Source: Sneathiella aquimaris
Lineage (GTDB): Bacteria > Pseudomonadota > Alphaproteobacteria > Sneathiellales > Sneathiellaceae
Reading direction: 5' to 3'
DNA length: 64,000 nucleotides
Assembly: GCF_026409565.1 (NCBI RefSeq)
Contig: NZ_CP112881.1
Span: forward strand, 2,403,501-2,467,500
In this document: one piece after another, positions 1 to 64,000 of the stretch
How positions within the stretch are numbered: position 1 is the stretch's first letter
Layout of the letters: every line of letters starts with the position of its first letter
Position numbers and translations under genes: made by a program
Notes under the pieces: model-generated
The model's input: only the letters and a program-made list of their open reading frames with translations
Database searches by the model: none
What the model was told of the DNA's origin: nothing

Positions 1-2
1 TC

Positions 3-650
3 GTTGGTACGGGCCTGTTTCTCTCTTTTATCCTGTTATTAATCGTCAGATCGGTTTGGTGGCCTGTTATAAAAAAACGACCACTTCAGTCGGACCCTTT
101 GGAACCCACCCCTTATCAGCCGCAAAGATCCCTACAGCCCAGATCTCAGAACGCCGGTTTAAATAGCGCTAATGCGCTCATGCTCCTTTGGGTCGAAAGT
201 ATAATCGAACAGCTGGAAAATGAACTTCAAACGCAAGAAAAAATCTTCAATGCAATCAAGCAAAATAATATCAACCTTCTGAACGTCCATAAAGTTGCAA
301 AAATTGGATATTGGGAACTTAATTTCGAAACAAACGAAGAAAAATGGTCTGACACAATTTTTGACATTTATGGCTTAACGAAAGAGACCGTCCCAAGCTT
401 TTCTGCCTTTAAAAAATGCATCCACCCGGATGATCGGGACTCTTTGCTGGCCAGTCAGGAAAAAAGCGTAAAAACCGGACAATCCTTTTCTTTTGATTAC
501 CGAATACAACATTCAGATGGCACCATCCGATATGTGACCAGTTACGGCAGTGTTCTTCTCAATCGTATCGGGCAACCAAAGATGATTTATGGATTGCTGC
601 AGGATATGACGGATTATCGAAAACAGGATCCCGCTTTAAACTTCCACTGA
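3..650 (+). CDS. Membrane-anchored PAS-domain protein, 5' end outside the window
   Basis: The reading frame is open from base 3, so the gene starts before the window; 215 residues are visible. The first 20 or so form a hydrophobic helix (GLFLSFILLLIV) followed by a basic KKR stretch, a membrane segment with a cytoplasmic C-terminal side. A short coiled-coil-like region (ESIIEQLENELQTQEKIF) leads into one PAS_3-type domain, recognisable from GYWELNFETNE, the HPDDRD turn and the closing GLLQDMTDYRK. The protein ends right after the PAS fold, so no kinase, GGDEF or MCP domain follows it; any output domain would have to lie upstream. It is probably a sensory protein, but ligand and output cannot be told from this part. 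The internal TTG at 99 is not a credible start because it would remove the membrane segment. Confidence 0.7.
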   Translation, partial: VGTGLFLSFILLLIVRSVWWPVIKKRPLQSDPLEPTPYQPQRSLQPRSQNAGLNSANALMLLWVESIIEQLENELQTQEKIFNAIKQNNINLLNVHKVAKIGYWELNFETNEEKWSDTIFDIYGLTKETVPSFSAFKKCIHPDDRDSLLASQEKSVKTGQSFSFDYRIQHSDGTIRYVTSYGSVLLNRIGQPKMIYGLLQDMTDYRKQDPALNFH

Positions 651-749
651 GGGTGCGTTTGATGGAACAAAGCCATCTTAAAAAGGAAAAGCAGGGATTA
701 ATCCTGGCTCATATGGTGTGAAAAGAACGTTCCTAACCATCCGATATGA

Positions 750-1298
750 TCAATCCGCCCATTTGATTGAGCACCCCATACTTGGAACCTGGACCAGCGG
801 CCCCTTACCTGTTTCCGCAATCTGCCGCATGGCATTTAGAAGCTCCGGGATACGGACCCGCGCCTCTCCGAGCGCGGCATCATCCAGCCGCCCACGATAT
901 TGAAGGGTCCCTTCTTTATTAAAACCGAAAAAATCAGGCGTACACACGGCGCCATATTGACGGCCGACGGTCTGACCCTCATCGATCAGATAGGGAAAGG
1001 TAAAATGATGCTGCTCTGCAAATCGTTTCATATTGGATGGCTGGTCAGCAGGCACATACCGATAATCATTCGACATCACAGCCAGAACATTGATACCTTC
1101 TTCCATCAAGATACGAGCATCTGACACAAACCGTTCCGCAATTGCCTGCACATAGGGGCAGTGGTTGCAGATGAAAGCCACCAGCAAGCCTTTCTCGCCC
1201 ATATGCTCTGTCATCCTGAATTCTGCACCATCAGGATCCTTCAAGGCAAAATCCGGTGCTTTCCAGCCGAAATCACAGACAGGTGTATCAAGAAGCAT
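750..1298 (-). CDS. Thioredoxin-like redoxin with CNHC motif
   Basis: 182 residues of the AhpC/TSA-redoxin type found in small bacterial thioredoxin-family proteins. The N-terminal APDFALKDPDG and the active-site pair C44-N-H-C47 (ICNHCPYV) after a central strand are typical of the thioredoxin fold; a CxxC motif suggests disulfide or peroxide chemistry. There is no signal peptide, so it is probably cytoplasmic. The ATG start has a good ribosome-binding site (AAGGA, six bases upstream). It lies 77 bp downstream of the AhpD-like gene on the same strand, so both may be read from the promoter facing the TetR gene. Partner and substrate are unknown. Confidence 0.8.
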   Translation of the reverse strand: MLLDTPVCDFGWKAPDFALKDPDGAEFRMTEHMGEKGLLVAFICNHCPYVQAIAERFVSDARILMEEGINVLAVMSNDYRYVPADQPSNMKRFAEQHHFTFPYLIDEGQTVGRQYGAVCTPDFFGFNKEGTLQYRGRLDDAALGEARVRIPELLNAMRQIAETGKGPLVQVPSMGCSIKWAD

Positions 1299-1375
1299 AT
1301 CGTATCCTTTTCCTTTAATCCGAACCAGATTATTGCCCGCCCGCCATCTATTCGTGAAAGCAGACGGGCAAAAAA

Positions 1376-1942
1376 TCAGGCCGCAGCCCGAGACTTAGAA
1401 ACCCAGGCGTTTGGCGTAAAAGCATCATCCAACTTTGTTTCAGCAATATGGTTTGTGTAGTTTGACATGACCTTCAGACTTGTACCAAGAATAACTTCAA
1501 GCACTGACTGCTCAGTGTACCCTGCGGCCAGGAAAGCACTAACATCATCGCGTGTCGGCCAGCCGCGTGTCTGATTAATGACAGTTGTAAACTCGCGCAG
1601 GGCTTCAAGTTTCGGGTTTGAAATCGGCGTGTCATTTCTCAGCGCCTCGATGACATCAGTTGGCACGTTCGCCATCTGTGAGATCGACGTATGGGCCGCC
1701 ATGCAATATTCACATCCGTTCAGGCGATTGTTCGTCATCAGAATGATCTGACGTTCTGTTTCGCTGAGATCTGTTTTGCCAAAAATATCAGCTAGTGCGA
1801 GATATCCATCGAGAATGGCAGGCGCTGTCGCCATCGTTCCCAAAAGATTAGGCACAAAACCATATGCTTTGTTCGCTTTTTCAAGGGATGGTTTAGCAGC
1901 GGCCGGAGCGGTTTCAATTGTATGAGTTTTAAATTCAGTCAT
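1376..1942 (-). CDS. Carboxymuconolactone decarboxylase family (AhpD-like) protein
   Basis: 188 residues. The motif E-x6-N-x-C77-E-Y-C80-x3-H84 is the AhpD/CMD catalytic signature (two redox cysteines plus a histidine proton relay), found in alkylhydroperoxidase-like proteins that reduce peroxides. The protein is all-helical in appearance and has no export signal. The ATG start is preceded by GGAG at seven bases. It is transcribed away from the TetR gene at 2155, and a perfect 11-bp inverted repeat lies in the shared promoter region. Together with the thioredoxin-like gene downstream this suggests a small TetR-controlled redox or detoxification unit. True muconolactone decarboxylase activity is unlikely, since that enzyme lacks the CxxC pair. 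Confidence 0.85.
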   Translation of the reverse strand: MTEFKTHTIETAPAAAKPSLEKANKAYGFVPNLLGTMATAPAILDGYLALADIFGKTDLSETERQIILMTNNRLNGCEYCMAAHTSISQMANVPTDVIEALRNDTPISNPKLEALREFTTVINQTRGWPTRDDVSAFLAAGYTEQSVLEVILGTSLKVMSNYTNHIAETKLDDAFTPNAWVSKSRAAA

Positions 1943-1985
1943 GTGTAATCTCCTGTGGTGAAGAGCGTCAGCTCAGCATGTTTAT

Positions 1986-2028
1986 AACGATCGGTATAAA
2001 CTCACTTAGTAAGTCTGTACCGATCGTT
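1986..2028. promoter_or_regulatory. Palindromic operator between the AhpD-like gene and its TetR regulator
   Basis: AACGATCGGTA at 1986-1996 is repeated as its exact reverse complement TACCGATCGTT at 2018-2028. A second small inverted repeat (ACTTA-G-TAAGT, 2004-2014) sits between the arms. Each arm has a CGATCG core and is itself nearly palindromic, so each could bind one TetR dimer. The location between divergent genes fits autorepression and control of the redox pair; binding is inferred. Confidence 0.7.
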
Positions 2029-2154
2029 CAACAAAAAAATTTTCGATTTCAATTTATTTTTCCCATCATCCATCAAAACCGCGAAAGTCTTGAACAGTTG
2101 GTATAAAACTTCTATATCTTGAAAAGGTAAAACAAACTTTTTGGTGCGAAGCAA

Positions 2155-2757
2155 ATGCCTTGGGAAAAGTCTTTTGATCTTGATGACGCGGTAGATCGCG
2201 CACAATTTGTATTCTGGTCGAAGGGCTATGAGGCGACCTCCATTACTGACCTGACCAAAAGCATGGGAATTAACAAAGGTAGCCTTTACAACGCTTTTGG
2301 CAGCAAAAAGGACCTCTTTACGCGGGCGTTACTGAAGTATGACCGTGATAATCGTCAGGCGTCCATAGCAACACTTGAAGCTTACGAAAATCCTCATGAT
2401 GCCATTGAAACCCTGTTCGATGGCTTAATCGCGCAAAGTCTGGCGGACGATGCCTATAAAGGATGCTTTTTAGTCAATACCGCATTGGATTTACCAAACC
2501 ATAGTGACGATATCCGGGATATGGTGAATGCCGCCCTTGATGATTTCGTGAAATTTTTTGAACGCATGATCACAAAAGGCCAAACACAGAATGTTATTCC
2601 ATCATGCGTGGAGGCCCATACAACCGCAAAATCGCTGTTGTCTCTTGTTGTCGGCTTACGTGTTCTGGCGCGCGGTGCCTATGACGAGGCAGGCCTAAGA
2701 GCCATCAAGCAGGATGCTCTAAAACTGATTTCAGAGCCTAAGTCATTGGCAAATTAA
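2155..2757 (+). CDS. TetR/AcrR family repressor
   Basis: 200 residues. An N-terminal helix-turn-helix is clear (AQFVFWSKGYEATSITDL, then GINKGSLYNAFGSKKDLF), matching the subgroup with the GSLYNAFGSK recognition helix. The C-terminal half is helical and would hold the effector pocket; C102 or a neighbouring cysteine in KGCFLVNTALD could be a redox or alkylation sensor, as in some relatives of this subgroup, but that is inference. The gene is divergent from the AhpD-like gene and shares the palindromic operator with it, so it probably represses both. The ribosome-binding site is weak (GCGAAG before ATG). Confidence 0.85.
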   Translation: MPWEKSFDLDDAVDRAQFVFWSKGYEATSITDLTKSMGINKGSLYNAFGSKKDLFTRALLKYDRDNRQASIATLEAYENPHDAIETLFDGLIAQSLADDAYKGCFLVNTALDLPNHSDDIRDMVNAALDDFVKFFERMITKGQTQNVIPSCVEAHTTAKSLLSLVVGLRVLARGAYDEAGLRAIKQDALKLISEPKSLAN

Positions 2758-2879
2758 AGGGGAGGCATTCCTGCGATAATTGCGTGTGCCATGCAAAGCA
2801 TAAATACATTTCCGCCAATCCTTCGCACCCTCCGCTAATAGATTTAAACGGCGGTCTGCTCCCCGTTGGATAAACAAAA

Positions 2880-2906
2880 AAAGCGCCAGAGAACTGACGC
2901 TTTTCG
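2880..2906 (-). terminator. Intrinsic terminator of the TRAP operon
   Basis: Read on the minus strand: GCGTCAG, loop TTCT, CTGGCGC (one G-T pair), followed by a run of seven T. It lies about 20 bp beyond the dctP stop codon and closes the TRAP operon. Confidence 0.85.
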
Positions 2907-2924
2907 TTGTTTTGCAGAAGACGC

Positions 2925-3959
2925 TTAACCGTAGCGGTATGGGCGACCTGCTTTTTGCATATCAGCGTTATACTGTTTGAAAATATTCACAACTTTGGCC
3001 TTTGTTTCAGACTCAGCTGCGATTTCATCCCAGAATTTAAACGCAGCAGCTTCAACTGTTGCCCATTCTTCATCTGGAATGCTTGTCAGTTTCATTTTGG
3101 TACCGTTCACACGCAGGTTGGCTTCACCGCCCCAGTACCACCACTGACGGTAATAATGGCTTTGGTCCATACATACTTTCAGAAGTTCCTGAAGATGGGC
3201 CGGAAGCTCATTATAACGGTCCATATTGGCAAAGAACGATCCCGCCCAGGCACCGGAAATATTGTTTGTCAGGAAGTAGTTCGTTACGTCAGCCCAACCA
3301 ACAGTGTAATCTTCGGTGATACCGGACCATGCGATACCATCCAGTTCGCCTGTCTGAACAGCAACTTCAATATCTTCCCATGGAAGGGTCACTGGAACAA
3401 CACCGAATTGTGTCAGAAAGCGGCCCGCTGTCGGGAATGTAAAAACACGCTTGCCCTTCAGGTCAGCCAGGCTGTTGATCGGATCTTTCGTTGCAAAGTG
3501 ACACGGATCCCATGCCCCTGCAGAAATGTGCTTCACACCGACTTTAGAATATTCAGCATCCCAGATTTCATTCAGGCCATACTGATTGAACAGAACCGGA
3601 ACATCCAAAGAATAGCGTGATGCAAATGGGAAATAACCACCGAATACAGTAACTTCGGTTGGGGATGCCATTGAGTCATCGTCGGACTGCACAGCATCGA
3701 TTGTCCCTTTTTGCATGGCACGGAACAATTCGCCCGTAGGAACAATCTGATCCGCAAAATACAATTCAATTTCCATTTCATCGCCAGCAATTTTGTTAAA
3801 GCTGTCGATGGCTGGTTTGATTACATGCTCAGCGAGCGCTGCACCAGCATATGTCTGCATCCGCCATTTGATTTTTGATTGGGCAATCGCAGGTGTTGCG
3901 AAAGCCGCTGCCGGTGCGGCTATTGCAGCACCTTTAATAAAGTTACGCCGTGTTGTCAT
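2925..3959 (-). CDS. dctP: TRAP transporter solute-binding protein, Tat-exported
   Basis: 344 residues. The N-terminus TTRRNFIKGAAIAAP...ATPAIAQ is a twin-arginine signal peptide (RR at residues 4-5, AxA-type cleavage site), so the protein folds in the cytoplasm and acts in the periplasm. The mature part belongs to the DctP/TakP-like branch often called the mannitol/chloroaromatic group, whose members bind 2-oxo acids or other organic acids. A strong AGGAGG site precedes the ATG. It is the last gene of the operon FGase-dctQ-dctM-dctP, and a terminator follows. The neighbouring N-formylglutamate amidohydrolase hints at an N-acylated or glutamate-like ligand, but the ligand cannot be read from sequence. 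Confidence 0.9.
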   Translation of the reverse strand: MTTRRNFIKGAAIAAPAAAFATPAIAQSKIKWRMQTYAGAALAEHVIKPAIDSFNKIAGDEMEIELYFADQIVPTGELFRAMQKGTIDAVQSDDDSMASPTEVTVFGGYFPFASRYSLDVPVLFNQYGLNEIWDAEYSKVGVKHISAGAWDPCHFATKDPINSLADLKGKRVFTFPTAGRFLTQFGVVPVTLPWEDIEVAVQTGELDGIAWSGITEDYTVGWADVTNYFLTNNISGAWAGSFFANMDRYNELPAHLQELLKVCMDQSHYYRQWWYWGGEANLRVNGTKMKLTSIPDEEWATVEAAAFKFWDEIAAESETKAKVVNIFKQYNADMQKAGRPYRYG

Positions 3960-4023
3960 CTCTACCTCCTAGTAAATTCCATATTTGGCTTATCGTCGTT
4001 ATCGGTCTCTTTTAAGACTCTCT

Positions 4024-5346
4024 CTATTTTCCATACACCGTTTCTGGCAGCCAGAGCGCAATATCAGGAAATACCATTATCACGATCAAAGCAAACACCA
4101 TCACACACACAAACGGCAGGATGGAACCGTAAATATCTTTCAAACTGATTTCTGGCGGGGCCATGGCACGCATCAGGAACAGGTTATACCCAAAGGGTGG
4201 TGTCATATACGCAATCTGTGTTGTGATTGTATAAAGGACGCCGTACCAAATGAGATCAAAGCCGAGAACACTGACAAGCGGCACGTAGAGTGGCGCAACG
4301 ATAACCAGCATTGCTGTATCGTCCAAAAACGTTCCCATAACCAGAAAACTGACCTGCATTATAATCAGGATCATCCATGGATCGAGACCCAGTTGTTCTG
4401 TAAAGAAACCGCTGATTGCCCGAACAGCCCCAAGCCCGTCGAACACTGCCCCAAACCCCAGGGCCGCGAGAATGATCCACATGAACATGCACGAAATCGC
4501 CAGCGTTTGACGCACAGATGTTTCGAAAACCTGTTTTGTCATCCGCCGTTTAACAACAGCTGCAATGAAAGCTGTCATGGCACCAATGGCCGAACTTTCA
4601 ACCAGGGACGTCCAGCCATTTACAAACGGGATCATCATGGCAGCAAAAATAACGATCGGCAGAAGACCGGCCTGAAGCAACCGCAACTTTTCCTTTAACG
4701 GAACATTCCGTTCCTCTTTCGGCAATGTTGGGCCCAGTTCCGGATTTATTTTGCACCGAATATAAATATAGGCAATGAAGAAAAAGGCCATCAACAGCCC
4801 GGGAATAATACCTGCAAGCCACAGTTGACCGACCGGTTGACGGGAAATCATTGCATAAAGCACAAGAACAACCGACGGCGGCACGAGGATCCCCAAAGAC
4901 GATCCGGCCTGAACAACACCCGTCACCATTTTTTTATCATAGCCACGCCGTAACAGCTCTGGCAGAGCAATCGTCGCACCAATGGCCATACCGGCAACGG
5001 ATAGACCGTTCATCGCAGAAATCAAGACCATCAAACCGATCGTTCCGATCGCCAAACCGCCACTGACAGGCCCCATCCAGACATGGAACATTTTATAAAG
5101 ATCATCGGCAATTTTGGATTCTGATAAAATATAACCCATGAAAATAAACATGGGCAATGTCAGCAGAGGGTACCATTTCATAAGCTTCATCGCCGCCGAG
5201 AACGGAATATCCGATCCGCCCGTTCCCCAAAGGGTGAGAGCCGCAATGGCTGCAACCGCACCAATAGCGCCAAAAACCCGTTGCCCCGTCAGAAGCATGA
5301 CCATCATGGAAGCGAACATGAAAATCGCAATCATTTCATAGGACAT
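4024..5346 (-). CDS. dctM: TRAP transporter large permease (DctM)
   Basis: 440 residues, almost entirely hydrophobic, with 11-12 predicted membrane helices and the DctM hallmarks GLSVAGMAIGATIALPELLRRGY and GILVPPSVVLVLYA. It is the ion-coupled (usually sodium) translocation subunit that works with the small permease and the periplasmic binding protein. The start ATG directly abuts the dctQ stop codon (TAG-ATG), with GGGAGG upstream inside dctQ, showing translational coupling. Length and motifs are those of an intact family member. Confidence 0.93.
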   Translation of the reverse strand: MSYEMIAIFMFASMMVMLLTGQRVFGAIGAVAAIAALTLWGTGGSDIPFSAAMKLMKWYPLLTLPMFIFMGYILSESKIADDLYKMFHVWMGPVSGGLAIGTIGLMVLISAMNGLSVAGMAIGATIALPELLRRGYDKKMVTGVVQAGSSLGILVPPSVVLVLYAMISRQPVGQLWLAGIIPGLLMAFFFIAYIYIRCKINPELGPTLPKEERNVPLKEKLRLLQAGLLPIVIFAAMMIPFVNGWTSLVESSAIGAMTAFIAAVVKRRMTKQVFETSVRQTLAISCMFMWIILAALGFGAVFDGLGAVRAISGFFTEQLGLDPWMILIIMQVSFLVMGTFLDDTAMLVIVAPLYVPLVSVLGFDLIWYGVLYTITTQIAYMTPPFGYNLFLMRAMAPPEISLKDIYGSILPFVCVMVFALIVIMVFPDIALWLPETVYGK

Positions 5347-5853
5347 CTAGAGTTCCTCCCCGCGCATGCGTGCAACGTCCTTGAAAAATTCCGAAAACGC
5401 CTGAAGCAACATCATAAAAATCCCGAAACACATAATAATCTTGATTGGCCAGAGATAGGGTCTCCACGCCGTTGGACTGCGCTCGCCATATTGTAAGGAA
5501 TATGCCGTACTATCGATTGCGCCATAAAGCAAAACACCAAGATAGAAGATCAGAATGAAGATCGTGATCGCATCAACCTGTGCTTTTCTCTTGTAGGACC
5601 ATTCGCCATAGAACAGGTCCATGCGCACATTTGATCCCAACTGAATGGAATATGGCCCGCCCATAATGTAATAGGCAACCATGGCAAACTGCGCCATCTC
5701 CAATGTCCAAAGTGAGGGAAGGAAAAATGTCTTGGACACGGATGACCAGATAAAAATACCGACCATTACAAAAATACCATACATCATCACGCGACCAATG
5801 CGCCTGTTGATGGCATCCACTATTCGAACGTATGAGCGGATAAATCCCGGCAT
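5347..5853 (-). CDS. dctQ: TRAP transporter small permease (DctQ)
   Basis: 168 residues with four predicted membrane helices, the usual DctQ layout. The GSNVRMDLFYGEW stretch between helices 2 and 3 is the conserved DctQ loop (N-x-R-x-D). It forms the complex with DctM. The start codon overlaps the stop of the N-formylglutamate amidohydrolase gene by one base (TAATG), so the four genes form a single coupled operon. Confidence 0.9.
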   Translation of the reverse strand: MPGFIRSYVRIVDAINRRIGRVMMYGIFVMVGIFIWSSVSKTFFLPSLWTLEMAQFAMVAYYIMGGPYSIQLGSNVRMDLFYGEWSYKRKAQVDAITIFILIFYLGVLLYGAIDSTAYSLQYGERSPTAWRPYLWPIKIIMCFGIFMMLLQAFSEFFKDVARMRGEEL

Positions 5854-6647
5854 TACGCCCCCTTTACCTGTAAATTAATATCCAACCGGCTCAACGCCGC
5901 CCGGATCAACGTATCCAGTTTTTCTGCCATTTCCTGACATTCTTCATCATTTGAAACAAGATCGTTGCGGATTTCAAGCATCACATTCCTGAGCCCGAAT
6001 GCCGTCGCCTGTTCCTGCAATGTATGGGTCACCCCATCGGACGCCTGATAGGGTTCGTTCAACCGGATATCCAAAGAAGAACTTTTCTCACCCTCAGCCA
6101 AAAGCGCGTGTGCCAATTCAACATCTTCGTCATGAAGAATGCCCAGTTCCACCTGCCGTTTTTCGCCAAAATAGATGGGAGTAAAGCTATGTATCGTAAT
6201 AACAACGGGCGAGACTGCAAAAGAAGTCCGAACGTCCGATACGGCCTCACAAAAGGGATAATAGAAGCTGTTTGCACGTTCTGCTCTCTGGCTCGCTGTC
6301 AAACGCAGATTACCAGGGACCGTTATCGTTTCACTTTTTTCCGGGATTGAGTCCGGTGCTTCCGGTGGACGATTGCAATCGTATAACAACCGGGAATAAT
6401 TCGAGCTGACAAGCGGTGCCTTCAGCAACTCGGACAGCGCAAGAGACGTTTTGAGTGCGCCAGGATCCCACGCAATATGGCTGTGCGCCTCTTCTTGTGT
6501 CAAACCCAGGCGATCATATGCCGCCGGGATAAAAGAAGAAGCATGCTCACATATAAGCATGACAGGATTTTCAGCCCCTTGATTGGTTATTCTGGCGGCG
6601 GGAACTTCCTCTAGACTTTCGTCCACTTTTAACATCCGTGTAGACAC
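5853..6647 (-). CDS. N-formylglutamate amidohydrolase family protein
   Basis: 264 residues. Family features visible are the N-terminal ICEHASSFIP (conserved EHAS metal/substrate region), HIAWDPGA, SRLLYDCNRPP and the C-terminal MLEIRNDLV. The family removes formyl groups from N-formyl-glutamate, the last step of one histidine-degradation route, but many members near transporters act on other N-acyl amino acids. No hut genes are present here. It is the first gene of the TRAP operon, so it probably processes the imported substrate. GTG at 6647 has GAG five bases upstream; an in-frame ATG at 6635 is an alternative start without a clear binding site. The RpiR gene is divergent. Confidence 0.88.
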   Translation of the reverse strand: MSTRMLKVDESLEEVPAARITNQGAENPVMLICEHASSFIPAAYDRLGLTQEEAHSHIAWDPGALKTSLALSELLKAPLVSSNYSRLLYDCNRPPEAPDSIPEKSETITVPGNLRLTASQRAERANSFYYPFCEAVSDVRTSFAVSPVVITIHSFTPIYFGEKRQVELGILHDEDVELAHALLAEGEKSSSLDIRLNEPYQASDGVTHTLQEQATAFGLRNVMLEIRNDLVSNDEECQEMAEKLDTLIRAALSRLDINLQVKGA

Positions 6648-6661
6648 CGTAACTCATAAAA

Positions 6662-6717
6662 ATGTAATATTTTCTTCAGAAGACAATACAATGTTATTTT
6701 CTTTTCTGAAACAATTT
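6662..6717. repeat. Imperfect direct repeat, candidate RpiR operator
   Basis: Two copies of about 28 bp lie in tandem (6662-6689 and 6691-6717), sharing ATGT(A/T)AT, TTTTCTT and GAA(G/A)ACAAT. The first contains TCTTC-A-GAAGA and the second TTTC-T-GAAA, both small inverted repeats. They lie between the divergent RpiR gene and the amidohydrolase-TRAP operon, where an operator is expected. The repeat is visible; its role is inferred. Confidence 0.45.
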
Positions 6718-6755
6718 ATTCACTTTGCCTCTAAAAATGGATATCTCTTCAGGGT

Positions 6756-6772
6756 GGAGGACAAAAAGAGTG
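6756..6772 (+). promoter_or_regulatory. Ribosome-binding site deciding the RpiR gene start
   Basis: GGAGG at 6756-6760 lies nine bases before GTG at 6770. In-frame TTG at 6725 and ATG at 6737 lie upstream but have no such site, so translation most likely begins at the GTG. Confidence 0.7.
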
Positions 6773-7636
6773 TCACAACAAACAATCGCGGATCGACTGC
6801 AAAATCAATCGGGCTCCCTTACCCGGGCAGAACGCCAGCTTGCTGATATTATTCTGAAGAACTATCCTGTCTCTGGTCTGGGAACCATTACAACGCTGGC
6901 AGAAGCTGCAAAAGTGTCTACTCCAACCGTTGCGCGTCTGGTTCAGAAACTCGGATATACCGGATTTCCGGAGTTTCAAGCGTCCCTAAGACAGGAACTG
7001 GATGCAAAAATTTCCGGCCCGATCAGAAAACGCGACATTTGGGCGAATAAAGCACCTGATGAACATATCATCAATCGGTTCACTGATGCCGTGATCGGAA
7101 ATATCCGGCAATCTCTCAATCAGATAGATCTTGAGGCTTTTAACCGTTGCTGCGAATATTTGTCCGATACGGACAATACAGTTTATATTGTCGGTGGCCG
7201 GATCACTCGAACCCTCGCGGATTATTTCTTCCTGCATATGCAGGTCATTCGGGAAAAGGTTATCCATATCAGTTCCAGCTCTAACGCTTGGGCACATTAT
7301 TTGCTGGATATCAAGGAAGGGGATGTTGTTGTCATCTTCGATGTTCGCCGATATGAGACCAGCACCCAAAAGCTGGCAGAGATGGTGTCCGAAAAAGGGG
7401 CCCGCATCATTCTTTTCACGGATCAATGGCATTCACCGGTCGCCGGAATTGCGGATGTTTTATTCAGCAATCAGATTGCTGTTCCCTCTGCGTGGGATAG
7501 TTCTGTCACATCATTATTAATGATGGAAATTATCATTGCAGAGGTACAGGAGAGAAACTGGTCGCAAACCCGAAAAAGAATGGAAACACTGGAGGATATG
7601 TTCGATCGTACCCGTTTTTTCCGAAAGTTCACCTAA
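6770..7636 (+). CDS. RpiR/MurR family transcriptional regulator with SIS domain
   Basis: 288 residues from the GTG chosen because of its strong ribosome-binding site. Residues 1-80 are the RpiR helix-turn-helix (LTRAERQLADIILKNY, then AAKVSTPTVARLVQKLGY). Residues from about 110 to 260 form a SIS domain, which in this family binds sugar phosphates or related effectors (VYIVGGRITRTLADYFF, ISSSSNAWAHYLLDI, VVVIFDVRRYE). Divergent from the amidohydrolase-TRAP operon and convergent with the TIM-barrel/cupin gene, it is the probable regulator of this catabolic locus. The true effector need not be a sugar, as RpiR proteins beside TRAP operons often respond to the transported compound. Confidence 0.9.
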   Translation: MSQQTIADRLQNQSGSLTRAERQLADIILKNYPVSGLGTITTLAEAAKVSTPTVARLVQKLGYTGFPEFQASLRQELDAKISGPIRKRDIWANKAPDEHIINRFTDAVIGNIRQSLNQIDLEAFNRCCEYLSDTDNTVYIVGGRITRTLADYFFLHMQVIREKVIHISSSSNAWAHYLLDIKEGDVVVIFDVRRYETSTQKLAEMVSEKGARIILFTDQWHSPVAGIADVLFSNQIAVPSAWDSSVTSLLMMEIIIAEVQERNWSQTRKRMETLEDMFDRTRFFRKFT

Positions 7637-7657
7637 GCACGGTCCCTTTTCGACCTG

Positions 7658-8653
7658 TCAGTCTCCCGCCCCGAGCATCATAACATCACAACTCTCCGTT
7701 TTTGGGACAGGACAATATTCTACACCTTGAGGGATAATGATGAACTCTCCCTCACCGACAGTTTCATCCCGATCCCGGAATTTCATTGTCAACGTCCCCT
7801 TATGGACAAATATCATTTCATCCATCGAGGGATGATAAGACCAGTTTCCCTCATGCTCTATACGCTCCAGCCTGACCCGCATATTGTTCAATCGCCCCTC
7901 GATAACATCTGAAGAAGCCGCCGCCGCAGCACTAAACGATTGAGCAAGGCTCTGTTTTCGATAGGGAGAGATATGATCGTTGGTTTTTGCAACATCTTTC
8001 ATAATGGCACGAAGTTGTTTTTCCAGTCCCGGCTCATGACTGTACTGATCATTTAACGCAGCGGTACCGATCGTAAAACCAGCCCCACCAGCATCTTTAA
8101 TATCTTGAATACGCCCGCGATTATCAATGGAGCCCGCCATTATCACCGGTTTATCCGTTACTTTACAAACCGCCGTCATCAGCTTTTGAACATTTTCGCC
8201 TGATCGATAGGCCAGCAGGTCGAGGCCGTCCACCCCATCCTTTTGTGCCAGCCGCCGGGCATCCTCGGAAATCTCTTCAATCGTGCCCTCTAAAACGCTG
8301 GGATGCCCAACGATTTTACCCGGAAAGGGAAAATATTGGATCTCGCTGCCTTGTAAAAGAGGAAGGACATCGTCCACATGGGTCCCGCCCAACAAAATAT
8401 CAACACCAATTTCCAGCGCCGCTTTTGCCGATCTTATTTCGCTGGATTTATCCAGTGAGACAACTTCAAGATAACTTGTTGCACCCCCATCCTTAATGGC
8501 TTTATTCAACGTTTTCAACTGGTTAAAGGGCAGCCCCACATCCTTGAATCCGATATGATGGATCCCTTCATTAAGCGCCGTTTGCAAATGAAGCCGGGCG
8601 TCCGTCACGGTTTTATCATCGCGCGTAAGCATAAAGATAAATCGGAGTCCCAC
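7658..8653 (-). CDS. TIM-barrel protein fused to a C-terminal cupin
   Basis: 331 residues. Residues 1-230 look like a small phosphate-binding TIM barrel: FIFMLTRDD, HIGFKDVGLP, LEVVS, GVDILLGGTHV, FPFPGKIVGHPSVLEG, GVDGLDLLAYR, PVIMAGSID, GAGFTIGTAAL. Relatives in databases often carry a misleading label such as 4-hydroxythreonine-4-phosphate dehydrogenase; I do not trust that name. Residues 240-331 are a cupin (HEGNWSYHPSMDEMIFVHKGTLTM, GEGEFIIIPQGVEYCPVP) with H, E and later residues that could bind metal. The fusion suggests the cupin acts on, or senses, the barrel's product. GTG start with GGGGAAAG upstream. It faces the RpiR gene tail to tail and is divergent from the gamma-glutamyltransferase. 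Function unknown. Confidence 0.75.
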   Translation of the reverse strand: MGLRFIFMLTRDDKTVTDARLHLQTALNEGIHHIGFKDVGLPFNQLKTLNKAIKDGGATSYLEVVSLDKSSEIRSAKAALEIGVDILLGGTHVDDVLPLLQGSEIQYFPFPGKIVGHPSVLEGTIEEISEDARRLAQKDGVDGLDLLAYRSGENVQKLMTAVCKVTDKPVIMAGSIDNRGRIQDIKDAGGAGFTIGTAALNDQYSHEPGLEKQLRAIMKDVAKTNDHISPYRKQSLAQSFSAAAAASSDVIEGRLNNMRVRLERIEHEGNWSYHPSMDEMIFVHKGTLTMKFRDRDETVGEGEFIIIPQGVEYCPVPKTESCDVMMLGAGD

Positions 8654-8830
8654 TGGTCTTTCCCCTTGATACTGGCGTTGCTGAAGTTCGGATCAATTTA
8701 CGATCGTCCCTGTAAATATCGTCACTGACGCGAAGATTGTACATTTTATTTTTCCGCACTAATATCCTCAAACAAACTTTGTTTTCGCTTTTTTGTTTCC
8801 CGTCCCACTCTTCACCTCATGAGGCTTAAT

Positions 8831-10579
8831 ATGCGTATATTCGCTCGAAAAACCATCTTGGTAGCCTTTTGCAGCCTATCGATGATGACATCCTTTACGG
8901 TCGCACAGGAAACTGTCCAACCAGAGGCGACAACTGCCCTTACACAGAAACAATCTGTTAAGGCCAAGAAGTTCATGATTTCAGCCGCCAACCCTATTGC
9001 TGTTCAAATCGGTTATGAAGTTTTGGAATGGGGGGGAACCGCGGCGGACGCGGCTGTCGCTGTTCAATTTGCTCTTAATCTGGTGGAACCTCAAAGTTCT
9101 GGCATCGGCGGCGGGGCTTTTCTTGTTTATTGGGACGCGAAAAACCGAAAATTGACAACATTTGACGGGCGGGAAAAAGCGCCCTCGGCGGCAACACCTG
9201 ATTATTGGATGGGCGACGATAACAAGCCAATAAGCTGGTTTAAAGCCGTCGTTGGCGGACGGTCCGTCGGCGTCCCAGGCACTTTGAAATTAATGGAAAC
9301 CGTCCATCGAAAATACGGCAATCAGAAATGGGGTGACCTCTTGGAGCCAACGAGAAAACTGGCTGATGGTGGCTTTCAGGTATCGCCGCGCCTTGCTGCA
9401 CTGATCGATAAAAGCAAAGGTAAGCGTCAGTTGGATGCGTTTGCAAAAACTCGCGCCTATTTCTTTGATAAAGAGGGGGCGCCGTTGAAAGCAGGATATC
9501 TGCTTCGTAATCCAGAATTTGCAAAGACGATCTCCCTCATTCAAAAAGAAGGAGCGACAGCCTTTTATGAAGGAACGATCGCGGCAGACATTGTTGAGGC
9601 CGTCAAAACAGAAGTAAACGGCGGCATTTTGACCCTTGCGGATTTGAAGAATTACACTGTCGTCGAGAGAGCGCCGGCCTGTGCGCCTTACCGGCAGTAT
9701 GAAGTTTGTGGCATGGGCCCTCCGTCATCTGGCGCACTGACGGTTGGTCAAATTCTCAATATTCTGTCCAATTTTGATCTTCCGAACATGGGCCCCGGAC
9801 TGGAAAGCGCCCATTTATATCTGGAAGCTGCCCGGCTCGCCTATGCTGACAGAGGCCTGTATATGGCGGACTCCGATTTCGTGAAAATGCCAGAAGGACT
9901 GCTGGATACAACCTATCTGAAAAGCCGCGCGGCCCTGATTGACCCACTAAAATCCATGGGCAAGGCAGAGGCAGGAACACCCCCTTGGAAAGAGACCGCT
10001 CTTCGCTCTCCAGACACACAACTGGAGCGGCCCGGCACCAGCCACATTTCAATTGTCGACGAATATGGAAATGTTGTCTCGTTAACGACAACCATTGAAA
10101 CTGGCTTTGGCTCTCGGGTTATGACCAATGGCTTCTTGCTCAATAACGAACTGACCGATTTCTCAAGGACCCCTGAAAAAGATGGTAAGGTCATTGCGAA
10201 CCGCGTCGAGGGCGACAAACGGCCCCGGTCCTCTATGGCACCGACCATTGTCCTGAAGGATGGTCAACCTGTTCTTGCTATCGGCTCCCCCGGTGGGTCC
10301 CGCATCATCAATTATGTTGCCCATTCTATTATCAGAATTCTCGATTGGAACATGGATCCGCAAGAAGCGTTAAACTACCCGCATATTGTGAACCGGAACG
10401 GCACCACGGACATTGAAGAAAACACCCATGCACAGAAAATGGTTCCTGAACTGGAAGCCAAGGGTCACAAAGTCGCTGTCAAAGATTTAAACTCTGGATT
10501 GCATGCCATCCTGATGCAGGACGGCCTATTGGTCGGTGCCGCTGATCCGCGCCGTGAAGGCGTTGTGATGGGCGATTGA
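8831..10579 (+). CDS. ggt: Gamma-glutamyltransferase, periplasmic
   Basis: 582 residues from ATG 8831, chosen because GAGG lies six bases upstream; the in-frame ATG at 8819 lacks a site. A Sec signal peptide (RKTILVAFCSLSMMTSFTVAQ) exports it. The proenzyme is normally cleaved autocatalytically before a threonine; here the motif GTSHISIVD gives Thr403 as the new N-terminus of the small subunit. EPQSSGIGGGAF and the GSPGGSRII substrate loop are conserved. It hydrolyses or transfers gamma-glutamyl groups from glutathione and other gamma-glutamyl amides in the periplasm. Beside an N-formylglutamate amidohydrolase and a TRAP transporter, it may release an amino compound for uptake. Length is normal for the family. 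Confidence 0.93.
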   Translation: MRIFARKTILVAFCSLSMMTSFTVAQETVQPEATTALTQKQSVKAKKFMISAANPIAVQIGYEVLEWGGTAADAAVAVQFALNLVEPQSSGIGGGAFLVYWDAKNRKLTTFDGREKAPSAATPDYWMGDDNKPISWFKAVVGGRSVGVPGTLKLMETVHRKYGNQKWGDLLEPTRKLADGGFQVSPRLAALIDKSKGKRQLDAFAKTRAYFFDKEGAPLKAGYLLRNPEFAKTISLIQKEGATAFYEGTIAADIVEAVKTEVNGGILTLADLKNYTVVERAPACAPYRQYEVCGMGPPSSGALTVGQILNILSNFDLPNMGPGLESAHLYLEAARLAYADRGLYMADSDFVKMPEGLLDTTYLKSRAALIDPLKSMGKAEAGTPPWKETALRSPDTQLERPGTSHISIVDEYGNVVSLTTTIETGFGSRVMTNGFLLNNELTDFSRTPEKDGKVIANRVEGDKRPRSSMAPTIVLKDGQPVLAIGSPGGSRIINYVAHSIIRILDWNMDPQEALNYPHIVNRNGTTDIEENTHAQKMVPELEAKGHKVAVKDLNSGLHAILMQDGLLVGAADPRREGVVMGD

Positions 10580-10581
10580 GG

Positions 10582-11346
10582 TTACTTTTTTGTCCCGGCG
10601 ATCTGTCGTTCCATGATCCGCTGAAATAACTGGGGAGACAGGCGATTGATCCACCACGCAAATTTTGCCACTCGGCCGACCAGTATCATTGGCTGTTTTT
10701 TGGCAAAGCCTTTCAGGATTGCGCGCGCAGCCGTGTCCGGGTCCATATAGTCTTTACCATCTGTTGCGGACCCGGGCCTTGCAATGCCCTCTTCTGTAGT
10801 TTCAGAGTGCCCGATATTGGTTGCAATAAACGAAGGAGCCGCGATTAAGACAGACGATCCGTTTTCTCTCTCCTCTGACCGAAGGGATTTAAAAAACCCT
10901 TCCAAGGCATGTTTGGAGGCGGCATAGGCCGTGCGATGATATAAAGGCGTAAAGCCGGCAACCGAAGAAATAACCAGATGGGTTCCTTTGGCAATCCGCA
11001 CCGCCTCTAAAAAGTGTCTGGCCATGGACACCGCTGCGAAATAATTGACATCGAACACTGCTTTTTGGCTGTCTTCTGTAGATTGATCAAAGGCCATGAT
11101 CTGTGTGACGCCAGCGTTATAAATGATCAAATCAAGGGATCGGTGTTTTTCCAAAACCCGGTTCGCTGTTTTCTTTAAATTTTCGGGGTCGGTCAAGTCA
11201 CAGGCAATGGGCCACAGCGTATCACTTTCGCACAAACTGTTTATATCCAGATCCAACGCGATCACCCGCCAGTTCGCCAATTGCAACTGCCGGATCAGGG
11301 CTTTTCCCAACCCGCCAGCTCCCCCTGAAATCAACGCCGTTTTCAT
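10582..11346 (-). CDS. Short-chain dehydrogenase/reductase
   Basis: 254 residues. Rossmann motif SGGAGGLG near the N-terminus, DLDIN at the end of strand 2 (acidic, suggesting NAD preference), NAG motif (IIYNAGVT) and the catalytic Y-A-A-S-K (YxxxK) with an upstream SS. The start ATG overlaps the stop of the epimerase gene (ATGA), so it is translationally coupled; the longer GTG-started form would only add seven residues. It is the last gene of a four-gene operon with a flavin monooxygenase. It probably oxidises or reduces a hydroxyl or keto group of the same substrate; which one is unknown. It stops three bases from the ggt stop codon on the opposite strand. Confidence 0.88.
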   Translation of the reverse strand: MKTALISGGAGGLGKALIRQLQLANWRVIALDLDINSLCESDTLWPIACDLTDPENLKKTANRVLEKHRSLDLIIYNAGVTQIMAFDQSTEDSQKAVFDVNYFAAVSMARHFLEAVRIAKGTHLVISSVAGFTPLYHRTAYAASKHALEGFFKSLRSEERENGSSVLIAAPSFIATNIGHSETTEEGIARPGSATDGKDYMDPDTAARAILKGFAKKQPMILVGRVAKFAWWINRLSPQLFQRIMERQIAGTKK

Positions 11347-12281
11347 AAGCCCGCCTGCTTTTTCCACAACACAAATACCTGTTCACTGGTGAGTTCCGGG
11401 GTATATCCAAATTCTTCCTTCAGCTTAGTATTATCCAGAACCGGACGGTATTGAAGGAACCGTACTTGCTCAGGACCGTATCGTGACAAGCCAATGGGGC
11501 GGGCGATCCCTAAGCCGAGCTTTAAGAGCCAGGAAGGTACACGGCGTATTCTCTTGCCTAATATTCGCCCAAGGTCACTCACCCCTAGCGCGCCATCCCC
11601 AGCGACATTAAATATTCCGCACGCACCATCGGTCGCAGCCCGGATCAGGATACGCGCCAAATCCTGTGTCCAAATAAAAACAAAGGGACTTTCATATCCT
11701 GAAAGACCAAGCAAGGGGTCTTTCTTAAACAACGCCGTTATCTGATTGTCTGTTTCGGCCCCCAGAATAGTCCCCACGCGCAAAATCACCTGCTGTAAAT
11801 CCGGCGACTGTGAACGCGCCTCTGCCAGCATTTCCTCAACAAGCCTCTTGTGATGTGCATAAGCGAATTCAGAATTTCCTCGAATTGGATCCTCCTCTTT
11901 CAACGGCACAGAATTATCGGCATGATAGCCATAAGCCGCCCCCGATGACGTAACAACCAAACGCTGAACCTTGTACTTGATTGCTGCCTCCAGCACACGC
12001 CGGGTGCCGCCCACATCCACGCCATAGGCCAGACGATCAGTCATTCCTTTAGGCGGTGATACAATAGACGCCAGATGAAGGATCACATCCGGGCGTTCCT
12101 CGCCAATAACGTGCTCAACCTCCGGCGACGTGACATCCATTTTCCGAAACCGGATGGGATCGGGCAACGTCGAAACAGGAACAATATCGGTGGCAATAAT
12201 CTGAATTTCGTGGGATTGCGTCCATTCCGTCAAAACAGCGCGGCCCACCAGTCCGGCAGCACCGGTAATCAAAACCTTCAT
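11343..12281 (-). CDS. NAD-dependent epimerase/dehydratase (extended SDR)
   Basis: 312 residues starting at the ATG with GGAGG seven bases upstream. GAAGLVGRAV is the nucleotide-binding TGxxGxxG-type motif, and YAHHK supplies the YxxxK catalytic pair. HLASIVSPP and VTSSGAAYG are typical of the extended SDR fold. It resembles the group of NAD(P)-dependent dehydrogenases acting on steroid, terpenoid or sugar-like substrates. Both ends overlap neighbouring genes by ATGA, so it sits in the middle of a strictly coupled operon. Exact substrate cannot be read. Confidence 0.85.
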   Translation of the reverse strand: MKVLITGAAGLVGRAVLTEWTQSHEIQIIATDIVPVSTLPDPIRFRKMDVTSPEVEHVIGEERPDVILHLASIVSPPKGMTDRLAYGVDVGGTRRVLEAAIKYKVQRLVVTSSGAAYGYHADNSVPLKEEDPIRGNSEFAYAHHKRLVEEMLAEARSQSPDLQQVILRVGTILGAETDNQITALFKKDPLLGLSGYESPFVFIWTQDLARILIRAATDGACGIFNVAGDGALGVSDLGRILGKRIRRVPSWLLKLGLGIARPIGLSRYGPEQVRFLQYRPVLDNTKLKEEFGYTPELTSEQVFVLWKKQAGL

Positions 12282-13180
12282 CGTGCTGCCTCCGACCGGG
12301 AAAACAGATACGCCAATGCCAATCCCGAAATTGCGTGCCAGATTCCCCAAAAAGCGGCAACAACGGCCATCCCGCCCAAACCATCAAAAAAGGCAAAGAT
12401 GAGCACCAGTCCCAACGCTGAATTCTGAATGCCTGTTTCAATTGTAACAGCGCGCCGGTCAAAGGGTGATAATTGTCCAAGGGTGGCCGTTATCCACCCC
12501 CCACCCAAGGCCAGCGAATTGTGCAAAATAACCAAAGCGGCGACCGCCCCGGCAAATTTCACAAAAAATTCCCAGTTCACCGCCAGCGCGATGACAACAA
12601 AACTTACGAAAATTGCCATAGAAACCCATTGCAAAGGGCGGCGCAAACGGGCGCTAAAGTCAGGAGCCCGTCCGTTCAGCTGCACACCAAGAAACAACGG
12701 CAACACCAGCATAAAGCAAACGGTAATGCCGATTTGCACTGGATCGAGAGTTGTTTTTCGCAAAATTTCTTCGGTTGGCCCATACAAGCCGCCCCAAAAA
12801 GCAATATTTATGGGCGTCAGCAAGATCGCAGCAATTGTCGCAACCCCTGTCATCGAAACGGACAGTGCCGCGTTCCCACCAGCACGATGCGTAATGAAGT
12901 TAGAGATGTTCCCCCCCGGACACGCTGCAACCAGTATCAATCCAAGCGCAATGGACGGGCTGGGCTGTATTAGCCAGACCATTCCGAAGGTTAGAACCGG
13001 CAATATGAAAAATTGAGAAAACAATCCCACAAGAAGGGGTTTTGGGGCCCGGCGCAGCCGATGAAAATCATCTGGGGTCAGGTCCAACGCCACCGAGAAC
13101 ATAACAATTGCCAGAATAGCGTTTAGCAAGGTTAGGGATTGTGGACTGAAATTCAAAAGTACATCATCAATACCGGTCAT
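12278..13180 (-). CDS. Bile acid:sodium symporter (BASS) family transporter
   Basis: 300 residues, about nine or ten membrane helices. Conserved BASS features are PLLVGLFSQFFILPVLTF, the unwound-helix motif AACPGGNISN and GIQNSALGLVLI (the GxQN crossover motif). These proteins are sodium-coupled importers of organic anions (bile acids, pantoate and others). ATG start overlaps the stop of the flavin monooxygenase (ATGA). In this operon it probably brings in, or exports, the compound handled by the monooxygenase and two dehydrogenases. Confidence 0.88.
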   Translation of the reverse strand: MTGIDDVLLNFSPQSLTLLNAILAIVMFSVALDLTPDDFHRLRRAPKPLLVGLFSQFFILPVLTFGMVWLIQPSPSIALGLILVAACPGGNISNFITHRAGGNAALSVSMTGVATIAAILLTPINIAFWGGLYGPTEEILRKTTLDPVQIGITVCFMLVLPLFLGVQLNGRAPDFSARLRRPLQWVSMAIFVSFVVIALAVNWEFFVKFAGAVAALVILHNSLALGGGWITATLGQLSPFDRRAVTIETGIQNSALGLVLIFAFFDGLGGMAVVAAFWGIWHAISGLALAYLFSRSEAAR

Positions 13181-14493
13181 GACGCAGCCCCTTTTAGCGT
13201 CTCGATCCATCCAGTCACCGCATTACGATATGTTGCTTTATCGACATAATAGGCCATGCGCGGTAAATCGAGATAAGCCATACCGCCTGTAGCCCGTTCA
13301 AATCCTGAAGATTTCTTTTCTTTTAAGGCATTGGCGGCCGCGGTCCCCTCTTGCAGTCCCTTGAGGTAGCGACCCACCATTTCAGCTTGCTCATGGCGCC
13401 CCTGCCAACCCAAACCGCTTGCTTCAACCATGCCTAAAACGAATAAGTCATCCCGCACCGGATGGAAGCAATTTAGATATAAATGCGGCGCATCATTCTT
13501 CCAATTCAGGTATTTTTTTTCGATAAACGGGTAATGCAATTTATACCCCGTCGCCGTCAGGATCATATCATAATCGCTGACACTACCATCCTTGAAGAAA
13601 ACTGATTTCCCCTCAACTCTTTCAATGTCTGGCCTAATATTTATATCCCCGTGACCCGCATGATACAGCACCAGGGAATTTACAATCGGATGGCTTTCAT
13701 AAAGTTTGTAGGTCGGTTTAGGGAACCCGTATTTCTGCGGATTTCCGACAAACCAGCTGAGGATAAGTTGATCAATCGGACGCTTTAACCACATGGGAAG
13801 TTTAATCATACCCCCCAGCGTATCCGCAGGTTTTCCAAATACATATTTTGGCACGAAATAATAACCGCGACGCATGGACAGATCACAGCTTTTGCCGTGA
13901 TGAATAGCGTCCACAGCAATATCGCAACCAGAATTACCCGCGCCAACAATCAAGACTCGCTTGTCTTTGAATTGCTCCGGGTACCGGTAAGAGCACGAAT
14001 GTATGATCTCGCCCGCGAAATCACCCGAAAATTCAGGGTTATTCGGTTCAGAAAGCGTCCCGTTTGCAATCAGCACTCCATCAAAAACCGCGTCTGCTGC
14101 CGTCCCGCCTGTTTGCCAACCGACCCGCCATCCGTCGCCGTTTTTACCAACAGGCTCGACGCGGGTAACTTCTGTGCCAAAAAGATAATTGTCCCGTAAC
14201 TTATAATGATCTGCAAAAGCCTGAAAATATGATTTCATTTCTCGATGAGATGGATATTCTGCGGCTTCTTCAGGCATGGGGAAGTCAGAAAACTCCGTCA
14301 TTTTTTTTGAAGAAATCAAATGCGCCGTTTCGTACATCGTCGATTTGGGAGCTTCAATATCCCACAAACCACCCACATCCGTATGCAATTCAAACCCTTG
14401 AAATTCGATCCCCAATTCCGATAGTATTTTGGCCATTGCCAAGCCCATCGGCCCTGCACCAATCAGGGCGTATTTTTTATTTTTTTTGTTCAT
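13177..14493 (-). CDS. Flavin-containing monooxygenase (FMO/BVMO type)
   Basis: 438 residues. The FAD motif GAGPMG (residues 12-17) and the NADPH motif GAGNSG are in the expected order. Between them lies F-A-G-x3-H-x3-Y, an exact match to the FMO identifying sequence FxGxxxHxxx(Y/F). The family inserts one oxygen into N- or S-containing compounds or performs Baeyer-Villiger oxidation. It is the first gene of the four-gene operon and is divergent from a TetR regulator 73 bp away. GGAGG sits just before the ATG. The operon partners (SDR, epimerase, BASS transporter) point to a ketone- or alcohol-containing terpenoid or steroid-like substrate more than to trimethylamine, but that is inference. 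Confidence 0.88.
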   Translation of the reverse strand: MNKKNKKYALIGAGPMGLAMAKILSELGIEFQGFELHTDVGGLWDIEAPKSTMYETAHLISSKKMTEFSDFPMPEEAAEYPSHREMKSYFQAFADHYKLRDNYLFGTEVTRVEPVGKNGDGWRVGWQTGGTAADAVFDGVLIANGTLSEPNNPEFSGDFAGEIIHSCSYRYPEQFKDKRVLIVGAGNSGCDIAVDAIHHGKSCDLSMRRGYYFVPKYVFGKPADTLGGMIKLPMWLKRPIDQLILSWFVGNPQKYGFPKPTYKLYESHPIVNSLVLYHAGHGDINIRPDIERVEGKSVFFKDGSVSDYDMILTATGYKLHYPFIEKKYLNWKNDAPHLYLNCFHPVRDDLFVLGMVEASGLGWQGRHEQAEMVGRYLKGLQEGTAAANALKEKKSSGFERATGGMAYLDLPRMAYYVDKATYRNAVTGWIETLKGAAS

Positions 14494-14566
14494 CCATCCT
14501 CCCGGTTGATGATTAGATTGAACAATTGTATAACATTAGGCAAGTGTTTTTTAGCAGGAGAGATTT
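14494..14566. promoter_or_regulatory. Divergent promoter region of the monooxygenase operon and TetR gene
   Basis: Seventy-three bases between two divergent starts must hold both promoters. AACAATTGTATAAC (14520-14534 region) contains a CAATTG palindrome and an AT-rich stretch resembling a -10 element, a plausible operator core for the TetR protein. Nothing stronger is visible. Confidence 0.4.
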
Positions 14567-15232
14567 TTGTCATCCCCCAGAAAAAGAGCCCCCTCAGCCC
14601 GATCCTTGGAAACAAAAAGGCGCATTCTGGACGCCGCCGAGCGCATTTTTTCGGAAAAAGGGTATGATGGCTCTAACTTACGAGAAATAGCCACGCTTGC
14701 GGATGTCCCCGTTGGATTGGTCCAACATCATGGTGGGAACAAGGAAGAGCTGTTTGCCAAAACAGTAAAGCGTCGCGCAGAAGAACTATCGGACATTCGA
14801 GTACGGGAACTGGAAAAACTAAAACAGACTGGGGAATTGTCAGTTCGAACCATCATGGACTGTTTTCTAAGGACCCATTTCAAAATGCTGACGCAGGATG
14901 GGCCGCACTGGCTTTATTACGGGCGGTTGATTGCCCATGTCTCAGCCAATCCAAAATGGCAGCCCCTTGCCTCGGAATGCTTTGATCCGACAACCCATTT
15001 ATTTTTGGACGAAATACTAAAGCTCTACCCGCTTACTGTTCGCTCTCGCGTGGCGACAGGCCAGATTTATTCCGTCGCCGCGCTGCTGGCCTTTTTCAAC
15101 GCAAGCTGGCGAATTGAGAGCTTGAGTCCCGGAACCACCGAAATGGATATCGAAGATATGATTGATTTTTGTGTCGCCGGCATGGAAGCTCTTTTAACAA
15201 AGCAGTCTGGGCATATAAACCACATTTTATAG
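14567..15232 (+). CDS. TetR/AcrR family regulator
   Basis: 221 residues. N-terminal helix-turn-helix: ETKRRILDAAERIFSEKGYDG, then LADVPVGLVQHHGGNKEELF. The C-terminal helical part resembles TetR_C domains that bind hydrophobic ligands. The TTG start is supported by AGGAG six bases upstream; no alternative start sits near a binding site. It is divergent from the FMO-BASS-epimerase-SDR operon and is its likely repressor. The recognition helix (HHGGNK in place of the more common YYHFGSK) is slightly unusual. Confidence 0.85.
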   Translation: MSSPRKRAPSARSLETKRRILDAAERIFSEKGYDGSNLREIATLADVPVGLVQHHGGNKEELFAKTVKRRAEELSDIRVRELEKLKQTGELSVRTIMDCFLRTHFKMLTQDGPHWLYYGRLIAHVSANPKWQPLASECFDPTTHLFLDEILKLYPLTVRSRVATGQIYSVAALLAFFNASWRIESLSPGTTEMDIEDMIDFCVAGMEALLTKQSGHINHIL

Positions 15233-15316
15233 ATAAATTCCCCTTCTGTGCTTTGCCTGTATTCCTGGATGATGTAGAAACCAAACCATGGGAATTAGTC
15301 GTTAAGGGGCGCATGT

Positions 15317-18300
15317 GTGACGACACTTATTATTACGGAAAAAACGTCACAGAAGAAAGATCTGGCGGCCGCAATTGGCAATGAGTACGGTCAAATACTC
15401 CCCGCTGAGGGGCATCTTTTAAGTCTGCAGGAACCTCTCAGTGTGAACAGCACTTGGGGGAAATGGTCTTTTGACCTGCTGAAACCTGATGATTTTTACC
15501 CAACCTGCCCGGCGCCCGATGCTTCCCCTTCGGCACGCGCGAAGCTAAAAGCGATTGAAGAGGCCCTGAAAAAAGCAACCCGGGTCATTCTGGCGACCGA
15601 CTGTGACCGCGAGGGACAGCTGATCGGCGAAGAACTCCTGCGTCATTACGAATTCAAGGGCCCTGTAGGACGCGCTATTTTCACGGCACAAGACGAGAAA
15701 ACCCTAAGGCAAGCCTTTGAAAATCTGGAACCCAACGAAAATTATCTCAATTTGGGTCAGGCGGCTCTTGCCCGTCAACAAGCCGACCAGGTTTACAATT
15801 TATCACTGACACGCGCCGCCACAGTAGCGCTGAAACAACCCGGTGAATATGGAGCGATCGGTATTGGTCGGGTCAAAACACCAACCATGGCGATTGTCTG
15901 TATTCGAGAACTGGAAATTCTGGATTTTAAACCCGCCGATTATTTCCACCTTGTCGCAACAGCCAACACAGCGGCAGGAAAACTGGACCTCAGATACGCA
16001 CCTAAAGAGAAAATTCTGGATCAGACAAAGGCAGAGGAACTTTGCCAACTGGCTGATGGCTTTGAAGCTCCGATAAAGGCCGTAATGAAGGTCAAGCGGA
16101 CCAAGCCGCCAAAATTATTGGATCTGCCCGAACTTCAAAAAATCTGCGCCCGCAAATGGGGGTGGTCTGCCACAAAAACGCTGGATGTTGCGCAAGAGCT
16201 CTATGACGGTGATGGCAAGAAAATTCAAACCTATCCGCGTGCAGAATCCAGATATCTTGCAGAAAACCAGATCGCCGACATTGATGAAATAGTCAAAGGC
16301 CTTAAAAGTCTGGAGCAGTATCAAAAACTGGATGTGGGAAAACCCGAAATTCGCAAAGGTAAAAGCGGGCATTTTTCCGATGCCGGTTTAAAAGGCGTAT
16401 CCCACCATGCGATTATTCCCAATAAAAACACCATGGATCAAATTGCCAGAATTTATCCACGCCTTTCAGATGATGAGAGGAAAATGTTTGATCTTGTTTC
16501 AAGTTCCTATCTGGCCATCCTGCTTCCTGATTACGTATATCAGTCCACAACCGTTTCCCTTTCTGTCCCTACCCCTGAAGGCGAAGAGCTTCTGTTCAAG
16601 GTAACAGGGAACATTCCCAAAGAGCTTGGCTGGCGTACCATATTCACAGATGAAATGGAAAAGAAAGAAGATCATGCAGGAGAACTGCCCCCTGTGCAAG
16701 ACGGTGATATTGTTCGTCTCTCCCCCGTTATCCTTGACACGAAGAAAACGAAAGCCCCTTCCCGTTTCAATGAAGGTTCGTTAATTGACGCCATGCAAAA
16801 TGCCTGGCGGTTCGTCTCTGATAAATCGCTTCAGGAACGCTTGAAAGAAGCAAAAGGCATAGGCACGCCTGCAACACGTGCGGCAATTATTCTAGGGCTC
16901 AAAAAGCAGAATTTCATCACCCAGAACGGCAAACATATTGTGCCGACACCGGCTGGCTTAGCATTATACAAAGCCCTTAAACAAGCCGCGCCAGAACTTG
17001 TTGACCCCGGCGTTACGGCCCTATGGGAAATGAAACTTGATGACATTCTCGAAGGAAAGCAAACCGCCCGGCAGGTTTGGGATGAAATCGGCGATGCAAC
17101 CTCTCGCCTGATTAGCGTTATCCGGGATAATGCGGCGCGCGTTCCTAAAATTATGACGGGCGTTGCCCCTCCGAAAGACAGGGCGACGTTTGGTAACGGC
17201 AAACCCACAGATAAAATGATCGCAACAGCGACCTCAATTGCCACCCGTAAAGGGATCAAAACCCCTAAGAAATTTGATACCAGTTTTCAGGTCTGTAAAG
17301 ATTTTCTGGATGAGCATCTAGGCGGCAACCCATTGATTGCAATTGAAAAACGATTGGGGAGCGGCTTAATTCGCGGCTTGGGTCCCGTCGCGGCAAAGGC
17401 GGTCGTCGCAGCCTTTGGGGTTGATGCGTTTTCCATTGTTGAAGACACGCCGGAAAGACTATCCGAAATTAAAGGGGTTGGCCCCAGGATTGTCGCCGCG
17501 GCCGTAGAAAGAAAACAGGCAAAAGAAATCGGTAAACAATTGGCAGATTACGGGGTCCCACGCCAATTCGGACTGCGGTTATCCCGCTGCTTCAAAGAAG
17601 AGGCGCTAACACTGGTCCGCGAAAAGCCATACGAAATCCTGAAAACAGTCAGTTGGTTTGGGTTCGATAATGCGGACAGAATTGCCTACGCAATCGGATT
17701 AAACCCTGACGATCCGGCGCGGCTGCAGGCGGCATTGCTTCAAATGCTCAACATTCCTCGCGAAAAGGATACACTGGCTGCCCCGTTGGCCAAACGTTTG
17801 AATGTCAGTCCGGTCAGTGTTGAAAACATGCTAAAAACAGCACTCTCCGAGAATTTGATTGTTGAAGAAGAACGAGACGGCATTCTGTATGTTGAGCGCA
17901 GAGACGCTGCCGAAACAAAAGAAAACCTGGGCACGCTTTTGAAAAGCCTGAACGGCCATACGCTACCATGGCAACCGTTTGATACAATCAAAGCTGTTCA
18001 ATGGGCACAGGAACAGACGGACACAGTGCTAGAACCGGACCATACCGAAATTCTGGCGTCTATCCTATCACGGAAAGCAACCGTTCTGTTGTCCAACAAA
18101 AACGACGCTTTATCATTTATTATCAACCCATTAGTTCACATTCTTAACGCAAAGAAAGTAACAACTAAAATTGTTACGGCGTTTCAATCCGTTGCCACTT
18201 CAGTGAAAACTGCTTTGGACGAAAAAGCTGAACCCGTTTTAAGAGCTCTGGGGTGGGATGAAGCTACGCAGGATTTTAAACATTCCGACAAAAAACCTCT

Positions 18301-19138
18301 CAAATGCCAATTTCTCATTCTCTTTTATTCTGATGATATGGATCCCGAGCATTTACGGGCCTTATTGACTGCTACCCCGAAAGAGTCTGCCATTCTCATC
18401 ATCAAAGAAGAAAGGAACACTTTCTTCGAAATGGCCGCCTACCCGCTGGAAAAGTGTTGCCATCACCTTCAATGGACAATACTGAAGGACCCTTCGAAAC
18501 CTGTCGACAACAACAGTCAAAAAGCACGGGCGCTGGCCTCTCTCTCCCAGACAGGGGAATGTGTTGAAGAATTTCCACCGTCCGCGGAGGCCGACTTTTT
18601 CATTTTATCAACACCGTCAGAAGAAAAAGCATCAGCAACGGCACTGGAACTTATTCACAATCGGTTGCCAGCAAAATTTGAAGTTGATTCAATTACAGAC
18701 ATCCAGCTCCTGTGCGATAAAGCGGCAGGACCCGCCGGTGTCAACGCGTTCAACAAACAGGCAATCCAGCTTCCTCAGAAAGAGAAAAATACGTCCTCTG
18801 TAAACCGCTTTGGCCATCTGTTTAAATCGAAAAGCAAGGTCATGCTCACACAGGACGCAATGGATAAAGGCCTCGGTAAAGGTGAAGTTGGCATCATTAA
18901 AAAAATTGATGCAGAAGCCCAGTTAGCCAAAATCAGTTTTTCAGGAAAAACGCTGGAGTTTGAATTTGATGAATTGGACATCGTCGTTCCTGCCTATGCA
19001 ATACTCGCAACGACTGGCACCGTTTCAGAAACAAAAATTATCGTCGTCATAAGTAAATCATCGACGAGATCAGCCCCACTGTATCGCGCCTTAAAAAATG
19101 CTACCGAGCGGGTTATCCTTGTGGAGTATCCTGCATAA
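15317..19138 (+). CDS. Type IA DNA topoisomerase fused to an inactive RecD2-like helicase module
   Basis: 1273 residues, GTG start with AAGGGG upstream. Residues 1-610 are a TopB-like type IA topoisomerase: TOPRIM Glu8 (ITEK), D95-C-D97-R-E99, HHAIIP, the GIGTPATRAAII loop, and the nucleophile Tyr306 in TYPRAESRY. All catalytic residues are present, so DNA strand passage is likely intact. From about 675 the protein follows RecD2: helix-hairpin-helix motifs (GLGPVAAK, KGVGPRIV), a winged-helix region, then a helicase fold. In the latter the Walker A position reads LSNKNDAL (925-932), Walker B reads LILFYSD (1000-1006), the VHKSQG motif reads ATTGTV (about 1230), and the arginine-finger motif YTALTRAK reads YRALKNAT. 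The ATPase is therefore dead while the fold and C-terminal SH3-like part remain. No zinc fingers. Possibly a targeting or single-strand-handling module. Confidence 0.85.
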   Translation: MTTLIITEKTSQKKDLAAAIGNEYGQILPAEGHLLSLQEPLSVNSTWGKWSFDLLKPDDFYPTCPAPDASPSARAKLKAIEEALKKATRVILATDCDREGQLIGEELLRHYEFKGPVGRAIFTAQDEKTLRQAFENLEPNENYLNLGQAALARQQADQVYNLSLTRAATVALKQPGEYGAIGIGRVKTPTMAIVCIRELEILDFKPADYFHLVATANTAAGKLDLRYAPKEKILDQTKAEELCQLADGFEAPIKAVMKVKRTKPPKLLDLPELQKICARKWGWSATKTLDVAQELYDGDGKKIQTYPRAESRYLAENQIADIDEIVKGLKSLEQYQKLDVGKPEIRKGKSGHFSDAGLKGVSHHAIIPNKNTMDQIARIYPRLSDDERKMFDLVSSSYLAILLPDYVYQSTTVSLSVPTPEGEELLFKVTGNIPKELGWRTIFTDEMEKKEDHAGELPPVQDGDIVRLSPVILDTKKTKAPSRFNEGSLIDAMQNAWRFVSDKSLQERLKEAKGIGTPATRAAIILGLKKQNFITQNGKHIVPTPAGLALYKALKQAAPELVDPGVTALWEMKLDDILEGKQTARQVWDEIGDATSRLISVIRDNAARVPKIMTGVAPPKDRATFGNGKPTDKMIATATSIATRKGIKTPKKFDTSFQVCKDFLDEHLGGNPLIAIEKRLGSGLIRGLGPVAAKAVVAAFGVDAFSIVEDTPERLSEIKGVGPRIVAAAVERKQAKEIGKQLADYGVPRQFGLRLSRCFKEEALTLVREKPYEILKTVSWFGFDNADRIAYAIGLNPDDPARLQAALLQMLNIPREKDTLAAPLAKRLNVSPVSVENMLKTALSENLIVEEERDGILYVERRDAAETKENLGTLLKSLNGHTLPWQPFDTIKAVQWAQEQTDTVLEPDHTEILASILSRKATVLLSNKNDALSFIINPLVHILNAKKVTTKIVTAFQSVATSVKTALDEKAEPVLRALGWDEATQDFKHSDKKPLKCQFLILFYSDDMDPEHLRALLTATPKESAILIIKEERNTFFEMAAYPLEKCCHHLQWTILKDPSKPVDNNSQKARALASLSQTGECVEEFPPSAEADFFILSTPSEEKASATALELIHNRLPAKFEVDSITDIQLLCDKAAGPAGVNAFNKQAIQLPQKEKNTSSVNRFGHLFKSKSKVMLTQDAMDKGLGKGEVGIIKKIDAEAQLAKISFSGKTLEFEFDELDIVVPAYAILATTGTVSETKIIVVISKSSTRSAPLYRALKNATERVILVEYPA

Positions 19139-19173
19139 AAAAAGGCGACACTCCAATGGACTGCCGCCTTCTC
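19137..19173 (-). terminator. Intrinsic terminator of the DEAD-box helicase gene
   Basis: A GC-rich inverted repeat GGCGACACTCC / GGACTGCCGCC with a three-base loop (two mismatches) is followed on the minus strand by a run of seven T. It lies just past the helicase stop codon. The plus-strand side lacks a long T run, so it ends the topoisomerase transcript less clearly. Confidence 0.75.
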
Positions 19174-19193
19174 GTTAGGAATTATTTTTCGGA

Positions 19194-21458
19194 CTAATCT
19201 GACGCATTTTTCTTATTGCGTTTCAGGGCGCGAAAACCACCATCCTTTTTGCCGCCATCAGCCGAAGGTTTTTTCTTCAGGCTCAGCTTTTTGTCTTTCG
19301 GTTTCCGGTTGAACTTGCCGAATTCCTGATCTGTATCTGACGCTTTAGCACGCTTCGCAGTGTCTTTTTTAGAAACCTTTTTAGGGGCATCCGCATCAAC
19401 CGTCTTTTCTGCTTTTTTAAACCGCTCTGATGGATCTTCAGGTTTTCCAAAGCGCTTGTTGTAAGCGAAATCTGCACCACTTGACGGTTTGGCATTCCGG
19501 TCGGTCATTCCAGACTTGTCCCGGGATCGATCGTCACGCCCCTTAGCCCCATCCTGCTGATCGTTTTTCTTAAAGGGTTTCTTCCCTTCTACGTCCCGAT
19601 CATATTTTTTCTTCGGGCGATCGAAGGCTGCATCGGGTTTACGATACTCCTTCTTTTTTGCATCATCACCAGCATCAGATTTCTGATGATAGTCTTTCCC
19701 GGTATCCCGGTTCTGACGAGGCTTTTTATCAAACTCGCGACGCGGGCCGCGACGTTCAGATTTTTCACCGCGCTCCGGCCGTGGTCCGCGATCGGCGCGC
19801 GCCGGACGCTCAGAGCGTTCCGAGCGGCGTGGGCGACCTCCTGCTTCTTTAAAAACAGGTTTTTTGTCCAGTTTTTGAACATCAACTGTTTTTTCCATCT
19901 TACGGCTGGGGCCCAATGCTTCCAAAAATGCATCAACGCACTTGGCTTCCAATTCAACGAAGGTTTTCTCTTCCTGAATTTTAATGGAACCAATTTCGTT
20001 TTTAGTAATATGCCCAGCCCGGCACAGCATCGGCAGCAACCAACGCGGCTCCGCTGTATGCTTACGACCCACAGAGAGTTCAAACCAAACGCCGTTGGTA
20101 AAGTCCTGGCGCTCTTTTCTTGTGCGCTCGCGATCAGGGGCTGCCTGATCCAACAACTCTTCAGCAGCAGGTTTTGAAGTATGATGGATGCGAACAAGCG
20201 CTGCTGCGATCTGGTCGGCGGAATGTTTTTCCAGAAGCTCTTTAACGATCTCCTGCTCATCTTCCTTAACCGGTTCAGTCAAACAGGCATCGTTCATGAA
20301 CCGCTCGCGGTCCTTCGCAATGACATCTTCCAATGACGGCGGTTTTTCCCATGTGGCTGTTACTTTAGCATTGCCAAGCAATCGTTCGGTTTTACGGCGC
20401 CAGTTATACGGAACGATCAGGGCGCTGACCCCTTTCCGTCCGGCGCGTCCTGTGCGGCCACTTCTATGCAGCAGAGGCTCCGCGCCACGGGGCAGATCTG
20501 CATGAATAACCAGTTCAAGATTAGGCAGGTCAATACCACGGGCGGCAACATCAGTTGCCACACAGACCTGTGCCCGTCCATCCCGCATTGCCTGAAGCGC
20601 ATGACTACGTTCGTTCTGGCTAAGTTCGCCAGAAAGTGCAACAACCGAAAACCCGCGGTTATTCAAGCGACTTGTCAGTTGATTCACATTTGCGCGGGTA
20701 CCGCAAAAAACAATGGCGTTCTTGGCATCATAAAACCGGAGAATATTGATAATCGCATTCTGACGATCATTCGGCGCAACCGTCAGTGCTTTATATTCGA
20801 TATCTTTATGCTGTTTTTCTTCCGCTGCGGTAGAAATACGCATGGCATCCTGTTGATACCGTTTTGCCATGCTGGCGATCGGCCGCGATACAGTCGCCGA
20901 AAAAAGCAGAGTCCGACGCGTTTTTGGAGACGTATCCAGGATATATTCCAGGTCTTCACGGAATCCCATATCCAGCATTTCATCTGCTTCATCCAGGACA
21001 ACGCATTTCAGACCGCTTGTATCAAACGCCCCGCGTTCGATATGATCCCGCAACCGTCCGGGTGTCCCGACAACGATATGCGCTCCCCGATCCAGGTTTC
21101 TACGCTCTGTCCGGATATCCATCCCGCCAACGCAGGAAACTACGGAAGCACCTGTTTTGGCGTACAGCCAATCAATTTCACTTTTAACCTGCAAGGCAAG
21201 TTCTCTGGTTGGGGCGATTATCAAAGCAACCGGCACTTCGGCCGGTGCGAACCGATCCTGCGCCTCCAATAAAGTGGGGGCCATTGCAAGACCAAAAGCC
21301 ACAGTTTTACCGGAACCGGTTTGGGCGGATACCAGCGCATCCCGTCCATTTAGTTCAGGGGTTAGCATTGCCGTTTGAACGGGGGTCAAGTCCGTATAAC
21401 CGCGTTCTTCCAACGCGGTTGCCAGTGGCGTCATAACGCCATCATAATTTGTCATCAT
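19194..21458 (-). CDS. DEAD-box ATP-dependent RNA helicase, DeaD/DbpA-like
   Basis: 754 residues. Core motifs in order: Q-motif region (LTPVQTAMLTP), Walker A AQTGSGKT, PTRELA, TPGRL, DEAD in VLDEADEMLD, SAT, and HRSGRTGRAGRKG. After the two RecA-like domains a DbpA-type RNA-binding domain follows (NGVWFELSVGRKH...GSIKIQEEKTFVEL). Residues from about 555 to 754 form a highly charged tail rich in K, R, D, E and G (RSERSERPARADRGP and many PKKKY/KKPF pieces), expected to be disordered and to bind RNA. This is the layout of the cold-shock and ribosome-assembly helicases DeaD/CsdA. The gene is monocistronic, convergent with the topoisomerase. Confidence 0.93.
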   Translation of the reverse strand: MMTNYDGVMTPLATALEERGYTDLTPVQTAMLTPELNGRDALVSAQTGSGKTVAFGLAMAPTLLEAQDRFAPAEVPVALIIAPTRELALQVKSEIDWLYAKTGASVVSCVGGMDIRTERRNLDRGAHIVVGTPGRLRDHIERGAFDTSGLKCVVLDEADEMLDMGFREDLEYILDTSPKTRRTLLFSATVSRPIASMAKRYQQDAMRISTAAEEKQHKDIEYKALTVAPNDRQNAIINILRFYDAKNAIVFCGTRANVNQLTSRLNNRGFSVVALSGELSQNERSHALQAMRDGRAQVCVATDVAARGIDLPNLELVIHADLPRGAEPLLHRSGRTGRAGRKGVSALIVPYNWRRKTERLLGNAKVTATWEKPPSLEDVIAKDRERFMNDACLTEPVKEDEQEIVKELLEKHSADQIAAALVRIHHTSKPAAEELLDQAAPDRERTRKERQDFTNGVWFELSVGRKHTAEPRWLLPMLCRAGHITKNEIGSIKIQEEKTFVELEAKCVDAFLEALGPSRKMEKTVDVQKLDKKPVFKEAGGRPRRSERSERPARADRGPRPERGEKSERRGPRREFDKKPRQNRDTGKDYHQKSDAGDDAKKKEYRKPDAAFDRPKKKYDRDVEGKKPFKKNDQQDGAKGRDDRSRDKSGMTDRNAKPSSGADFAYNKRFGKPEDPSERFKKAEKTVDADAPKKVSKKDTAKRAKASDTDQEFGKFNRKPKDKKLSLKKKPSADGGKKDGGFRALKRNKKNASD

Positions 21459-21963
21459 TTATCTTTCGGATCACAGGTCTCTTGCCCTGAAGTCATATAT
21501 AATTTTCAGGAGGCTGAACAGACCGTCTGATCCGCAGCATCAAGCAAGTTACTGGAGTTCTAATACTAGAATACAGGAAAGTAAAGAAAAGCTGACGTCC
21601 AAAACAATATTTCGTATTTTCAAGATTAAGAAGAGGCAGTGAAAAAATATCAAGCCCTATTAAAAAGGCGATCCGAAATGAACCTCTCAAGCCTGCATTA
21701 TAGTATCGACCTTTTTTACAATAGTGCATTTTTTGAGCCTGTTTGACAAAATGAAAAATAAAATTACTTTACTATTCAGCCTGTATCACTAAGTAATATT
21801 TTTGTGGAATAATACGTTAAAATCACACCAAAAGTCTTAATTCCATGGTGTGTATTCTGTTTGCTTACTTACGGTTTGTTAACAGTCTTTCGGTAACATC
21901 TGTTTTTTATGATGTACGTTAGCTAACAGGCTAGCCCTTTCACTGTATTGGACGAAAAACAAA
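21459..21963. other. Intergenic region of 505 bp without a gene
   Basis: An AT-rich gap between two divergent genes. It must carry the promoters of the helicase gene (left) and the GGDEF/EAL-like gene (right). No credible coding frame or RNA gene is seen. A small inverted repeat GTTAGCTAAC occurs at about 21918-21927. Confidence 0.5.
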
Positions 21964-23691
21964 ATGCTTCTTAAGGCGTTAGGCTTTCACAAAATGAAGA
22001 GTAACTGGAAACAGTTCTCAAAAAAAGTTCTCAAGACAGGGCCCGCAACTTTCGACGCACCGGGCAAACAGAACGATCCCGTCAAAACAGCAGGCGCCAA
22101 CCAACCGACAACCGAAGACCAGATGCTTGAGGATCAAATAAAGCATTTGATTGATGGGAATGAGTTTTTGGTCAATGGAAAAATCAGCCTGATTAATCTG
22201 GCTACCATTAAGGCAAAACTTGGCGACAAATGGGAAAAGTATTCCAGTTACATTCACACATTTGCAGAAAAGGTATTTCAACAACGCCTGACCCCTCAAG
22301 ATATCTATTACAGGGTTGGAGATGATGCTTATGTCTTCGTTTTTGATAGCCTTTCAGAAGAAGAAGCCATTATTAAATGCTCTTTGATAGCGAAGGAAAT
22401 TGGCGAACAGGTGATCGGTGATGAATGGTCCACCTCTCAATATGGGGCGACTGTTTCTGTTACCAGCTCTGAAGGCGAAACACTTCTTGAAGAAAAATCC
22501 ATGGCCGCGAGTATTGTGCAGAGCCTGGAAAATGCTGAAAAATTTAACCCGTCTGAAGTTCTTAAGAATATCAGTCCTGAATATCTGGACAATACGGCAT
22601 CCCGCATTTCAAAGACTTTTGAAGCAATAGAACAAGAAAAGAAATCTTCGAACACAGAAGGTGACGAAGGAATTGGCTACTTCTGTGACGCGATGAACGG
22701 AATCGGAAAAATAGAGAGCTGGATTTATGATGCCGAACAGGTTTCAGAAATGCAGAACAATTCTCCTAAATGGGAAGCTTTTGTTTATGACGGTTTGCAG
22801 ACTGAAGAGAAAAAAACAACGAGCGTGTCTGAGAAATTAGCCGAACTGATTGGCGAAACTGAAAAGTTATACAACGTTCTACAGGACGACTTATTGGTCT
22901 TGTTTGAGGACGAGGAAGAGATTGAAGAAGAAACGGACGAAGGCGAAGAAGACTATGATCCCGAGATGGTCTTTTCTTATTGGCCTGTATTGCAACCAAC
23001 GTCCAAAAGAGTAGCGGCTTACGCAGCATCCTCCAAATTTGTGCTCGAAAATTCACTCTGGAATATAGATGACCTGCCTGAAGACATCCATCCATCCACA
23101 ACGGCTGTTTTTGATCAGCTGGTGCTTAGACGTACGATCGTTGATTTAGTAAATTGCGCCCAAAAAGAAATCATCAATATGGTGATTATTCCGGTGAATT
23201 TTTCGACCTTGAATACGGCAAGTTATCGAAAGGCCTATCTGGAGATATGTGGAACAATTCCTAAAAGCATGCACAAGCTTATTGGCTGGCAAATCGTTAA
23301 TAGTGGCGTGCAAAACTGGCATTCTCAACTACTGACAGCTGTTTCAGCAGTTAAGAAATATGGTCGTATGGTCGGGTTGGAAGTCAGCTGCCAAAACCCG
23401 CAATTCACAGACTTAAAAGCCATCGGTGTCGATGTTGTCGGGTTCGATTGGAAAAACGCCAACCTATCACCGGACGCTTTGAGAAAAAATCTGGAAAATT
23501 TCAAGAAACGGGCGGACACAGAGGGACTTAGGGTTTTTCTTTTTGGTATACCGACCGAACAAATTTTCAAGACCGCCATCGAGATTGGTATTGAGTATAT
23601 GGCTGGGGAGTTCGTCGATGACAGCGTCGCAGAGCCTAAAGGTGTTTACAGTTACGATAAACATTCGAATATTCATTCCCTTTCCGCCTGA
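21964..23691 (+). CDS. Degenerate GGDEF/EAL-like protein
   Basis: 575 residues, cytoplasmic, no membrane segment. Residues 60-190 resemble a GGDEF fold, with YYRVGDDAYVFVFDS where active cyclases have R-x-GGDEF; the motif reads GDDAY (119-123), so cyclase activity is not expected. A middle region (about 300-335) is very acidic (DEEEIEEETDEGEEDYD). The last 160 residues resemble an EAL domain: LKAIGVDVVGFDW in place of the LGVDYIKLD strand, and VFLFGIPTEQIFKTAIEIGIEYMAGEFV in two pieces where active enzymes have IAEGVET and a GY-x-GKP loop. The metal-binding E and D residues are missing, so phosphodiesterase activity is also unlikely. It could be a c-di-GMP or protein-binding adaptor. Start context is weak; ATG 21994 is an alternative. 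Confidence 0.65.
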   Translation: MLLKALGFHKMKSNWKQFSKKVLKTGPATFDAPGKQNDPVKTAGANQPTTEDQMLEDQIKHLIDGNEFLVNGKISLINLATIKAKLGDKWEKYSSYIHTFAEKVFQQRLTPQDIYYRVGDDAYVFVFDSLSEEEAIIKCSLIAKEIGEQVIGDEWSTSQYGATVSVTSSEGETLLEEKSMAASIVQSLENAEKFNPSEVLKNISPEYLDNTASRISKTFEAIEQEKKSSNTEGDEGIGYFCDAMNGIGKIESWIYDAEQVSEMQNNSPKWEAFVYDGLQTEEKKTTSVSEKLAELIGETEKLYNVLQDDLLVLFEDEEEIEEETDEGEEDYDPEMVFSYWPVLQPTSKRVAAYAASSKFVLENSLWNIDDLPEDIHPSTTAVFDQLVLRRTIVDLVNCAQKEIINMVIIPVNFSTLNTASYRKAYLEICGTIPKSMHKLIGWQIVNSGVQNWHSQLLTAVSAVKKYGRMVGLEVSCQNPQFTDLKAIGVDVVGFDWKNANLSPDALRKNLENFKKRADTEGLRVFLFGIPTEQIFKTAIEIGIEYMAGEFVDDSVAEPKGVYSYDKHSNIHSLSA

Positions 23692-23997
23692 AGTTGCCCC
23701 GCGCACCTAAATATTCGTTTTACGACGATTTTTCAGGTCGCACCGGCGGCGCAATCCATACAAGTCGCCGAGGCAGCAGTTAAGCCTATCCTTGAACCGG
23801 GAAAAAACCGCTAAAACCAGACTCCTTTATTCTCTGTTGCCTAAACAGCGACCGGAAGGGAACCCGGCACAAAACGAAATAGCACGTGGTTCTGCAGTTG
23901 GCTTCAAAAAACGGCCTCTCTAAAAACCGGGATGTTAAATCCGGGAATAGCCGGGGACAGGGGTGGGTCAGGTCCCCCTTTGGTTTCCGTAGGATCG
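23692..23997. other. GC-rich intergenic region of 306 bp with strong hairpins
   Basis: Located between two convergent genes, so no promoter is required here. It is richer in G and C than other gaps and contains GGGGAC...GTCCCC (about 23954-23978), which may end the upstream gene, and the repeated word CCGGGA. I compared it by eye with tmRNA, SRP RNA, RNase P and 6S RNA hallmarks and found no match. No gene is supported. Confidence 0.4.
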
Positions 23998-24714
23998 TCA
24001 GGTTTTTTGAAAGATTACCACCTCAGCGTCAGAGGCCCCCGGAAACAGCTTATAACGGGCGATCTCAATTCGGCGCCCCTCTCCTGGAATAGCCAGACGA
24101 CCGGTTGCAAAATAACTGAGTAAAGTACCACTTGCGTCCTGTAACTCAACAATCAGGCTCTCGTCAAACTTATTATTTTCGGCTAAAATGCTTTCAAGCC
24201 ACTTGGTTTTCAACCCCGCGACAAGAATATATTTAAGCGCTCCGTCCCCTTCGAAAAAAGGTTGTGCCACAGCAAGGACAGGTAGGCCTGACACCTTTCC
24301 AACCAGAAACTCACCGATAACAAAGTCTTTCTGCTCGATCACTTTTTTATAATAAATTCGATCAGAAAAACTGACGCCGCTGACCGCGGATTTAGGTGTG
24401 CAATCCAATTCTCCGTTTGGCTTCACTCTCAAAAAGACATCAAAAACATCCTTTTTTTCATTTAGGTAAGCCGCAAGCGGGATTGCGCAGTCATCATTTT
24501 TTGCGCTCAACGTATGTTCTTCTTCCCCCAGCCTTTTGAGAGTATCCTTCGCCTGTTCAGCAACGGTTGCAACTCTGTCCCGAATAAGAGCGTAGATTTG
24601 CGAAGCATCTTCCTGCGCTGGCGAAGTTTTTACCTTAATCCCATAAGCGAATGCAATAAAAGTAACAATTGCGACGAAAACTGCAATTATAGGGTATAAC
24701 TGGCTTTTCTTCAA
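23998..24714 (-). CDS. Free-standing periplasmic CACHE sensor protein
   Basis: 238 residues. One N-terminal membrane helix (LYPIIAVFVAIVTFIAFAYGI) is followed by a helix and a dCACHE-like domain, recognised from FSDRIYYKKVIEQKDFVIGEF and GLPVLAVAQPF, and ends there with no kinase, cyclase or chemotaxis domain. The TTG start is supported by GGGAG six bases upstream. It begins 19 bp after the hybrid kinase stop codon on the same strand, so the two are co-transcribed. The likely role is to bind a small ligand in the periplasm and signal to the membrane domain of the kinase; this partnership is inferred from position. Confidence 0.7.
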   Translation of the reverse strand: MKKSQLYPIIAVFVAIVTFIAFAYGIKVKTSPAQEDASQIYALIRDRVATVAEQAKDTLKRLGEEEHTLSAKNDDCAIPLAAYLNEKKDVFDVFLRVKPNGELDCTPKSAVSGVSFSDRIYYKKVIEQKDFVIGEFLVGKVSGLPVLAVAQPFFEGDGALKYILVAGLKTKWLESILAENNKFDESLIVELQDASGTLLSYFATGRLAIPGEGRRIEIARYKLFPGASDAEVVIFQKT

Positions 24715-24733
24715 AATCGTCTCCCTTCAAGAT

Positions 24734-26914
24734 TTAAGGCTGGGAAAATTGGAAGGCTGAGACCTCTGCCTCATAATGCCTTATAATATCATCGGCCTCT
24801 TTAAAATCGGATGTAATCCAGATCTCCAATTCCTGATATAGGCGTGTAACTTCGTCTGTATTTTTAGTATTTAACTGCATTTGTTTTGATACTTCGGCTG
24901 ATTTCAAAAATCCAAAATTAGAAATCATTCCTCTTAGCTCATGAGAATACACTTCCACGTCATCAGGCTTATCCAGCGAACCTTCAAGCCCTTTCATGAT
25001 AATTTGCACACGTTCCTGTGATTTGCTTAACAAGTCCCGTACAACATCCACACCCAACATTTGGCACATTTCTTCCAACTTCTGTTTTTCAAAAGTATGC
25101 ATCGCCTGCTGCTTTTCCTCCACCAGAACAGGTTTTACATTTTTCAACAGACGAGTTAATACGATTATCAGGTCCACTTCATTAATTGGCTTCGTCAGAA
25201 CGTCTGTCATACCAGCCTCCAAATAGCTTTCCTTCTGTTCGGTAAAGGCATTTGCTGTTAAGGCAACAATTGGCAAATCATCTCTGACTTGCGGCATTTC
25301 TCTGATTTTTCTTGTCGCTTCAATACCGTTCAAAACAGGCATTTGAATATCCATTAAAACCAGATCGAATGAGTTTGGCATTGCCGTTATCATCTCAACT
25401 GCTTCTCGTCCTGTCGACACGATATTAACATTGTGCCCTTGCGTCTCCAGCATACCGCGAACGACCAACTGATTGACGGTATTATCCTCTGCAACCAGGA
25501 TAGAATAGGCATTCGTTAAGCGCTCAACCGATTGAGCCGACGACGGTTCACGCATATCCGATGCGGCAACAATACTCACAGGAATTCGAACAGAAATTTC
25601 CGTCCCGTCTCCGACCCGGCTCTTTATGGATATGGTTCCGCCCATATCGTGAACGAGGCCATCGACAATAGAAAGCCCCAATCCGCTTCCTGCACGGCTC
25701 TCTCCATCGATCGTACTTTGTTGAAACTCTTCAAATACCTTGTCAATATCCTCTTCCGGTATGCCCGGGCCCGTATCGATAACACGAAAGTTCAGCCATG
25801 TCTGTCCCTCAACATTTTCCTCTTCTACAAGAAGCTTCACATAGCCTTTTTCAGTAAATTTAGCTGAATTACCCAGGAGATTAAACAAGACCTGCCTGAT
25901 ATGCTCAAAATCACCACGATAACAACGGGATTTATCCGAGTATATTTTGGTCAGGAATTTCAGGTTTTTCGTCGACATTTGAAAGGCAAAAATCGAACTC
26001 AGTCCATCAACCAATACGCCGATACGAAACTCTTCCTCCACAATCTCTGTTTTACCGGCTTCAATCTTAGCGAAGTCTAGAATTTGGTTAAGAAGGCCCA
26101 ACAGGAAAAAGCCAGACTCTCGGGCCAATTTCAGATCACTCTCAATTTTTTGAGGCAATTGTTCCTTCAAGGTTAATTGAATTATTCCCAAAATACCGTT
26201 TAAAGGGGTCCGAATTTCATGGCTCATTGCTGCTAAAAACTTTGCTTTTGCAAGCGATGCTTGGTCCGCTCGATGGCGCTCTCGGATCAAACGTGCCTCA
26301 GCCACTCGCCGCTCGCGTTCCTTGCCCATCAACGTGGAAAGTATCCAGACACCAATTAGATTGGCGATCCAAAGTTGTGGCCAAACACCAACCAGAACGG
26401 CGTATTGAATATGGGCAGGAAATGTAAAAATCAGAGGCATTGTGATAAAAGTTGAAACTGTTGTCAGCGCAACGATCTGGATGAAGTCAAACGGGTTCTG
26501 TTTATTTTTCCTGCAAAACCAACCCCAGAACACGCTGATAACACCAAAAATGATAACATAGGATACTCCTGAAGGAGCCCCTATCCCACCAACCATCCAG
26601 CGGGTGAATGCCGCTATGACGACCGTAACGGTTGCAGAAATTGGCCCGCCAACAATACCAGATATCAGAATGGGGGCACCGCGCGCATCTCCGATAATGC
26701 CGGGTTGAAATTCAATGGGAAGATTAATCAATAAGGCAGCGGCTAAACCGAAAACCAACCCTAACCTGAAGGAAATCCATCCATTCAAACGAGGTTTATC
26801 AGAAAACAGGGCTGCACCGAACAACGACACACACCAGGCAAGCATTGCGAGCAAGCCTAGATTTGCGATCAGTGCAACATATCCCCGAGCCAGAGCCTCC
26901 AGAAAACCATCCAA
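24734..26914 (-). CDS. Hybrid histidine kinase with 5TMR-LYT membrane sensor, REC and HPt
   Basis: 726 residues; TTG start with AGGA seven bases upstream. Residues 1-200 contain six or so membrane helices of the 5TMR-LYT (LytS-YhcK) type, with GIIGDARGAPILISGIVGG as the conserved loop. HisKA: MSHEIRTPLNG with phospho-accepting His232. HATPase: NLLGNSAKF (N box), DTGPGIP (G1), GSGLGLSI (G2). REC: phospho-acceptor Asp522 in LMDIQMP. HPt: His658 in YSHELRG. It is thus a complete phosphorelay protein that must pass phosphate to a response regulator not encoded next to it. The CACHE protein downstream is the probable extra sensor. Confidence 0.9.
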   Translation of the reverse strand: MDGFLEALARGYVALIANLGLLAMLAWCVSLFGAALFSDKPRLNGWISFRLGLVFGLAAALLINLPIEFQPGIIGDARGAPILISGIVGGPISATVTVVIAAFTRWMVGGIGAPSGVSYVIIFGVISVFWGWFCRKNKQNPFDFIQIVALTTVSTFITMPLIFTFPAHIQYAVLVGVWPQLWIANLIGVWILSTLMGKERERRVAEARLIRERHRADQASLAKAKFLAAMSHEIRTPLNGILGIIQLTLKEQLPQKIESDLKLARESGFFLLGLLNQILDFAKIEAGKTEIVEEEFRIGVLVDGLSSIFAFQMSTKNLKFLTKIYSDKSRCYRGDFEHIRQVLFNLLGNSAKFTEKGYVKLLVEEENVEGQTWLNFRVIDTGPGIPEEDIDKVFEEFQQSTIDGESRAGSGLGLSIVDGLVHDMGGTISIKSRVGDGTEISVRIPVSIVAASDMREPSSAQSVERLTNAYSILVAEDNTVNQLVVRGMLETQGHNVNIVSTGREAVEMITAMPNSFDLVLMDIQMPVLNGIEATRKIREMPQVRDDLPIVALTANAFTEQKESYLEAGMTDVLTKPINEVDLIIVLTRLLKNVKPVLVEEKQQAMHTFEKQKLEEMCQMLGVDVVRDLLSKSQERVQIIMKGLEGSLDKPDDVEVYSHELRGMISNFGFLKSAEVSKQMQLNTKNTDEVTRLYQELEIWITSDFKEADDIIRHYEAEVSAFQFSQP

Positions 26915-27173
26915 AACAGCGTCCTTTTCTTTCTTAACAACACTTATGGTTTCTTAACACCAATAGAAATGAAAATTAATCTGGATAAAAACCGCTAACT
27001 TTACCTAAAATAATACCATTCTACCTTATTCGTATCCCACTTGAATTACTAATCTATTAATGAAGACAATATACAAGTGGGTTGCCGTGAAGGATTTGGC
27101 GTTAAATGCCGGTAGAAAGGAGGAGGAAATTTCGGAAGGCTAGAAGAAAAACATTGATCGAGCGTCGTGGCCT

Positions 27174-30100
27174 TTAGTAATCCCATTTCCAGAAAACGCC
27201 AACACTGCTATTGCTACTCTGATCAGTTTTACTTTCGACTTTTACATTCGGTGTGACTTCGATTTCGACTTTCGCGGAAGTGCTTCCAGCGGTGCCCCCC
27301 TGTGAAACGCCGACATAAATCTGATCAGTAATATATTTTCCAGCCGACACCTCTGCACTGCCCGTATCTTCGTTAATGCCAGCAGACAGAACATCAACAC
27401 CTAGCGCCTGACGGGCAAAATCTGTGATACCGCCAAACCCAGCCCCCCCAGAAACACTGGAAATCGCCTGCGCAAGTTGAACGGCCTCTAACGCAGACAG
27501 CTTAGCGGCAGATTTTCCGAATAAGACACGTGCCAGCACTTCGTCTTCAGGCAGATCATCGGGTGACGAAAATCGAATAATCGGATTATTGGCAGTCCCT
27601 TCAATGTGAACCACAGCGGTCACATTCTTCCCTTCATATTTGGCGGAGAGAGACAGTTCCGGATTTATGTCTTTATTGCCGAGCAAGCGGATTGATCCGT
27701 CTTGCAGTTTGAAATCCTTACCAGAAAAACTGAACTGACCGCGAACCGGACTTAGGGAACCTTCGATAATCGGCGCATCAGAGGTACCTTTCAGCGTAAA
27801 TTTTCCTGCCCATTCTGAATCAAGGCCCCGCCCTCTGATAAAAAGTCGCTGGGGTATATCAACAGCAACCCCCAAACGGACGGCAGGGCCAGCGGGCGGC
27901 TCGTCCTGCGGATTTTCCTGCGCCAGATCCTGCGGAAAATTGGTCAGTGTGACAGGCATGTCGACGACGTCTGCAGCCAGCGTCCCTGCGATGCTGACAT
28001 CGATATCGCGTGTCCGGACATCTCCTGTAACTGAAAGGTCATTGGGCCCTCCAAGCATCCTTAAATTTGCGTCCGTTGCAACTTTCAGGGCATCCTGGTA
28101 GATAAGTTGCATCTGTTCCAATGTCAGCAACATATCTACAGAAGGTTGTGTGTCTTCATCCAGAAAAATACGACCCGATAGCGACGCGCGCCCGTCTTCC
28201 CGGTCCGTTGCCTGTGCACGAACATCAAAGATAGAAGCGTCTTTCGTTATCATGGATAATTCCAGGTTTTTCAGGATCGTCCCATATTGTATTTCTTCAT
28301 ACCGACCACCTTCCAACTGTACCTGCCCGAAATATTTAGGTTTTGATACGGTTCCCTGAACACGACCATCCGCTGTTAGTATTCCTGACAACAGATGTTT
28401 ATCCAAGCCCGCCAGATCCCAGATTTTTCCGATGTCACTCTTTATTGCTGCCTGTATATCAATCGCCCCCTCTGCCGGCAGTTCGGCGCCCAATGGCTTT
28501 AAAGAAACACGGAGCGGAACGTTGCCTGACGCCTGAATGGCGGTTTCATCAAGCCCGGCAACAGTCCAGTCGAAATCGACAGCCCCATTCTTAATGGCGC
28601 CGTTCAAGTGACTGGAAAGGGCAGGTAAGTCAGGATAGTCTTCGGTGACAAGAACTGCCTTATTCAGGGTCAATGAAAAATTCCCGTTGGTTTGCTGTTC
28701 GGCAATCTCCACACTTGCCTCAGCGTCCAAAACCCCCTGAAAAGAGCCTTCAGGCATTAAAACATTCAACAAATCCAGCGGCAGCGCCTTTATGAGGAGT
28801 TTCGCCTTGGTCTGCTGATCATTTAAATTCCCTTGCGCCTGCAGCTCCCCATCTCCAATCGATAGGGACACTGGTGACAATGCCATAGAGCCCTGATTGT
28901 ATTCAGCCGTAACAGGGGATTTCATATCAACAGGCTTGTTCAGAAACTGCCCGGAAAAAGTCTCCAGAAAGAGTATTTTTTTGGTCTCTGCGGCTCTAAT
29001 ATGACCGATCGTGTTTATGTTATAGGTTGGCGTCAACGGACTGGTGAAAGAGGCTGAAAACGCGAGTTCTGTCAGTTGCCCCTCCGCCTTCATTGTCACG
29101 TCTGGCAATGCGACATTTCCCGCTGTCATCGTGTTCCCAGTCAAAGAAAGCAGGATTTTCGGGTCTGAAAAAGCACCGACGGCTTCCGCCTGTCCGTCTA
29201 ACGTTCCAACAGACAGTTTTTCTTGCGGGTAGGCTAAGTCACGCACATTCACAGAGACACTGGTTTTTTGATTTTCCAGTGAATTAGAAAGTTCCACCCG
29301 TCCGGAAAGACGACCTGATGCCTGCTGCCCTGCTATGGATGCAAGTCCCGCCAAATCGGGAAAATCGATTAACAATATCCCTGAATGAGGGTTGCTGTTT
29401 AACGAAATATCCAGCGCGCCCTTTATCGAATTTCCCTTTTGTTCAACAAGGATATCCAACAGGGAGACAATCGATGGATTCGGCGTTTTTATGGTGGCCG
29501 ATAGGTTTGTATCAATTTTGGGTCCTGATAAAGCACCGCTTACCTTTGCATTCAAAGAGCTTGTCGGGTTCTCTACCTGAAACTCGGCTTGCAACTGACC
29601 TAAGGGTAGCCCGTCAATGTGAAGAGAAGAGACTTGCATGGCCCCGTTAATATCCGGGTCCATCAACGGACCCGACAAGTCACTTTGCACGAACGCCGTT
29701 CCGCGGAGGGCAACACCCGCGATAGCATCCAGTTTTTCAAGTTGGGGCACCTCAACCTGAAAGGCTCCTGTGATCGTTTCAAAGGATCCAGAAAATTGAA
29801 CCCCGCCCTGAATACGCCCAATGGCCAGAGGGGCGTTTAAGTCTGAAACAATGATATTTTCGCTATCAACAGAAAATTGAGCCCCCATCTCAAGAGCGGT
29901 CCCAACAAGCCGTTGAATATCCGGATCCCCAACATTGAGCCCAGATACAGAGAGGTCAATCTTTCCGGCTAGCCCTTCTGCGAGGTTCGCACTTGATGCC
30001 GTTACATCTGCCTGAACGCGCCCTTCAATCGACGGGATAATCGTTTGCATCTGATCTAGCGTCACAGATGCTGTGGCCTTGGAGGGCCCGTTCCCCAAGG

Positions 30101-31550
30101 CAATGCTTCCGCCGCCAAACATCGTTAAATGAGAGGCCGCAGCAGAAAGTTCAAAAATATCGATTTGGTTTTGCTCACCAGAAAAGTGTCCTTTTGCCTC
30201 CGCCGTCAGAGAGGTGCCCAAAAGCTGCGCGGCCTGTGGGGGAAGATTGGTTATTCCAGTCGCAGTTACAAAAGTCTCGAAGGGCACAACCACCAAATTT
30301 TCGGGCTGGATTTCAGTTATCAGCCTGTTGGTGATAGTTTTTACTTGAAGAGAAGGCTGCCCCTCTCCTTGCGCGATGGCGAGACCGTCTGCAGCTGTAT
30401 TTGCCTTGATGGAGATCTTTTTCAAACCTCCGCTCAGGTGCATAATTGAAGAGGCCGCCTGTAAAGACGCATTTGACAGCAGGGCGTTCACCGCTGAAAT
30501 ATTCTTCACTGTACTGCTGACATCCAGCGCACCCTTTACTGCCGCCAGATCAATCTTACCCGTTAAAACGGTTTGCAGGTTTGGGTTCTCAATCGTCAGA
30601 GAATTCAGCGTCACATCCTGCTTATCAGCATCAAAAAGAAAAGAGCCAACAATGCTTATCCGTCGGTTATCGATCAAAGGAATGGACGTAGCGACACTTT
30701 CCTCCAAGTGAAGTCCACCTGATAGTTTAAGGCTCGTTTGGTTCAGGCCATCCATCTCCACCAATAGATCACTGGAAAACAGACCGTCAGCCTGCGCAAT
30801 CACCTGCCCCCGCCAACCCTCAATTGGTCCATCTCCGACGATCGATCCGGAAAGAGCTGGCAAGCCAGGAAGTTTTAGCAACCGACTGAAAAAGCCACCC
30901 TGTGCCCCGTTTAATTCTGCGGTAACCCCTAAATGATTTTTCGCTGGATCAAAAAAGACTTCACTATGAACACTGTCTTGTAGAGCATCCAAGGGAACGA
31001 TGGAAAACCGGCTGACCAACGTGTCATCCAGCCGAGAGTTTAAGGCCAATGAGACGCCCAGAATACTCTCTTGTCCCAAAACCGGCTCTTCAAGAGAAAG
31101 TTTATCTATAGAAAATTTCGACAAGGAAAGACGAACGGGCAGCTTTGGAAAGCCTGTTGTTCCCTCATCGCTTTGCGAAGAAGCCGGCAAGTCAGGCTGG
31201 CGTTGAACTGTAACGCTGTTAAAAGAAATTTCCGCGATCTGCAAACGACCTTGCAGAAGGTGCAACGGCGACCAGGAGATCGTCCCCCCCTCCAAACGCA
31301 TCCATCGGCCGACTGGATCATTTAACGTCAGGGACGCGATGCTGAATTGATCAAAAACGTTTCCCTGTAGGCTGCCTACACCAATTGACAGCCCCCCTTC
31401 CTGTTTTGCCGCCTCTTCAACTTGCGAAACAAGAAAATTTCTACCAGCCTGTGTTTGCAAAAACGTGTAGGCGCCAGCCATTGCCAGAACCATTACAGCA
31501 ACCAAAGTCAGCAAACTCATGCCAACTTTTCGAAAAAACGATCGCACCAT
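27174..31550 (-). CDS. tamB: Translocation and assembly module protein TamB
   Basis: 1458 residues with one N-terminal membrane anchor (VGMSLLTLVAVMVLAMAGAYTFLQ) and a very long repetitive beta-strand body, typical of AsmA/TamB-like bridge proteins with a hydrophobic groove. The C-terminal 350 residues carry the DUF490/TamB signature, including GSLSPVRGQFSFSGKDFKL, GTANNPIIRFSS, LPEDEVLARVLFG and the final aromatic-rich strand. It spans the periplasm and works with TamA in moving phospholipids or outer-membrane proteins. The start ATG lies two bases after the tamA stop, so they are coupled. Confidence 0.93.
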   Translation of the reverse strand: MVRSFFRKVGMSLLTLVAVMVLAMAGAYTFLQTQAGRNFLVSQVEEAAKQEGGLSIGVGSLQGNVFDQFSIASLTLNDPVGRWMRLEGGTISWSPLHLLQGRLQIAEISFNSVTVQRQPDLPASSQSDEGTTGFPKLPVRLSLSKFSIDKLSLEEPVLGQESILGVSLALNSRLDDTLVSRFSIVPLDALQDSVHSEVFFDPAKNHLGVTAELNGAQGGFFSRLLKLPGLPALSGSIVGDGPIEGWRGQVIAQADGLFSSDLLVEMDGLNQTSLKLSGGLHLEESVATSIPLIDNRRISIVGSFLFDADKQDVTLNSLTIENPNLQTVLTGKIDLAAVKGALDVSSTVKNISAVNALLSNASLQAASSIMHLSGGLKKISIKANTAADGLAIAQGEGQPSLQVKTITNRLITEIQPENLVVVPFETFVTATGITNLPPQAAQLLGTSLTAEAKGHFSGEQNQIDIFELSAAASHLTMFGGGSIALGNGPSKATASVTLDQMQTIIPSIEGRVQADVTASSANLAEGLAGKIDLSVSGLNVGDPDIQRLVGTALEMGAQFSVDSENIIVSDLNAPLAIGRIQGGVQFSGSFETITGAFQVEVPQLEKLDAIAGVALRGTAFVQSDLSGPLMDPDINGAMQVSSLHIDGLPLGQLQAEFQVENPTSSLNAKVSGALSGPKIDTNLSATIKTPNPSIVSLLDILVEQKGNSIKGALDISLNSNPHSGILLIDFPDLAGLASIAGQQASGRLSGRVELSNSLENQKTSVSVNVRDLAYPQEKLSVGTLDGQAEAVGAFSDPKILLSLTGNTMTAGNVALPDVTMKAEGQLTELAFSASFTSPLTPTYNINTIGHIRAAETKKILFLETFSGQFLNKPVDMKSPVTAEYNQGSMALSPVSLSIGDGELQAQGNLNDQQTKAKLLIKALPLDLLNVLMPEGSFQGVLDAEASVEIAEQQTNGNFSLTLNKAVLVTEDYPDLPALSSHLNGAIKNGAVDFDWTVAGLDETAIQASGNVPLRVSLKPLGAELPAEGAIDIQAAIKSDIGKIWDLAGLDKHLLSGILTADGRVQGTVSKPKYFGQVQLEGGRYEEIQYGTILKNLELSMITKDASIFDVRAQATDREDGRASLSGRIFLDEDTQPSVDMLLTLEQMQLIYQDALKVATDANLRMLGGPNDLSVTGDVRTRDIDVSIAGTLAADVVDMPVTLTNFPQDLAQENPQDEPPAGPAVRLGVAVDIPQRLFIRGRGLDSEWAGKFTLKGTSDAPIIEGSLSPVRGQFSFSGKDFKLQDGSIRLLGNKDINPELSLSAKYEGKNVTAVVHIEGTANNPIIRFSSPDDLPEDEVLARVLFGKSAAKLSALEAVQLAQAISSVSGGAGFGGITDFARQALGVDVLSAGINEDTGSAEVSAGKYITDQIYVGVSQGGTAGSTSAKVEIEVTPNVKVESKTDQSSNSSVGVFWKWDY

Positions 31551-31552
31551 TT

Positions 31553-33385
31553 CTAAAATGCCTGCCCGATGCTTATATAGAATTGAAACGCGTCATCTTT
31601 ATTGGCCCGGCGGTTCAGCGGAAGCGCTACATCCAACCTTAACGGTCCGAAAGGCGTATAATATCGGGCGCCTAATCCGGCGGCCCATCTGAACTCTTCA
31701 TCAAAATCGGGCATCATGCTTTTGTAGACATTGCCGCCTTCAATAAAAGGGACGATTCCGATTGTCTCCGTGATCCGAATGCGCGCTTCCAGCCCCACCT
31801 CAACGACCGATCGCCCCCCGATGGGATCATTGCTATCATCCAATGGTCCGACTGATTGCAGCTCATACCCCCGAATGGACCCCCCGCCGCCGGAATAAAA
31901 ACGTTTTACGGCAGGAACATCCGCCCGGCTACTTCCCATAATACTGCCAACGCGGGCCCTTGCGGCAAAGATAAGGCGCTTATCGGCCAAGGCGGAATAG
32001 TAACCAGACCCTTCGATATCTGTTGTCACAAAGTCCGAGGAAACATCGTTTAGCCCAAGATACGATGTCAGCGTTGTACTGAAGCGAAAACCTGTTGACG
32101 GATCCAGCAAATCATCGGTTGAATCGTAAGCTGCGGTAATCGGGACACCAAAATAAAAGAAATCGTCACTAACGCCGTTTTCCTCGATTTGAGAGAGTTC
32201 AAAAAAAGCGCCACCGCCAACGGTCCAGTTTTTTCCGTAGGTTCTATCAAGACCGACATAAACACGAGCAGCCTCTTCTGAATAAGCGTCGGTATCTTCT
32301 ATTCGTAAACTGGCTTCTGCTTTTAAATTCTGATGACGCCTGTAAACATTTGGTTTGACGAACGACGCAGATACCTCCTGTGTAATTTCAGAAAGCCTTA
32401 AATCCCCACGTAGCTTCTCCCCTTGCCCGAAAAAATTCCGGTTCTCCCAATAGGCAGAGACACCAGCACCATCACTTGTCGAATAGTCAGCACCAACGCC
32501 GATTGACCGATGTTTTCGTTCTTTGAACTCGAAAGTTACGGGTACAACCGCGTCATAAGTCACGGCTTTTGGAATAGAATACCGGACAGCTTCAAAAAGG
32601 CCTGTTTCCAGAAATATCTGTCGAACCCGTTTTAAGGTTTTTTCCTGATAAATTACATTTTCTTTCCATCCAGACAAACTCAACAGATATGCCTTGTTTA
32701 TTTGCTCCAATCCGGTCAGTTCCAATTTCCCAAAGTATACAAGCGGGCCTGACTTGATGGTCTGCACCACCTGCATTTGTCTGGTCGTATAATCAACAAC
32801 GGCATTCTGGCGCTCAAACCGTGCAAGGGGGTATCCTCTGTTTGCCAAAAGAGAAATCGCTTTTTTCTGTGCATCTACAATTGGTTGGGCTTCTGCTGGT
32901 GCGCCAATATCAATCCCGAGATCTTTTGGATCAAGAGGCCCCGGGCGAGACTGCAGAGCATCGAACTCAACCCGAAAAGCACCAATGGTATAGCGCGGCC
33001 CCGGGTCAATATTAAAAGTTACGAGTGAAGGATTTACTGAGCGATCAACTTCATGAGTAATGCGGGCAGAATAATACCCTTCAGAATTCATGACTTTTTT
33101 AAAGCCTTCCAGATCTGTATCGATCCGCCGCCGAAGCGCCGCAAGACTAACCGGTGGCTTGTCTTTTAATTGATACATTTGCGAAGATAGCGCTAGCAAT
33201 TCAGAAAGTGGCTCATCCTCAGGCAGATTAATGACCGTATCATATGCCCACCTGTCCGCCTCTTCCTGAGCGTAAGCAGCCGAACCGCTCGCCACAAGAA
33301 AAGAAAATATAGCAGCCAATAAACCGAAAAACAGAGCGGTTGCCTTGACCTCCTTTGAGGGGGATACATAAATGCAGAAGGTCAC
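31553..33385 (-). CDS. tamA: Outer-membrane assembly protein TamA (BamA/Omp85 family)
   Basis: 610 residues. A signal peptide (ALFFGLLAAIFSFLVASGSAAYAQ) is followed by POTRA domains (for example GYYSARITHEVDRS and GPLVYFGKLELTGL) and a C-terminal 16-strand barrel with RFYSGGGGSIRGYELQSVGP, the Omp85 RGY motif that stabilises the barrel. The last residue is F, as expected for an outer-membrane protein. The GTG start at 33385 is the only one that keeps the complete signal peptide; a GGAGGT occurs inside the frame but without a usable start after it. Forms an operon with tamB. Confidence 0.92.
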   Translation of the reverse strand: MTFCIYVSPSKEVKATALFFGLLAAIFSFLVASGSAAYAQEEADRWAYDTVINLPEDEPLSELLALSSQMYQLKDKPPVSLAALRRRIDTDLEGFKKVMNSEGYYSARITHEVDRSVNPSLVTFNIDPGPRYTIGAFRVEFDALQSRPGPLDPKDLGIDIGAPAEAQPIVDAQKKAISLLANRGYPLARFERQNAVVDYTTRQMQVVQTIKSGPLVYFGKLELTGLEQINKAYLLSLSGWKENVIYQEKTLKRVRQIFLETGLFEAVRYSIPKAVTYDAVVPVTFEFKERKHRSIGVGADYSTSDGAGVSAYWENRNFFGQGEKLRGDLRLSEITQEVSASFVKPNVYRRHQNLKAEASLRIEDTDAYSEEAARVYVGLDRTYGKNWTVGGGAFFELSQIEENGVSDDFFYFGVPITAAYDSTDDLLDPSTGFRFSTTLTSYLGLNDVSSDFVTTDIEGSGYYSALADKRLIFAARARVGSIMGSSRADVPAVKRFYSGGGGSIRGYELQSVGPLDDSNDPIGGRSVVEVGLEARIRITETIGIVPFIEGGNVYKSMMPDFDEEFRWAAGLGARYYTPFGPLRLDVALPLNRRANKDDAFQFYISIGQAF

Positions 33386-33737
33386 GTATTTTGGTCCGCG
33401 TAGAGAATTAGGAAAACATTTTCAAAGCACAGAGGATTAATTTCTATCATTTAACATAGTGTAGTTTATTCAATACTGATGTCCAGCAACCCGAATGCAG
33501 AACGCCCTCTTTATATTTAGATCGTTCCCTTCTGATTAATAGTCCAGATAATCGTATTTACGACAATGCCGCCAAAAAAAACCTGGCTTCCCTGAAATTT
33601 CCCAAACAGTTGCCCGCAATTTTATAAGCTTACCAGATCGTTTTCAAGATCCCGGTCTCGGTTTAATTGTGGATTTCAAACGCCTTTTCCGCCGGATTTA
33701 TCCAAGAGTGCAGAAAAGGCGCTTTCTTAAAAATAAG
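33386..33737. other. Intergenic region of 352 bp with one long hairpin
   Basis: Holds the tamA promoter (right end of tamA, minus strand) and the end of the chemoreceptor gene. A hairpin CGCCTTTTC-C-GC (33681-33692) with GC-A-GAAAAGGCG (33710-33721) lies just past the chemoreceptor stop and may terminate it, although the T run behind it is short. No gene seen. Confidence 0.45.
33681..33721 (-). terminator. Possible terminator of the chemoreceptor gene
   Basis: Twelve-base inverted repeat with one mismatch and a 17-base loop, 16 bases past the stop codon. The minus-strand sequence after it is GTTTGAAAT, a weak T tract, so it may be a 3'-end stabilising hairpin more than a strong terminator. 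Confidence 0.4.
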
Positions 33738-36272
33738 CTAGGCAATCTTGAAGAAAGAAACCATTTCCCCAACCTGATCTGATTGCTCCTTCAACGATAG
33801 CGCCGCCGCTGAGCTTTCTTCGACCATCGCTGAATTTTGCTGTGTCATTTCGTCAATATAACCCAACGCGGTATTTGTTTCGGAAATGTCATTAGCTTGA
33901 TCATTATTGGCGATGGAAATCTGCTCAATTGTTGCCGCTGTCGCTTGAATAGACTGGGCCATATTATCCAGAAACTCACCGGTATATTTAACTTGCTCAA
34001 CGCCCTTTTCAATTTGATGGCCACTATTGGCAATCAGAGATTTTACATTGGAAGCTGCCTCGGCAGTCCGTTGAGCCAAAACACGTACCTCTGTGGCAAC
34101 GACCGAGAACCCGCGACCGGCATCACCTGCCCGCGCGGCTTCAACACTGGCGTTTAACGCAAGTAAATTGGTTTGAAACGCGATTTCATCAATAACGCCT
34201 ATAATCTGACTGATTTCTTCTGAGGAAGACAAAATTGCTTCCATCGCCTGAATGGCTTCCTGCGCAACCACCTGCCCTTTTTCAACTGACGTCCGTGACT
34301 GCTTTGCCTGCTCGTTCGCCTGAGCGGCATTTTGCGCATTCTTGTTCACCTGCTCTTGCAGACTGGCCATCGACGAGACAGTTTCTTCCAACATACTCGC
34401 CTGAGACTCTGTTCGTTTGGCAAGGTCACCGCTGCTTTGTGAAATATCACTCGCAACGGCATGGGCATTATGGGTTGATTGCTGAATTTCTTTTACAATT
34501 TCAAGAAGCTGCGCAGATGTTTTGTTGCTGTCTTCTTTAAGCGTTCCATACGTCCCTTTGTAATCGGCTGTAATTTCATGTGTAAGATCACCCTTGGCCA
34601 ACGCTGCAAAGGCTGTCGTCGCCTCTTTCATAATACTGCTCACCGTATCGTTTAACTGGTTCATTGCCTGGGCAAGCGATTTCATGAACCCTTCTTTTCC
34701 CTCAAGTGACAGTTTCTTGTTAAAGTCGCCTTCTACGACGGCATTGACCATGGCATCAATTTCGTGCTGAACAATCAGGGCCTCTGTCAGATCTTCCCAC
34801 TCAACTGTTGTGCCAAGCCGCATGTTCCCGTCTCCGATCACAGGGCTGAACGTTAAATCAAAAGTTTTCTGCCCCATCTCTGTCCGAACAGATTTAGGTA
34901 TGTTCAATTTATACTCATTTCCCTTACAGAAATCCTTAAGTGTACTTCCGTTAAGGTTCTCGACTTTGAAACCAGGAACATATTGTGCGACATCGACACT
35001 CGCCTTACCCAGCATCTTCAGCAACGACTGATTACAATAGATAATTTCATCCTGATCATTCGCGACCATAATATTAGCAGCGCAGGTATCCAACGCCTCT
35101 TTTATCCGCGCATTTGCTTCAGCTTCTTTAAGGCGGATTTCATTTTCCGCTTTTTCTTTCTCACGCCGCTTTTCGTCAAGCTCTTCCTGTTTTACTCTTT
35201 CTTCCTCCAGACGGCTCTTTTCAATTCCGTTTTCCTTGAAAATCTGAACGGCATTCGCCATCAAGCCAAGTTCATTGGTTAATTGTAGCCCCGGCACTTC
35301 AACCGAATAGTCATTATTCGCCAGTTGGCGCATTACATGAATGATATTCGCAATCTGACGGCTCAACCGATCGCCGATAAGAAACGCAACCGCCCCCGCC
35401 ATCAAGGCCGAAATGATCATGGTAATTACCATACCCACGACGGTTGTCGTCATGGACGTTGTCAGGTTCTCACCTGCAACCTTATCCTTTTGCTCACTCT
35501 GTGAAATCAGATCTGCTAGAATTGGCTCTGCGACAGCAAACAATGCGCTCATTTGCGTGCTATCCGGCTTCAATTGCAGAGTCAGATCCGCAAGTTGACG
35601 AAACGAAATATAATAGTCGTTCACCAAGCCGGACAACTTCACCTGTTCCGGATCTGGTAACGAGGATTGTTCAAGCAGTTGACTGAACTCAGTAACTCTG
35701 TCCGTCATCCGTTCCACATATTTGACATCTTCACGAAGAATAAAATCTTTTTCATGACGACGCATCATGAGCATGGTCAACATCAGGTTAGTGCTGTTAT
35801 ATTGTTTCAGTGCTTCCTCGACCGCATGAACCTTTTTGCGCAAGGTCCCCCGCAGACCTTCTTTTTCGGTTAAACCAATGTTCACCCAACTCTCTTTCAC
35901 TCTGGCAAATTGGGCTAAATAGCGTGTAAATGTATTTTCAACTGCTGAGACCTGATCCAGTTGTTCAAGGGATGACAAAGCCCCTTTTAATTGTTTCAGA
36001 TTGTCCAGAACCTTCATGCTGGTAGCAGCATGGTTGTCCGCATATTTCAACTTTAGTCGAATTAGGAAATCTTTTTCATTTCGCCGGGCATTAAGAAAAT
36101 AATATTTAATATTCGAAGTGATTTCCAAAGTATGTCTAGCCGCTTCTCGCTCTGCCAGCGCCTTGTCGACAACGTTCTGATTGATAAAAAAGATGCCGCC
36201 CGTTACGACAAATCCAATCAGGATGATCAGCAAGATAAGAATGATCTGAACACGGATTTTTAAGTTTTTCAT
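33738..36272 (-). CDS. Methyl-accepting chemotaxis protein with HBM sensor and PAS domain
   Basis: 844 residues from the ATG with AAGG upstream. Layout: membrane helix 1 (IILILLIILIGFVVTGGIFF), a periplasmic helical bimodular (HBM) domain with the two NEKDFLIR / HEKDFILR motifs of that family, membrane helix 2, HAMP (DRLSRQIANIIHVMRQLA), a coiled coil of alternating K and E, a PAS domain (IMVANDQDEIIYCNQSLLKMLG), further HAMP-like units and the signalling tip IDEIAFQTNLLALNASVEAA. The protein ends at SFFKIA without a CheR-binding pentapeptide. HBM receptors elsewhere sense organic acids such as malate or other TCA intermediates. No che genes are nearby, so it feeds a pathway encoded elsewhere. 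Confidence 0.92.
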   Translation of the reverse strand: MKNLKIRVQIILILLIILIGFVVTGGIFFINQNVVDKALAEREAARHTLEITSNIKYYFLNARRNEKDFLIRLKLKYADNHAATSMKVLDNLKQLKGALSSLEQLDQVSAVENTFTRYLAQFARVKESWVNIGLTEKEGLRGTLRKKVHAVEEALKQYNSTNLMLTMLMMRRHEKDFILREDVKYVERMTDRVTEFSQLLEQSSLPDPEQVKLSGLVNDYYISFRQLADLTLQLKPDSTQMSALFAVAEPILADLISQSEQKDKVAGENLTTSMTTTVVGMVITMIISALMAGAVAFLIGDRLSRQIANIIHVMRQLANNDYSVEVPGLQLTNELGLMANAVQIFKENGIEKSRLEEERVKQEELDEKRREKEKAENEIRLKEAEANARIKEALDTCAANIMVANDQDEIIYCNQSLLKMLGKASVDVAQYVPGFKVENLNGSTLKDFCKGNEYKLNIPKSVRTEMGQKTFDLTFSPVIGDGNMRLGTTVEWEDLTEALIVQHEIDAMVNAVVEGDFNKKLSLEGKEGFMKSLAQAMNQLNDTVSSIMKEATTAFAALAKGDLTHEITADYKGTYGTLKEDSNKTSAQLLEIVKEIQQSTHNAHAVASDISQSSGDLAKRTESQASMLEETVSSMASLQEQVNKNAQNAAQANEQAKQSRTSVEKGQVVAQEAIQAMEAILSSSEEISQIIGVIDEIAFQTNLLALNASVEAARAGDAGRGFSVVATEVRVLAQRTAEAASNVKSLIANSGHQIEKGVEQVKYTGEFLDNMAQSIQATAATIEQISIANNDQANDISETNTALGYIDEMTQQNSAMVEESSAAALSLKEQSDQVGEMVSFFKIA

Positions 36273-36786
36273 TTTCACGCCTTGTTGAAACAAAAACAGA
36301 AGTTGTTTTTACGGTTATGACAAAACTGTAGTTTAGTTTATTATTATATTGCGAAAATGTTAATAGAGTGCGAATATATTCAATATTATTAATCGCTATT
36401 GATGTTTATGGCATTCAAGGAGAGGAAGGGTGCACGACGCCCGCACACTCGCCCTGCAAGGGTAAAAATTAACACAAAACAATTATTTGATTATTGATCA
36501 TCGTTAAAATATTCATCCGCCGCGATAAAAAACGACGGAAATATTCGCGGGACTAAATAAGATCAATAAAACAAACCAGAAACTCCTGATTGATGAGAAA
36601 CATTGATTGGTAAAAAGCCGCCTGACCGGCATTCAACCAAATCAATCAACGGACGTAACGACCTGAACAGTCTTTTATTTTTCAATGTTACATTCAACGC
36701 TCATATCGAGTAGATTAACCGAATTAACAAATCACACTATAATAAGTGTAATTTCTATAAATCCAAAAACAGACAAGGCTTTCGCA
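36273..36786. other. Intergenic region of 514 bp without a gene
   Basis: AT-rich gap between divergent genes. It should hold promoters for the chemoreceptor and the IalB-family gene. A longer frame continues upstream of 36787 to 36685, but it lacks a binding site and would bury the signal peptide, so it is not taken as coding. Confidence 0.5.
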
Positions 36787-37305
36787 ATGCTGCCACCAAT
36801 ATCCGCCCTCATCATCCTTGTTAGTTTAAGCATCGCCTGGGCGACATCTGCATCAGCACAGTCAGGTAACGTCTGGAAAACAGTCTGCACGGACACCCAA
36901 AAGCCAGAAACCTGCAGGATCTCTCAGCAAATATTCTTAACTAAACAGTCAAAATCCGGAGAGAAGAAGGTTGCTGGTCGCGTTTTGGGCCTCAGTGTCC
37001 TTTATGCAACCGGTACAAAAACACAGAAGCGCGGTCCCTATTTAAGCATTTCAATGCCGCTTGGCGTTGACCTCAGACCCGGCGCGGTTCTAAAGATTGA
37101 CGATGGTCAAGATATCTCGGTGAAATATCTGCGCTGTACGAAAGCCGGCTGTGATGCCAGCTTGCCGTTAACATCAGCGGTCTTGCATTCGATGAAACAG
37201 GGAAATACGCTTTTTGTAGGCTTCAGAGCGTGGGGAGACAAAAAGGTAAGTGTGCTAAAAGCGTCTTTGAAAGGCTTCACTAAAGCTTTTCAAAAGATAC
37301 AATAA
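36787..37305 (+). CDS. IalB (invasion-associated locus B) family periplasmic protein
   Basis: 172 residues from the ATG that opens a normal signal peptide (ISALIILVSLSIAWATSASAQ). The mature part shows the IalB pattern: WKTVCTD, two pairs of cysteines (C in TVCTD and ETCRIS; C in LRCTKAGC), PLGVDLRPGA and a C-terminal GF. The family is widespread in Alphaproteobacteria and lies in the periplasm or outer membrane; its biochemical role is unclear even in Bartonella, where it was named. It is transcribed in the same direction as the autotransporter 157 bp downstream, but probably separately. Confidence 0.85.
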   Translation: MLPPISALIILVSLSIAWATSASAQSGNVWKTVCTDTQKPETCRISQQIFLTKQSKSGEKKVAGRVLGLSVLYATGTKTQKRGPYLSISMPLGVDLRPGAVLKIDDGQDISVKYLRCTKAGCDASLPLTSAVLHSMKQGNTLFVGFRAWGDKKVSVLKASLKGFTKAFQKIQ

Positions 37306-37462
37306 TACAAACTATAAGCGTGTTGCGCAAACAACACATGCTATTCCCTTATTTGCTGAAGCATCTGATTTACCTAAAAATTTTTAGAATACGTATGCAT
37401 AGTTCACATAACATAACATATCAAACCATAACAAAACTAAACAGAGTGGGAAATAATCTTAA

Positions 37463-40400
37463 ATGGTTAACAAAACACAGCGCCAGACATTAAAGAATGC
37501 TCTTCTCAGTGGCATGTCTATCATCGCGTTCACTGCGATGATAGGTATCGATCATGCTGGCGCCGCGGCGTTAACACCGACATCTGGTGCAAATACGGCA
37601 ACAGGCGCGGATACTATTGACGCGGCAGCTCAAGCAGGTGCTACAGATGCTGACTTGACCTTTGATCAATCCGGTGCCGGAGCGACAACCGTCAGTGTAA
37701 CTGTCACCGGTGCGGGCACAACAAATCTTCGTGCCATAAGTGTGGCCGGTGATGATGATGCTGGTGATACTGCTGATCTGGTCATTGGCGATGGTAACGC
37801 GAACACTGTTGTTATTCTGAATGGCGCCGTCACTGGTGACGCACAGAATAATACGGGCGGCGGCACGACCCACGATCTGGACATTACAATTGATGCTGCT
37901 GATGGTGCTGCTGCTGCGGGCAACAGCTCGCTCTCCATCTTCGGGAACACCGATGCTGCCACCGGCGTAACAATGCAGGGTGATGCAAACGGTACGGCCA
38001 CATTGACCATCGGCGATGGTACAAATGCCGCAAACTATGCGGGTACTATTGATATGAGTAACCTCGCAGGAACCGTTTCGGTCCTTAATGTTGCTGCTGC
38101 TTCTACTGTGTCAGGAGCGATCGACCTGTCGTCTGCAAATGGCGCAACCTCAACAACAATCAATCTAGGTGCTGGTTCTACTTTATCCGGGGCGATTTCA
38201 GACACGGCAGATGCCACACTCTTTACATTGAATGTCGATGGAAACGCAACTGCTAGCGCGGCAATTGACGCAGCGACAACAACGTCAGCAAATATTGAAA
38301 TTGATGACGGTGTTACTTTAACTGCAACCGGCACTGGCGCTATTACAGTTGATAGTATCGATCTTGATGGCGGCACATTACGGCTAGACGGCGCAAAAAC
38401 GATCACCGGTGCGATTGACGGTAACGATGCTGTCGAAGGAACATTGGATGTAAACGCTGCGACAACGCTTGTAAGTGCCGTAGGTGCAACAAACGCTCTC
38501 GCCTCCATTGATATCGCGGCAGTAACATTGACGGCACAAACCAACGTGAAAGCAACGGCGATCAACTTCTCCGGAGATGGCACCCTTCAGACAACAACAG
38601 GAACCCCTGTTATCGAAAGTGCCATTACATCGACAACGGACAATACCGGTACGCTGGACCTTGACGTTGCAACAACGATTACAGGAACTGTCGGTTCATC
38701 CACAGCAGCCCTTAAATCAATTGATGCAGCAGCAGGCTATTCAGTCTCTGGCGATGTTTATTCACGATTGATTTCTGGTGCAGGCGCAGCTGATTTCAAT
38801 GGCGATGTAACCGCTGCTACCAGTATTACGACAGGTGCAGGGGGCATGACTTTTGCGGGCGACGTTACCGCAGGGGCCATCAATATGGCAGGCGGCGCTC
38901 TCACCTTTGATGGCGGCACCACCGCTCAAACGATTACCGGTGCAATTGATGGGGCTTCAACTCTGACTGTTACCAATTCTGCCGGCGCTACCTTCGCCAG
39001 CGCTGTTGGTGACGCTGTACAACTGACTGAAGTTGCAATCGCAAGTGGGCAAAGTGCGACGTTCCAAAGTACAGTTGACGCGGCGACAGTAGATGTCGAC
39101 GGAACGATCCAGTTGGATGTTGACGGCAATACGGCAACAACTCTGGAAATACAAGACGGCTCAACGGTCACTTTGGGAGCGGGAGTTGCGGCAGGTGAAA
39201 CGGTCTTTACCGGCACATTGGCCCTGGACTCCGGGGACGACAACGACGCGGAAATTACCCTTGTCATGCCGGCTTCCTTCAACACCGGAACAATCACACT
39301 TGTTTCAGCAGGTGGTGCTGCGGGACTGACCGACGAGTTTTCTTTAACCGATACCGCCCTTGTTAGTTATTCGATCGGATCTACCGCCGGCGATATAAAT
39401 ATTACTGCTACGGGTAAATCGACAGCAACGACAGCGTCTGAACTGGGCGTCACCACTCAAGAGGCTCTCGCACTCAGTAGTGCAAGCACTGCGGTGGCAA
39501 CGGGCGATACTGAGGCTTCTACAGCGTTGAATACGGCATTAACAGGTGGTGGTGCTGGCGCCAAGCTGGCCGCAGAACAAGTTGGTGTGCAAGCTGACAC
39601 TCTTGGAGCTGGCAGCACCGTCGCAATCGCAACAGGCGGCAGAGCAATTGGTGTTGCGTCAAAACGCCTAGCGGCACTTCGGTCAGGCAAGCAGTATGCG
39701 TCAGCCGATCAAACAGGCTTCTCTTCAGGAGATACTGGTATGGCCAAAGCTGCCTGGATTAAGCCTTTCGGTAACTGGGCGGAACAGGATGCCCGGGATG
39801 GCGTTGCCGGCTTTACGGCCAGAACGTATGGCTTGGCAGTTGGTCTTGACACAGAACTAGCGCAAGGCTTCACATTAGGCGGATCATTTGCTTACGCGAA
39901 TTCAGACGTTGACGGTAAGGGAGCCGGTGATTCACAGGTGGATATCAACAGCTATCAGGTAACTGTGTATGGTGATTATACAACTGATGCTTTCTATATT
40001 GAGGGTATGCTTGGTTACGCCCATAATTCGAACGATGGTAAACGCAAGTTTACATTTGGCGGATTGGATCGGCAGGCTAATTCTGATTATAATTCAAGTC
40101 AGTATATGGCCAGTATCGGCGGCGGTGTTCCAGTTCAAATCAAAGGGAATGCATATATCACTTTTGAGGCAGGACTGGATTATACGCATGTGAATACAGA
40201 CAGTTATACTGAAACAGGCGCTGGAAACCTGAACCTTAATGTTGATAGTGATAACATCGACGCCTTGATTGCTTCATTGGGTGCGCGAGTACACACCAGA
40301 ATGAAACAGGGTGAAGGCGTTTTGATCCCTGAATTCAATGCAGGGGTTAGTTATGACCTCTCCGGAGATGAAGCTGTAGCAACAGCTACCTACACAGGTG

Positions 40401-40573
40401 GCGGCGCGGCATTCAAAACGACCGGTGCTGACGTTGAAGAATTGGCGGGTAACGTTGGATTTGGTATGACCTATGACACAGGTGCCTGGTCTGTTGGCGC
40501 TCGTTACGATGCTGAGTTCAAATCTGAGTATATCAGTCACTCTGCATTGGTCGAAGCACGCTTTAAATTCTAA
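37463..40573 (+). CDS. Autotransporter with repetitive passenger domain
   Basis: 1036 residues. A long signal peptide (about residues 1-34, ending ...IGIDHAGAAA) leads into a passenger of about 720 residues made of A, T, D, G and V in short strand repeats such as TVTGAGTTN, ITGAIDG, and TATTSAN, with no aromatic-rich parts; this is the composition of a right-handed beta-helix. Residues from about 770 to 1036 are a 12-strand autotransporter beta-domain (AAWIKPFGNWAEQD, GLAVGLD, closing VEARFKF with terminal F). It is exported by type Va secretion, and the TamA-TamB pair nearby may help insert its barrel. No protease or lipase motif is visible in the passenger; adhesion or a surface-layer role is likely. 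Confidence 0.88.
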   Translation: MVNKTQRQTLKNALLSGMSIIAFTAMIGIDHAGAAALTPTSGANTATGADTIDAAAQAGATDADLTFDQSGAGATTVSVTVTGAGTTNLRAISVAGDDDAGDTADLVIGDGNANTVVILNGAVTGDAQNNTGGGTTHDLDITIDAADGAAAAGNSSLSIFGNTDAATGVTMQGDANGTATLTIGDGTNAANYAGTIDMSNLAGTVSVLNVAAASTVSGAIDLSSANGATSTTINLGAGSTLSGAISDTADATLFTLNVDGNATASAAIDAATTTSANIEIDDGVTLTATGTGAITVDSIDLDGGTLRLDGAKTITGAIDGNDAVEGTLDVNAATTLVSAVGATNALASIDIAAVTLTAQTNVKATAINFSGDGTLQTTTGTPVIESAITSTTDNTGTLDLDVATTITGTVGSSTAALKSIDAAAGYSVSGDVYSRLISGAGAADFNGDVTAATSITTGAGGMTFAGDVTAGAINMAGGALTFDGGTTAQTITGAIDGASTLTVTNSAGATFASAVGDAVQLTEVAIASGQSATFQSTVDAATVDVDGTIQLDVDGNTATTLEIQDGSTVTLGAGVAAGETVFTGTLALDSGDDNDAEITLVMPASFNTGTITLVSAGGAAGLTDEFSLTDTALVSYSIGSTAGDINITATGKSTATTASELGVTTQEALALSSASTAVATGDTEASTALNTALTGGGAGAKLAAEQVGVQADTLGAGSTVAIATGGRAIGVASKRLAALRSGKQYASADQTGFSSGDTGMAKAAWIKPFGNWAEQDARDGVAGFTARTYGLAVGLDTELAQGFTLGGSFAYANSDVDGKGAGDSQVDINSYQVTVYGDYTTDAFYIEGMLGYAHNSNDGKRKFTFGGLDRQANSDYNSSQYMASIGGGVPVQIKGNAYITFEAGLDYTHVNTDSYTETGAGNLNLNVDSDNIDALIASLGARVHTRMKQGEGVLIPEFNAGVSYDLSGDEAVATATYTGGGAAFKTTGADVEELAGNVGFGMTYDTGAWSVGARYDAEFKSEYISHSALVEARFKF

Positions 40574-40599
40574 AAACCCCAATTTGGTTTTATAACAGC

Positions 40600-40634
40600 A
40601 AGCCCCGAAAGATTTGTTCTTTCGGGGCTTTTTT
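40600..40634 (+). terminator. Strong intrinsic terminator of the autotransporter gene
   Basis: A perfect 13-bp stem AAGCCCCGAAAGA / TCTTTCGGGGCTT with a five-base loop and a run of T behind it, 27 bases after the stop codon. Confidence 0.95.
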
Positions 40635-40756
40635 CATGTCAAATATATGATCCCATGATCAGGCCCGTTTCTTTTTCTTAAAGAAAATCAGGAATATGGT
40701 AAAATCCTGTCAGAGATTACAATGGCCCTGCGTTCCAAAGATCGCAAAATACAGGA

Positions 40757-41629
40757 ATGACAGTGTTTAAAATTGCACTCCGCGAAGCGCCCCACACCGC
40801 GCCCCTCCTTACAACAATAGCAACAATAGCGGCCCTGTTGTCCGGTTGTGCCCTTACAAGTGTTGAGGAACGACAGACAAACGCGACCAAACTTGCCGCA
40901 TCCGCCAATCTTCAGCCATTTTCAATCAAGACAAAGGTTTTTACCTTTTCTGGCCACGGCAAATACGCTGCGCGGGGTCAGGAACCGGTCGTATATATAG
41001 AAGGAGATGGATTTGCCTGGATAGATCGGTACACCATTTCGAAAAACCCGACGCCGATCAATCCCATTGCATTAAAACTTGCCCGCCTTGATCCTTCTCC
41101 CACTGTGATCTATCTCGCCCGCCCCTGCCAATATGTTGATCTAAGGTCTGAAATCAATTGCACCTCCAAATACTGGACAAGTCACCGGTTCGCACCAGAA
41201 ATCATCGATAGCTATGATCAGGCGCTCACACGCCTAAAAACAAATCTGAACGTCACTGGGTTTCGGTTGGTAGGATTTTCAGGGGGCGGCGCAATTGTTG
41301 CCCTTCTATCCGCCAGGCGAAATGACATCTCGTCGTTCAGAACAATTGCGGGGAACCTTGACCATGATACTTTAAACCGGGAAAAACGTGTCTCGAAACT
41401 CTCCGGCTCTTTAAATCCGAAAAACCATGCCGCACAAACCTCTCATATACCGCAGATCCATTTTGTAGGCGATCGTGATGCCATAATCCCGGAATGGGTC
41501 GCAAAATCTTATGCAGAGGCGGCTGGAAATCCCCGTTGTGTACGCTATCAGGTCATCCATGATGTTGACCATACAAACGGCTGGGAGCGTGTTTGGCGCA
41601 CCTTAAGCAGCCACCTCCCTGAATGTTAA
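40757..41629 (+). CDS. Lipoprotein alpha/beta hydrolase
   Basis: 290 residues. The N-terminus is a lipoprotein signal ending in LLSG-C31, so the enzyme is anchored in the envelope. An alpha/beta-hydrolase fold follows with nucleophile elbow GFSGG (Ser175), acid Asp241 in GDRDAIIP and His272 in DVDHTNGW, so the triad appears complete. The substrate is unknown; relatives are annotated only as lipoprotein or hypothetical hydrolases. Two further cysteines (C122-type in RPCQYV and EINCTS) may form a disulfide, which agrees with an extracytoplasmic site. It stands alone. Confidence 0.75.
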   Translation: MTVFKIALREAPHTAPLLTTIATIAALLSGCALTSVEERQTNATKLAASANLQPFSIKTKVFTFSGHGKYAARGQEPVVYIEGDGFAWIDRYTISKNPTPINPIALKLARLDPSPTVIYLARPCQYVDLRSEINCTSKYWTSHRFAPEIIDSYDQALTRLKTNLNVTGFRLVGFSGGGAIVALLSARRNDISSFRTIAGNLDHDTLNREKRVSKLSGSLNPKNHAAQTSHIPQIHFVGDRDAIIPEWVAKSYAEAAGNPRCVRYQVIHDVDHTNGWERVWRTLSSHLPEC

Positions 41630-41973
41630 AAACACAAACGAAGCGACAAGGAATACCGACCGCGATTTAGTGTTTCTTTTCTCAGCTCGTAAGTTCGACA
41701 AAATCAATGAGCCGGACCAAAAGGCTTGTTCTTTGCCCGTTCCCTACAACACCCCGGCGCCCGCTGACCTATGGCATAATGATAAGCACCAATTGTCATC
41801 CTCTTCTGGCAAACGGTCCTGAATATTGATAGGCTGTTTGTGTAGCGTCGCCAATCAAAGAAAAAGCCGTTGATCAGTCTCATAAACAAGACATATTCTC
41901 ACCTGGTGCTCTGTATCAAAAACAACCTTCAAGCCTAAACCATATTTTCTTCTGCAATCAGGCCTGCATACCA
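41630..41973. other. Intergenic region of 344 bp without a gene
   Basis: Lies between two genes on the same strand and should contain the promoter of the permease gene. A 61-codon minus-strand frame (41704-41889) has no ribosome-binding site or recognisable motif and was not accepted. Confidence 0.45.
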
Positions 41974-43200
41974 ATGAACAGCAATCCAAGAACACGGCCC
42001 CAACTGGTAAGGCGGCTAACGTTACCGCTCCTGATCCTTTACGGATTAGGCGTCACGGTTGGCGCGGGAATTTATGTTTTGGTTGGCACGACAGCGGAAC
42101 GGGCTGGCATATATGCTCCGATTTCCTTTATTTTGGCAGCAATTACAGTTGCGTTTACGGGCCTGGCCTATTCAGAACTTTCCAGCCGATATCCCGTCAG
42201 CGCAGGAGAGGCTGCATATGTTCAAAAAGGCTTCAACAGTAAAACGCTTTCCTTGATCATCGGGTTATTGGTGATTGCATCCGGTACGGTCTCTGCTTCT
42301 GCAATTTCAATCGGGGCAGCCGCCTATCTTGAAAACTTTATCCCCATTGCACCTTCAATTCTGACATTCATCGTGGTTATTTCAATTGGTCTGGTTGCGA
42401 TTTGGGGGATTTTGGAATCTGTTTTGCTTGCCGCTGTGCTGACGGTCATCGAACTCGCAGGCCTCGGCCTGGTGGTGATCTATGGGCTGTATGACGAGCC
42501 GACTATGCTCACGCGAATACCAGACCTTATCCCACCGTTTGATCCATCCGTTTGGGGCGGTATCTTATCCGCTTGCCTGCTGGCTTTCTTCGCATTTATC
42601 GGGTTTGAAGATATGGTCAATGTGGCTGAGGAAGTCAAAAACCCGAAAAAGACAATGCCCCGCGGGATCTTGCTGACCTTACTCTCTGCATCGGTTATAT
42701 ACTTTCTTGTGGTCTCGGTCGTCGTACTGACCGTCCCGTTGGATCAACTCAGCCAATCAGCAGCTCCCTTACAGCTTGTTTTCCACGATTCCGGCGAATT
42801 TATTTCCGTTCTATTCGGCGTGATCGCTATTTTCGCCACCCTGAACGGGATCCTGATCCAAATCATTATGGCATCACGGGTTATTTATGGATTGGCGACA
42901 CAAGAGAAGCTTCCGGCTTTTCTCGCGCAGGTGAATTCTATCACTCATACCCCATTGAAGGCGACAATCCTTGTCTGCGGCATTGTTTTACTGCTCACAT
43001 ATACTCTACCGATTGGTAAGTTGGCCGAGGCCACATCATCCATCGTCATCATCGTGTTTTGCCTCGTCAATGTAGCGCTGATCAAAATCAAAATTTCAGA
43101 GAAAACCAAACCAGTTGACCTCTATCAGGTCTCGATTTTGGTCCCTATTCTGGGCCTTTTTACCAGCCTATTTCTTCTACTCGCTCAATTCTGGTTATAA
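41974..43200 (+). CDS. APC-family amino acid permease
   Basis: 408 residues with about 11-12 membrane helices. The helix-1 motif GLGVTVGAGIYVLVG (unwound G-x-G-x-G segment that binds the amino group) and FAFIGFEDMVNVAEEVKNPKKTMP (helix 6 to loop) are signatures of the amino acid-polyamine-organocation superfamily. It is somewhat shorter than cationic amino acid transporters and resembles the YfnA/ethanolamine-like group. Substrate not predictable. No operon partner. Confidence 0.88.
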   Translation: MNSNPRTRPQLVRRLTLPLLILYGLGVTVGAGIYVLVGTTAERAGIYAPISFILAAITVAFTGLAYSELSSRYPVSAGEAAYVQKGFNSKTLSLIIGLLVIASGTVSASAISIGAAAYLENFIPIAPSILTFIVVISIGLVAIWGILESVLLAAVLTVIELAGLGLVVIYGLYDEPTMLTRIPDLIPPFDPSVWGGILSACLLAFFAFIGFEDMVNVAEEVKNPKKTMPRGILLTLLSASVIYFLVVSVVVLTVPLDQLSQSAAPLQLVFHDSGEFISVLFGVIAIFATLNGILIQIIMASRVIYGLATQEKLPAFLAQVNSITHTPLKATILVCGIVLLLTYTLPIGKLAEATSSIVIIVFCLVNVALIKIKISEKTKPVDLYQVSILVPILGLFTSLFLLLAQFWL

Positions 43201-43493
43201 AAATCCCGTCATTCAAACCCCTGATTTGAACATCCATCCTGTCACACCATCGCCCGCGCATGATTTTATTAAAAATTTTATGTCCTTCAACGCTTCGAAG
43301 GGATACCTTTCCTTTTCACTGAACTATCTGACAAAAAAGACGTTTTTCGGAATCTCATCGCTTCTTTTTTAATCCGTGGTTCGGGAAATCCCTGACATCC
43401 AAAATCAATACATAAAATTTTATTTTTGATTAACGTAAATGGAATAGTATGGAAGCTTCAGTCCTCTGATTTTCATTGTACAGGTACAAGTTG
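43201..43493. other. Intergenic region of 293 bp
   Basis: AT-rich upstream region of the TRAP-type lipoprotein gene. AGG at 43482-43484 with nine bases to ATG 43494 supports that start over the TTG at 43476. Nothing else is recognised. Confidence 0.4.
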
Positions 43494-44555
43494 ATGCCTC
43501 TTAAAAACCTCTCATATTTTTTGCTTTTCTGTGCTGCGTTCCTTATTTCCGGATGTATTGAAGAAGAGACAAAAACATACTCTTGGAAACTTCAGAGCCA
43601 TGCAGTCAGTACCAGTCTTGATTATCAAGAACTGGTTGTCATGACCGATAACATTCGCACCATGAGCGGCGGAAGACTGGACATTACACCTTATCCAGCC
43701 GGTGCGGTCGTAAGCGGCCCCCGTATTTATGAAGCAGTTGGCGATCGAACCATTGAAATGGGGAATGGCTGGCCAAACTGGTGGTCGGGCCAACATCCTG
43801 CTTGGGCTGTAATGAATGCCGGCCCGTTTGACTTCATGAACCTGGATGCCTCAATGATGTTCTTTATAGCAGGCGAAGGGACCGCCCTTGCAAATGAACT
43901 GTCGGAACAAAAGGGTATAATCTGGCGCCCGGCCTGGTGGCCGGGTATGGAGTTTGGTTTACTGTCCAAAAAACCTATTCGAGGCCTGTTGGACTTAAAT
44001 GAAAAGCGCGTCAGAATAGGTCCAGGCCTCCCGAGTGAGGTATTAGCAGCGGCATCAGGTGCCTACACTATCCCGCTTGTGCCCAGTGAAATCCGTCCGG
44101 CACTTGAAAACGATAATCTGGATGCCGTTGAATGGACAACAACGGCAGGCGCCTGGAATTTAGGGTTGCAGGACATAAGTCGTTACGCCATCGTTCCTGC
44201 GATCTGGCAACCCTCGGTTCTGGCAGACTTCCTGATTAATAAAAAGGCCTATGCTGAACTCCCAATAGACCTGCAAGCCATTCTTGAAACAGCGATCAAA
44301 AGTTATACGCTGACAACAACAATGAAAGCCAAAAAAGAGGATATCAACGCCCTAAAACTGTTCAAGGACAATGGAACTGTTTTCAGCCAATGGTCTGAGG
44401 AAGATCTTTCCCGTCTGCGCGAAGCGTCCGATCAGATCTTGGAGACCTACAAAGCAAAGGATGTATTTTCCCGCCGTTTGATTGAAAAAAAACAGGCATT
44501 CAAAGCAGAATATAATACGTATTACGAAATGTTCGGCCCATACGAGAAACAGTAG
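43494..44555 (+). CDS. Orphan TRAP-type solute-binding lipoprotein
   Basis: 353 residues. The signal peptide ends in the lipobox LISG-C21, so the protein is lipid-anchored, unlike the soluble Tat-exported dctP at 2925. The mature part is a DctP-fold binding protein of the mannitol/chloroaromatic branch: QSHAVSTSLDYQELVV, GGRLDITPYPAGAVV, LLSKKPIRGLLDLN, DNLDAVEWTTTAGAW, WQPSVLADFLINKKAYAELP. No TRAP permease genes are nearby. The gene is followed after 36 bp by a hybrid histidine kinase, so the protein probably presents a ligand to the kinase's periplasmic part, as known for TRAP-type binding proteins paired with sensor kinases (DctB-like or BctE-type systems). That pairing is inference. Confidence 0.82.
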   Translation: MPLKNLSYFLLFCAAFLISGCIEEETKTYSWKLQSHAVSTSLDYQELVVMTDNIRTMSGGRLDITPYPAGAVVSGPRIYEAVGDRTIEMGNGWPNWWSGQHPAWAVMNAGPFDFMNLDASMMFFIAGEGTALANELSEQKGIIWRPAWWPGMEFGLLSKKPIRGLLDLNEKRVRIGPGLPSEVLAAASGAYTIPLVPSEIRPALENDNLDAVEWTTTAGAWNLGLQDISRYAIVPAIWQPSVLADFLINKKAYAELPIDLQAILETAIKSYTLTTTMKAKKEDINALKLFKDNGTVFSQWSEEDLSRLREASDQILETYKAKDVFSRRLIEKKQAFKAEYNTYYEMFGPYEKQ

Positions 44556-44591
44556 AACCAGAACGCGAAGCGTAATGTTTGGGCCTCCAAG

Positions 44592-46793
44592 ATGAAAAAT
44601 GAACTAACCGTCAAACTTGCCATGCAGCTTGTGGTCATCACGATCACAGTAATGGCCGTGTTCATTGGTGCCCGCCTCTGGATAAATCTGTACGAGTTTA
44701 ACAAGGAAATTGAAACAACCCTGGAAGAAGTAAGCGCACGGATTGCCACGACCGTTAACCCGACCATTTGGGACATCTACAAAAAATCACAGGATCGGAA
44801 GTATTCTCATGAAGTTGCGAACGCAATCCTGGATGCAGAACTTAAAAATCCCTATTTGGTCGCCATCAAAGTATACGGCAATTTTGGCCATCTTTTCATG
44901 GGAAAAATCAGATTGGAGGACGGACAAAACGTTAATTATGACGACAAAACCTTCGAAGATGTTTCAGGATTAATTGATCGCCACCAACGATACCCTATTC
45001 GACTGGACCAAATGACCATCGGCAATGTTGACATCTTTTTTACAGAAGCCCCGTTACGGCAAAAACTACTAAGGAGTTTTCTTGTCGACCTGCTACAGAC
45101 ATTTACCATCGGTTTGGTAACAATGCTGTTTCTGTTTTATGCCCTGCGAAAATCCCTAGTAAAGCCATTGATAGAGCTGCAAACGGCGAAACATGCACTG
45201 GAAAGCATGTCAGATGGCGTCGCCATCCTATCGCCGGATGGCAATGTTTTGGAAATTAACAACGCTTTCAGTCAACAAACCGGATATGACATCAGTGACC
45301 TATTAAACAAGAAACTGTTCATGTTCAAAAACACCGCAAACGGCAAGAGCAAAATTGACAGCATATGGAAGGAAGTTGAAGGCGAAGGGTCCTGGACCGG
45401 CGAGGTTGAAACAACTCAAAAAAATTCAAAGCTATACTACGCAATTCTTTCATTTACGACGATCTACAGCGACAAAGGCGATATCATCTACAGAGTTCTC
45501 GTTATTCGCGACAACACTAACGAGCATCGGCTGCAGCACTCCCAAAGAATGGAAACTGTCGGTGCCCTTGCCGGTGGTATCGCACATGATATCAACAATG
45601 TCCTCACACCCATTATGGGTTGGGCAGAGCTATTGTCAGAAGATCAGCCTAATCCTGACATCTCGAAGCGTGGGTTAGAGCATATTCTGCAAGGAACAAT
45701 TCGGGCAAAAGGCATGATCGACCAAATCATGAATTTCTCTCGAATGAATAAAAACGCAAGACCGGAAAACATTGATCTGAAAGCTCTGATCGTGGACTCT
45801 ATTAGCTTTGTGAAAACCACATTCCCTGCCTCTATTCACATCCAGACCAAATTGTGCGACGAAGAATTGCGGATTTTCGCAGATCGGGGGAAAGTAGAAC
45901 AGGTCCTGATCAATTTGTATACCAACGCCATGCATGCCATGGAGGAGAACGGCGGCCGCTTGACAATTGGTGCCGAAATTGTTGAAGACGATACGCATAC
46001 AGTGAATAGAAGAGATCAAATTCACCTAACCATATCGGACACCGGCCATGGAATTCCTGAGGAAATTCTCGATAATATTTTCGAGCCATATTTTACCACA
46101 AAAGGTTCGGGAAAAGGCAATGGATTTGGACTATCAACGTCCCTTGGTATCATTGAAAAAATGGACGGCAGCCTGCAAGTTGACACAAAAGTTGGTGAAG
46201 GTTCGACATTTCATATCTGGTTACCCTTTGATCTGTCCGTGCTCCTGATTGAAAACGGAGCTCCCACTGAAACCACCCTTCACGAAAAAGGGAAAGCCAC
46301 CAAAAGAGAACGGATTGAGGTTGAGGAAGAAGTTGAAGAAGAGGAAGAAGAGGAGGAAATAATCGACGACAATCAGGACGCCCCGGACAGTGCCCTGAAG
46401 AACAAAAAAATACTTTTGGTGGATGACGAAGTTGAAAACCTGAAATTAGGGGAAAGCCTGCTAACCTATCTTGGTTGCCAAACGGAGAGCTATGACAATA
46501 GCGAAGAAGCCCTAGCCGCGTTCAGAGCGACACCGGAACGTTTTGATTTTTTAATTACCGATCAGAGCATGCCAAATATGCAGGGACATGAACTTGCGCT
46601 GGCCGTCAGACAAATAAAACAGGACCAACCGGTCATTGTCATAACAGGACAGAACCTGACCAACATCCTGAAAAAATACCATCTACTGAACAAAGTCGCC
46701 TATGTACGAAAACCGTTTCGTATTACAGAATTAAAACGGGCGATGCAGAAATTATTGACCCCTTCAGTGATCACTGAAACGAACGAGCGCTAA
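44592..46793 (+). CDS. Hybrid histidine kinase with periplasmic sensor and PAS
   Basis: 733 residues. Two membrane helices (residues 7-30 and about 165-188) enclose a periplasmic domain of about 135 residues. A PAS domain follows (ESMSDGVAILSPDGNVLEIN, FSQQTGYD). HisKA: GGIAHDINNVLTP with His332. HATPase: NLYTNAMHAM, DTGHGIP, GNGFGLS. A very acidic linker (EEEVEEEEEEEE) leads to a C-terminal REC domain with DDE near the start and Asp657 (ITDQSMP). There is no HPt or output domain, so the receiver may regulate the kinase or pass phosphate elsewhere. The lipoprotein gene lies immediately upstream in the same transcript. Confidence 0.9.
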   Translation: MKNELTVKLAMQLVVITITVMAVFIGARLWINLYEFNKEIETTLEEVSARIATTVNPTIWDIYKKSQDRKYSHEVANAILDAELKNPYLVAIKVYGNFGHLFMGKIRLEDGQNVNYDDKTFEDVSGLIDRHQRYPIRLDQMTIGNVDIFFTEAPLRQKLLRSFLVDLLQTFTIGLVTMLFLFYALRKSLVKPLIELQTAKHALESMSDGVAILSPDGNVLEINNAFSQQTGYDISDLLNKKLFMFKNTANGKSKIDSIWKEVEGEGSWTGEVETTQKNSKLYYAILSFTTIYSDKGDIIYRVLVIRDNTNEHRLQHSQRMETVGALAGGIAHDINNVLTPIMGWAELLSEDQPNPDISKRGLEHILQGTIRAKGMIDQIMNFSRMNKNARPENIDLKALIVDSISFVKTTFPASIHIQTKLCDEELRIFADRGKVEQVLINLYTNAMHAMEENGGRLTIGAEIVEDDTHTVNRRDQIHLTISDTGHGIPEEILDNIFEPYFTTKGSGKGNGFGLSTSLGIIEKMDGSLQVDTKVGEGSTFHIWLPFDLSVLLIENGAPTETTLHEKGKATKRERIEVEEEVEEEEEEEEIIDDNQDAPDSALKNKKILLVDDEVENLKLGESLLTYLGCQTESYDNSEEALAAFRATPERFDFLITDQSMPNMQGHELALAVRQIKQDQPVIVITGQNLTNILKKYHLLNKVAYVRKPFRITELKRAMQKLLTPSVITETNER

Positions 46794-47012
46794 CGGCCGA
46801 AGCAACCAAATCAATCGCTCTCCTATACGGATTTCGACTTGCAACCCGATAATATCAAGAACCGTCCTCGCAGTTTTTCCGGAGTTTTTCTGCGGGTTTA
46901 AATTTCCATGTGTTTCATTTGCGTCAGACGGTCCGCGTATGGTGCAGGAAAGCAAAAATCACGAGAGTCGAAATATTGCATTGCACAAATTATTGTGCGT
47001 GTGCACAATATC
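46794..47012. other. Upstream region of nasT
   Basis: 219 bp between the hybrid kinase stop and nasT. A frame in phase with nasT runs back to 46908, but the extra 35 residues are cysteine- and basic-rich and unlike any REC N-terminus. The last 30 bp contain the GCACAA/TTGTGC element listed separately. Confidence 0.5.
46983..47010. promoter_or_regulatory. Triple GCACAA/TTGTGC element overlapping the nasT start region
   Basis: GCACAA at 46983, TTGTGC at 46993 and GCACAA at 47003 alternate in orientation at exactly ten-base steps, ending two or five bases before the possible nasT start codons. The right pair extends to a perfect TATTGTGC-GTGT-GCACAATA hairpin. It could be a protein-binding site on DNA (three half-sites on one face of the helix) or an RNA stem that hides the start codon; no Shine-Dalgarno is seen. 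A related element lies upstream of nrtA. Confidence 0.55.
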
Positions 47013-47606
47013 ATGATGGCTATCCAGGATTTTAGAATTTTAGTAATTGATGAGAACCGCATACGGGCGTCCATTATCAAGGATGGCCTGGAAGATGCGG
47101 GACATTCTCATGTCACTGTTCTAAACGAGATCAGGGGGGTCGCCGGGCAGATCGAACATCTGGATCCAGATGTCATCATTATTGATCTGGAAAACCCCAA
47201 TCGGGACATGCTGGAATCCATGTTTGCCCTGTCCAAAAGTGTCAAACGCCCCATTGCAATGTTTGTTGACAATTCTGATCAGCAATCCATTGAAGCTGCT
47301 GTAGAGGCTGGCGTCTCTTCCTATATCGTAGACGGCTTTCGACAGGACCGGGTGAAACCGATCATGGATATGGCCATAACACGCTACCGGGCTTTCTCGA
47401 AAATGGAGAGAGAGCTGGAGACAGCCAGAAATGAACTGGCGGAACGAAAAACCATCGACCGCGCCAAAAACATCCTGATGCGAACAAAGAATATTGATGA
47501 AGAACAGGCTTATAACCTGATGCGCCGAACCGCGATGAACCGTAATCAGAAAATCTTCGAAATTGCCGATAGTATTATCATGGCAGCATCCTTGATGGAC
47601 GAATAG
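47013..47606 (+). CDS. nasT: Nitrate-responsive ANTAR antiterminator NasT
   Basis: 197 residues (ATG 47013 or the adjacent ATG 47016). Residues 1-125 form a receiver-like domain (FRILVIDENRIRAS, IIIDLENPNRD). A coiled coil follows, then an ANTAR RNA-binding domain: ERKTIDRAKNILMRTKNIDE, AYNLMRRTAMNRNQKIFEIA. NasT proteins bind paired hairpins with AxxGxx loops in nitrate-assimilation leaders and prevent termination; without nitrate they are held by NasS. Both a nasS gene (12 bp downstream) and a matching leader (before nrtA) are present, which makes the assignment firm. Confidence 0.93.
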   Translation: MMAIQDFRILVIDENRIRASIIKDGLEDAGHSHVTVLNEIRGVAGQIEHLDPDVIIIDLENPNRDMLESMFALSKSVKRPIAMFVDNSDQQSIEAAVEAGVSSYIVDGFRQDRVKPIMDMAITRYRAFSKMERELETARNELAERKTIDRAKNILMRTKNIDEEQAYNLMRRTAMNRNQKIFEIADSIIMAASLMDE

Positions 47607-47618
47607 AAGGGTAACGCG

Positions 47619-48857
47619 ATGAATAATAATAAACAGCAAAATACAATCTGTGCAGGTTTCCTCCCTCTAATGGATGCGGCAATTTTAATTGCGACAAAAG
47701 AAAAAGGATTTGGTAGCGCGGAAGGTATTGACCTTGTTCTGGTAAAGGAGAGTTCCTGGGCAAATATTCGCGATCGCATGGCCATCGGACATTTTGATGT
47801 CGCCCACATGCTGGCTCCTATGCCCATCGCTTCAGCATTAGGCTTGATGCCTTTGCCCCTTAAGATTATCGCACCAATGGCCATGGGTCTCGGCGGCAAT
47901 GCGATTACGATATCCCTTACAATCGCCAACGAGATGGCCAGTGATCAGACTTTAGCCGACCTGTCCGCCCGGGACGCAGGCAAACGGTTATCAGATCTTA
48001 TTGTTGCCCGGCAGAAAACGAAAAAAGAGCGGTTGGTTTTTGGGGTCGTTCACCCCTATTCAGGGCACAATTATGAATTGAGATACTGGTTGGCAGCCTG
48101 CGGAATTCATCCTGATAAAGACGTCGACATTGTCGTTATTCCACCCGCCCTGATGCCCGATGCCCTCTCTTGCGGGATGCTGGATGGGTTTTGTGTCGGT
48201 GAACCCTGGAACAGCATTGCCATTGAGCAAGGAGTCGGGACGCTTCTGACAACCAAATCCAAGATCTGGCGAAATAGCCCCGAGAAGGTTCTCGGCGCCA
48301 GCGAAAGCTTTGCCACCCAACACCCTGAAAAGCTCGCAGCGTTAATCCGGGCCCTGTACCGGGCTGCCAAATGGTGCTCTGATCCTGCAAACATTCCAGA
48401 ATTATCAGCGATCCTGTCTACGAACCAATATATTGGTGTGCCGCCGCATATTCTTGAAAAGGCCCTTCTTGGTAAATTCAAAACCGAAACCGGTCAATTC
48501 GGGGATATTCAGGATTTCTTTATTCCCTATGAAAGAGCCGCGACCTTCCCTTGGCTGAGCCACGCTTTATGGTTCTATAGTCAGATGGTCCGTTGGGGCC
48601 ATGCGGATTGGTCACCAGAGTTTGTCGAACAACTGAAAAACTGTTACCGACCCGATTTGTATCGATCAGCCCTTTCAAAAATGAACGTTCCCATCCCTTC
48701 AGCGAATGCAAAGGTTGAAGGTGCGTTGGAACAAACTCAATATGTCGGGACCATGCAAGGACAACTTTCTCTTGGCCCCGATGGCTTCTTCGATGGCAGA
48801 GTTTTTGATCCAGATGATTTGGCGGCCTATATCGAACAACAACGCACCGATCAATAA
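47619..48857 (+). CDS. nasS: Nitrate/nitrite sensor NasS
   Basis: 412 residues. The fold is that of the nitrate-binding protein NrtA/NasF ([72 protein letters not shown]), but there is no signal peptide, so it is cytoplasmic. NasS sequesters NasT and releases it when nitrate or nitrite binds. The gene is directly behind nasT (12 bp, AAGGG binding site), the usual order. Sequence identity with the nrtA product at 49157 is obvious by eye across the binding motifs (for example [19 protein letters not shown]-like ends), consistent with descent from a transporter component. Confidence 0.93.
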   Translation: MNNNKQQNTICAGFLPLMDAAILIATKEKGFGSAEGIDLVLVKESSWANIRDRMAIGHFDVAHMLAPMPIASALGLMPLPLKIIAPMAMGLGGNAITISLTIANEMASDQTLADLSARDAGKRLSDLIVARQKTKKERLVFGVVHPYSGHNYELRYWLAACGIHPDKDVDIVVIPPALMPDALSCGMLDGFCVGEPWNSIAIEQGVGTLLTTKSKIWRNSPEKVLGASESFATQHPEKLAALIRALYRAAKWCSDPANIPELSAILSTNQYIGVPPHILEKALLGKFKTETGQFGDIQDFFIPYERAATFPWLSHALWFYSQMVRWGHADWSPEFVEQLKNCYRPDLYRSALSKMNVPIPSANAKVEGALEQTQYVGTMQGQLSLGPDGFFDGRVFDPDDLAAYIEQQRTDQ

Positions 48858-48878
48858 ACAGGCGCTTGTTCGCTGCAG

Positions 48879-48905
48879 CGCACAAAAATTATGCACGCCG
48901 CACAA
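48879..48905. promoter_or_regulatory. Upstream activator-like element of the nrtA operon
   Basis: GCACAA at 48880 and again at 48900 bracket TTATGC (48889-48894, one mismatch to TTGTGC). The total length and end hexamers equal those of the nasT element. Read on the other strand, 48879-48895 matches 13 of 17 positions of the NtrC-site consensus TGCACC-A-WWWT-GGTGCA. It lies 110-140 bp before the predicted transcript start, the usual place for an NtrC site of a sigma-54 promoter. Binding protein is inferred. Confidence 0.5.
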
Positions 48906-48989
48906 CAATTAATCTGACCTACATATGGGCGATTAACGCGCAAAAAGACAACCCATTGAAATAAAACAATCTTTTTTCACCAACCAAAC

Positions 48990-49005
48990 TGGCACACTGT
49001 TTGCT
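48990..49005 (+). promoter_or_regulatory. Sigma-54 promoter of the nitrate operon
   Basis: TGGCAC (48990-48995), five bases, TTGCT (49001-49005): the GG at -25/-24 and GC at -13/-12 have the invariant ten-base separation. This matches the sigma-54 consensus TGGCAC-N5-TTGCW closely. The transcript would begin near 49016, 13 bases before the first ANTAR hairpin, which fits a leader RNA. Confidence 0.85.
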
Positions 49006-49028
49006 TTGTTAGGAACATAGACATTACC

Positions 49029-49062
49029 GTGCCCAACGACGGGCACACTGGCAAAGCTGCCA
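49029..49062 (+). ncRNA. ANTAR (NasT) target: two hairpins with AxxGxx hexaloops
   Basis: First hairpin: GTGCCC-AACGAC-GGGCAC (49029-49046), six-base stem. Second hairpin: TGGC-AAAGCT-GCCA (49049-49062), four-base stem. Both loops have six bases with A at position 1 and G at position 4, and they are two bases apart, which is exactly the ANTAR-binding pattern known from nas, eut and ami leaders. The lost distance to the terminator and the nearby nasT gene make the assignment strong. Confidence 0.88.
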
Positions 49063-49066
49063 TGCT

Positions 49067-49098
49067 GTTTCGATGGTCATTCATGACTGTATCGAAGC
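49067..49098 (+). promoter_or_regulatory. Candidate antiterminator hairpin of the nrtA leader
   Basis: TTCGAT (49069-49074) pairs with ATCGAA (49091-49096), with an inner GTCA-TTCA-TGAC stem and an outer G-C pair. The 3' arm uses bases 49095-49098, which are also part of the terminator stem, so the two cannot form together. The switch is inferred from the overlap. Confidence 0.6.
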
Positions 49099-49117
49099 TG
49101 CATTGCAGCTTTTTTTT
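49095..49117 (+). terminator. Attenuator terminator in the nrtA leader
   Basis: AAGCTG-CATTG-CAGCTT followed by eight T (49110-49117), 40 bases before the nrtA start. An intrinsic terminator upstream of the first gene has to be overcome for expression. Also, GCAGCTT of its 3' arm is complementary to AAGCTGC inside the second ANTAR hairpin (49054-49060), giving another possible exclusive pairing. Confidence 0.85.
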
Positions 49118-49156
49118 ATGAAAATTTTTGAACCAAGTAACGACAGGAGGCTAAAA

Positions 49157-50557
49157 ATGGGTGCTTTAAAATATGCAAGACGTACCTTTCTAGCGATGAG
49201 TACGGCCCTTCTAGCCACAGCGGCCACGGTTTCAGTTTCTCACGCTGAAATGCTGGATGTGGAGAAGGATGAGTTAAAATTCGGGTTTATCAAACTAACC
49301 GATATGGCCCCACTCGCCATTGCTTATGAAAAAGGCTATTTCGAAGAAGAAGGCCTTTACGTCACTCTTGAACCTCAAGCCAACTGGAAAGTCCTGCTCG
49401 ACCGGGTGATCACCGGTGAACTGGATGGTGCGCATATGCTGGCTGGACAGCCGCTGGCCGCGACAATTGGTTTTGGTACCAAAGCCCATATCGTTACGCC
49501 CTTTTCCATGGATCTGAACGGGAACGGAATTACCGTTTCGAACGAAATCTGGGAAATGATGAGAAAACATATTCCGTCTGGTCCTGATGGTAAACCTGTC
49601 CATCCCATCAAGGCCGATGCTCTGAAGCCAGTCGTTGATCAGTTCAAAGCGGAAGGCAAGCCTTTCAAAATGGGTATGGTTTTTCCTGTCTCCACCCATA
49701 ATTATGAACTTCGTTACTGGCTGGCTTCAGGCGGTATTCACCCCGGATTTTACAGCGCGGATGATGTCTCTGGTCAAATCCAGGCGGACGCCCTGTTGTC
49801 AGTAACACCACCGCCGCAGATGCCTGCAACACTCGAAGCCCAGACCATTCACGGTTACTGTGTGGGGGAGCCGTGGAACCAGCAAGCCGTATTTAAAGGG
49901 ATCGGCGTTCCTGTAATTACAGATTTCGAAATATGGAAGAACAATCCTGAAAAAGTCTTTGGCTTAACCAAAGAGTTCACAGAAGCCAATCCGCAAACAA
50001 CTCTGGCCCTGACAAAAGCCTTGATCCGGGCAGCCAAATGGCTTGATGAAAACAACAATGCAAATCGAATGGAAGCCGTCGAAATCCTGTCGCGATCTGA
50101 ATATGTAGGGGCCGACAAAGAAGTGATTGCCAATTCCATGACCGGCACCTTCGAATATGAAAAAGGGGATAAACGTGACGTTCCTGATTTCAACGTTTTC
50201 TATCGGTATTATGCAACCTACCCCTACTATTCCGATGCTGTGTGGTATCTCACTCAAATGCGCCGTTGGGGCCAGATCAACGAGCATAAAAATGACGCTT
50301 GGTATGACGAGGTGGCCAAATCTGTCTACCTGCCAAACGTCTATCTTCAAGCTGCCAGGCTGTTGGTTGAAGAAGGCCACGCCGATAAAGCCGATTTTCC
50401 ATGGGACTCTGATGGTTATCGCGCGCCTACCCCGGCGGCCGATATCATCGATGGCATCCCCTATGACGGTAAAAAGCCCAACGCTTACATCAACTCTCAA
50501 AAAATTGGCTTGAAATCCAAACAGATGGTCAAGGGCGACTCTCTGGTTGAAGGGTAA
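49157..50557 (+). CDS. nrtA: Nitrate ABC transporter, substrate-binding protein
   Basis: 466 residues from the ATG with AGGAGG six bases upstream. The frame extends back to 49073, but that part is the attenuator leader and not coding. The N-terminus [24 protein letters not shown] is a Tat-like signal (RR) with AxA-like cleavage. The mature protein is NrtA/CmpA-type: [57 protein letters not shown]. It binds nitrate or nitrite in the periplasm and delivers it to NrtB. First gene of the operon nrtA-nrtB-nrtCD-nirB-nirD-nasA. Confidence 0.93.
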
Positions 50558-50565
50558 CCCGACAC

Positions 50566-50589
50566 AAGTGGCCGCAACGGCGGCCACTT
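50566..50589 (+). promoter_or_regulatory. Intercistronic hairpin between nrtA and nrtB
   Basis: Perfect ten-base stem AAGTGGCCGC / GCGGCCACTT with loop AACG, 9 bases after the nrtA stop, without a T run. Such hairpins protect the upstream message from 3' exonucleases, giving more binding protein than permease. The structure is certain; the role is inferred. Confidence 0.7.
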
Positions 50590-50618
50590 CCCCGACGATG
50601 AATTAAGGACCCCCAAAG

Positions 50619-51698
50619 ATGACAAATACTTCTGAAGTGATGACAACCGGTGACGCCGGAAAGAAAAGGGAAAAGGTTTTTTCCATAATCAACCGTGCGT
50701 CAGGCTGGTTGAACGCACTCGGGTTTTCCTGGCTGGTTCCCATCCTGAAGATGCTGGCAGGCGATAACTTTCAGGAACAGCTGACTGAGCTGAGAAAAGT
50801 TCTTCTATATCCGATGCTGGGTATCATTGTCTTTCTGGTGGCCTGGACCGCGCTTGCCCCGCGCGTTCAAACGTCTCTTGGGGCAATTCCGGGCCCCACC
50901 CACGTTTGGGAACAGACCGGCAATCTTTGGGCGGACCATATCCGGGAAAGAGAAAAAGCTGATGCGTTTTATGACCGTCAGGACAAACGGAACGAAAAAC
51001 TGATTGCCGCCGGCAAGGCAGACAAAGTCAAACACCGCACCTACACAGGTAAACCGACCTATTTTGACCAGATCGTCACCTCCTTGGCGACTGTGGGGCT
51101 AGGCTTTCTGATTGCTACAATTGTGGCGGTACCATTGGGCATTGCATCGGGACTGTCAAAGGCAGTCAATGGCGCGGTGAACCCGCTTATCCAGATTTTC
51201 AAGCCCGTCTCTCCTCTTGCCTGGTTGCCTATCGTCACCATGGTTGTATCCGCCCTGTATGTTGAACCTTGGGGATGGATGCCAAAATCCATGATGATTT
51301 CGGCGGTCACTGTCACGCTTTGCTCCTTATGGCCAACCCTTATCAATACAGCACTGGGCGTTGCCTCTATCGACAAAGATCTGATGAATGTGAGCCGAGT
51401 CCTGCAATTACCAACGGCCAAAACAATCACAAAACTTGTTCTCCCCTCTTCACTGCCGCTTATTTTTACCGGCTTGCGCCTGTCGCTTGGGGTCGGATGG
51501 ATGGTGTTGATTGCTGCCGAAATGCTGGCTCAAAATCCTGGCCTTGGAAAATTTGTCTGGGATGAATTCCAGAACGGCTCTTCACAATCTCTGGCCAAGA
51601 TAATCGTTGCAGTCCTGACCATTGGTATCATTGGCTTTGTATTGGATCGCATCATGTATGCGTTGCAAACAGCCTTCACTTTTTCTGCAAATCGATAG
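50619..51698 (+). CDS. nrtB: Nitrate ABC transporter, permease
   Basis: 359 residues. The N-terminal 130 residues include one membrane helix and a long hydrophilic stretch rich in K, D and E; the rest is the ABC permease fold with five helices, with the EAA-type loop LPTAKTITKLVLPSSLPLIFTGLRLS that contacts the ATPase. NrtB/NasE-type permeases take nitrate from NrtA. AAGGA precedes the ATG. It ends nine bases before the nrtCD start. Confidence 0.92.
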   Translation: MTNTSEVMTTGDAGKKREKVFSIINRASGWLNALGFSWLVPILKMLAGDNFQEQLTELRKVLLYPMLGIIVFLVAWTALAPRVQTSLGAIPGPTHVWEQTGNLWADHIREREKADAFYDRQDKRNEKLIAAGKADKVKHRTYTGKPTYFDQIVTSLATVGLGFLIATIVAVPLGIASGLSKAVNGAVNPLIQIFKPVSPLAWLPIVTMVVSALYVEPWGWMPKSMMISAVTVTLCSLWPTLINTALGVASIDKDLMNVSRVLQLPTAKTITKLVLPSSLPLIFTGLRLSLGVGWMVLIAAEMLAQNPGLGKFVWDEFQNGSSQSLAKIIVAVLTIGIIGFVLDRIMYALQTAFTFSANR

Positions 51699-51707
51699 GT
51701 GGAGCGC

Positions 51708-53471
51708 ATGTCATTTTTAGAAATCACAGGATTGTCAAAGCATTATGGAGACGGTGCAAACCGAACCAACGTGCTGAAAGACATCAATCTAAAAGTCGAG
51801 GACGGCGAGTTTATTGCGATCCTCGGCTTCTCAGGCTCTGGCAAAACAACGTTGATTTCGGCCTTAGCAGGCTTGATCGAACCAGACACAGGCGGCGTGA
51901 TCTTTCGCGGGAAACAAATCACAGGCCCCGGCCCGGAGAGAGGATTGGTCTTTCAATCATATTCCCTGATGCCGTGGCTATCAGTGCGTGGAAACATAAC
52001 GCTTGCGGTTGATGCGGTTCACACAACCAAATCCCGCAAAGAAAAGACAGAAATAACACAACATTATATCGACATGGTGGGTCTCTCCCATGCGGCCGAC
52101 AGACGACCAGCAGAGCTTTCTGGTGGCATGCGTCAACGGGTTGCTGTTGCCCGGGCACTTGCCATGCAGCCCGAAGTCCTTCTTATGGATGAGCCACTAT
52201 CCGCACTGGATGCGCTGACCCGCGCCAAGCTACAGGACGAGTTCGCAGATATTTCTCAAAAAGAAAAGAAAACCATCATCCTCATTACAAATGACGTGGA
52301 TGAAGCGATCCTTCTCGCCGATCGGGTGATCGCGCTAACCCCTGCACCAAATGCCACTTTAGGGCGGGAGTTTCGCATTGATCTGCCACGACCAAGGAAC
52401 CGTGCTGAAATCAATAGCGACGCAGAGTTTATCCGCCTGAGAGGTGAGATTACACAGTATCTGATGGATATAGGTGCAGAACGGGGGGTTGAGGCAGAAC
52501 GCTGTATCGCGCTTCCGGAAATCGTTCCGATCACGCAGCGGGACAAAATTCCCCCAGCCTACCAAAAAGCTGCTGAGTCAGTGCGCAACAAACGGTATCT
52601 GGACTTGAGTCAGATTAAAAAGATTTACCCCACCCCACAGGGGCCGCTAACGGTAGTCGACGGGTTCGACTTGAAAATGAACAAGGGCGAATTTGTTACG
52701 CTGATTGGTCATTCAGGATGCGGAAAATCAACGGTCCTGTCGATGATTTCTGGTCTCAATAGCATCTCTGAAGGCGGGATTATTCTGGACGGTACCCATA
52801 TTGAAGGGGCTGGTCCAGACAGAGCCGTTGTTTTTCAAGCCCCATCCCTGCTGCCGTGGCTCACGGCACACGAGAATGTCTGCCTCGGTGTGGATAAAGT
52901 ATATCCGGACGCTGACAGGTCTGAACGCAAGGATGTGGTTGAATATTACCTTTCAAAAGTCGGCCTTGCCGATTCCATGCATAAATTGGCAGGCGATTTA
53001 TCCAACGGAATGAAACAACGGGTGGGCATCGCCCGGGCATTTGCCCTGTCTCCCAAGCTTCTTCTATTGGATGAACCTTTTGGCATGTTGGACAGCCTAA
53101 CCCGTTGGGAATTGCAGGATGTTCTGATGGATGTCTGGAAACGGACGCAGGTGACGGCTGTTTGCGTCACCCATGATGTGGATGAAGCCATTCTGCTGGC
53201 CGACCGGGTTGTGATGATGTCAAACGGGCCCCATGCGAAAATCGGCAATGTGATGGATGTAGATCTTCCCCGGCCAAGATCTCGCAAAGCCCTGCTGGAA
53301 CACCCGGACTACTACGCCTATCGCGAGGAGCTTCTGGAATTCCTGGATGCCTATGAAGGCGGTGCAAATCCAAGTACCGAGCAACTGTCCAGAATTACCG
53401 CAAAACGCAAAGAAAGAATTGCCCGGCAGGCAGGGCAAGAAAAACCGAAAGCAGTGTTATCAGCGGGGTGA
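51708..53471 (+). CDS. nrtCD: Nitrate ABC transporter, two ATPase domains fused in one chain
   Basis: 587 residues; ATG 51708 with GGTGGAG upstream. First ABC domain (residues 1-250): Walker A GFSGSGKTT, signature LSGGMRQR, Walker B LLMDEPLSALD. Second ABC domain (about 300-540): Walker A GHSGCGKST, a modified signature LSNGMKQR, Walker B LLLDEPFGMLD. Each is followed by a TxDVDEA H-loop region; the first has TNDVDEA in place of THDVDEA, so its switch histidine is replaced by N and that site may hydrolyse ATP poorly. Cyanobacteria encode NrtC and NrtD separately, with NrtC carrying an NrtA-like tail; here no such tail exists. Single-chain double ATPases occur in some proteobacterial nitrate systems. 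Confidence 0.88.
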   Translation: MSFLEITGLSKHYGDGANRTNVLKDINLKVEDGEFIAILGFSGSGKTTLISALAGLIEPDTGGVIFRGKQITGPGPERGLVFQSYSLMPWLSVRGNITLAVDAVHTTKSRKEKTEITQHYIDMVGLSHAADRRPAELSGGMRQRVAVARALAMQPEVLLMDEPLSALDALTRAKLQDEFADISQKEKKTIILITNDVDEAILLADRVIALTPAPNATLGREFRIDLPRPRNRAEINSDAEFIRLRGEITQYLMDIGAERGVEAERCIALPEIVPITQRDKIPPAYQKAAESVRNKRYLDLSQIKKIYPTPQGPLTVVDGFDLKMNKGEFVTLIGHSGCGKSTVLSMISGLNSISEGGIILDGTHIEGAGPDRAVVFQAPSLLPWLTAHENVCLGVDKVYPDADRSERKDVVEYYLSKVGLADSMHKLAGDLSNGMKQRVGIARAFALSPKLLLLDEPFGMLDSLTRWELQDVLMDVWKRTQVTAVCVTHDVDEAILLADRVVMMSNGPHAKIGNVMDVDLPRPRSRKALLEHPDYYAYREELLEFLDAYEGGANPSTEQLSRITAKRKERIARQAGQEKPKAVLSAG

Positions 53472-53476
53472 GTAAA

Positions 53477-55924
53477 ATGAGAAAAAAACTAGTAATTATT
53501 GGAAACGGAATGGCCCCTGGCAGAATGCTGGAGCATCTGTTTGAGGCAGATATAGAAGCATATGGCGTCACAATTTTCAACGCTGAGCCCCGAGTAAACT
53601 ACAACCGGCTAATGCTGTCACCTGTTCTGTCCGGCGAAAAAACCTATACCGATATTATCACGCATGATGATGACTGGTACGCCGAACATGGCGTGACCCT
53701 GCATAAAGGTGCGCGCATTTCTAAAATCGACCGGACTAAAAAAACGGTGACATCAGAAAACGGTATCATCGCTGAATATGATAAACTGGTAATCGCCACC
53801 GGCTCCAACCCCTTTGTCATTCCCGTTCCGGGTCACGATCTTGACGGCGTCATGGTTTATCGGGATCTGGATGATGTTGAAAAGATGCTGGAAGTCTCCA
53901 GAACAGGAGGACGTGCGGTCGTCATCGGCGGTGGTCTGCTGGGTCTGGAAGCGGCTGCAGGGTTGAAAGAACAAGGGATGGAGGTCACCGTTCTGCATCT
54001 GATGCCAACCTTGATGGAACGACAACTGGATATTGCCGCGGGCGCCTTACTGGAAAAATCTATTCTGGCCCGTGGGATCGATGTTATCACAGGCGCTAAT
54101 ACCAAAGAAATTATCGGTAAAGATCAAAAAGTAGCAGCGGTAAGCCTTGACGACGGCACCCTGATCGATGCAAAAATTGTTGTAATGGCGGTTGGAATTC
54201 GCCCCTCTATCGATCTTGCAATCCAGTCAGACCTTGCATGCCAGCGGGGCATTCTGGTGAACGACAATATGCTTACATCAGATCCCGATATTTACGCGTT
54301 GGGGGAATGCGTTGAACATCGGGGACAATGTTATGGTCTGGTCGCGCCCCTTTATGAGATGGCAAAAACGTTGGCCGCAGACTTGCTCGACACCTCTCTG
54401 CCCTATAGCGGCTCGCAAACAGCAACAAAACTGAAAGTCAGTGGTATTGACCTGTATTCCGCTGGAGATTTTGAGGATGCCCCGGACCGTGAGGAAATTG
54501 TCCTTCGGGATGGAATTGCAGGCCTCTATAAACGTCTCGTAATCAAGGACAATAAAATTCTGGGCGCCGTTCTTTACGGGGACACGACAGAGGGGCCATG
54601 GTTCTTTGATTTACTGAAAAAAGGAACCGATATTTCGGACATGCGCGACACCCTGATTTTCGGACAGGCCTATCAGGGAGGCGCCCCTCTGGACCCCATT
54701 GAAGCCGTTGCAGCCCTGCCAGATGATGCAGAAATCTGCGGTTGCAACGGCATTTGCAAATCCACAATCGTTACAACCATCAACGACAAGGGTCTAACCT
54801 CCCTCGATGACGTCAGATCCCACACAAAAGCATCAGCCTCCTGTGGAACCTGCACATCGCTTGTCGAAAATCTACTACAGTTGACCGCGGGAGATGCCTA
54901 CAACCCGTCCGCCGTTACACCGGTTTGCACCTGTACAGATCTTGGTCATAGCGATGTGAGAAATGCAATTCGAGCCCAGTCGCTAAAATCAATTCCTGAC
55001 ATCATGCAACGACTGGAATGGAGAACATCCAGTGGATGTGCCAAATGTCGCCCAGCGCTGAATTATTATCTGATTGCCGAATGGCCCGGAGAATATGAAG
55101 ATGATAACCAGTCCCGGTTTATTAACGAACGGGTTCACGCCAACATTCAGAAAAATGGAACCTATTCTGTTGTACCGCGGATGTGGGGCGGCTTGACAAC
55201 AGCCGATGAACTTCGCGCCATTGCGGACGCGGCAGATAAATACAACATCCCGACGATCAAGGTGACCGGAGGACAACGGATTGACCTTCTGGGTGTTGAA
55301 AAAGAAGATTTACCCAGTGTGTGGGCGGACCTTGGCAAGGCTGGCTTTATATCGGGCCATGCCTATGCCAAGGGGTTGCGCACGGTGAAAACCTGTGTCG
55401 GGTCGGACTGGTGCCGATTTGGAACACAAGACTCGACCGGATTGGGCGTAAGGCTGGAAAAATTCCTGTGGGGCTCCTGGGCGCCGGCAAAGGTAAAGCT
55501 GGCCGTTTCAGGGTGCCCAAGAAACTGCGCTGAGGCAACCTGTAAGGATGTGGGCGTGATTTGCGTGGACTCTGGTTTTGAAATCCATTTCGCAGGGGCC
55601 GCCGGGCTTGACATATTGGGGACAGAAGTTCTCGGTCTGGTGAAAACCGAAGATGACGCCCTTGAGTATATAGCGGCCCTTATCCAGATGTACCGGGAGC
55701 AAGGGCATTATCTTGAGCGTATCTATAAATGGGCGCGCCGGGTCGGACATGACGTCATTCGAGACAGTATTATGGACGACACCGAAAGGCGCAAAGCCCT
55801 GTACGACCGTTTTGTCATCTCCCAAAAATACTGCCAATCGGACCCATGGTCTGAACGTGTTTCCGGAAAAGACAAGCATGAATTCAACCCCCTAAAAACC
55901 ATTGAACTGGAGGCCGCAGAATGA
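53477..55924 (+). CDS. nirB: Assimilatory nitrite reductase, large subunit
   Basis: 815 residues. Order: FAD domain (IIGNGMAPGRMLEHL), NAD(P)H domain (VVIGGGLLGLEAAAGL), a BFD-like [2Fe-2S] domain (C-G-C-N-G-I-C-K, then CGTC), a second BFD-like module (CAKCRPAL), and the siroheme/[4Fe-4S] ferredoxin-nitrite reductase halves with the cysteine pairs TCVGSDWCRFG and SGCPRNCAEA. It reduces nitrite to ammonium with NAD(P)H. ATG 53477 is chosen; a GTG nine bases earlier overlaps the upstream stop codon and is an alternative. nirD overlaps the end by ATGA. Confidence 0.95.
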   Translation: MRKKLVIIGNGMAPGRMLEHLFEADIEAYGVTIFNAEPRVNYNRLMLSPVLSGEKTYTDIITHDDDWYAEHGVTLHKGARISKIDRTKKTVTSENGIIAEYDKLVIATGSNPFVIPVPGHDLDGVMVYRDLDDVEKMLEVSRTGGRAVVIGGGLLGLEAAAGLKEQGMEVTVLHLMPTLMERQLDIAAGALLEKSILARGIDVITGANTKEIIGKDQKVAAVSLDDGTLIDAKIVVMAVGIRPSIDLAIQSDLACQRGILVNDNMLTSDPDIYALGECVEHRGQCYGLVAPLYEMAKTLAADLLDTSLPYSGSQTATKLKVSGIDLYSAGDFEDAPDREEIVLRDGIAGLYKRLVIKDNKILGAVLYGDTTEGPWFFDLLKKGTDISDMRDTLIFGQAYQGGAPLDPIEAVAALPDDAEICGCNGICKSTIVTTINDKGLTSLDDVRSHTKASASCGTCTSLVENLLQLTAGDAYNPSAVTPVCTCTDLGHSDVRNAIRAQSLKSIPDIMQRLEWRTSSGCAKCRPALNYYLIAEWPGEYEDDNQSRFINERVHANIQKNGTYSVVPRMWGGLTTADELRAIADAADKYNIPTIKVTGGQRIDLLGVEKEDLPSVWADLGKAGFISGHAYAKGLRTVKTCVGSDWCRFGTQDSTGLGVRLEKFLWGSWAPAKVKLAVSGCPRNCAEATCKDVGVICVDSGFEIHFAGAAGLDILGTEVLGLVKTEDDALEYIAALIQMYREQGHYLERIYKWARRVGHDVIRDSIMDDTERRKALYDRFVISQKYCQSDPWSERVSGKDKHEFNPLKTIELEAAE

Positions 55925-56265
55925 CGTCAGAAACCATGAATTGGACAGAGGTCGGTCAACTTTCGGAAATACCGGTTCAGGGGGCCCGTTGCATAAAATT
56001 GGGAGAGACGACGATTGCCCTTTTTCGGACAATTACAAATGACGTCTTTGCCATCGAAGACAAGTGCCCCCACAAAAAAGGGCCCCTCAGTCAGGGGATT
56101 GTGCACGACAATTGCGTCACATGCCCGTTGCATAATTGGGTAATTTCCCTGGAAACCGGTACCGCGCAAGGGGCCGATGAAGGCTCAACATTAACTTTCT
56201 CAACACGTATTGAGAACGGGATCGTTTCAATTGCCCTTAGTGCCCCTAAAGAGGTCGCCGCGTGA
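55921..56265 (+). CDS. nirD: Nitrite reductase, small subunit with complete Rieske ligands
   Basis: 114 residues of the NirD/Rieske fold. The ligand motifs C-P-H (EDKCPHKKGPL) and C-P-L-H (VTCPLHNW) are both present, so it can hold a [2Fe-2S] cluster; several well-studied NirD proteins lack these residues. It is expected to pair with NirB. The start overlaps nirB and the stop overlaps nasA (GTGA), giving strict coupling. Confidence 0.93.
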   Translation: MTSETMNWTEVGQLSEIPVQGARCIKLGETTIALFRTITNDVFAIEDKCPHKKGPLSQGIVHDNCVTCPLHNWVISLETGTAQGADEGSTLTFSTRIENGIVSIALSAPKEVAA

Positions 56266-58919
56266 GTCGTTTAAAAGAATGCAAAACCACCTGTCCTTAT
56301 TGCGGGGTAGGATGCGGCATAGTCGCCAAATTCAACGAACAGGGTCTGGTCTCTGTTGAAGGAGATCCGGACCATCCCGCAAACGGGGGGCGCCTCTGCT
56401 CCAAAGGATCCGCATTGGCGGAAACCATGTCTGACACCCCCCGTTTGCACGATCCAATCGTTGACGGCAAAGTTTCAGACTGGAATGAAGCACTTGACCT
56501 CATTGCTTCGAAATTCAGCGATACCATTTCCAACTTTGGGCCGGACTCCGTTGCTTTCTATGTCTCTGGCCAGCTGCTGACAGAAGATTATTATGTGGCC
56601 AACAAACTGATGAAAGGTTTCATTGGCTCGGCAAATATCGATACCAATTCGCGTCTCTGCATGGCGTCAAGTGTCGCAGGCTACAAGCGCGCCTTTGGTA
56701 GCGATACTGTCCCCGTCTCCTATGCCGATCTTGAATGCTCGGACCTTGTTGTTCTGGTCGGAAGCAATCTCGCATGGTGTCATCCCGTTTTATATCAACG
56801 CCTGGCAGCTGAAAAAAAACAACGGCCAAATCTGAAGATCGTGGTAATTGATCCAAGAAAAACCATGACAACTGATATTGCTGATTTGCATCTGGCGATT
56901 AATCCCGATGGCGATGCTGCTTTATTCATGGGTCTTTTCGCACATCTGCAAAAAACAGGGGCCTGTGATGATGGTTTTATTGCTCGCCATACCAACGGGT
57001 TTGACGAAACACTGAAACAATGCGCCCCCTTAACGATTGATGAAATCGCTAAAAAAAGCGGTCTGGAACCCGCTGAAATCATTAGTTTCTATGAGCTATA
57101 CCGGACCACCCAAAAAACCGTTACAGTTTACAGTCAGGGCGTCAATCAGTCCCGTGTGGGCACCGATAAAGTCAACGCTATTCTAAACTGCCATCTGATA
57201 ACCGGCCGGATTGGCAAACCGGGTACAGGTCCGTTTTCGATCACCGGTCAGCCCAACGCCATGGGTGGCCGGGAAGTAGGCGGTCTCTCCAATATGTTGG
57301 CCGCCCATATGGAACTTGATAACCCAGCCCATCGCAACTCTGTTCAATCCTTCTGGAAGGCGCCTCACCTTCCTGAAAAACCGGGGCTTAAAGCCGTCGA
57401 TCTGTTCAAAGCGGTGGACAAAGGGGACATCAAGGTTCTGTGGATTATGGCGACCAATCCCGTTGATAGTTTACCGGATTCTGACTTTATCAAAGAGGCC
57501 TTGAAAAAATGTCCCTTTGTCATTGTTTCTGATATCTATCAAAACACCGACACAAACGCCTTTGCCCATGTTCTTCTTCCCTCCTCTGGTTGGGGGGAGA
57601 AAAATGGGACTGTCACAAATTCCGAGAGACGAATTTCGCGCCAACGTGGCTTTCTACGCGCCCCCGGAAATGCAAAACCAGACTGGTGGCAAATGGCTGC
57701 TATTGGCAAGCGGCTGGGGCATCACGGCGCTTTCGACTACTTGAACGAAGCAGACATTTACCGAGAACATGCGGCGCTATCTGCGCTTGATAATAACGGC
57801 TCACGGGATTTCGACATTGGAGAACATTCCAGACTATCGAACGACGGCTATGATAATCTGGCACCGGTTCGATGGCCGGTTCCGATTAAAAAGAACCCAT
57901 CAGAACGCCCTTTCTTTTCAGATGGACACTTCTTCACAGCCAACAACAAGGCAAACATTATCCCCGTCGCGATGCCCACAAAAGATCCCGAAACCGGACC
58001 GTATCAATTAAATACCGGTCGGATCAGAGACCAATGGCACACGATGACCCGAACCGGCAGGTCCCCCCGGTTATCTGCGCATTTGTCTGAACCATTTGCA
58101 GAAATCCATCCCGTTGATGCCCAGAAACTTGGCATTGAATTAGGTGATATTGTTGAACTGACAAATAAACATGGTCGCCTTCTAGCCAAAGCCACGATCA
58201 CGTTCAGGCAAAAAAAAGGTCAGGTTTTTGTACCGATGCACTGGACGGATCAATATGCATCAAATGGCCGCGTCAATAGCCTTATTCCATCGATCACAGA
58301 TCCTGTATCCGGGCAACCGGCATCAAAAAACACAGGCGTTTCCATTCAAAAATATGAAGCCAGGACCTTTCTGTTTCTGCTTACCCGGAAAAAGCCCGTG
58401 TTACCCGCTCGCGGATATTGGGCGACCTTCGAAACCGAAGGAGGATGGGCAACGGAATTTGCAGGAAAAGAGGATCTATTCGAGAAATTGGACGTTATCA
58501 AAAAAATGCTGAACGTCGATCTAAAAACCGCGCCCCTTGCCTACGAAGACAAGAAACGTGGGGAATATAGGCTTGCTTTGTTTCATGGCCAAAGGCTTGA
58601 AGGAATATTGTATGCTTCAGGATCCCCCCTTTCGGTTTCAAGAAGCTGGCTCTGTTCCAAATTTGAAGGCGACTTCAATGATCCGAAGGCACGGTATTCT
58701 GTGGTTGCCGGTAAAGCCCCCGTCAATGAAATAGACAAAGGCGCCATTATCTGTTCCTGTTTCGGCGTCGGAATCAACGAAATCGCAGACGCTGTTCGAT
58801 CTGGCTGCTGTAGTGTCGAAGCCGTTGGAGATGCGACGCAGGGCGGCAGCAATTGCGGATCTTGTCGCTCTGAAATCGCTGAGATCATCAACAAAAATGC
58901 TCTTGTCGCGGCCCAGTAG
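56262..58919 (+). CDS. nasA: Assimilatory nitrate reductase, molybdenum catalytic subunit
   Basis: 885 residues. GTG start overlapping the nirD stop. An N-terminal [4Fe-4S] site is seen (C11-P-Y-C14-G-V-G-C18 and C46 in LCSKGSA), followed by the molybdopterin guanine dinucleotide oxidoreductase body (SVAGYKRAFG, NLAWCHPVLYQR, TNPVDSLPD, TGRIRDQWHTMTRTG). The last 60 residues are a BFD-like [2Fe-2S] domain (ICSCFGVG, then NCGSCRSE), as in Klebsiella-type NasA, which would take electrons from a partner flavoprotein. No separate nasC/nasB electron donor gene is in the window, so the donor is encoded elsewhere or is a ferredoxin. Last gene of the nitrate operon. Confidence 0.95.
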   Translation: MSRLKECKTTCPYCGVGCGIVAKFNEQGLVSVEGDPDHPANGGRLCSKGSALAETMSDTPRLHDPIVDGKVSDWNEALDLIASKFSDTISNFGPDSVAFYVSGQLLTEDYYVANKLMKGFIGSANIDTNSRLCMASSVAGYKRAFGSDTVPVSYADLECSDLVVLVGSNLAWCHPVLYQRLAAEKKQRPNLKIVVIDPRKTMTTDIADLHLAINPDGDAALFMGLFAHLQKTGACDDGFIARHTNGFDETLKQCAPLTIDEIAKKSGLEPAEIISFYELYRTTQKTVTVYSQGVNQSRVGTDKVNAILNCHLITGRIGKPGTGPFSITGQPNAMGGREVGGLSNMLAAHMELDNPAHRNSVQSFWKAPHLPEKPGLKAVDLFKAVDKGDIKVLWIMATNPVDSLPDSDFIKEALKKCPFVIVSDIYQNTDTNAFAHVLLPSSGWGEKNGTVTNSERRISRQRGFLRAPGNAKPDWWQMAAIGKRLGHHGAFDYLNEADIYREHAALSALDNNGSRDFDIGEHSRLSNDGYDNLAPVRWPVPIKKNPSERPFFSDGHFFTANNKANIIPVAMPTKDPETGPYQLNTGRIRDQWHTMTRTGRSPRLSAHLSEPFAEIHPVDAQKLGIELGDIVELTNKHGRLLAKATITFRQKKGQVFVPMHWTDQYASNGRVNSLIPSITDPVSGQPASKNTGVSIQKYEARTFLFLLTRKKPVLPARGYWATFETEGGWATEFAGKEDLFEKLDVIKKMLNVDLKTAPLAYEDKKRGEYRLALFHGQRLEGILYASGSPLSVSRSWLCSKFEGDFNDPKARYSVVAGKAPVNEIDKGAIICSCFGVGINEIADAVRSGCCSVEAVGDATQGGSNCGSCRSEIAEIINKNALVAAQ

Positions 58920-59007
58920 CCTGTACACGCAACCATCCTCTTCGTCTCCACTGATGACAGGAGATTCCCGATCTCTCTCGAACAAGGACTCCCGCAAAAC
59001 CAACTGA

Positions 59008-60225
59008 CTATGCGTCAATGATTTCGAGGCAATGTCCATCCAGTAGCTGTTGAAGAATATCCACGTGTTTGGCGAAAACCGTGGCAGGAAATGGGGTTTC
59101 CTGCGCCATCATATTCACAACACCCAGATCGGAAAACGCCAAGTCAAAGAAGAGATCCCCTACTGAAACCGCATATTGTTGGGGCGACTTTAGCGGAGTG
59201 ATCATAATTTTCACGAAAGGCGGCTTTATCAACTGACCATCACCATCGATCAGCGTCTTAGCTGTTTCATGAACGCCCTCATAGACTGCACCGAACGGGC
59301 CCTCATCCGCACCATCGCTGTCAAATTCGTCATCAAATTCACCGCCAAGATTTTGCGCAGGCTTACTGAAATACTGCGCCAGCCATTTGACGAAATAATC
59401 TTCGTCAAAGACATCGGTCATGAAGCTTCTGAAATCACGAATATGGTCGGCTCCAACCTGAAACGGCACCGCACTTTCTGTAAGATTTTGTCCCAGATAA
59501 CGTGGCATATCCTGGTAATTCTCTTCCAGAAAATGGCCAAACTCAATCAACATTTCAGATAGGGCAGGCCCTAAAAAGCCAACGGAATACGTCAAGGACG
59601 GTTGTAAGCTGACCCCTTCATGAGGGAACAGGGGCGGAATGTAAATGACATCCCCCTCTGAGACCGTAACCTCTTCTCCGTCAAATGAGGTTTTCAGAAT
59701 TTTAAGGGGAATGTCCTCAATATGATCTTCCTTTTCAAGCGCTTCATACGCAACCTTCCAGCGCCGTTCGCCTTTGCCCTGCACCAGAAAAACATGATAA
59801 CTGTCCGAATGTGACCCCACAGTGCCGCCTTTTGGCGAATAACTGACCATAATATCGTCAAGCAACCAACGAGGGCAAAAGTTGAAATGCTTTAGAAGTT
59901 CCGCTGTTTCTTCATGGTACAGATCAACATTCTGGACAAGCAGGCTCCAGTCTTCTTCGCCGAGTTCTGCAAAAACCTGTTCGGCCAAAGGACCATAATC
60001 ACATTTCCAGTCGCTTTGTTTTTTACCTTTTCGAACAAGACGGGACTTCACCTCTTCTTCCATTGCAAGTCCGGCAACATGATCCTCATCAATAAGTGTT
60101 TCCGTCACTTCTGTTGGGATCAAGCCCCGAACGACAAATGGCTTTTTGTTCCAGAATTCAAGAAAAAATTCTTTGGACGTTGGCAAATGATCAAGAATAA
60201 GAGACATGGATTTGAGTCTGTTCAT
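59008..60225 (-). CDS. JmjC-type ribosomal protein hydroxylase, RoxA/YcfD-like
   Basis: 405 residues from ATG 60225 (another ATG at 60207; neither has a clear binding site). N-terminal FLEFWNKKPFVVRG and the JmjC core GSHSDSYHVFLVQGKGERRW with the Fe(II) ligands H-x-D, and VIYIPPLFPHEG with the third His, are as in YcfD/RoxA, the 2-oxoglutarate-dependent oxygenase that hydroxylates an arginine of ribosomal protein uL16. The C-terminal part is a winged-helix-like domain seen in the family. It is divergent from the OsmC-YcaO gene. Confidence 0.88.
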   Translation of the reverse strand: MNRLKSMSLILDHLPTSKEFFLEFWNKKPFVVRGLIPTEVTETLIDEDHVAGLAMEEEVKSRLVRKGKKQSDWKCDYGPLAEQVFAELGEEDWSLLVQNVDLYHEETAELLKHFNFCPRWLLDDIMVSYSPKGGTVGSHSDSYHVFLVQGKGERRWKVAYEALEKEDHIEDIPLKILKTSFDGEEVTVSEGDVIYIPPLFPHEGVSLQPSLTYSVGFLGPALSEMLIEFGHFLEENYQDMPRYLGQNLTESAVPFQVGADHIRDFRSFMTDVFDEDYFVKWLAQYFSKPAQNLGGEFDDEFDSDGADEGPFGAVYEGVHETAKTLIDGDGQLIKPPFVKIMITPLKSPQQYAVSVGDLFFDLAFSDLGVVNMMAQETPFPATVFAKHVDILQQLLDGHCLEIIDA

Positions 60226-60527
60226 AAGTAAAAAATGGTTGATAGACGCATACACGATGCGAGTAAAGCCGGTTTAACAAAAGCAGACACACAAACATCG
60301 ATACGATGGTCTGAATTTCAATCGAATCACAGTGCAAGCCCAATCGCCGTTAAACAGCAAATTCAAGCGCCCATCCTCACTCCCTCATCGCTGATAGCCC
60401 TATGTAGAGGGCCATATATAGCGTGGGGACAAATAAATGCCCAGATCTCCCACGTATAGTTTGACAAACAAACAGATGCAAACAATGACCTATGGTGAAT
60501 GTCACGTTTTCTGGAAAGAATAGTCAT
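60226..60527. other. Divergent promoter region between roxA-like and OsmC-YcaO genes
   Basis: 302 bp that should hold both promoters. CGTGGG at 60422 is matched by CCCACG at 60449, an inverted repeat with 21 bases between the arms that could be an operator. No coding frame or RNA gene is seen. Confidence 0.45.
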
Positions 60528-62699
60528 ATGGAAATCACTGTAAATTTTTTGGACAACCTTCGGCTTGAGGCAAAGTTTGATGATTTTACAATAACTACTG
60601 ATCAGCCAATCCGGTATAAGGGCGATGGAACCGCCCCTAGTCCATTTGACTATTTCCTTGCGTCTTCTGCCCTTTGTGCCGCCTATTTCATCAAGGTATA
60701 TTGCCTGTCTCGTGATATCCCGACAGACGATATTCGAGTGTCTCAGAACAACATCATTGATCCTGAAAATAGATACAATCAGACCTTTCAAATTCAAGTG
60801 GAATTGCCGCCCAGTATTTCAGAACGGGATCGGCTGGGAATTTTAAGATCTGCGGATCGCTGCACCGTCAAGAAAGTCATTCAGACAAGCCCTGAATTCA
60901 AGATCGATGCAGTTGATGATTTAAACGACACACCGTTGCTAGATGCCTACGAAGGCGACGGTAATACCATGATTATTGGTAAAGACCTGCCGTTGGAAAA
61001 AACGATTAAGAACATGACCTCTATCCTGTCCGATATTGGCATCAAAATCGAAATTGCATCCTGGCGTAATATTGTCCCAAATGTCTGGTCGCTTCACATC
61101 CGCGAAGCGGCATCCCCCATGTGTTTTACCAACGGTAAAGGGGCGACACAGGAAAGTGCCTTATGTTCAGCACTCGGTGAATATATCGAACGGATGAGCT
61201 GCAACTTCTTCTACAATGATTATTATTTTGGAGAAGAAATCGCCAACAGCGAATTTGTTCATTACCCGAACGAAAAATGGTTTAAAGCCGGCGACGACGA
61301 TGCCCTGCCGGGCGGCTTGCTGGATGATAGATGTCTGGAACTCTATAACCCGGAAGGTGATTTAAGGGCATCTCATTTAATTGACACGAATTCAGGACGG
61401 GCAGACCGCGGGATTTGCGCCCTGCCCTTTATTCGTAATTCTGATCAGAAAACGATTTACTTCCCATCAAATCTGATCGAAAACCTTTTTGTCAGCAATG
61501 GTATGAGTGCAGGAAACACGCTGAATGAAGCAAAGGTCCAATGCTTGTCCGAGATTTTCGAGCGTGCCGTCAAACGCCGGATTATTGAAGAAGAGATCAT
61601 TCTGCCCAGCGTCCCAAAGGAAGTTCTCGCAAAATATCCCCATATCCTGGAGGGAATAAACGAGCTTGAAAATAAAGGTTTTCCTGTTCTGGTTAAAGAT
61701 GCGTCATTAGGGGGCAGGTTCCCTGTCATGTCCGTCACTTTAATGAACCCGAAAACAGGGGGCGTTTTTGCGTCTTTTGGTGCCCATCCAAGTTTTGAAG
61801 TCGCCTTGGAACGATCCCTTACTGAATTACTGCAAGGACGTAGTTTTGAGGGGTTAAATGACGTGCCACCGCCAACTTTCAATAGTCATGCCGTCAGTGA
61901 ACCGAGTAATTTTGTAGAACATTTCATTGACTCAACAGGTGTTATTTCATGGAAATTCTTTAGCGAAAAAGCAGATTTTGCATTTTGTGAATGGGATTTC
62001 AGCGGTACGACAGAGGAAGAGAATGAAACCCTCATGAACATTCTTTCAAGCCTTGATAAAGAAGTCTATATTGCAACCTATCAGGATTTTGGCGCGCCTG
62101 CCTGCCGGATTTTGGTTCCCGGCTATTCCGAGGTTTACCCCGCAGAGGACCTGATTTGGGACAACACCAATAAAGCATTGATGTTCCGGGAAGACATTCT
62201 GAACATTCATTCCTTATCCGACGAGGAGCTGGAAGATCTGCTAGAGCGCTTCGAAACCGCCCAACTGGATCATTATACCCTTATCTCAGAAGTGATCGGC
62301 ATTGAGTTCGATGAAAACACCGTCTGGGGCAAGCTGGATATTGGAGAGTTGAAGATCCTGATTTATCTTGCCCTAAACTATTTTGAAGACGCAAAAGAGA
62401 TCATTACTGACTTCTTGAATTTCAATGATAATACCGTTGAGCGCGTTCTGTTCTACCGGGCCATGAGCGCCGTTCTGGATATTACACTTGATGACGATCT
62501 GGACATTGAAGACTATTTACCCAACTTGACCAGAATGTACGGCGCCGACGTTATAAAGAACACGGTTGGATCCGTGACTGGAGACGTCCGCTTTTCCGGC
62601 TTAACGAAAACAAGCCTGAAACTTGAAGGGTTGGATAAGCATTTGAGATTGATTGAAAGCTATAAGAAATTGCACACGGCGCGGGCACGCCAACAATAA
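60528..62699 (+). CDS. OsmC-domain and YcaO-domain fusion protein
   Basis: 723 residues; ATG 60528 chosen because GGAAAG lies nine bases before it. Residues 1-130 form an OsmC-like domain (SPFDYFLASSALCAAYFIKVYCLSRD, two cysteines in the usual strand-helix positions of the peroxidase group). From about 165 the YcaO domain follows: NVWSLHIREAASPMCFTNGKGAT, CSALGEYIERMSCNFF, LSEIFERAVKRRI, LTELLQGRSFEG, giving the ATP-binding glutamates of YcaO enzymes. A helical C-terminal region follows, as in E. coli YcaO. YcaO of E. coli is linked to RimO-dependent methylthiolation of ribosomal protein uS12; whether this fusion does the same is not known. Confidence 0.88.
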   Translation: MEITVNFLDNLRLEAKFDDFTITTDQPIRYKGDGTAPSPFDYFLASSALCAAYFIKVYCLSRDIPTDDIRVSQNNIIDPENRYNQTFQIQVELPPSISERDRLGILRSADRCTVKKVIQTSPEFKIDAVDDLNDTPLLDAYEGDGNTMIIGKDLPLEKTIKNMTSILSDIGIKIEIASWRNIVPNVWSLHIREAASPMCFTNGKGATQESALCSALGEYIERMSCNFFYNDYYFGEEIANSEFVHYPNEKWFKAGDDDALPGGLLDDRCLELYNPEGDLRASHLIDTNSGRADRGICALPFIRNSDQKTIYFPSNLIENLFVSNGMSAGNTLNEAKVQCLSEIFERAVKRRIIEEEIILPSVPKEVLAKYPHILEGINELENKGFPVLVKDASLGGRFPVMSVTLMNPKTGGVFASFGAHPSFEVALERSLTELLQGRSFEGLNDVPPPTFNSHAVSEPSNFVEHFIDSTGVISWKFFSEKADFAFCEWDFSGTTEEENETLMNILSSLDKEVYIATYQDFGAPACRILVPGYSEVYPAEDLIWDNTNKALMFREDILNIHSLSDEELEDLLERFETAQLDHYTLISEVIGIEFDENTVWGKLDIGELKILIYLALNYFEDAKEIITDFLNFNDNTVERVLFYRAMSAVLDITLDDDLDIEDYLPNLTRMYGADVIKNTVGSVTGDVRFSGLTKTSLKLEGLDKHLRLIESYKKLHTARARQQ

Positions 62700-62750
62700 C
62701 GGAACCTCAACCTCCGTTTATCAAAGACCAGATCATATCGCTGTGGGCTT

Positions 62751-62779
62751 AAAAAATGAGGATTGAAGATCAATCCTCA
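62751..62779 (-). terminator. Intrinsic terminator of the 5-oxoprolinase operon
   Basis: Perfect ten-base stem (TGAGGATTGA at 62757-62766, TCAATCCTCA at 62770-62779) with loop AGA; on the minus strand six T follow. It is about 140 bp past the pxpA stop. The plus-strand side lacks a T run, so it is not a clear terminator for the OsmC-YcaO gene. Confidence 0.85.
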
Positions 62780-62919
62780 CCCTTGGCTTCTAACGGCCCT
62801 ATTGTAATTCACTGACCTGCAAAGAAAATCAGGAATATCTCCGGGTTCTTCAGCCCGGCTTAAGCCCCTTCTTTTTTGGAAGACATTAAACGGTCGTTGA
62901 CGCAAACAGACTGAACCGT

Positions 62920-63696
62920 TCAATTATTCAATACCTCAGGCAGGCCCACCAGACGATATCCAGCGTCTTTCAGTTTTTCTGTGACGCGATTTGCGATCGC
63001 CAGGGCGCCCTCGCTGTCACCGTGCACACAGATACTGTGAATTGGTGTTTCAATCCCACTTCCAGACGGCGTCATGATCTTTCCAGCCTTTAAAAACGAA
63101 AGAACCTGATCGGCACTTTGTTCGGGGTCGTGAATAACGGCGCCGGGCGATGACCGCGGGGTCAGGTTTCCGTTTTCCTGATAGGTTCGATCTGCAAAAA
63201 TCTCAGCGGCAGTTGGCAATCCGGCCTCTAGCCCCGCCTGATAGAGACAGGATCCCGCTGGTGCCAAAAGCATCAGCGCCGGTGACATCCCCTGAACGGC
63301 CTTCGCAATAGCCTGCGCCATCCCCATATCTTCGCAGGCCATATTATTAAGCGCCCCATGGGGTTTCACATGGGTAACGCAACCACCCTGACTTTCCGCA
63401 ATCCCTTTCAGCGCACCGATCTGATATGTGACCATTGCGGCAAGTTCTTCCAGAGAAATAGACATTCTACGCCGACCGAACCCCTGAAGATCAGGAAAGG
63501 CGGGATGGGCTCCGATACTCACCCCTTTTGCAAGCGCCAGCCGGACTGTTTCCGCCATAACCAGAGGATCACCGGCATGATATCCACAAGCAATATTCGC
63601 AGTACCAACAACATCCAGCATAGCGCCGTCATTGCCAATGGAATATGCCCCGAAACTTTCCCCCATATCTGCATTTAAATTGATTTGCTTCGTCAT
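62920..63696 (-). CDS. pxpA: 5-oxoprolinase subunit A (LamB/YcsF family)
   Basis: 258 residues, typical length. Motifs: LNADMGESFGAY at the N-terminus (metal or substrate carboxylate binding), ANIACGYHAGDP, GAHPAFPDLQGFGRR, HVKPHGALN, FADRTYQENG, SICVHGDSEGAL. With PxpB and PxpC it hydrolyses 5-oxoproline to glutamate using ATP. ATG with AGGA six bases upstream, and it overlaps the stop of pxpC by ATGA. The operon order is pxpC then pxpA, with earlier genes beyond the window. Confidence 0.93.
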   Translation of the reverse strand: MTKQINLNADMGESFGAYSIGNDGAMLDVVGTANIACGYHAGDPLVMAETVRLALAKGVSIGAHPAFPDLQGFGRRRMSISLEELAAMVTYQIGALKGIAESQGGCVTHVKPHGALNNMACEDMGMAQAIAKAVQGMSPALMLLAPAGSCLYQAGLEAGLPTAAEIFADRTYQENGNLTPRSSPGAVIHDPEQSADQVLSFLKAGKIMTPSGSGIETPIHSICVHGDSEGALAIANRVTEKLKDAGYRLVGLPEVLNN

Positions 63697-64000
63697 GATA
63701 GATCCTCTAAATGGCCTGGAAAAAGCCCCGGTTTTTGTGCATCGACAACACCCCCGATCAGGTTGCTGGCATACAATGCCTTCAGGTCAACGGCCCCTTC
63801 GCCATAATAATCGTGAATGCTATTGATACTTTTCTCTATTTTACTTTTCAGCAATTGGCGAGACGCCCCTGCCTGTTCCAGGTTAACGGCCTTGAATTTT
63901 ATTTCTTTGCCCGGCGTCAATTGGCCCAGACGGTGAAGATCTGCGCTGATGATCGTTGCCACTTTCGGATACCCGCCAACAGATTGGCAATCAACACATA
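63693..64000 (-). CDS. pxpC: 5-oxoprolinase subunit C, C-terminal part only
   Basis: The frame is open to the window edge; about 100 residues are visible. QSVGGYPKVATIISADLHRLGQL is the conserved C-terminal block of the biotin-dependent carboxylase-like PxpC/KipA family. The remaining N-terminal two thirds and pxpB must lie beyond base 64000. The stop codon overlaps the pxpA start. Confidence 0.85.
   Translation of the reverse strand, partial: CVDCQSVGGYPKVATIISADLHRLGQLTPGKEIKFKAVNLEQAGASRQLLKSKIEKSINSIHDYYGEGAVDLKALYASNLIGGVVDAQKPGLFPGHLEDLS

Follow-up and report, generated by a model that had tools for sequence, protein, structure and literature searches.

A topoisomerase III-like protein fused to a RecD2-derived module without an intact helicase motor

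One gene in the analysed window of Sneathiella aquimaris (the whole stretch of 64,000 nucleotides) encodes a TopB-like type IA topoisomerase that continues, in the same reading frame, into a RecD2-derived module. The module is predicted to retain the RecD2 fold, and its helicase motifs are degraded in this protein and in the relatives that we found. The parts of the gene are given in Table 1. The host assembly is one contig of 3.94 Mb.

Table 1. Features of the fusion gene in window coordinates; residue numbers are those of the encoded protein.
Feature	Position	Strand	Basis
Complete fusion gene (TopB with a RecD2 pseudo-helicase); 1273 aa, starting with GTG	15317..19138	+	Open reading frame; fused frames of relatives about 1275-1340 aa
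Type IA topoisomerase (TopB-like) part, residues 1-640; Toprim 3-122, Topoisom_bac 143-587	15317..17236	+	Profile matches, PDB relatives
Catalytic tyrosine Y306 with the topoisomerase III-type proline (P307) after it	16232..16234	+	Alignment; proline rule (PMC10969213)
End of the TopB part, GKPTDKM...CKDFLDEH, residues 628-668; also the end of plain sister TopBs	17198..17320	+	Alignment
Tandem helix-hairpin-helix of RecD2, residues 673-812 (HHH_5-like, then PF14490)	17333..17752	+	Profile, conservation (highest of the module)
Winged-helix-like segment, residues 816-905, fast evolving	17762..18031	+	Alignment to RecD2
RecA-like domain 1, residues 906-1060	18032..18496	+	AAA_19 (weak), structure comparison, profile-profile alignment
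Lost Walker A, LSNKNDAL, residues 925-932	18089..18112	+	Motif alignment
Lost Walker B, FYSD replacing DExx, residues 1003-1006	18323..18334	+	Motif alignment
RecA-like domain 2 with SH3-like insert, residues 1061-1273 (SH3_13 match 1154-1208, 18776-18940)	18497..19135	+	Profile, structure comparison
Lost motif V, TTGTV replacing HKSQG, residues 1232-1236	19010..19024	+	Motif alignment
Lost motif VI, YRALKNAT, residues 1256-1263	19082..19105	+	Motif alignment

The topoisomerase part and the junction

Profile searches score residues 1-645 as topoisomerase III and the remainder as RecD2. The first part matches NCBIfam PRK07726 (446 bits, residues 3-645) and Pfam Topoisom_bac (306 bits), and its nearest solved structures in a PDB search are those of E. 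coli topoisomerase III. The original prediction of a full TopB-like enzyme with Glu8, D95-x-D97-x-E99 and Tyr306 was correct: E8, D95/D97/E99 and Y306-P307-R308 are present in the window protein and conserved in the members compared. A proline after the catalytic tyrosine marks topoisomerase III rather than topoisomerase I (PMC10969213). The Toprim acidic set, the catalytic tyrosine and the proline, which define membership in topoisomerase III, are thus all found. The NCBIfam cut-offs of the TopB subfamilies are not reached (446 of 597 bits for PRK07726, 406 of 516 for TIGR01056), and we therefore call the protein TopB-like. We infer from the sequence that the topoisomerase of the fusion would be active.

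The nearest plain TopBs are plasmid-borne proteins of Azospirillum (WP_109333929) and Methylosinus (WP_161915238), with 50-56% identity to one fusion member. These alphaproteobacterial plasmid enzymes resemble the fusion throughout TopB, with the catalytic set and the last domain present, but they stop at FLDQHAK and FLDEHAR and have no RecD2 part. At the same point the fusion reads FLDEHLGGNPLIAIEKRLGSGLIRGLGP, and within this junction IEKYLGSGLIKGIGP is the start of the RecD2 helix-hairpin-helix (HHH) part. Because the plain enzymes stop where the fusion continues and the HHH part starts there, the protein is a complete TopB joined to a RecD2 without its first ~75-90 residues. An ordinary TopB C-terminal tail is ruled out, since the plain sister proteins end at the equivalent of residue 668.

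RecD2 homology and fold of the module

The module matches TIGR01448 with 196.7 bits in two stretches (model positions 74-441 and 501-660), HHH_RecD2 with 66.7 bits (cut-off 27) and SH3_13 with 25.5 bits (below its cut-off of 41). No member of the family, the window protein included, reaches the TIGR01448 cut-off of 500 bits. Profile-profile alignment (hhalign) of six fusion modules with eight intact RecD2s gave a probability of 100 and an E value of 5e-119 over 602 columns. This E value rules out chance similarity or an over-reading of weak motifs.

The whole RecD2 architecture had been predicted. It is present in the RecD2 order from the HHH through the winged helix and RecA1 to RecA2 with SH3, but the first ~75-90 residues are absent, as the match starts at profile position 74 (TIGR01448) or 90 (hhalign). 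The N-terminal region of RecD2 has an OB-like fold in AlphaFold 3 models (PMC12143592), and this OB-like part (model positions 1-73) is missing from the window protein. The fusion thus shares with RecD2 (an SF1B 5'-3' DNA helicase; D. radiodurans structures 3e1s, 3gp8 and 3gpl) a tandem HHH, a winged helix, two RecA-like domains and an SH3-like insert, in the same order and with the same fold. It differs from RecD2 in the degraded state of all helicase motifs, the missing OB-like N-terminus, the attached TopB and the low TIGR01448 score.

An AlphaFold2 model of residues 655-1273, built from an alignment with 48 RecD2 homologs from viral contigs, has a mean pLDDT of 87.6; a control model built from six fusion members only has 77.3. 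The top PDB match of both is D. radiodurans RecD2 (Foldseek E 4e-27 with the RecD2 rows, 1e-26 for the fusion-only model). VIA comparison with 3e1s gave Z 25.9 and rmsd 3.8 for 466 aligned residues with the RecD2 rows, and Z 32.0 and rmsd 4.3 for 465 in the fusion-only model. A fold imposed by the RecD2 rows is ruled out by the same top matches of the control. Structure-search rows beyond RecD2, RecD, Dda and TraI were generic SF1 matches and were left out. As had been proposed for the region after residue 670, the models predict that the RecD2 fold is retained there.

Decay of the helicase motor

We aligned the 13 fusion members with seven stand-alone RecD2s and surveyed the helicase motifs. 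In the window protein, Walker A reads LSNKNDAL, Walker B LILFYSDD, motif V LATTGTV and motif VI YRALKNAT. The alignment bears out the loss of these four motifs, and it shows motifs Ia, III and IV degraded too. None of the 13 members has the Walker B glutamate. HKSQG of motif V is lost just as widely, the glutamine alone surviving in one g214 member (G487). Twelve of the 13 lack the arginine of motif VI; the one that has it (G019) also retains GDADQ of motif III, yet it has neither Walker A nor Walker B.

The decay is graded. The P-loop is partly retained in the genus g214, where it varies (GVPGTGKED in G280, GIANTGKLQ, and a formal GxxxxGKT, GLHETGKT, in G487). Its lysine is replaced by arginine in G234 (GGPGTGRDT), and Walker A is unrecognisable in the four Sneathiella members. 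The search of homologs for intact Walker motifs, suggested with the original prediction, found single motifs in some members and a complete helicase set in none of the 13, which makes helicase activity very unlikely in any of them.

Distribution, origin and genomic context

The 13 members fall in three orders: four are from Sneathiella, one is from G234 and eight are from g214. Of 25 Sneathiella genomes, 4 carry the fusion, among them Sneathiella sp. NORP203 and NORP273. In the order of G234, it occurs in 1 genome out of 43. Eight of the nine g214 genomes have it; the remaining assembly is 77% complete. In the G017 assembly, the beginning and the end of the gene are found on separate contigs. 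Two g214 frames (L086 and L087, from G484 and G483) reach 1480-1504 aa; the C-terminal part of their module contains long inserts of low complexity.

No fusion was found elsewhere in a 398-genome sample of the phylum, and a scan of genome contigs with a single query sequence gave no match. About 1,000 prokaryote genomes contained no fusion with an intact helicase. Phage records gave RecD2-like matches across most of the module, mostly unannotated. Viral contigs held two fused copies, both of the g214 type, one of them identical to G280. Among 72,556 plasmid records, the sole hit with more than 80% query coverage was two separate genes on a Geobacillus plasmid. On this plasmid (Geobacillus subterraneus pGspE55-1; L074, 5719-11363), lepB separates the closely spaced, same-strand genes of a RecD-like helicase and a type IA topoisomerase. 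This pair is a separate link between a topoisomerase and a RecD-like helicase.

In the tree, the fusion modules form one clade with support of 100/100, which fits a single fusion event; with the long branches it is no proof. Judged from these sequences, topB was probably joined to recD2 once. The carriers in Sneathiella lie within one of two subclades of the TopA tree and need three gains or losses, so the gene has often been lost or moved. Its patchy occurrence there means that it is dispensable in this genus.

A duplicate of the host RecD2 is ruled out, as a stand-alone RecD2 frame occurs in only one of the 13 carriers. In that carrier, the RecD2-like frame encodes 739 aa beside the fusion (G280:C13:6452-8452). 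Three short stand-alone RecD2 fragments occur in G489. No stand-alone RecD2 was found in the Sneathiella genome of the window, which also encodes TopA and RecQ.

No conserved neighbourhood of the fusion gene was found among the carriers compared. A DEAD-box helicase gene adjoins it in the window and is 0.8 kb off in G234, in a different arrangement. Elsewhere in the window, a 575-aa protein (21964-23691, + strand) has EAL as its sole Pfam match, below threshold (19.5 bits, cut-off 31.3), and looks like a degenerate c-di-GMP phosphodiesterase domain. Adjoining TamB-like and Omp85/POTRA proteins (27174-33385, - strand) form a TamA-TamB pair. A gene run at 49073-58919 (+ strand) matches an NMT1-like binding protein, an ABC permease and ATPase, a nitrite/sulphite reductase and a molybdopterin oxidoreductase, and appears to resemble a nitrate assimilation set. 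A 735-aa protein (60492-62699, + strand) has an OsmC-like domain followed by YcaO and YcaO_C.

Selection on the module

For two g214 pairs with unsaturated synonymous sites (Nei-Gojobori), dN/dS is 0.19 and 0.29 for the module versus 0.05 for TopB; the g214 module is under purifying selection. For the window copy, dS is saturated and the open frame is the sole evidence of selection. The window module has 601 codons with 75 nonsense sites; 40-52 stops would be expected without constraint at the observed divergence, and none is present. All 13 frames are free of stops and open to the same end.

Conservation in the fusions is lowest in the segments of motifs III-IV and V-VI, which rank among the best conserved of RecD2. 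It persists at the HHH start, in residues 985-1010, at NRLP (1115-1118) and in the SH3 region.

Proposed function of the module

We propose that a topB gene was joined end to end with a recD2 that already lacked its first ~75-90 codons. The helicase motor would have decayed in all descendants found, with the reading frame and the RecD2 fold retained. HHH is a DNA-binding fold; here, the tandem HHH would hold DNA, and the RecA/SH3 shell would be a passive cradle or scaffold. The module may thereby help TopB to load at forks, gaps or other joint DNA.

Overall, the module looks like a motor protein preserved because of its shape and the contacts it makes. On balance, we consider it probable that the module is an ATP-independent DNA-gripping tail of the topoisomerase. 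This reading is supported by the RecD2 homology (602 columns) and the fold obtained with and without RecD2 rows, by the degraded motor motifs in 13 of 13 members, by the dN/dS of the module and the absence of stops, and by the shift of conservation to the HHH start, residues 985-1010, NRLP and SH3. Against it stand the degraded motif Ia, the unchanged charge, the longest branch of the window copy and the patchy presence in Sneathiella. Motif Ia is a contact to ssDNA in SF1 helicases. We found no gain of positive charge in the module as a sign of DNA binding, its net charge being unchanged; with motif Ia degraded as well, the ssDNA groove may not be used. We hold a DNA grip to be the most likely role because of the analogy with TraI of the F plasmid. 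Its RecD2-like SF1B domain no longer acts as a helicase but still binds ssDNA, and it has come to serve as a recruitment surface too (PMC3912908, PMC5422253). RecD2 itself shows a preference for forks and ss-ds junctions (PMC12143592), and from homology and analogy the module would grip DNA with a substrate preference. More tentatively, the passive RecD2-derived clamp could make this topoisomerase III family structure-specific (fork, gap or D-loop), a captured helicase having lost its motor and become a substrate reader. If true, the family would parallel the TopIII-RecQ pairing without needing ATP.

That the module is instead a protein-docking platform, with DNA contact secondary, is rather unlikely: its best conserved part is the HHH, which binds DNA in other proteins, and any partner would be a putative one. 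In such a platform, the RecD2 shell would keep its partner surfaces (SsbA and RecA in Bacillus) and bring TopB there. RecD2 is tied to forks via SsbA and interacts with RecA (PMC12143592), and in TraI, too, the vestigial helicase has turned into a surface for recruitment (PMC3912908). The degraded motif Ia and the unchanged charge likewise speak against a pure ssDNA groove.

We regard as improbable that the helicase half is a relic being lost, with no role beyond not harming TopB. The module does evolve 3.5 to 6 times faster than TopB by dN/dS (g214 pairs), and within Sneathiella the RecA1 parts are 24-38% identical versus ~80% for the TopB parts. The window copy has the longest branch in the module tree, and its module may be weakly constrained. 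But dN/dS is well under 1 in g214, all 13 frames reach the same end although truncation would cost nothing, the fold is retained, and 8 of 9 g214 genomes keep the fusion.

A nucleotide-bound clamp in g214, in which a residual P-loop would bind ATP without hydrolysis and set the DNA grip, is very hard to credit: the partly retained P-loop, formally intact in G487, and the 4-8 fold rise of RecD2 DNA binding with ATPgammaS (PMC12143592) favour it, but the P-loop varies even inside g214, every member lacks the Walker B glutamate, and the idea is inapplicable to the window protein. On this reading, the Sneathiella members would have lost nucleotide binding too.

Relation to known systems

Reverse gyrase is the known fusion of a type IA topoisomerase with a helicase. 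Like the fusion described here, it has both in one chain, but its helicase is an N-terminal, ATP-driven SF2 enzyme, whereas ours is of the SF1B type, C-terminal and without a motor. No N-terminal SF2 helicase with ATPase motifs is found in the fusion, and the proposal of a topoisomerase-helicase fusion distinct from reverse gyrase stands.

The PADLOC model PDLC02865 (named DpdF) reads TopB (~50-725) followed by RecQ (750-1082). The helicase follows TopB as in the fusion, but it is an SF2 RecQ instead of a RecD2; this architecture was read from matches to the model. The match of the window protein spans the TopB part only, as for a plain TopB, with no RecQ-type helicase behind it, and the module itself matches RecD models. 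Given its TopB and RecQ halves, any TopB or RecQ matches 'DpdF', a source of false defence calls.

The F-plasmid TraI relaxase is, like the fusion, a tyrosine trans-esterase with a motor-less RecD2-like SF1B domain in the same chain (PMC3912908, PMC5422253). It differs in being a relaxase rather than a topoisomerase and in its 2B-like insert and additional, active helicase domain, and the fusion is unrelated to it by descent.

The family libraries searched held no single model for TopB with a motor-less RecD2-derived module. The original statement that no description was known holds for TopB with a dead RecD2 module, for which we found none in the open literature (PMC), but not for a helicase C-terminal to TopB, which has a precedent in PDLC02865. 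Topoisomerase-helicase fusions (reverse gyrase, TopB-RecQ) and a vestigial helicase in a trans-esterase (TraI) are known already; TopB with a motor-less RecD2 module appears to be new to the models and papers searched.

The fusion is another route, beside reverse gyrase and TopB-RecQ, by which a type IA topoisomerase absorbed a helicase, and the only such case found whose helicase appears dead in every member. Within the family, successive stages of motor decay accompany a TopB that hardly varies. With them it can be tested which parts of a helicase serve a topoisomerase without unwinding, and whether DNA structures are recognised by the HHH and SH3 of RecD2 in the absence of ATP. The fusion is carried by a few alphaproteobacteria, and it suggests that they have put a former motor protein to new use as a handle for gripping or docking.

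Follow-up and report, generated by a model that had tools for sequence, protein, structure and literature searches.

Our results favor the interpretation that the DNA between nasS and nrtA encodes a NasT-responsive antitermination leader, in which the second of two ANTAR hairpins overlaps a long intrinsic terminator, and that this leader lies under a sigma-54/NtrC promoter, so that transcription would answer to two inputs. Judged from the sequence and from folding models, we put the probability of this reading at about 0.9. The sequence comparison gives strong support to the broader assignment, namely a sigma-54 promoter with a NasT/ANTAR antitermination leader behind it; the original prediction had already named the leader class, and both the covariation of the two hairpins and the comparison of leaders bear it out.

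All features described here lie on the forward (+) strand of the window, i.e. the whole 64-kb stretch of DNA that was analysed. Gene calls and Pfam agree with the gene names first proposed on either side of the leader. Upstream, nasT (47013-47606) encodes an antiterminator with a receiver-like domain and an ANTAR domain (Pfam Response_reg, 3.5e-10; ANTAR, 4.7e-19) and is the sole full-length match in the genome, and nasS (47619-48857) encodes the nitrate/nitrite-binding partner, of the NMT1_2 family (Pfam, 1.2e-70), in whose sequence an export signal was not apparent. Relatives of nasS adjoin nasT across proteobacteria. Downstream, nrtA (49157-50557), its ATG preceded by AGGAGG, is the first gene of nrtABC-nirBD-nasA (49157-58919), which comprises nrtA, nrtB, nrtC, nirB, nirD and a nitrate reductase gene of the nasA type; the product of nrtC has two ATP-binding halves. 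A cognate ANTAR protein is encoded at the locus itself, since nasT adjoins, and NasT and the leader co-occur in the genus.

Two further observations concern nasT. The usual lysine near the end of the receiver domain of NasT is apparently replaced (SYIVDGF), which would fit control through NasS binding and not through phosphorylation. Immediately 5' of the nasT start codon, at 46983-47009 of the window, stand three GCACAA/TTGTGC half-sites (GCACAAATTATTGTGCGTGTGCACAAT), which recall the NtrC site that has been reported upstream of nasT in Paracoccus.

Two ANTAR hairpins and a long terminator

The two hairpins with loops AACGAC and AAAGCT, each with A at position 1 and G at position 4, and the eight T that follow them, are present in the sequence as originally described. 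The first, P1 (49029-49046; GUGCCC-AACGAC-GGGCAC), has six pairs, and the second, P2 (49049-49062; UGGC-AAAGCU-GCCA), has four and is the predicted antiterminator; both exceed the three pairs asked of an ANTAR hairpin, and both covary in the 32 leaders compared, although A1/G4 loops formed part of the search for most of these. The linker between P1 and P2 is short, at two bases here and 1-8 bases in 31 of the 32 leaders. The RNA between the predicted start and the T run folds at -43.7 kcal/mol, compared with -24.4 kcal/mol for shuffled sequences (z -6.2; 0 of 200). In Rfam searches of the window, at the gathering cut-off and with E up to 10, no family passed, and the narK RNA (RF03032), at 17.8 bits against a gathering cut-off of 43.2, does not claim the leader as a member.

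The minimum free energy structure contains a long intrinsic terminator (49053-49117), which is conserved with compensatory changes. Its foot is formed by AAAGCUGC (49053-49060) pairing with GCAGCUUU (49105-49112), followed by a second stem between 49062-49065 and 49100-49103 (AUGC/GCAU) and then by an upper stem, and it leads into a U tract of eight T (49110-49117). AAAGCUGC consists of the loop of P2 and the first bases of its 3' arm. P2 and the terminator are consequently mutually exclusive, and folding and covariation agree that P2 overlaps the 5' side of the terminator. The original prediction had noticed that AAGCUGC could pair with GCAGCUU; that pairing exists, but its role as the foot of the main terminator had been missed.

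Folding with and without P1 and P2 held, as had been proposed, gave the long terminator in the free RNA and an opened foot when the hairpins were held. In the free RNA the pairs of the long foot have probabilities of 0.75-1.00, with P2 and the short hairpin discussed below near 0. With P1 and P2 held, mean pairing over the eight bases of the foot fell from 0.96 to 0.30 in this leader, and the median over the 32 leaders fell from 0.97 to 0.21; in two leaders (L019 and L026) much of the foot stays paired. When the RNA was lengthened step by step in the folding, transcripts ending at 49106 or earlier showed P1 and P2, whereas those reaching 49110 showed the long terminator. P2 thus precedes the terminator and, unless held, gives way to it only between 49106 and 49110, which matches what a co-transcriptional switch needs.

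The comparison rests on nasT-nasS-nrtA loci collected by a NasS scan of genome contigs and a search of 25 genomes of the family, from which 32 proteobacterial leaders were aligned by their P1, P2 and foot; the genus contributes nine of these. Over P1 and the long foot 93.8% of cells are paired, a percentage biased upward because the 3' foot was located by its pairing near the U run, and eight pairs are changed on both sides. The covariation measures, which are less subject to this bias, reach 0.400 for P1 and foot against 0.220 in shuffled alignments (0 of 500) and fall to 0.10 or less when the arms are slid; alignment columns 28 and 37, for example, form C-G in 19 leaders and U-A in 10. Leaders of Rhizobiaceae, whose long P1-P2 linker kept them out of the strict motif scan, came to light in a looser one, which recovered P1, P2 and a similar foot in 30 of 40 further leaders, mostly from Rhizobiaceae (GACGTCGC/GCGGCGTT).

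In these leaders before nrtA (L029-L068, Rhizobiaceae and relatives), P1 and P2 mostly stand about 21-39 bases apart, as opposed to 1-8, and several folds place an extra hairpin between them. In EutV leaders, by contrast, extending the linker to 14 costs activity. The extra hairpin may serve to bring the two ANTAR hairpins close to each other.

The short hairpin and the upper stem

A different wiring had originally been proposed, in which a third hairpin acts as the antiterminator by overlapping a terminator hairpin. The overlap exists, although the shared bases are 49094-49097 and not 49095-49098, but the analysis does not support the wiring itself, as the conserved terminator starts in P2. 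The third hairpin (49068-49097, or 49069-49096 without the outer U-G pair) corresponds to the long terminator's upper stem, and most of its pairs are kept in the two closest relatives (L085 and L086). It forms both in the free ensemble and with P2 held, where its pairs range from 0.37 to 0.96, and being present in both states it cannot be the switch.

The terminator belonging to that wiring would be a short hairpin (49094-49112), with the third hairpin favoured indirectly by NasT through P1 and P2. Two things speak for the arrangement: in this species the short hairpin has no mismatch and ends next to the U tract, and it competes with the third hairpin at near equal energy once P2 is held (-34.1 kcal/mol for the third hairpin, -32.1 kcal/mol for the short one). 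However, the pairing probability of the short hairpin in the free RNA is 0.000, and it is perfect only in this species: L085 has one mismatch in it and L086 has two, although both keep an intact long foot (with one G-U in L086). Base 49099 is paired in the short hairpin alone and stays unpaired in the long terminator. Nor is such a hairpin general: among the other 31 leaders a strong local hairpin precedes the U run only in L019, where its sequence is unrelated, and four (L018, L081, L086 and L092) have weaker local hairpins of six or seven pairs with several G-U; no comparable GC-rich hairpin is found in the set beyond the different one in L019. We accordingly rejected the short hairpin as the main terminator, and consider its combination with a third-hairpin antiterminator very improbable.

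A mixed arrangement is also conceivable, in which NasT controls the long terminator and the short hairpin is a second terminator kept in check by the third hairpin, giving leaky or tighter induction. The inner pairs of the short hairpin do reach about 0.6 with P2 held, in the same ensemble in which the third hairpin forms, and L019 has its own, stronger local hairpin before the U tract; yet its outer pairs, those next to the U tract, stay at 0.06-0.49, and the hairpin is not conserved in the genus, so we regard this arrangement as unlikely. A related idea, that a species-specific short terminator arose inside a standard leader and is guarded by the upper stem when NasT holds P2, making a three-state switch in which this stem has a new role, seems to us unlikely as well. 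Our reading remains that the long terminator is the regulated one. The short hairpin is a minor, species-level alternative to it, and the third hairpin as antiterminator is not a conserved design.

Leader L019 deserves separate mention. Its ten-pair local hairpin (AGCTGCCGAATAGTTCGGCAGCT) before the U tract could terminate transcription even with P2 held; its control may be leaky or follow another scheme.

The promoter layer and the distribution of the leader

A sigma-54 promoter, TGGCACACTGTTTGCT (TGGCAC-N5-TTGCT; 48990-49005), had been predicted upstream of the hairpins and holds up: it is an exact element with -24 GG and -12 GC at the correct spacing, and it recurs at the corresponding position in nine of nine genus leaders and in most of the others. 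It is the single exact match in the window, in which about 2.8 matches would be expected with one mismatch or fewer. A start 12 bases beyond the -12 C (49004) would fall at about 49016, and we infer from the sequence that this promoter is used and that the transcript would begin near that position.

The candidate NtrC site is less distinct. The NtrC-like element CGCACAAAAATTATGCA (GCAC-N7-ATGC; 48879-48895) has one mismatch to GCAC-N7-GTGC, lies 111 bases upstream of the -24 element, and is degenerate and, taken alone, not beyond chance in the window. When the window was scanned with the published alphaproteobacterial NtrC consensus, matches were no more frequent than chance and none fell on this site. 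A GCAC-N7-xxGC element nevertheless stands about 100-125 bases 5' of the -24 element in most genus-mates and in several other leaders; Mesorhizobium relatives have a perfect GCAC-N7-GTGC at the corresponding place, and good sites are found in L007, L010 and L011. The genome encodes both NtrC (688.5 bits, cut-off 558.6) and RpoN (429.9 bits, cut-off 277.35).

Within the genus, a strong leader match (E of 8e-10 or better) was obtained in nine genomes, precisely those that carry NasT, and since the leader model was built from these sequences the informative half of this result is that genomes without NasT have no strong match. Three genomes (G009, 99% complete, and G016 and G023, both incomplete assemblies) have nrtA without adjacent nasT-nasS; there the -24/-12 element is kept upstream of nrtA, and no P2-like hairpin with a terminator was found between promoter and nrtA. 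The hairpin and U run might alternatively be taken as a mere, unregulated end-of-transcript terminator of nasT-nasS, given that they lie downstream of nasS on the same strand. We consider this extremely improbable, because a conserved sigma-54 promoter stands between nasS and the terminator, P1 and P2, which bear A1/G4 loops, covary, and the leader is absent where nrtA occurs without nasT-nasS. A leader search of the genome for further NasT targets returned only the nrtA leader convincingly, the next best match having an E of 0.36.

In one genus-mate (G004:C12:232667-233868; L086 and L111) nasS falls into two parts that are read in different frames, one match containing TGA, while nasT and the leader look intact. 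If the split is real, NasT in that genome may be unchecked.

Proposed mechanism and relation to known leaders

The two inputs named in the original prediction, nitrogen limitation and nitrate, are supported as an interpretation by the promoter and by the leader class. Under nitrogen limitation, NtrC-phosphate and sigma-54 RNA polymerase would start the transcript near 49016. By default the RNA would fold into P1 and the long terminator, as folding and covariation suggest, and transcription would stop at 49110-49117. Nitrate or nitrite would cause NasS to release NasT, which would hold the hexaloops of P1 and P2 as they emerge and so prevent the invasion of P2; the eight-pair foot beside the U tract would be lost and RNA polymerase would enter nrtABC-nirBD-nasA. 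The third hairpin, as the upper stem of the terminator, would be present in either state. Since the short hairpin partly forms with P2 held, some termination may persist with NasT. We infer NtrC binding, NasT binding and read-through at this locus from sequence, folding and covariation.

In Paracoccus, NasS is known to release NasT on nitrate or nitrite. Nitrate sensing by NasS-NasT has been shown there together with leader binding, NasT binding the nasA leader RNA with nitrate (PMC3795266). In P. denitrificans, NtrBC and NasT exert combined control, and a hairpin is needed for nasA and essential for growth on nitrate (PMC5424462). The arrangement resembles ours, in that nasT-nasS lie upstream, a hairpin leader of about 200 bases precedes the structural genes (PMC5424462, PMC3795266), and general nitrogen control by NtrBC is combined with NasT antitermination (PMC5424462). 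It differs in that the first gene here is nrtA, of an ABC nitrate transporter, and in that the -24/-12 element and NtrC-like site lie here in the nasS-nrtA gap, whereas the Paracoccus NtrC site is placed before nasT and the site for nasA was left unidentified.

A P2 that overlaps the terminator is the published model of ANTAR leaders (PMC3369931, PMC3369936, PMC8934654). The nasF leader of Klebsiella oxytoca shares with ours the two A1/G4 hexaloop hairpins and a distal P2 stem that overlaps the proximal stem of the terminator (PMC3369936, PMC3369931), but it is served by the one-component NIT-ANTAR sensor NasR in place of NasS-NasT. EutV leaders of Enterococcus faecalis likewise have A1/G4 hexaloops in P1 and P2, with P2 embedded in the terminator (PMC3369931, PMC8934654), although EutV is switched by phosphorylation and both ligand and genes are others. 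The 5' leader of nosR in Bradyrhizobium diazoefficiens is bound by NasT, which interferes with a terminator there (PMC6759348), as proposed here for nrtA; nosR is a denitrification target, whereas here only nrtA has a credible leader.

In conclusion, the sequence data indicate that the region is a nitrate attenuator leader of the ordinary NasT type, with the customary wiring in which P2 overlaps the terminator. The NasT leaders thereby gain a clear example from the alphaproteobacteria, and the comparison shows that the published overlap rule holds across them. That within one genus the NasT-leader layer comes and goes with nasT-nasS while the sigma-54 layer stays suggests that the two are separable modules.
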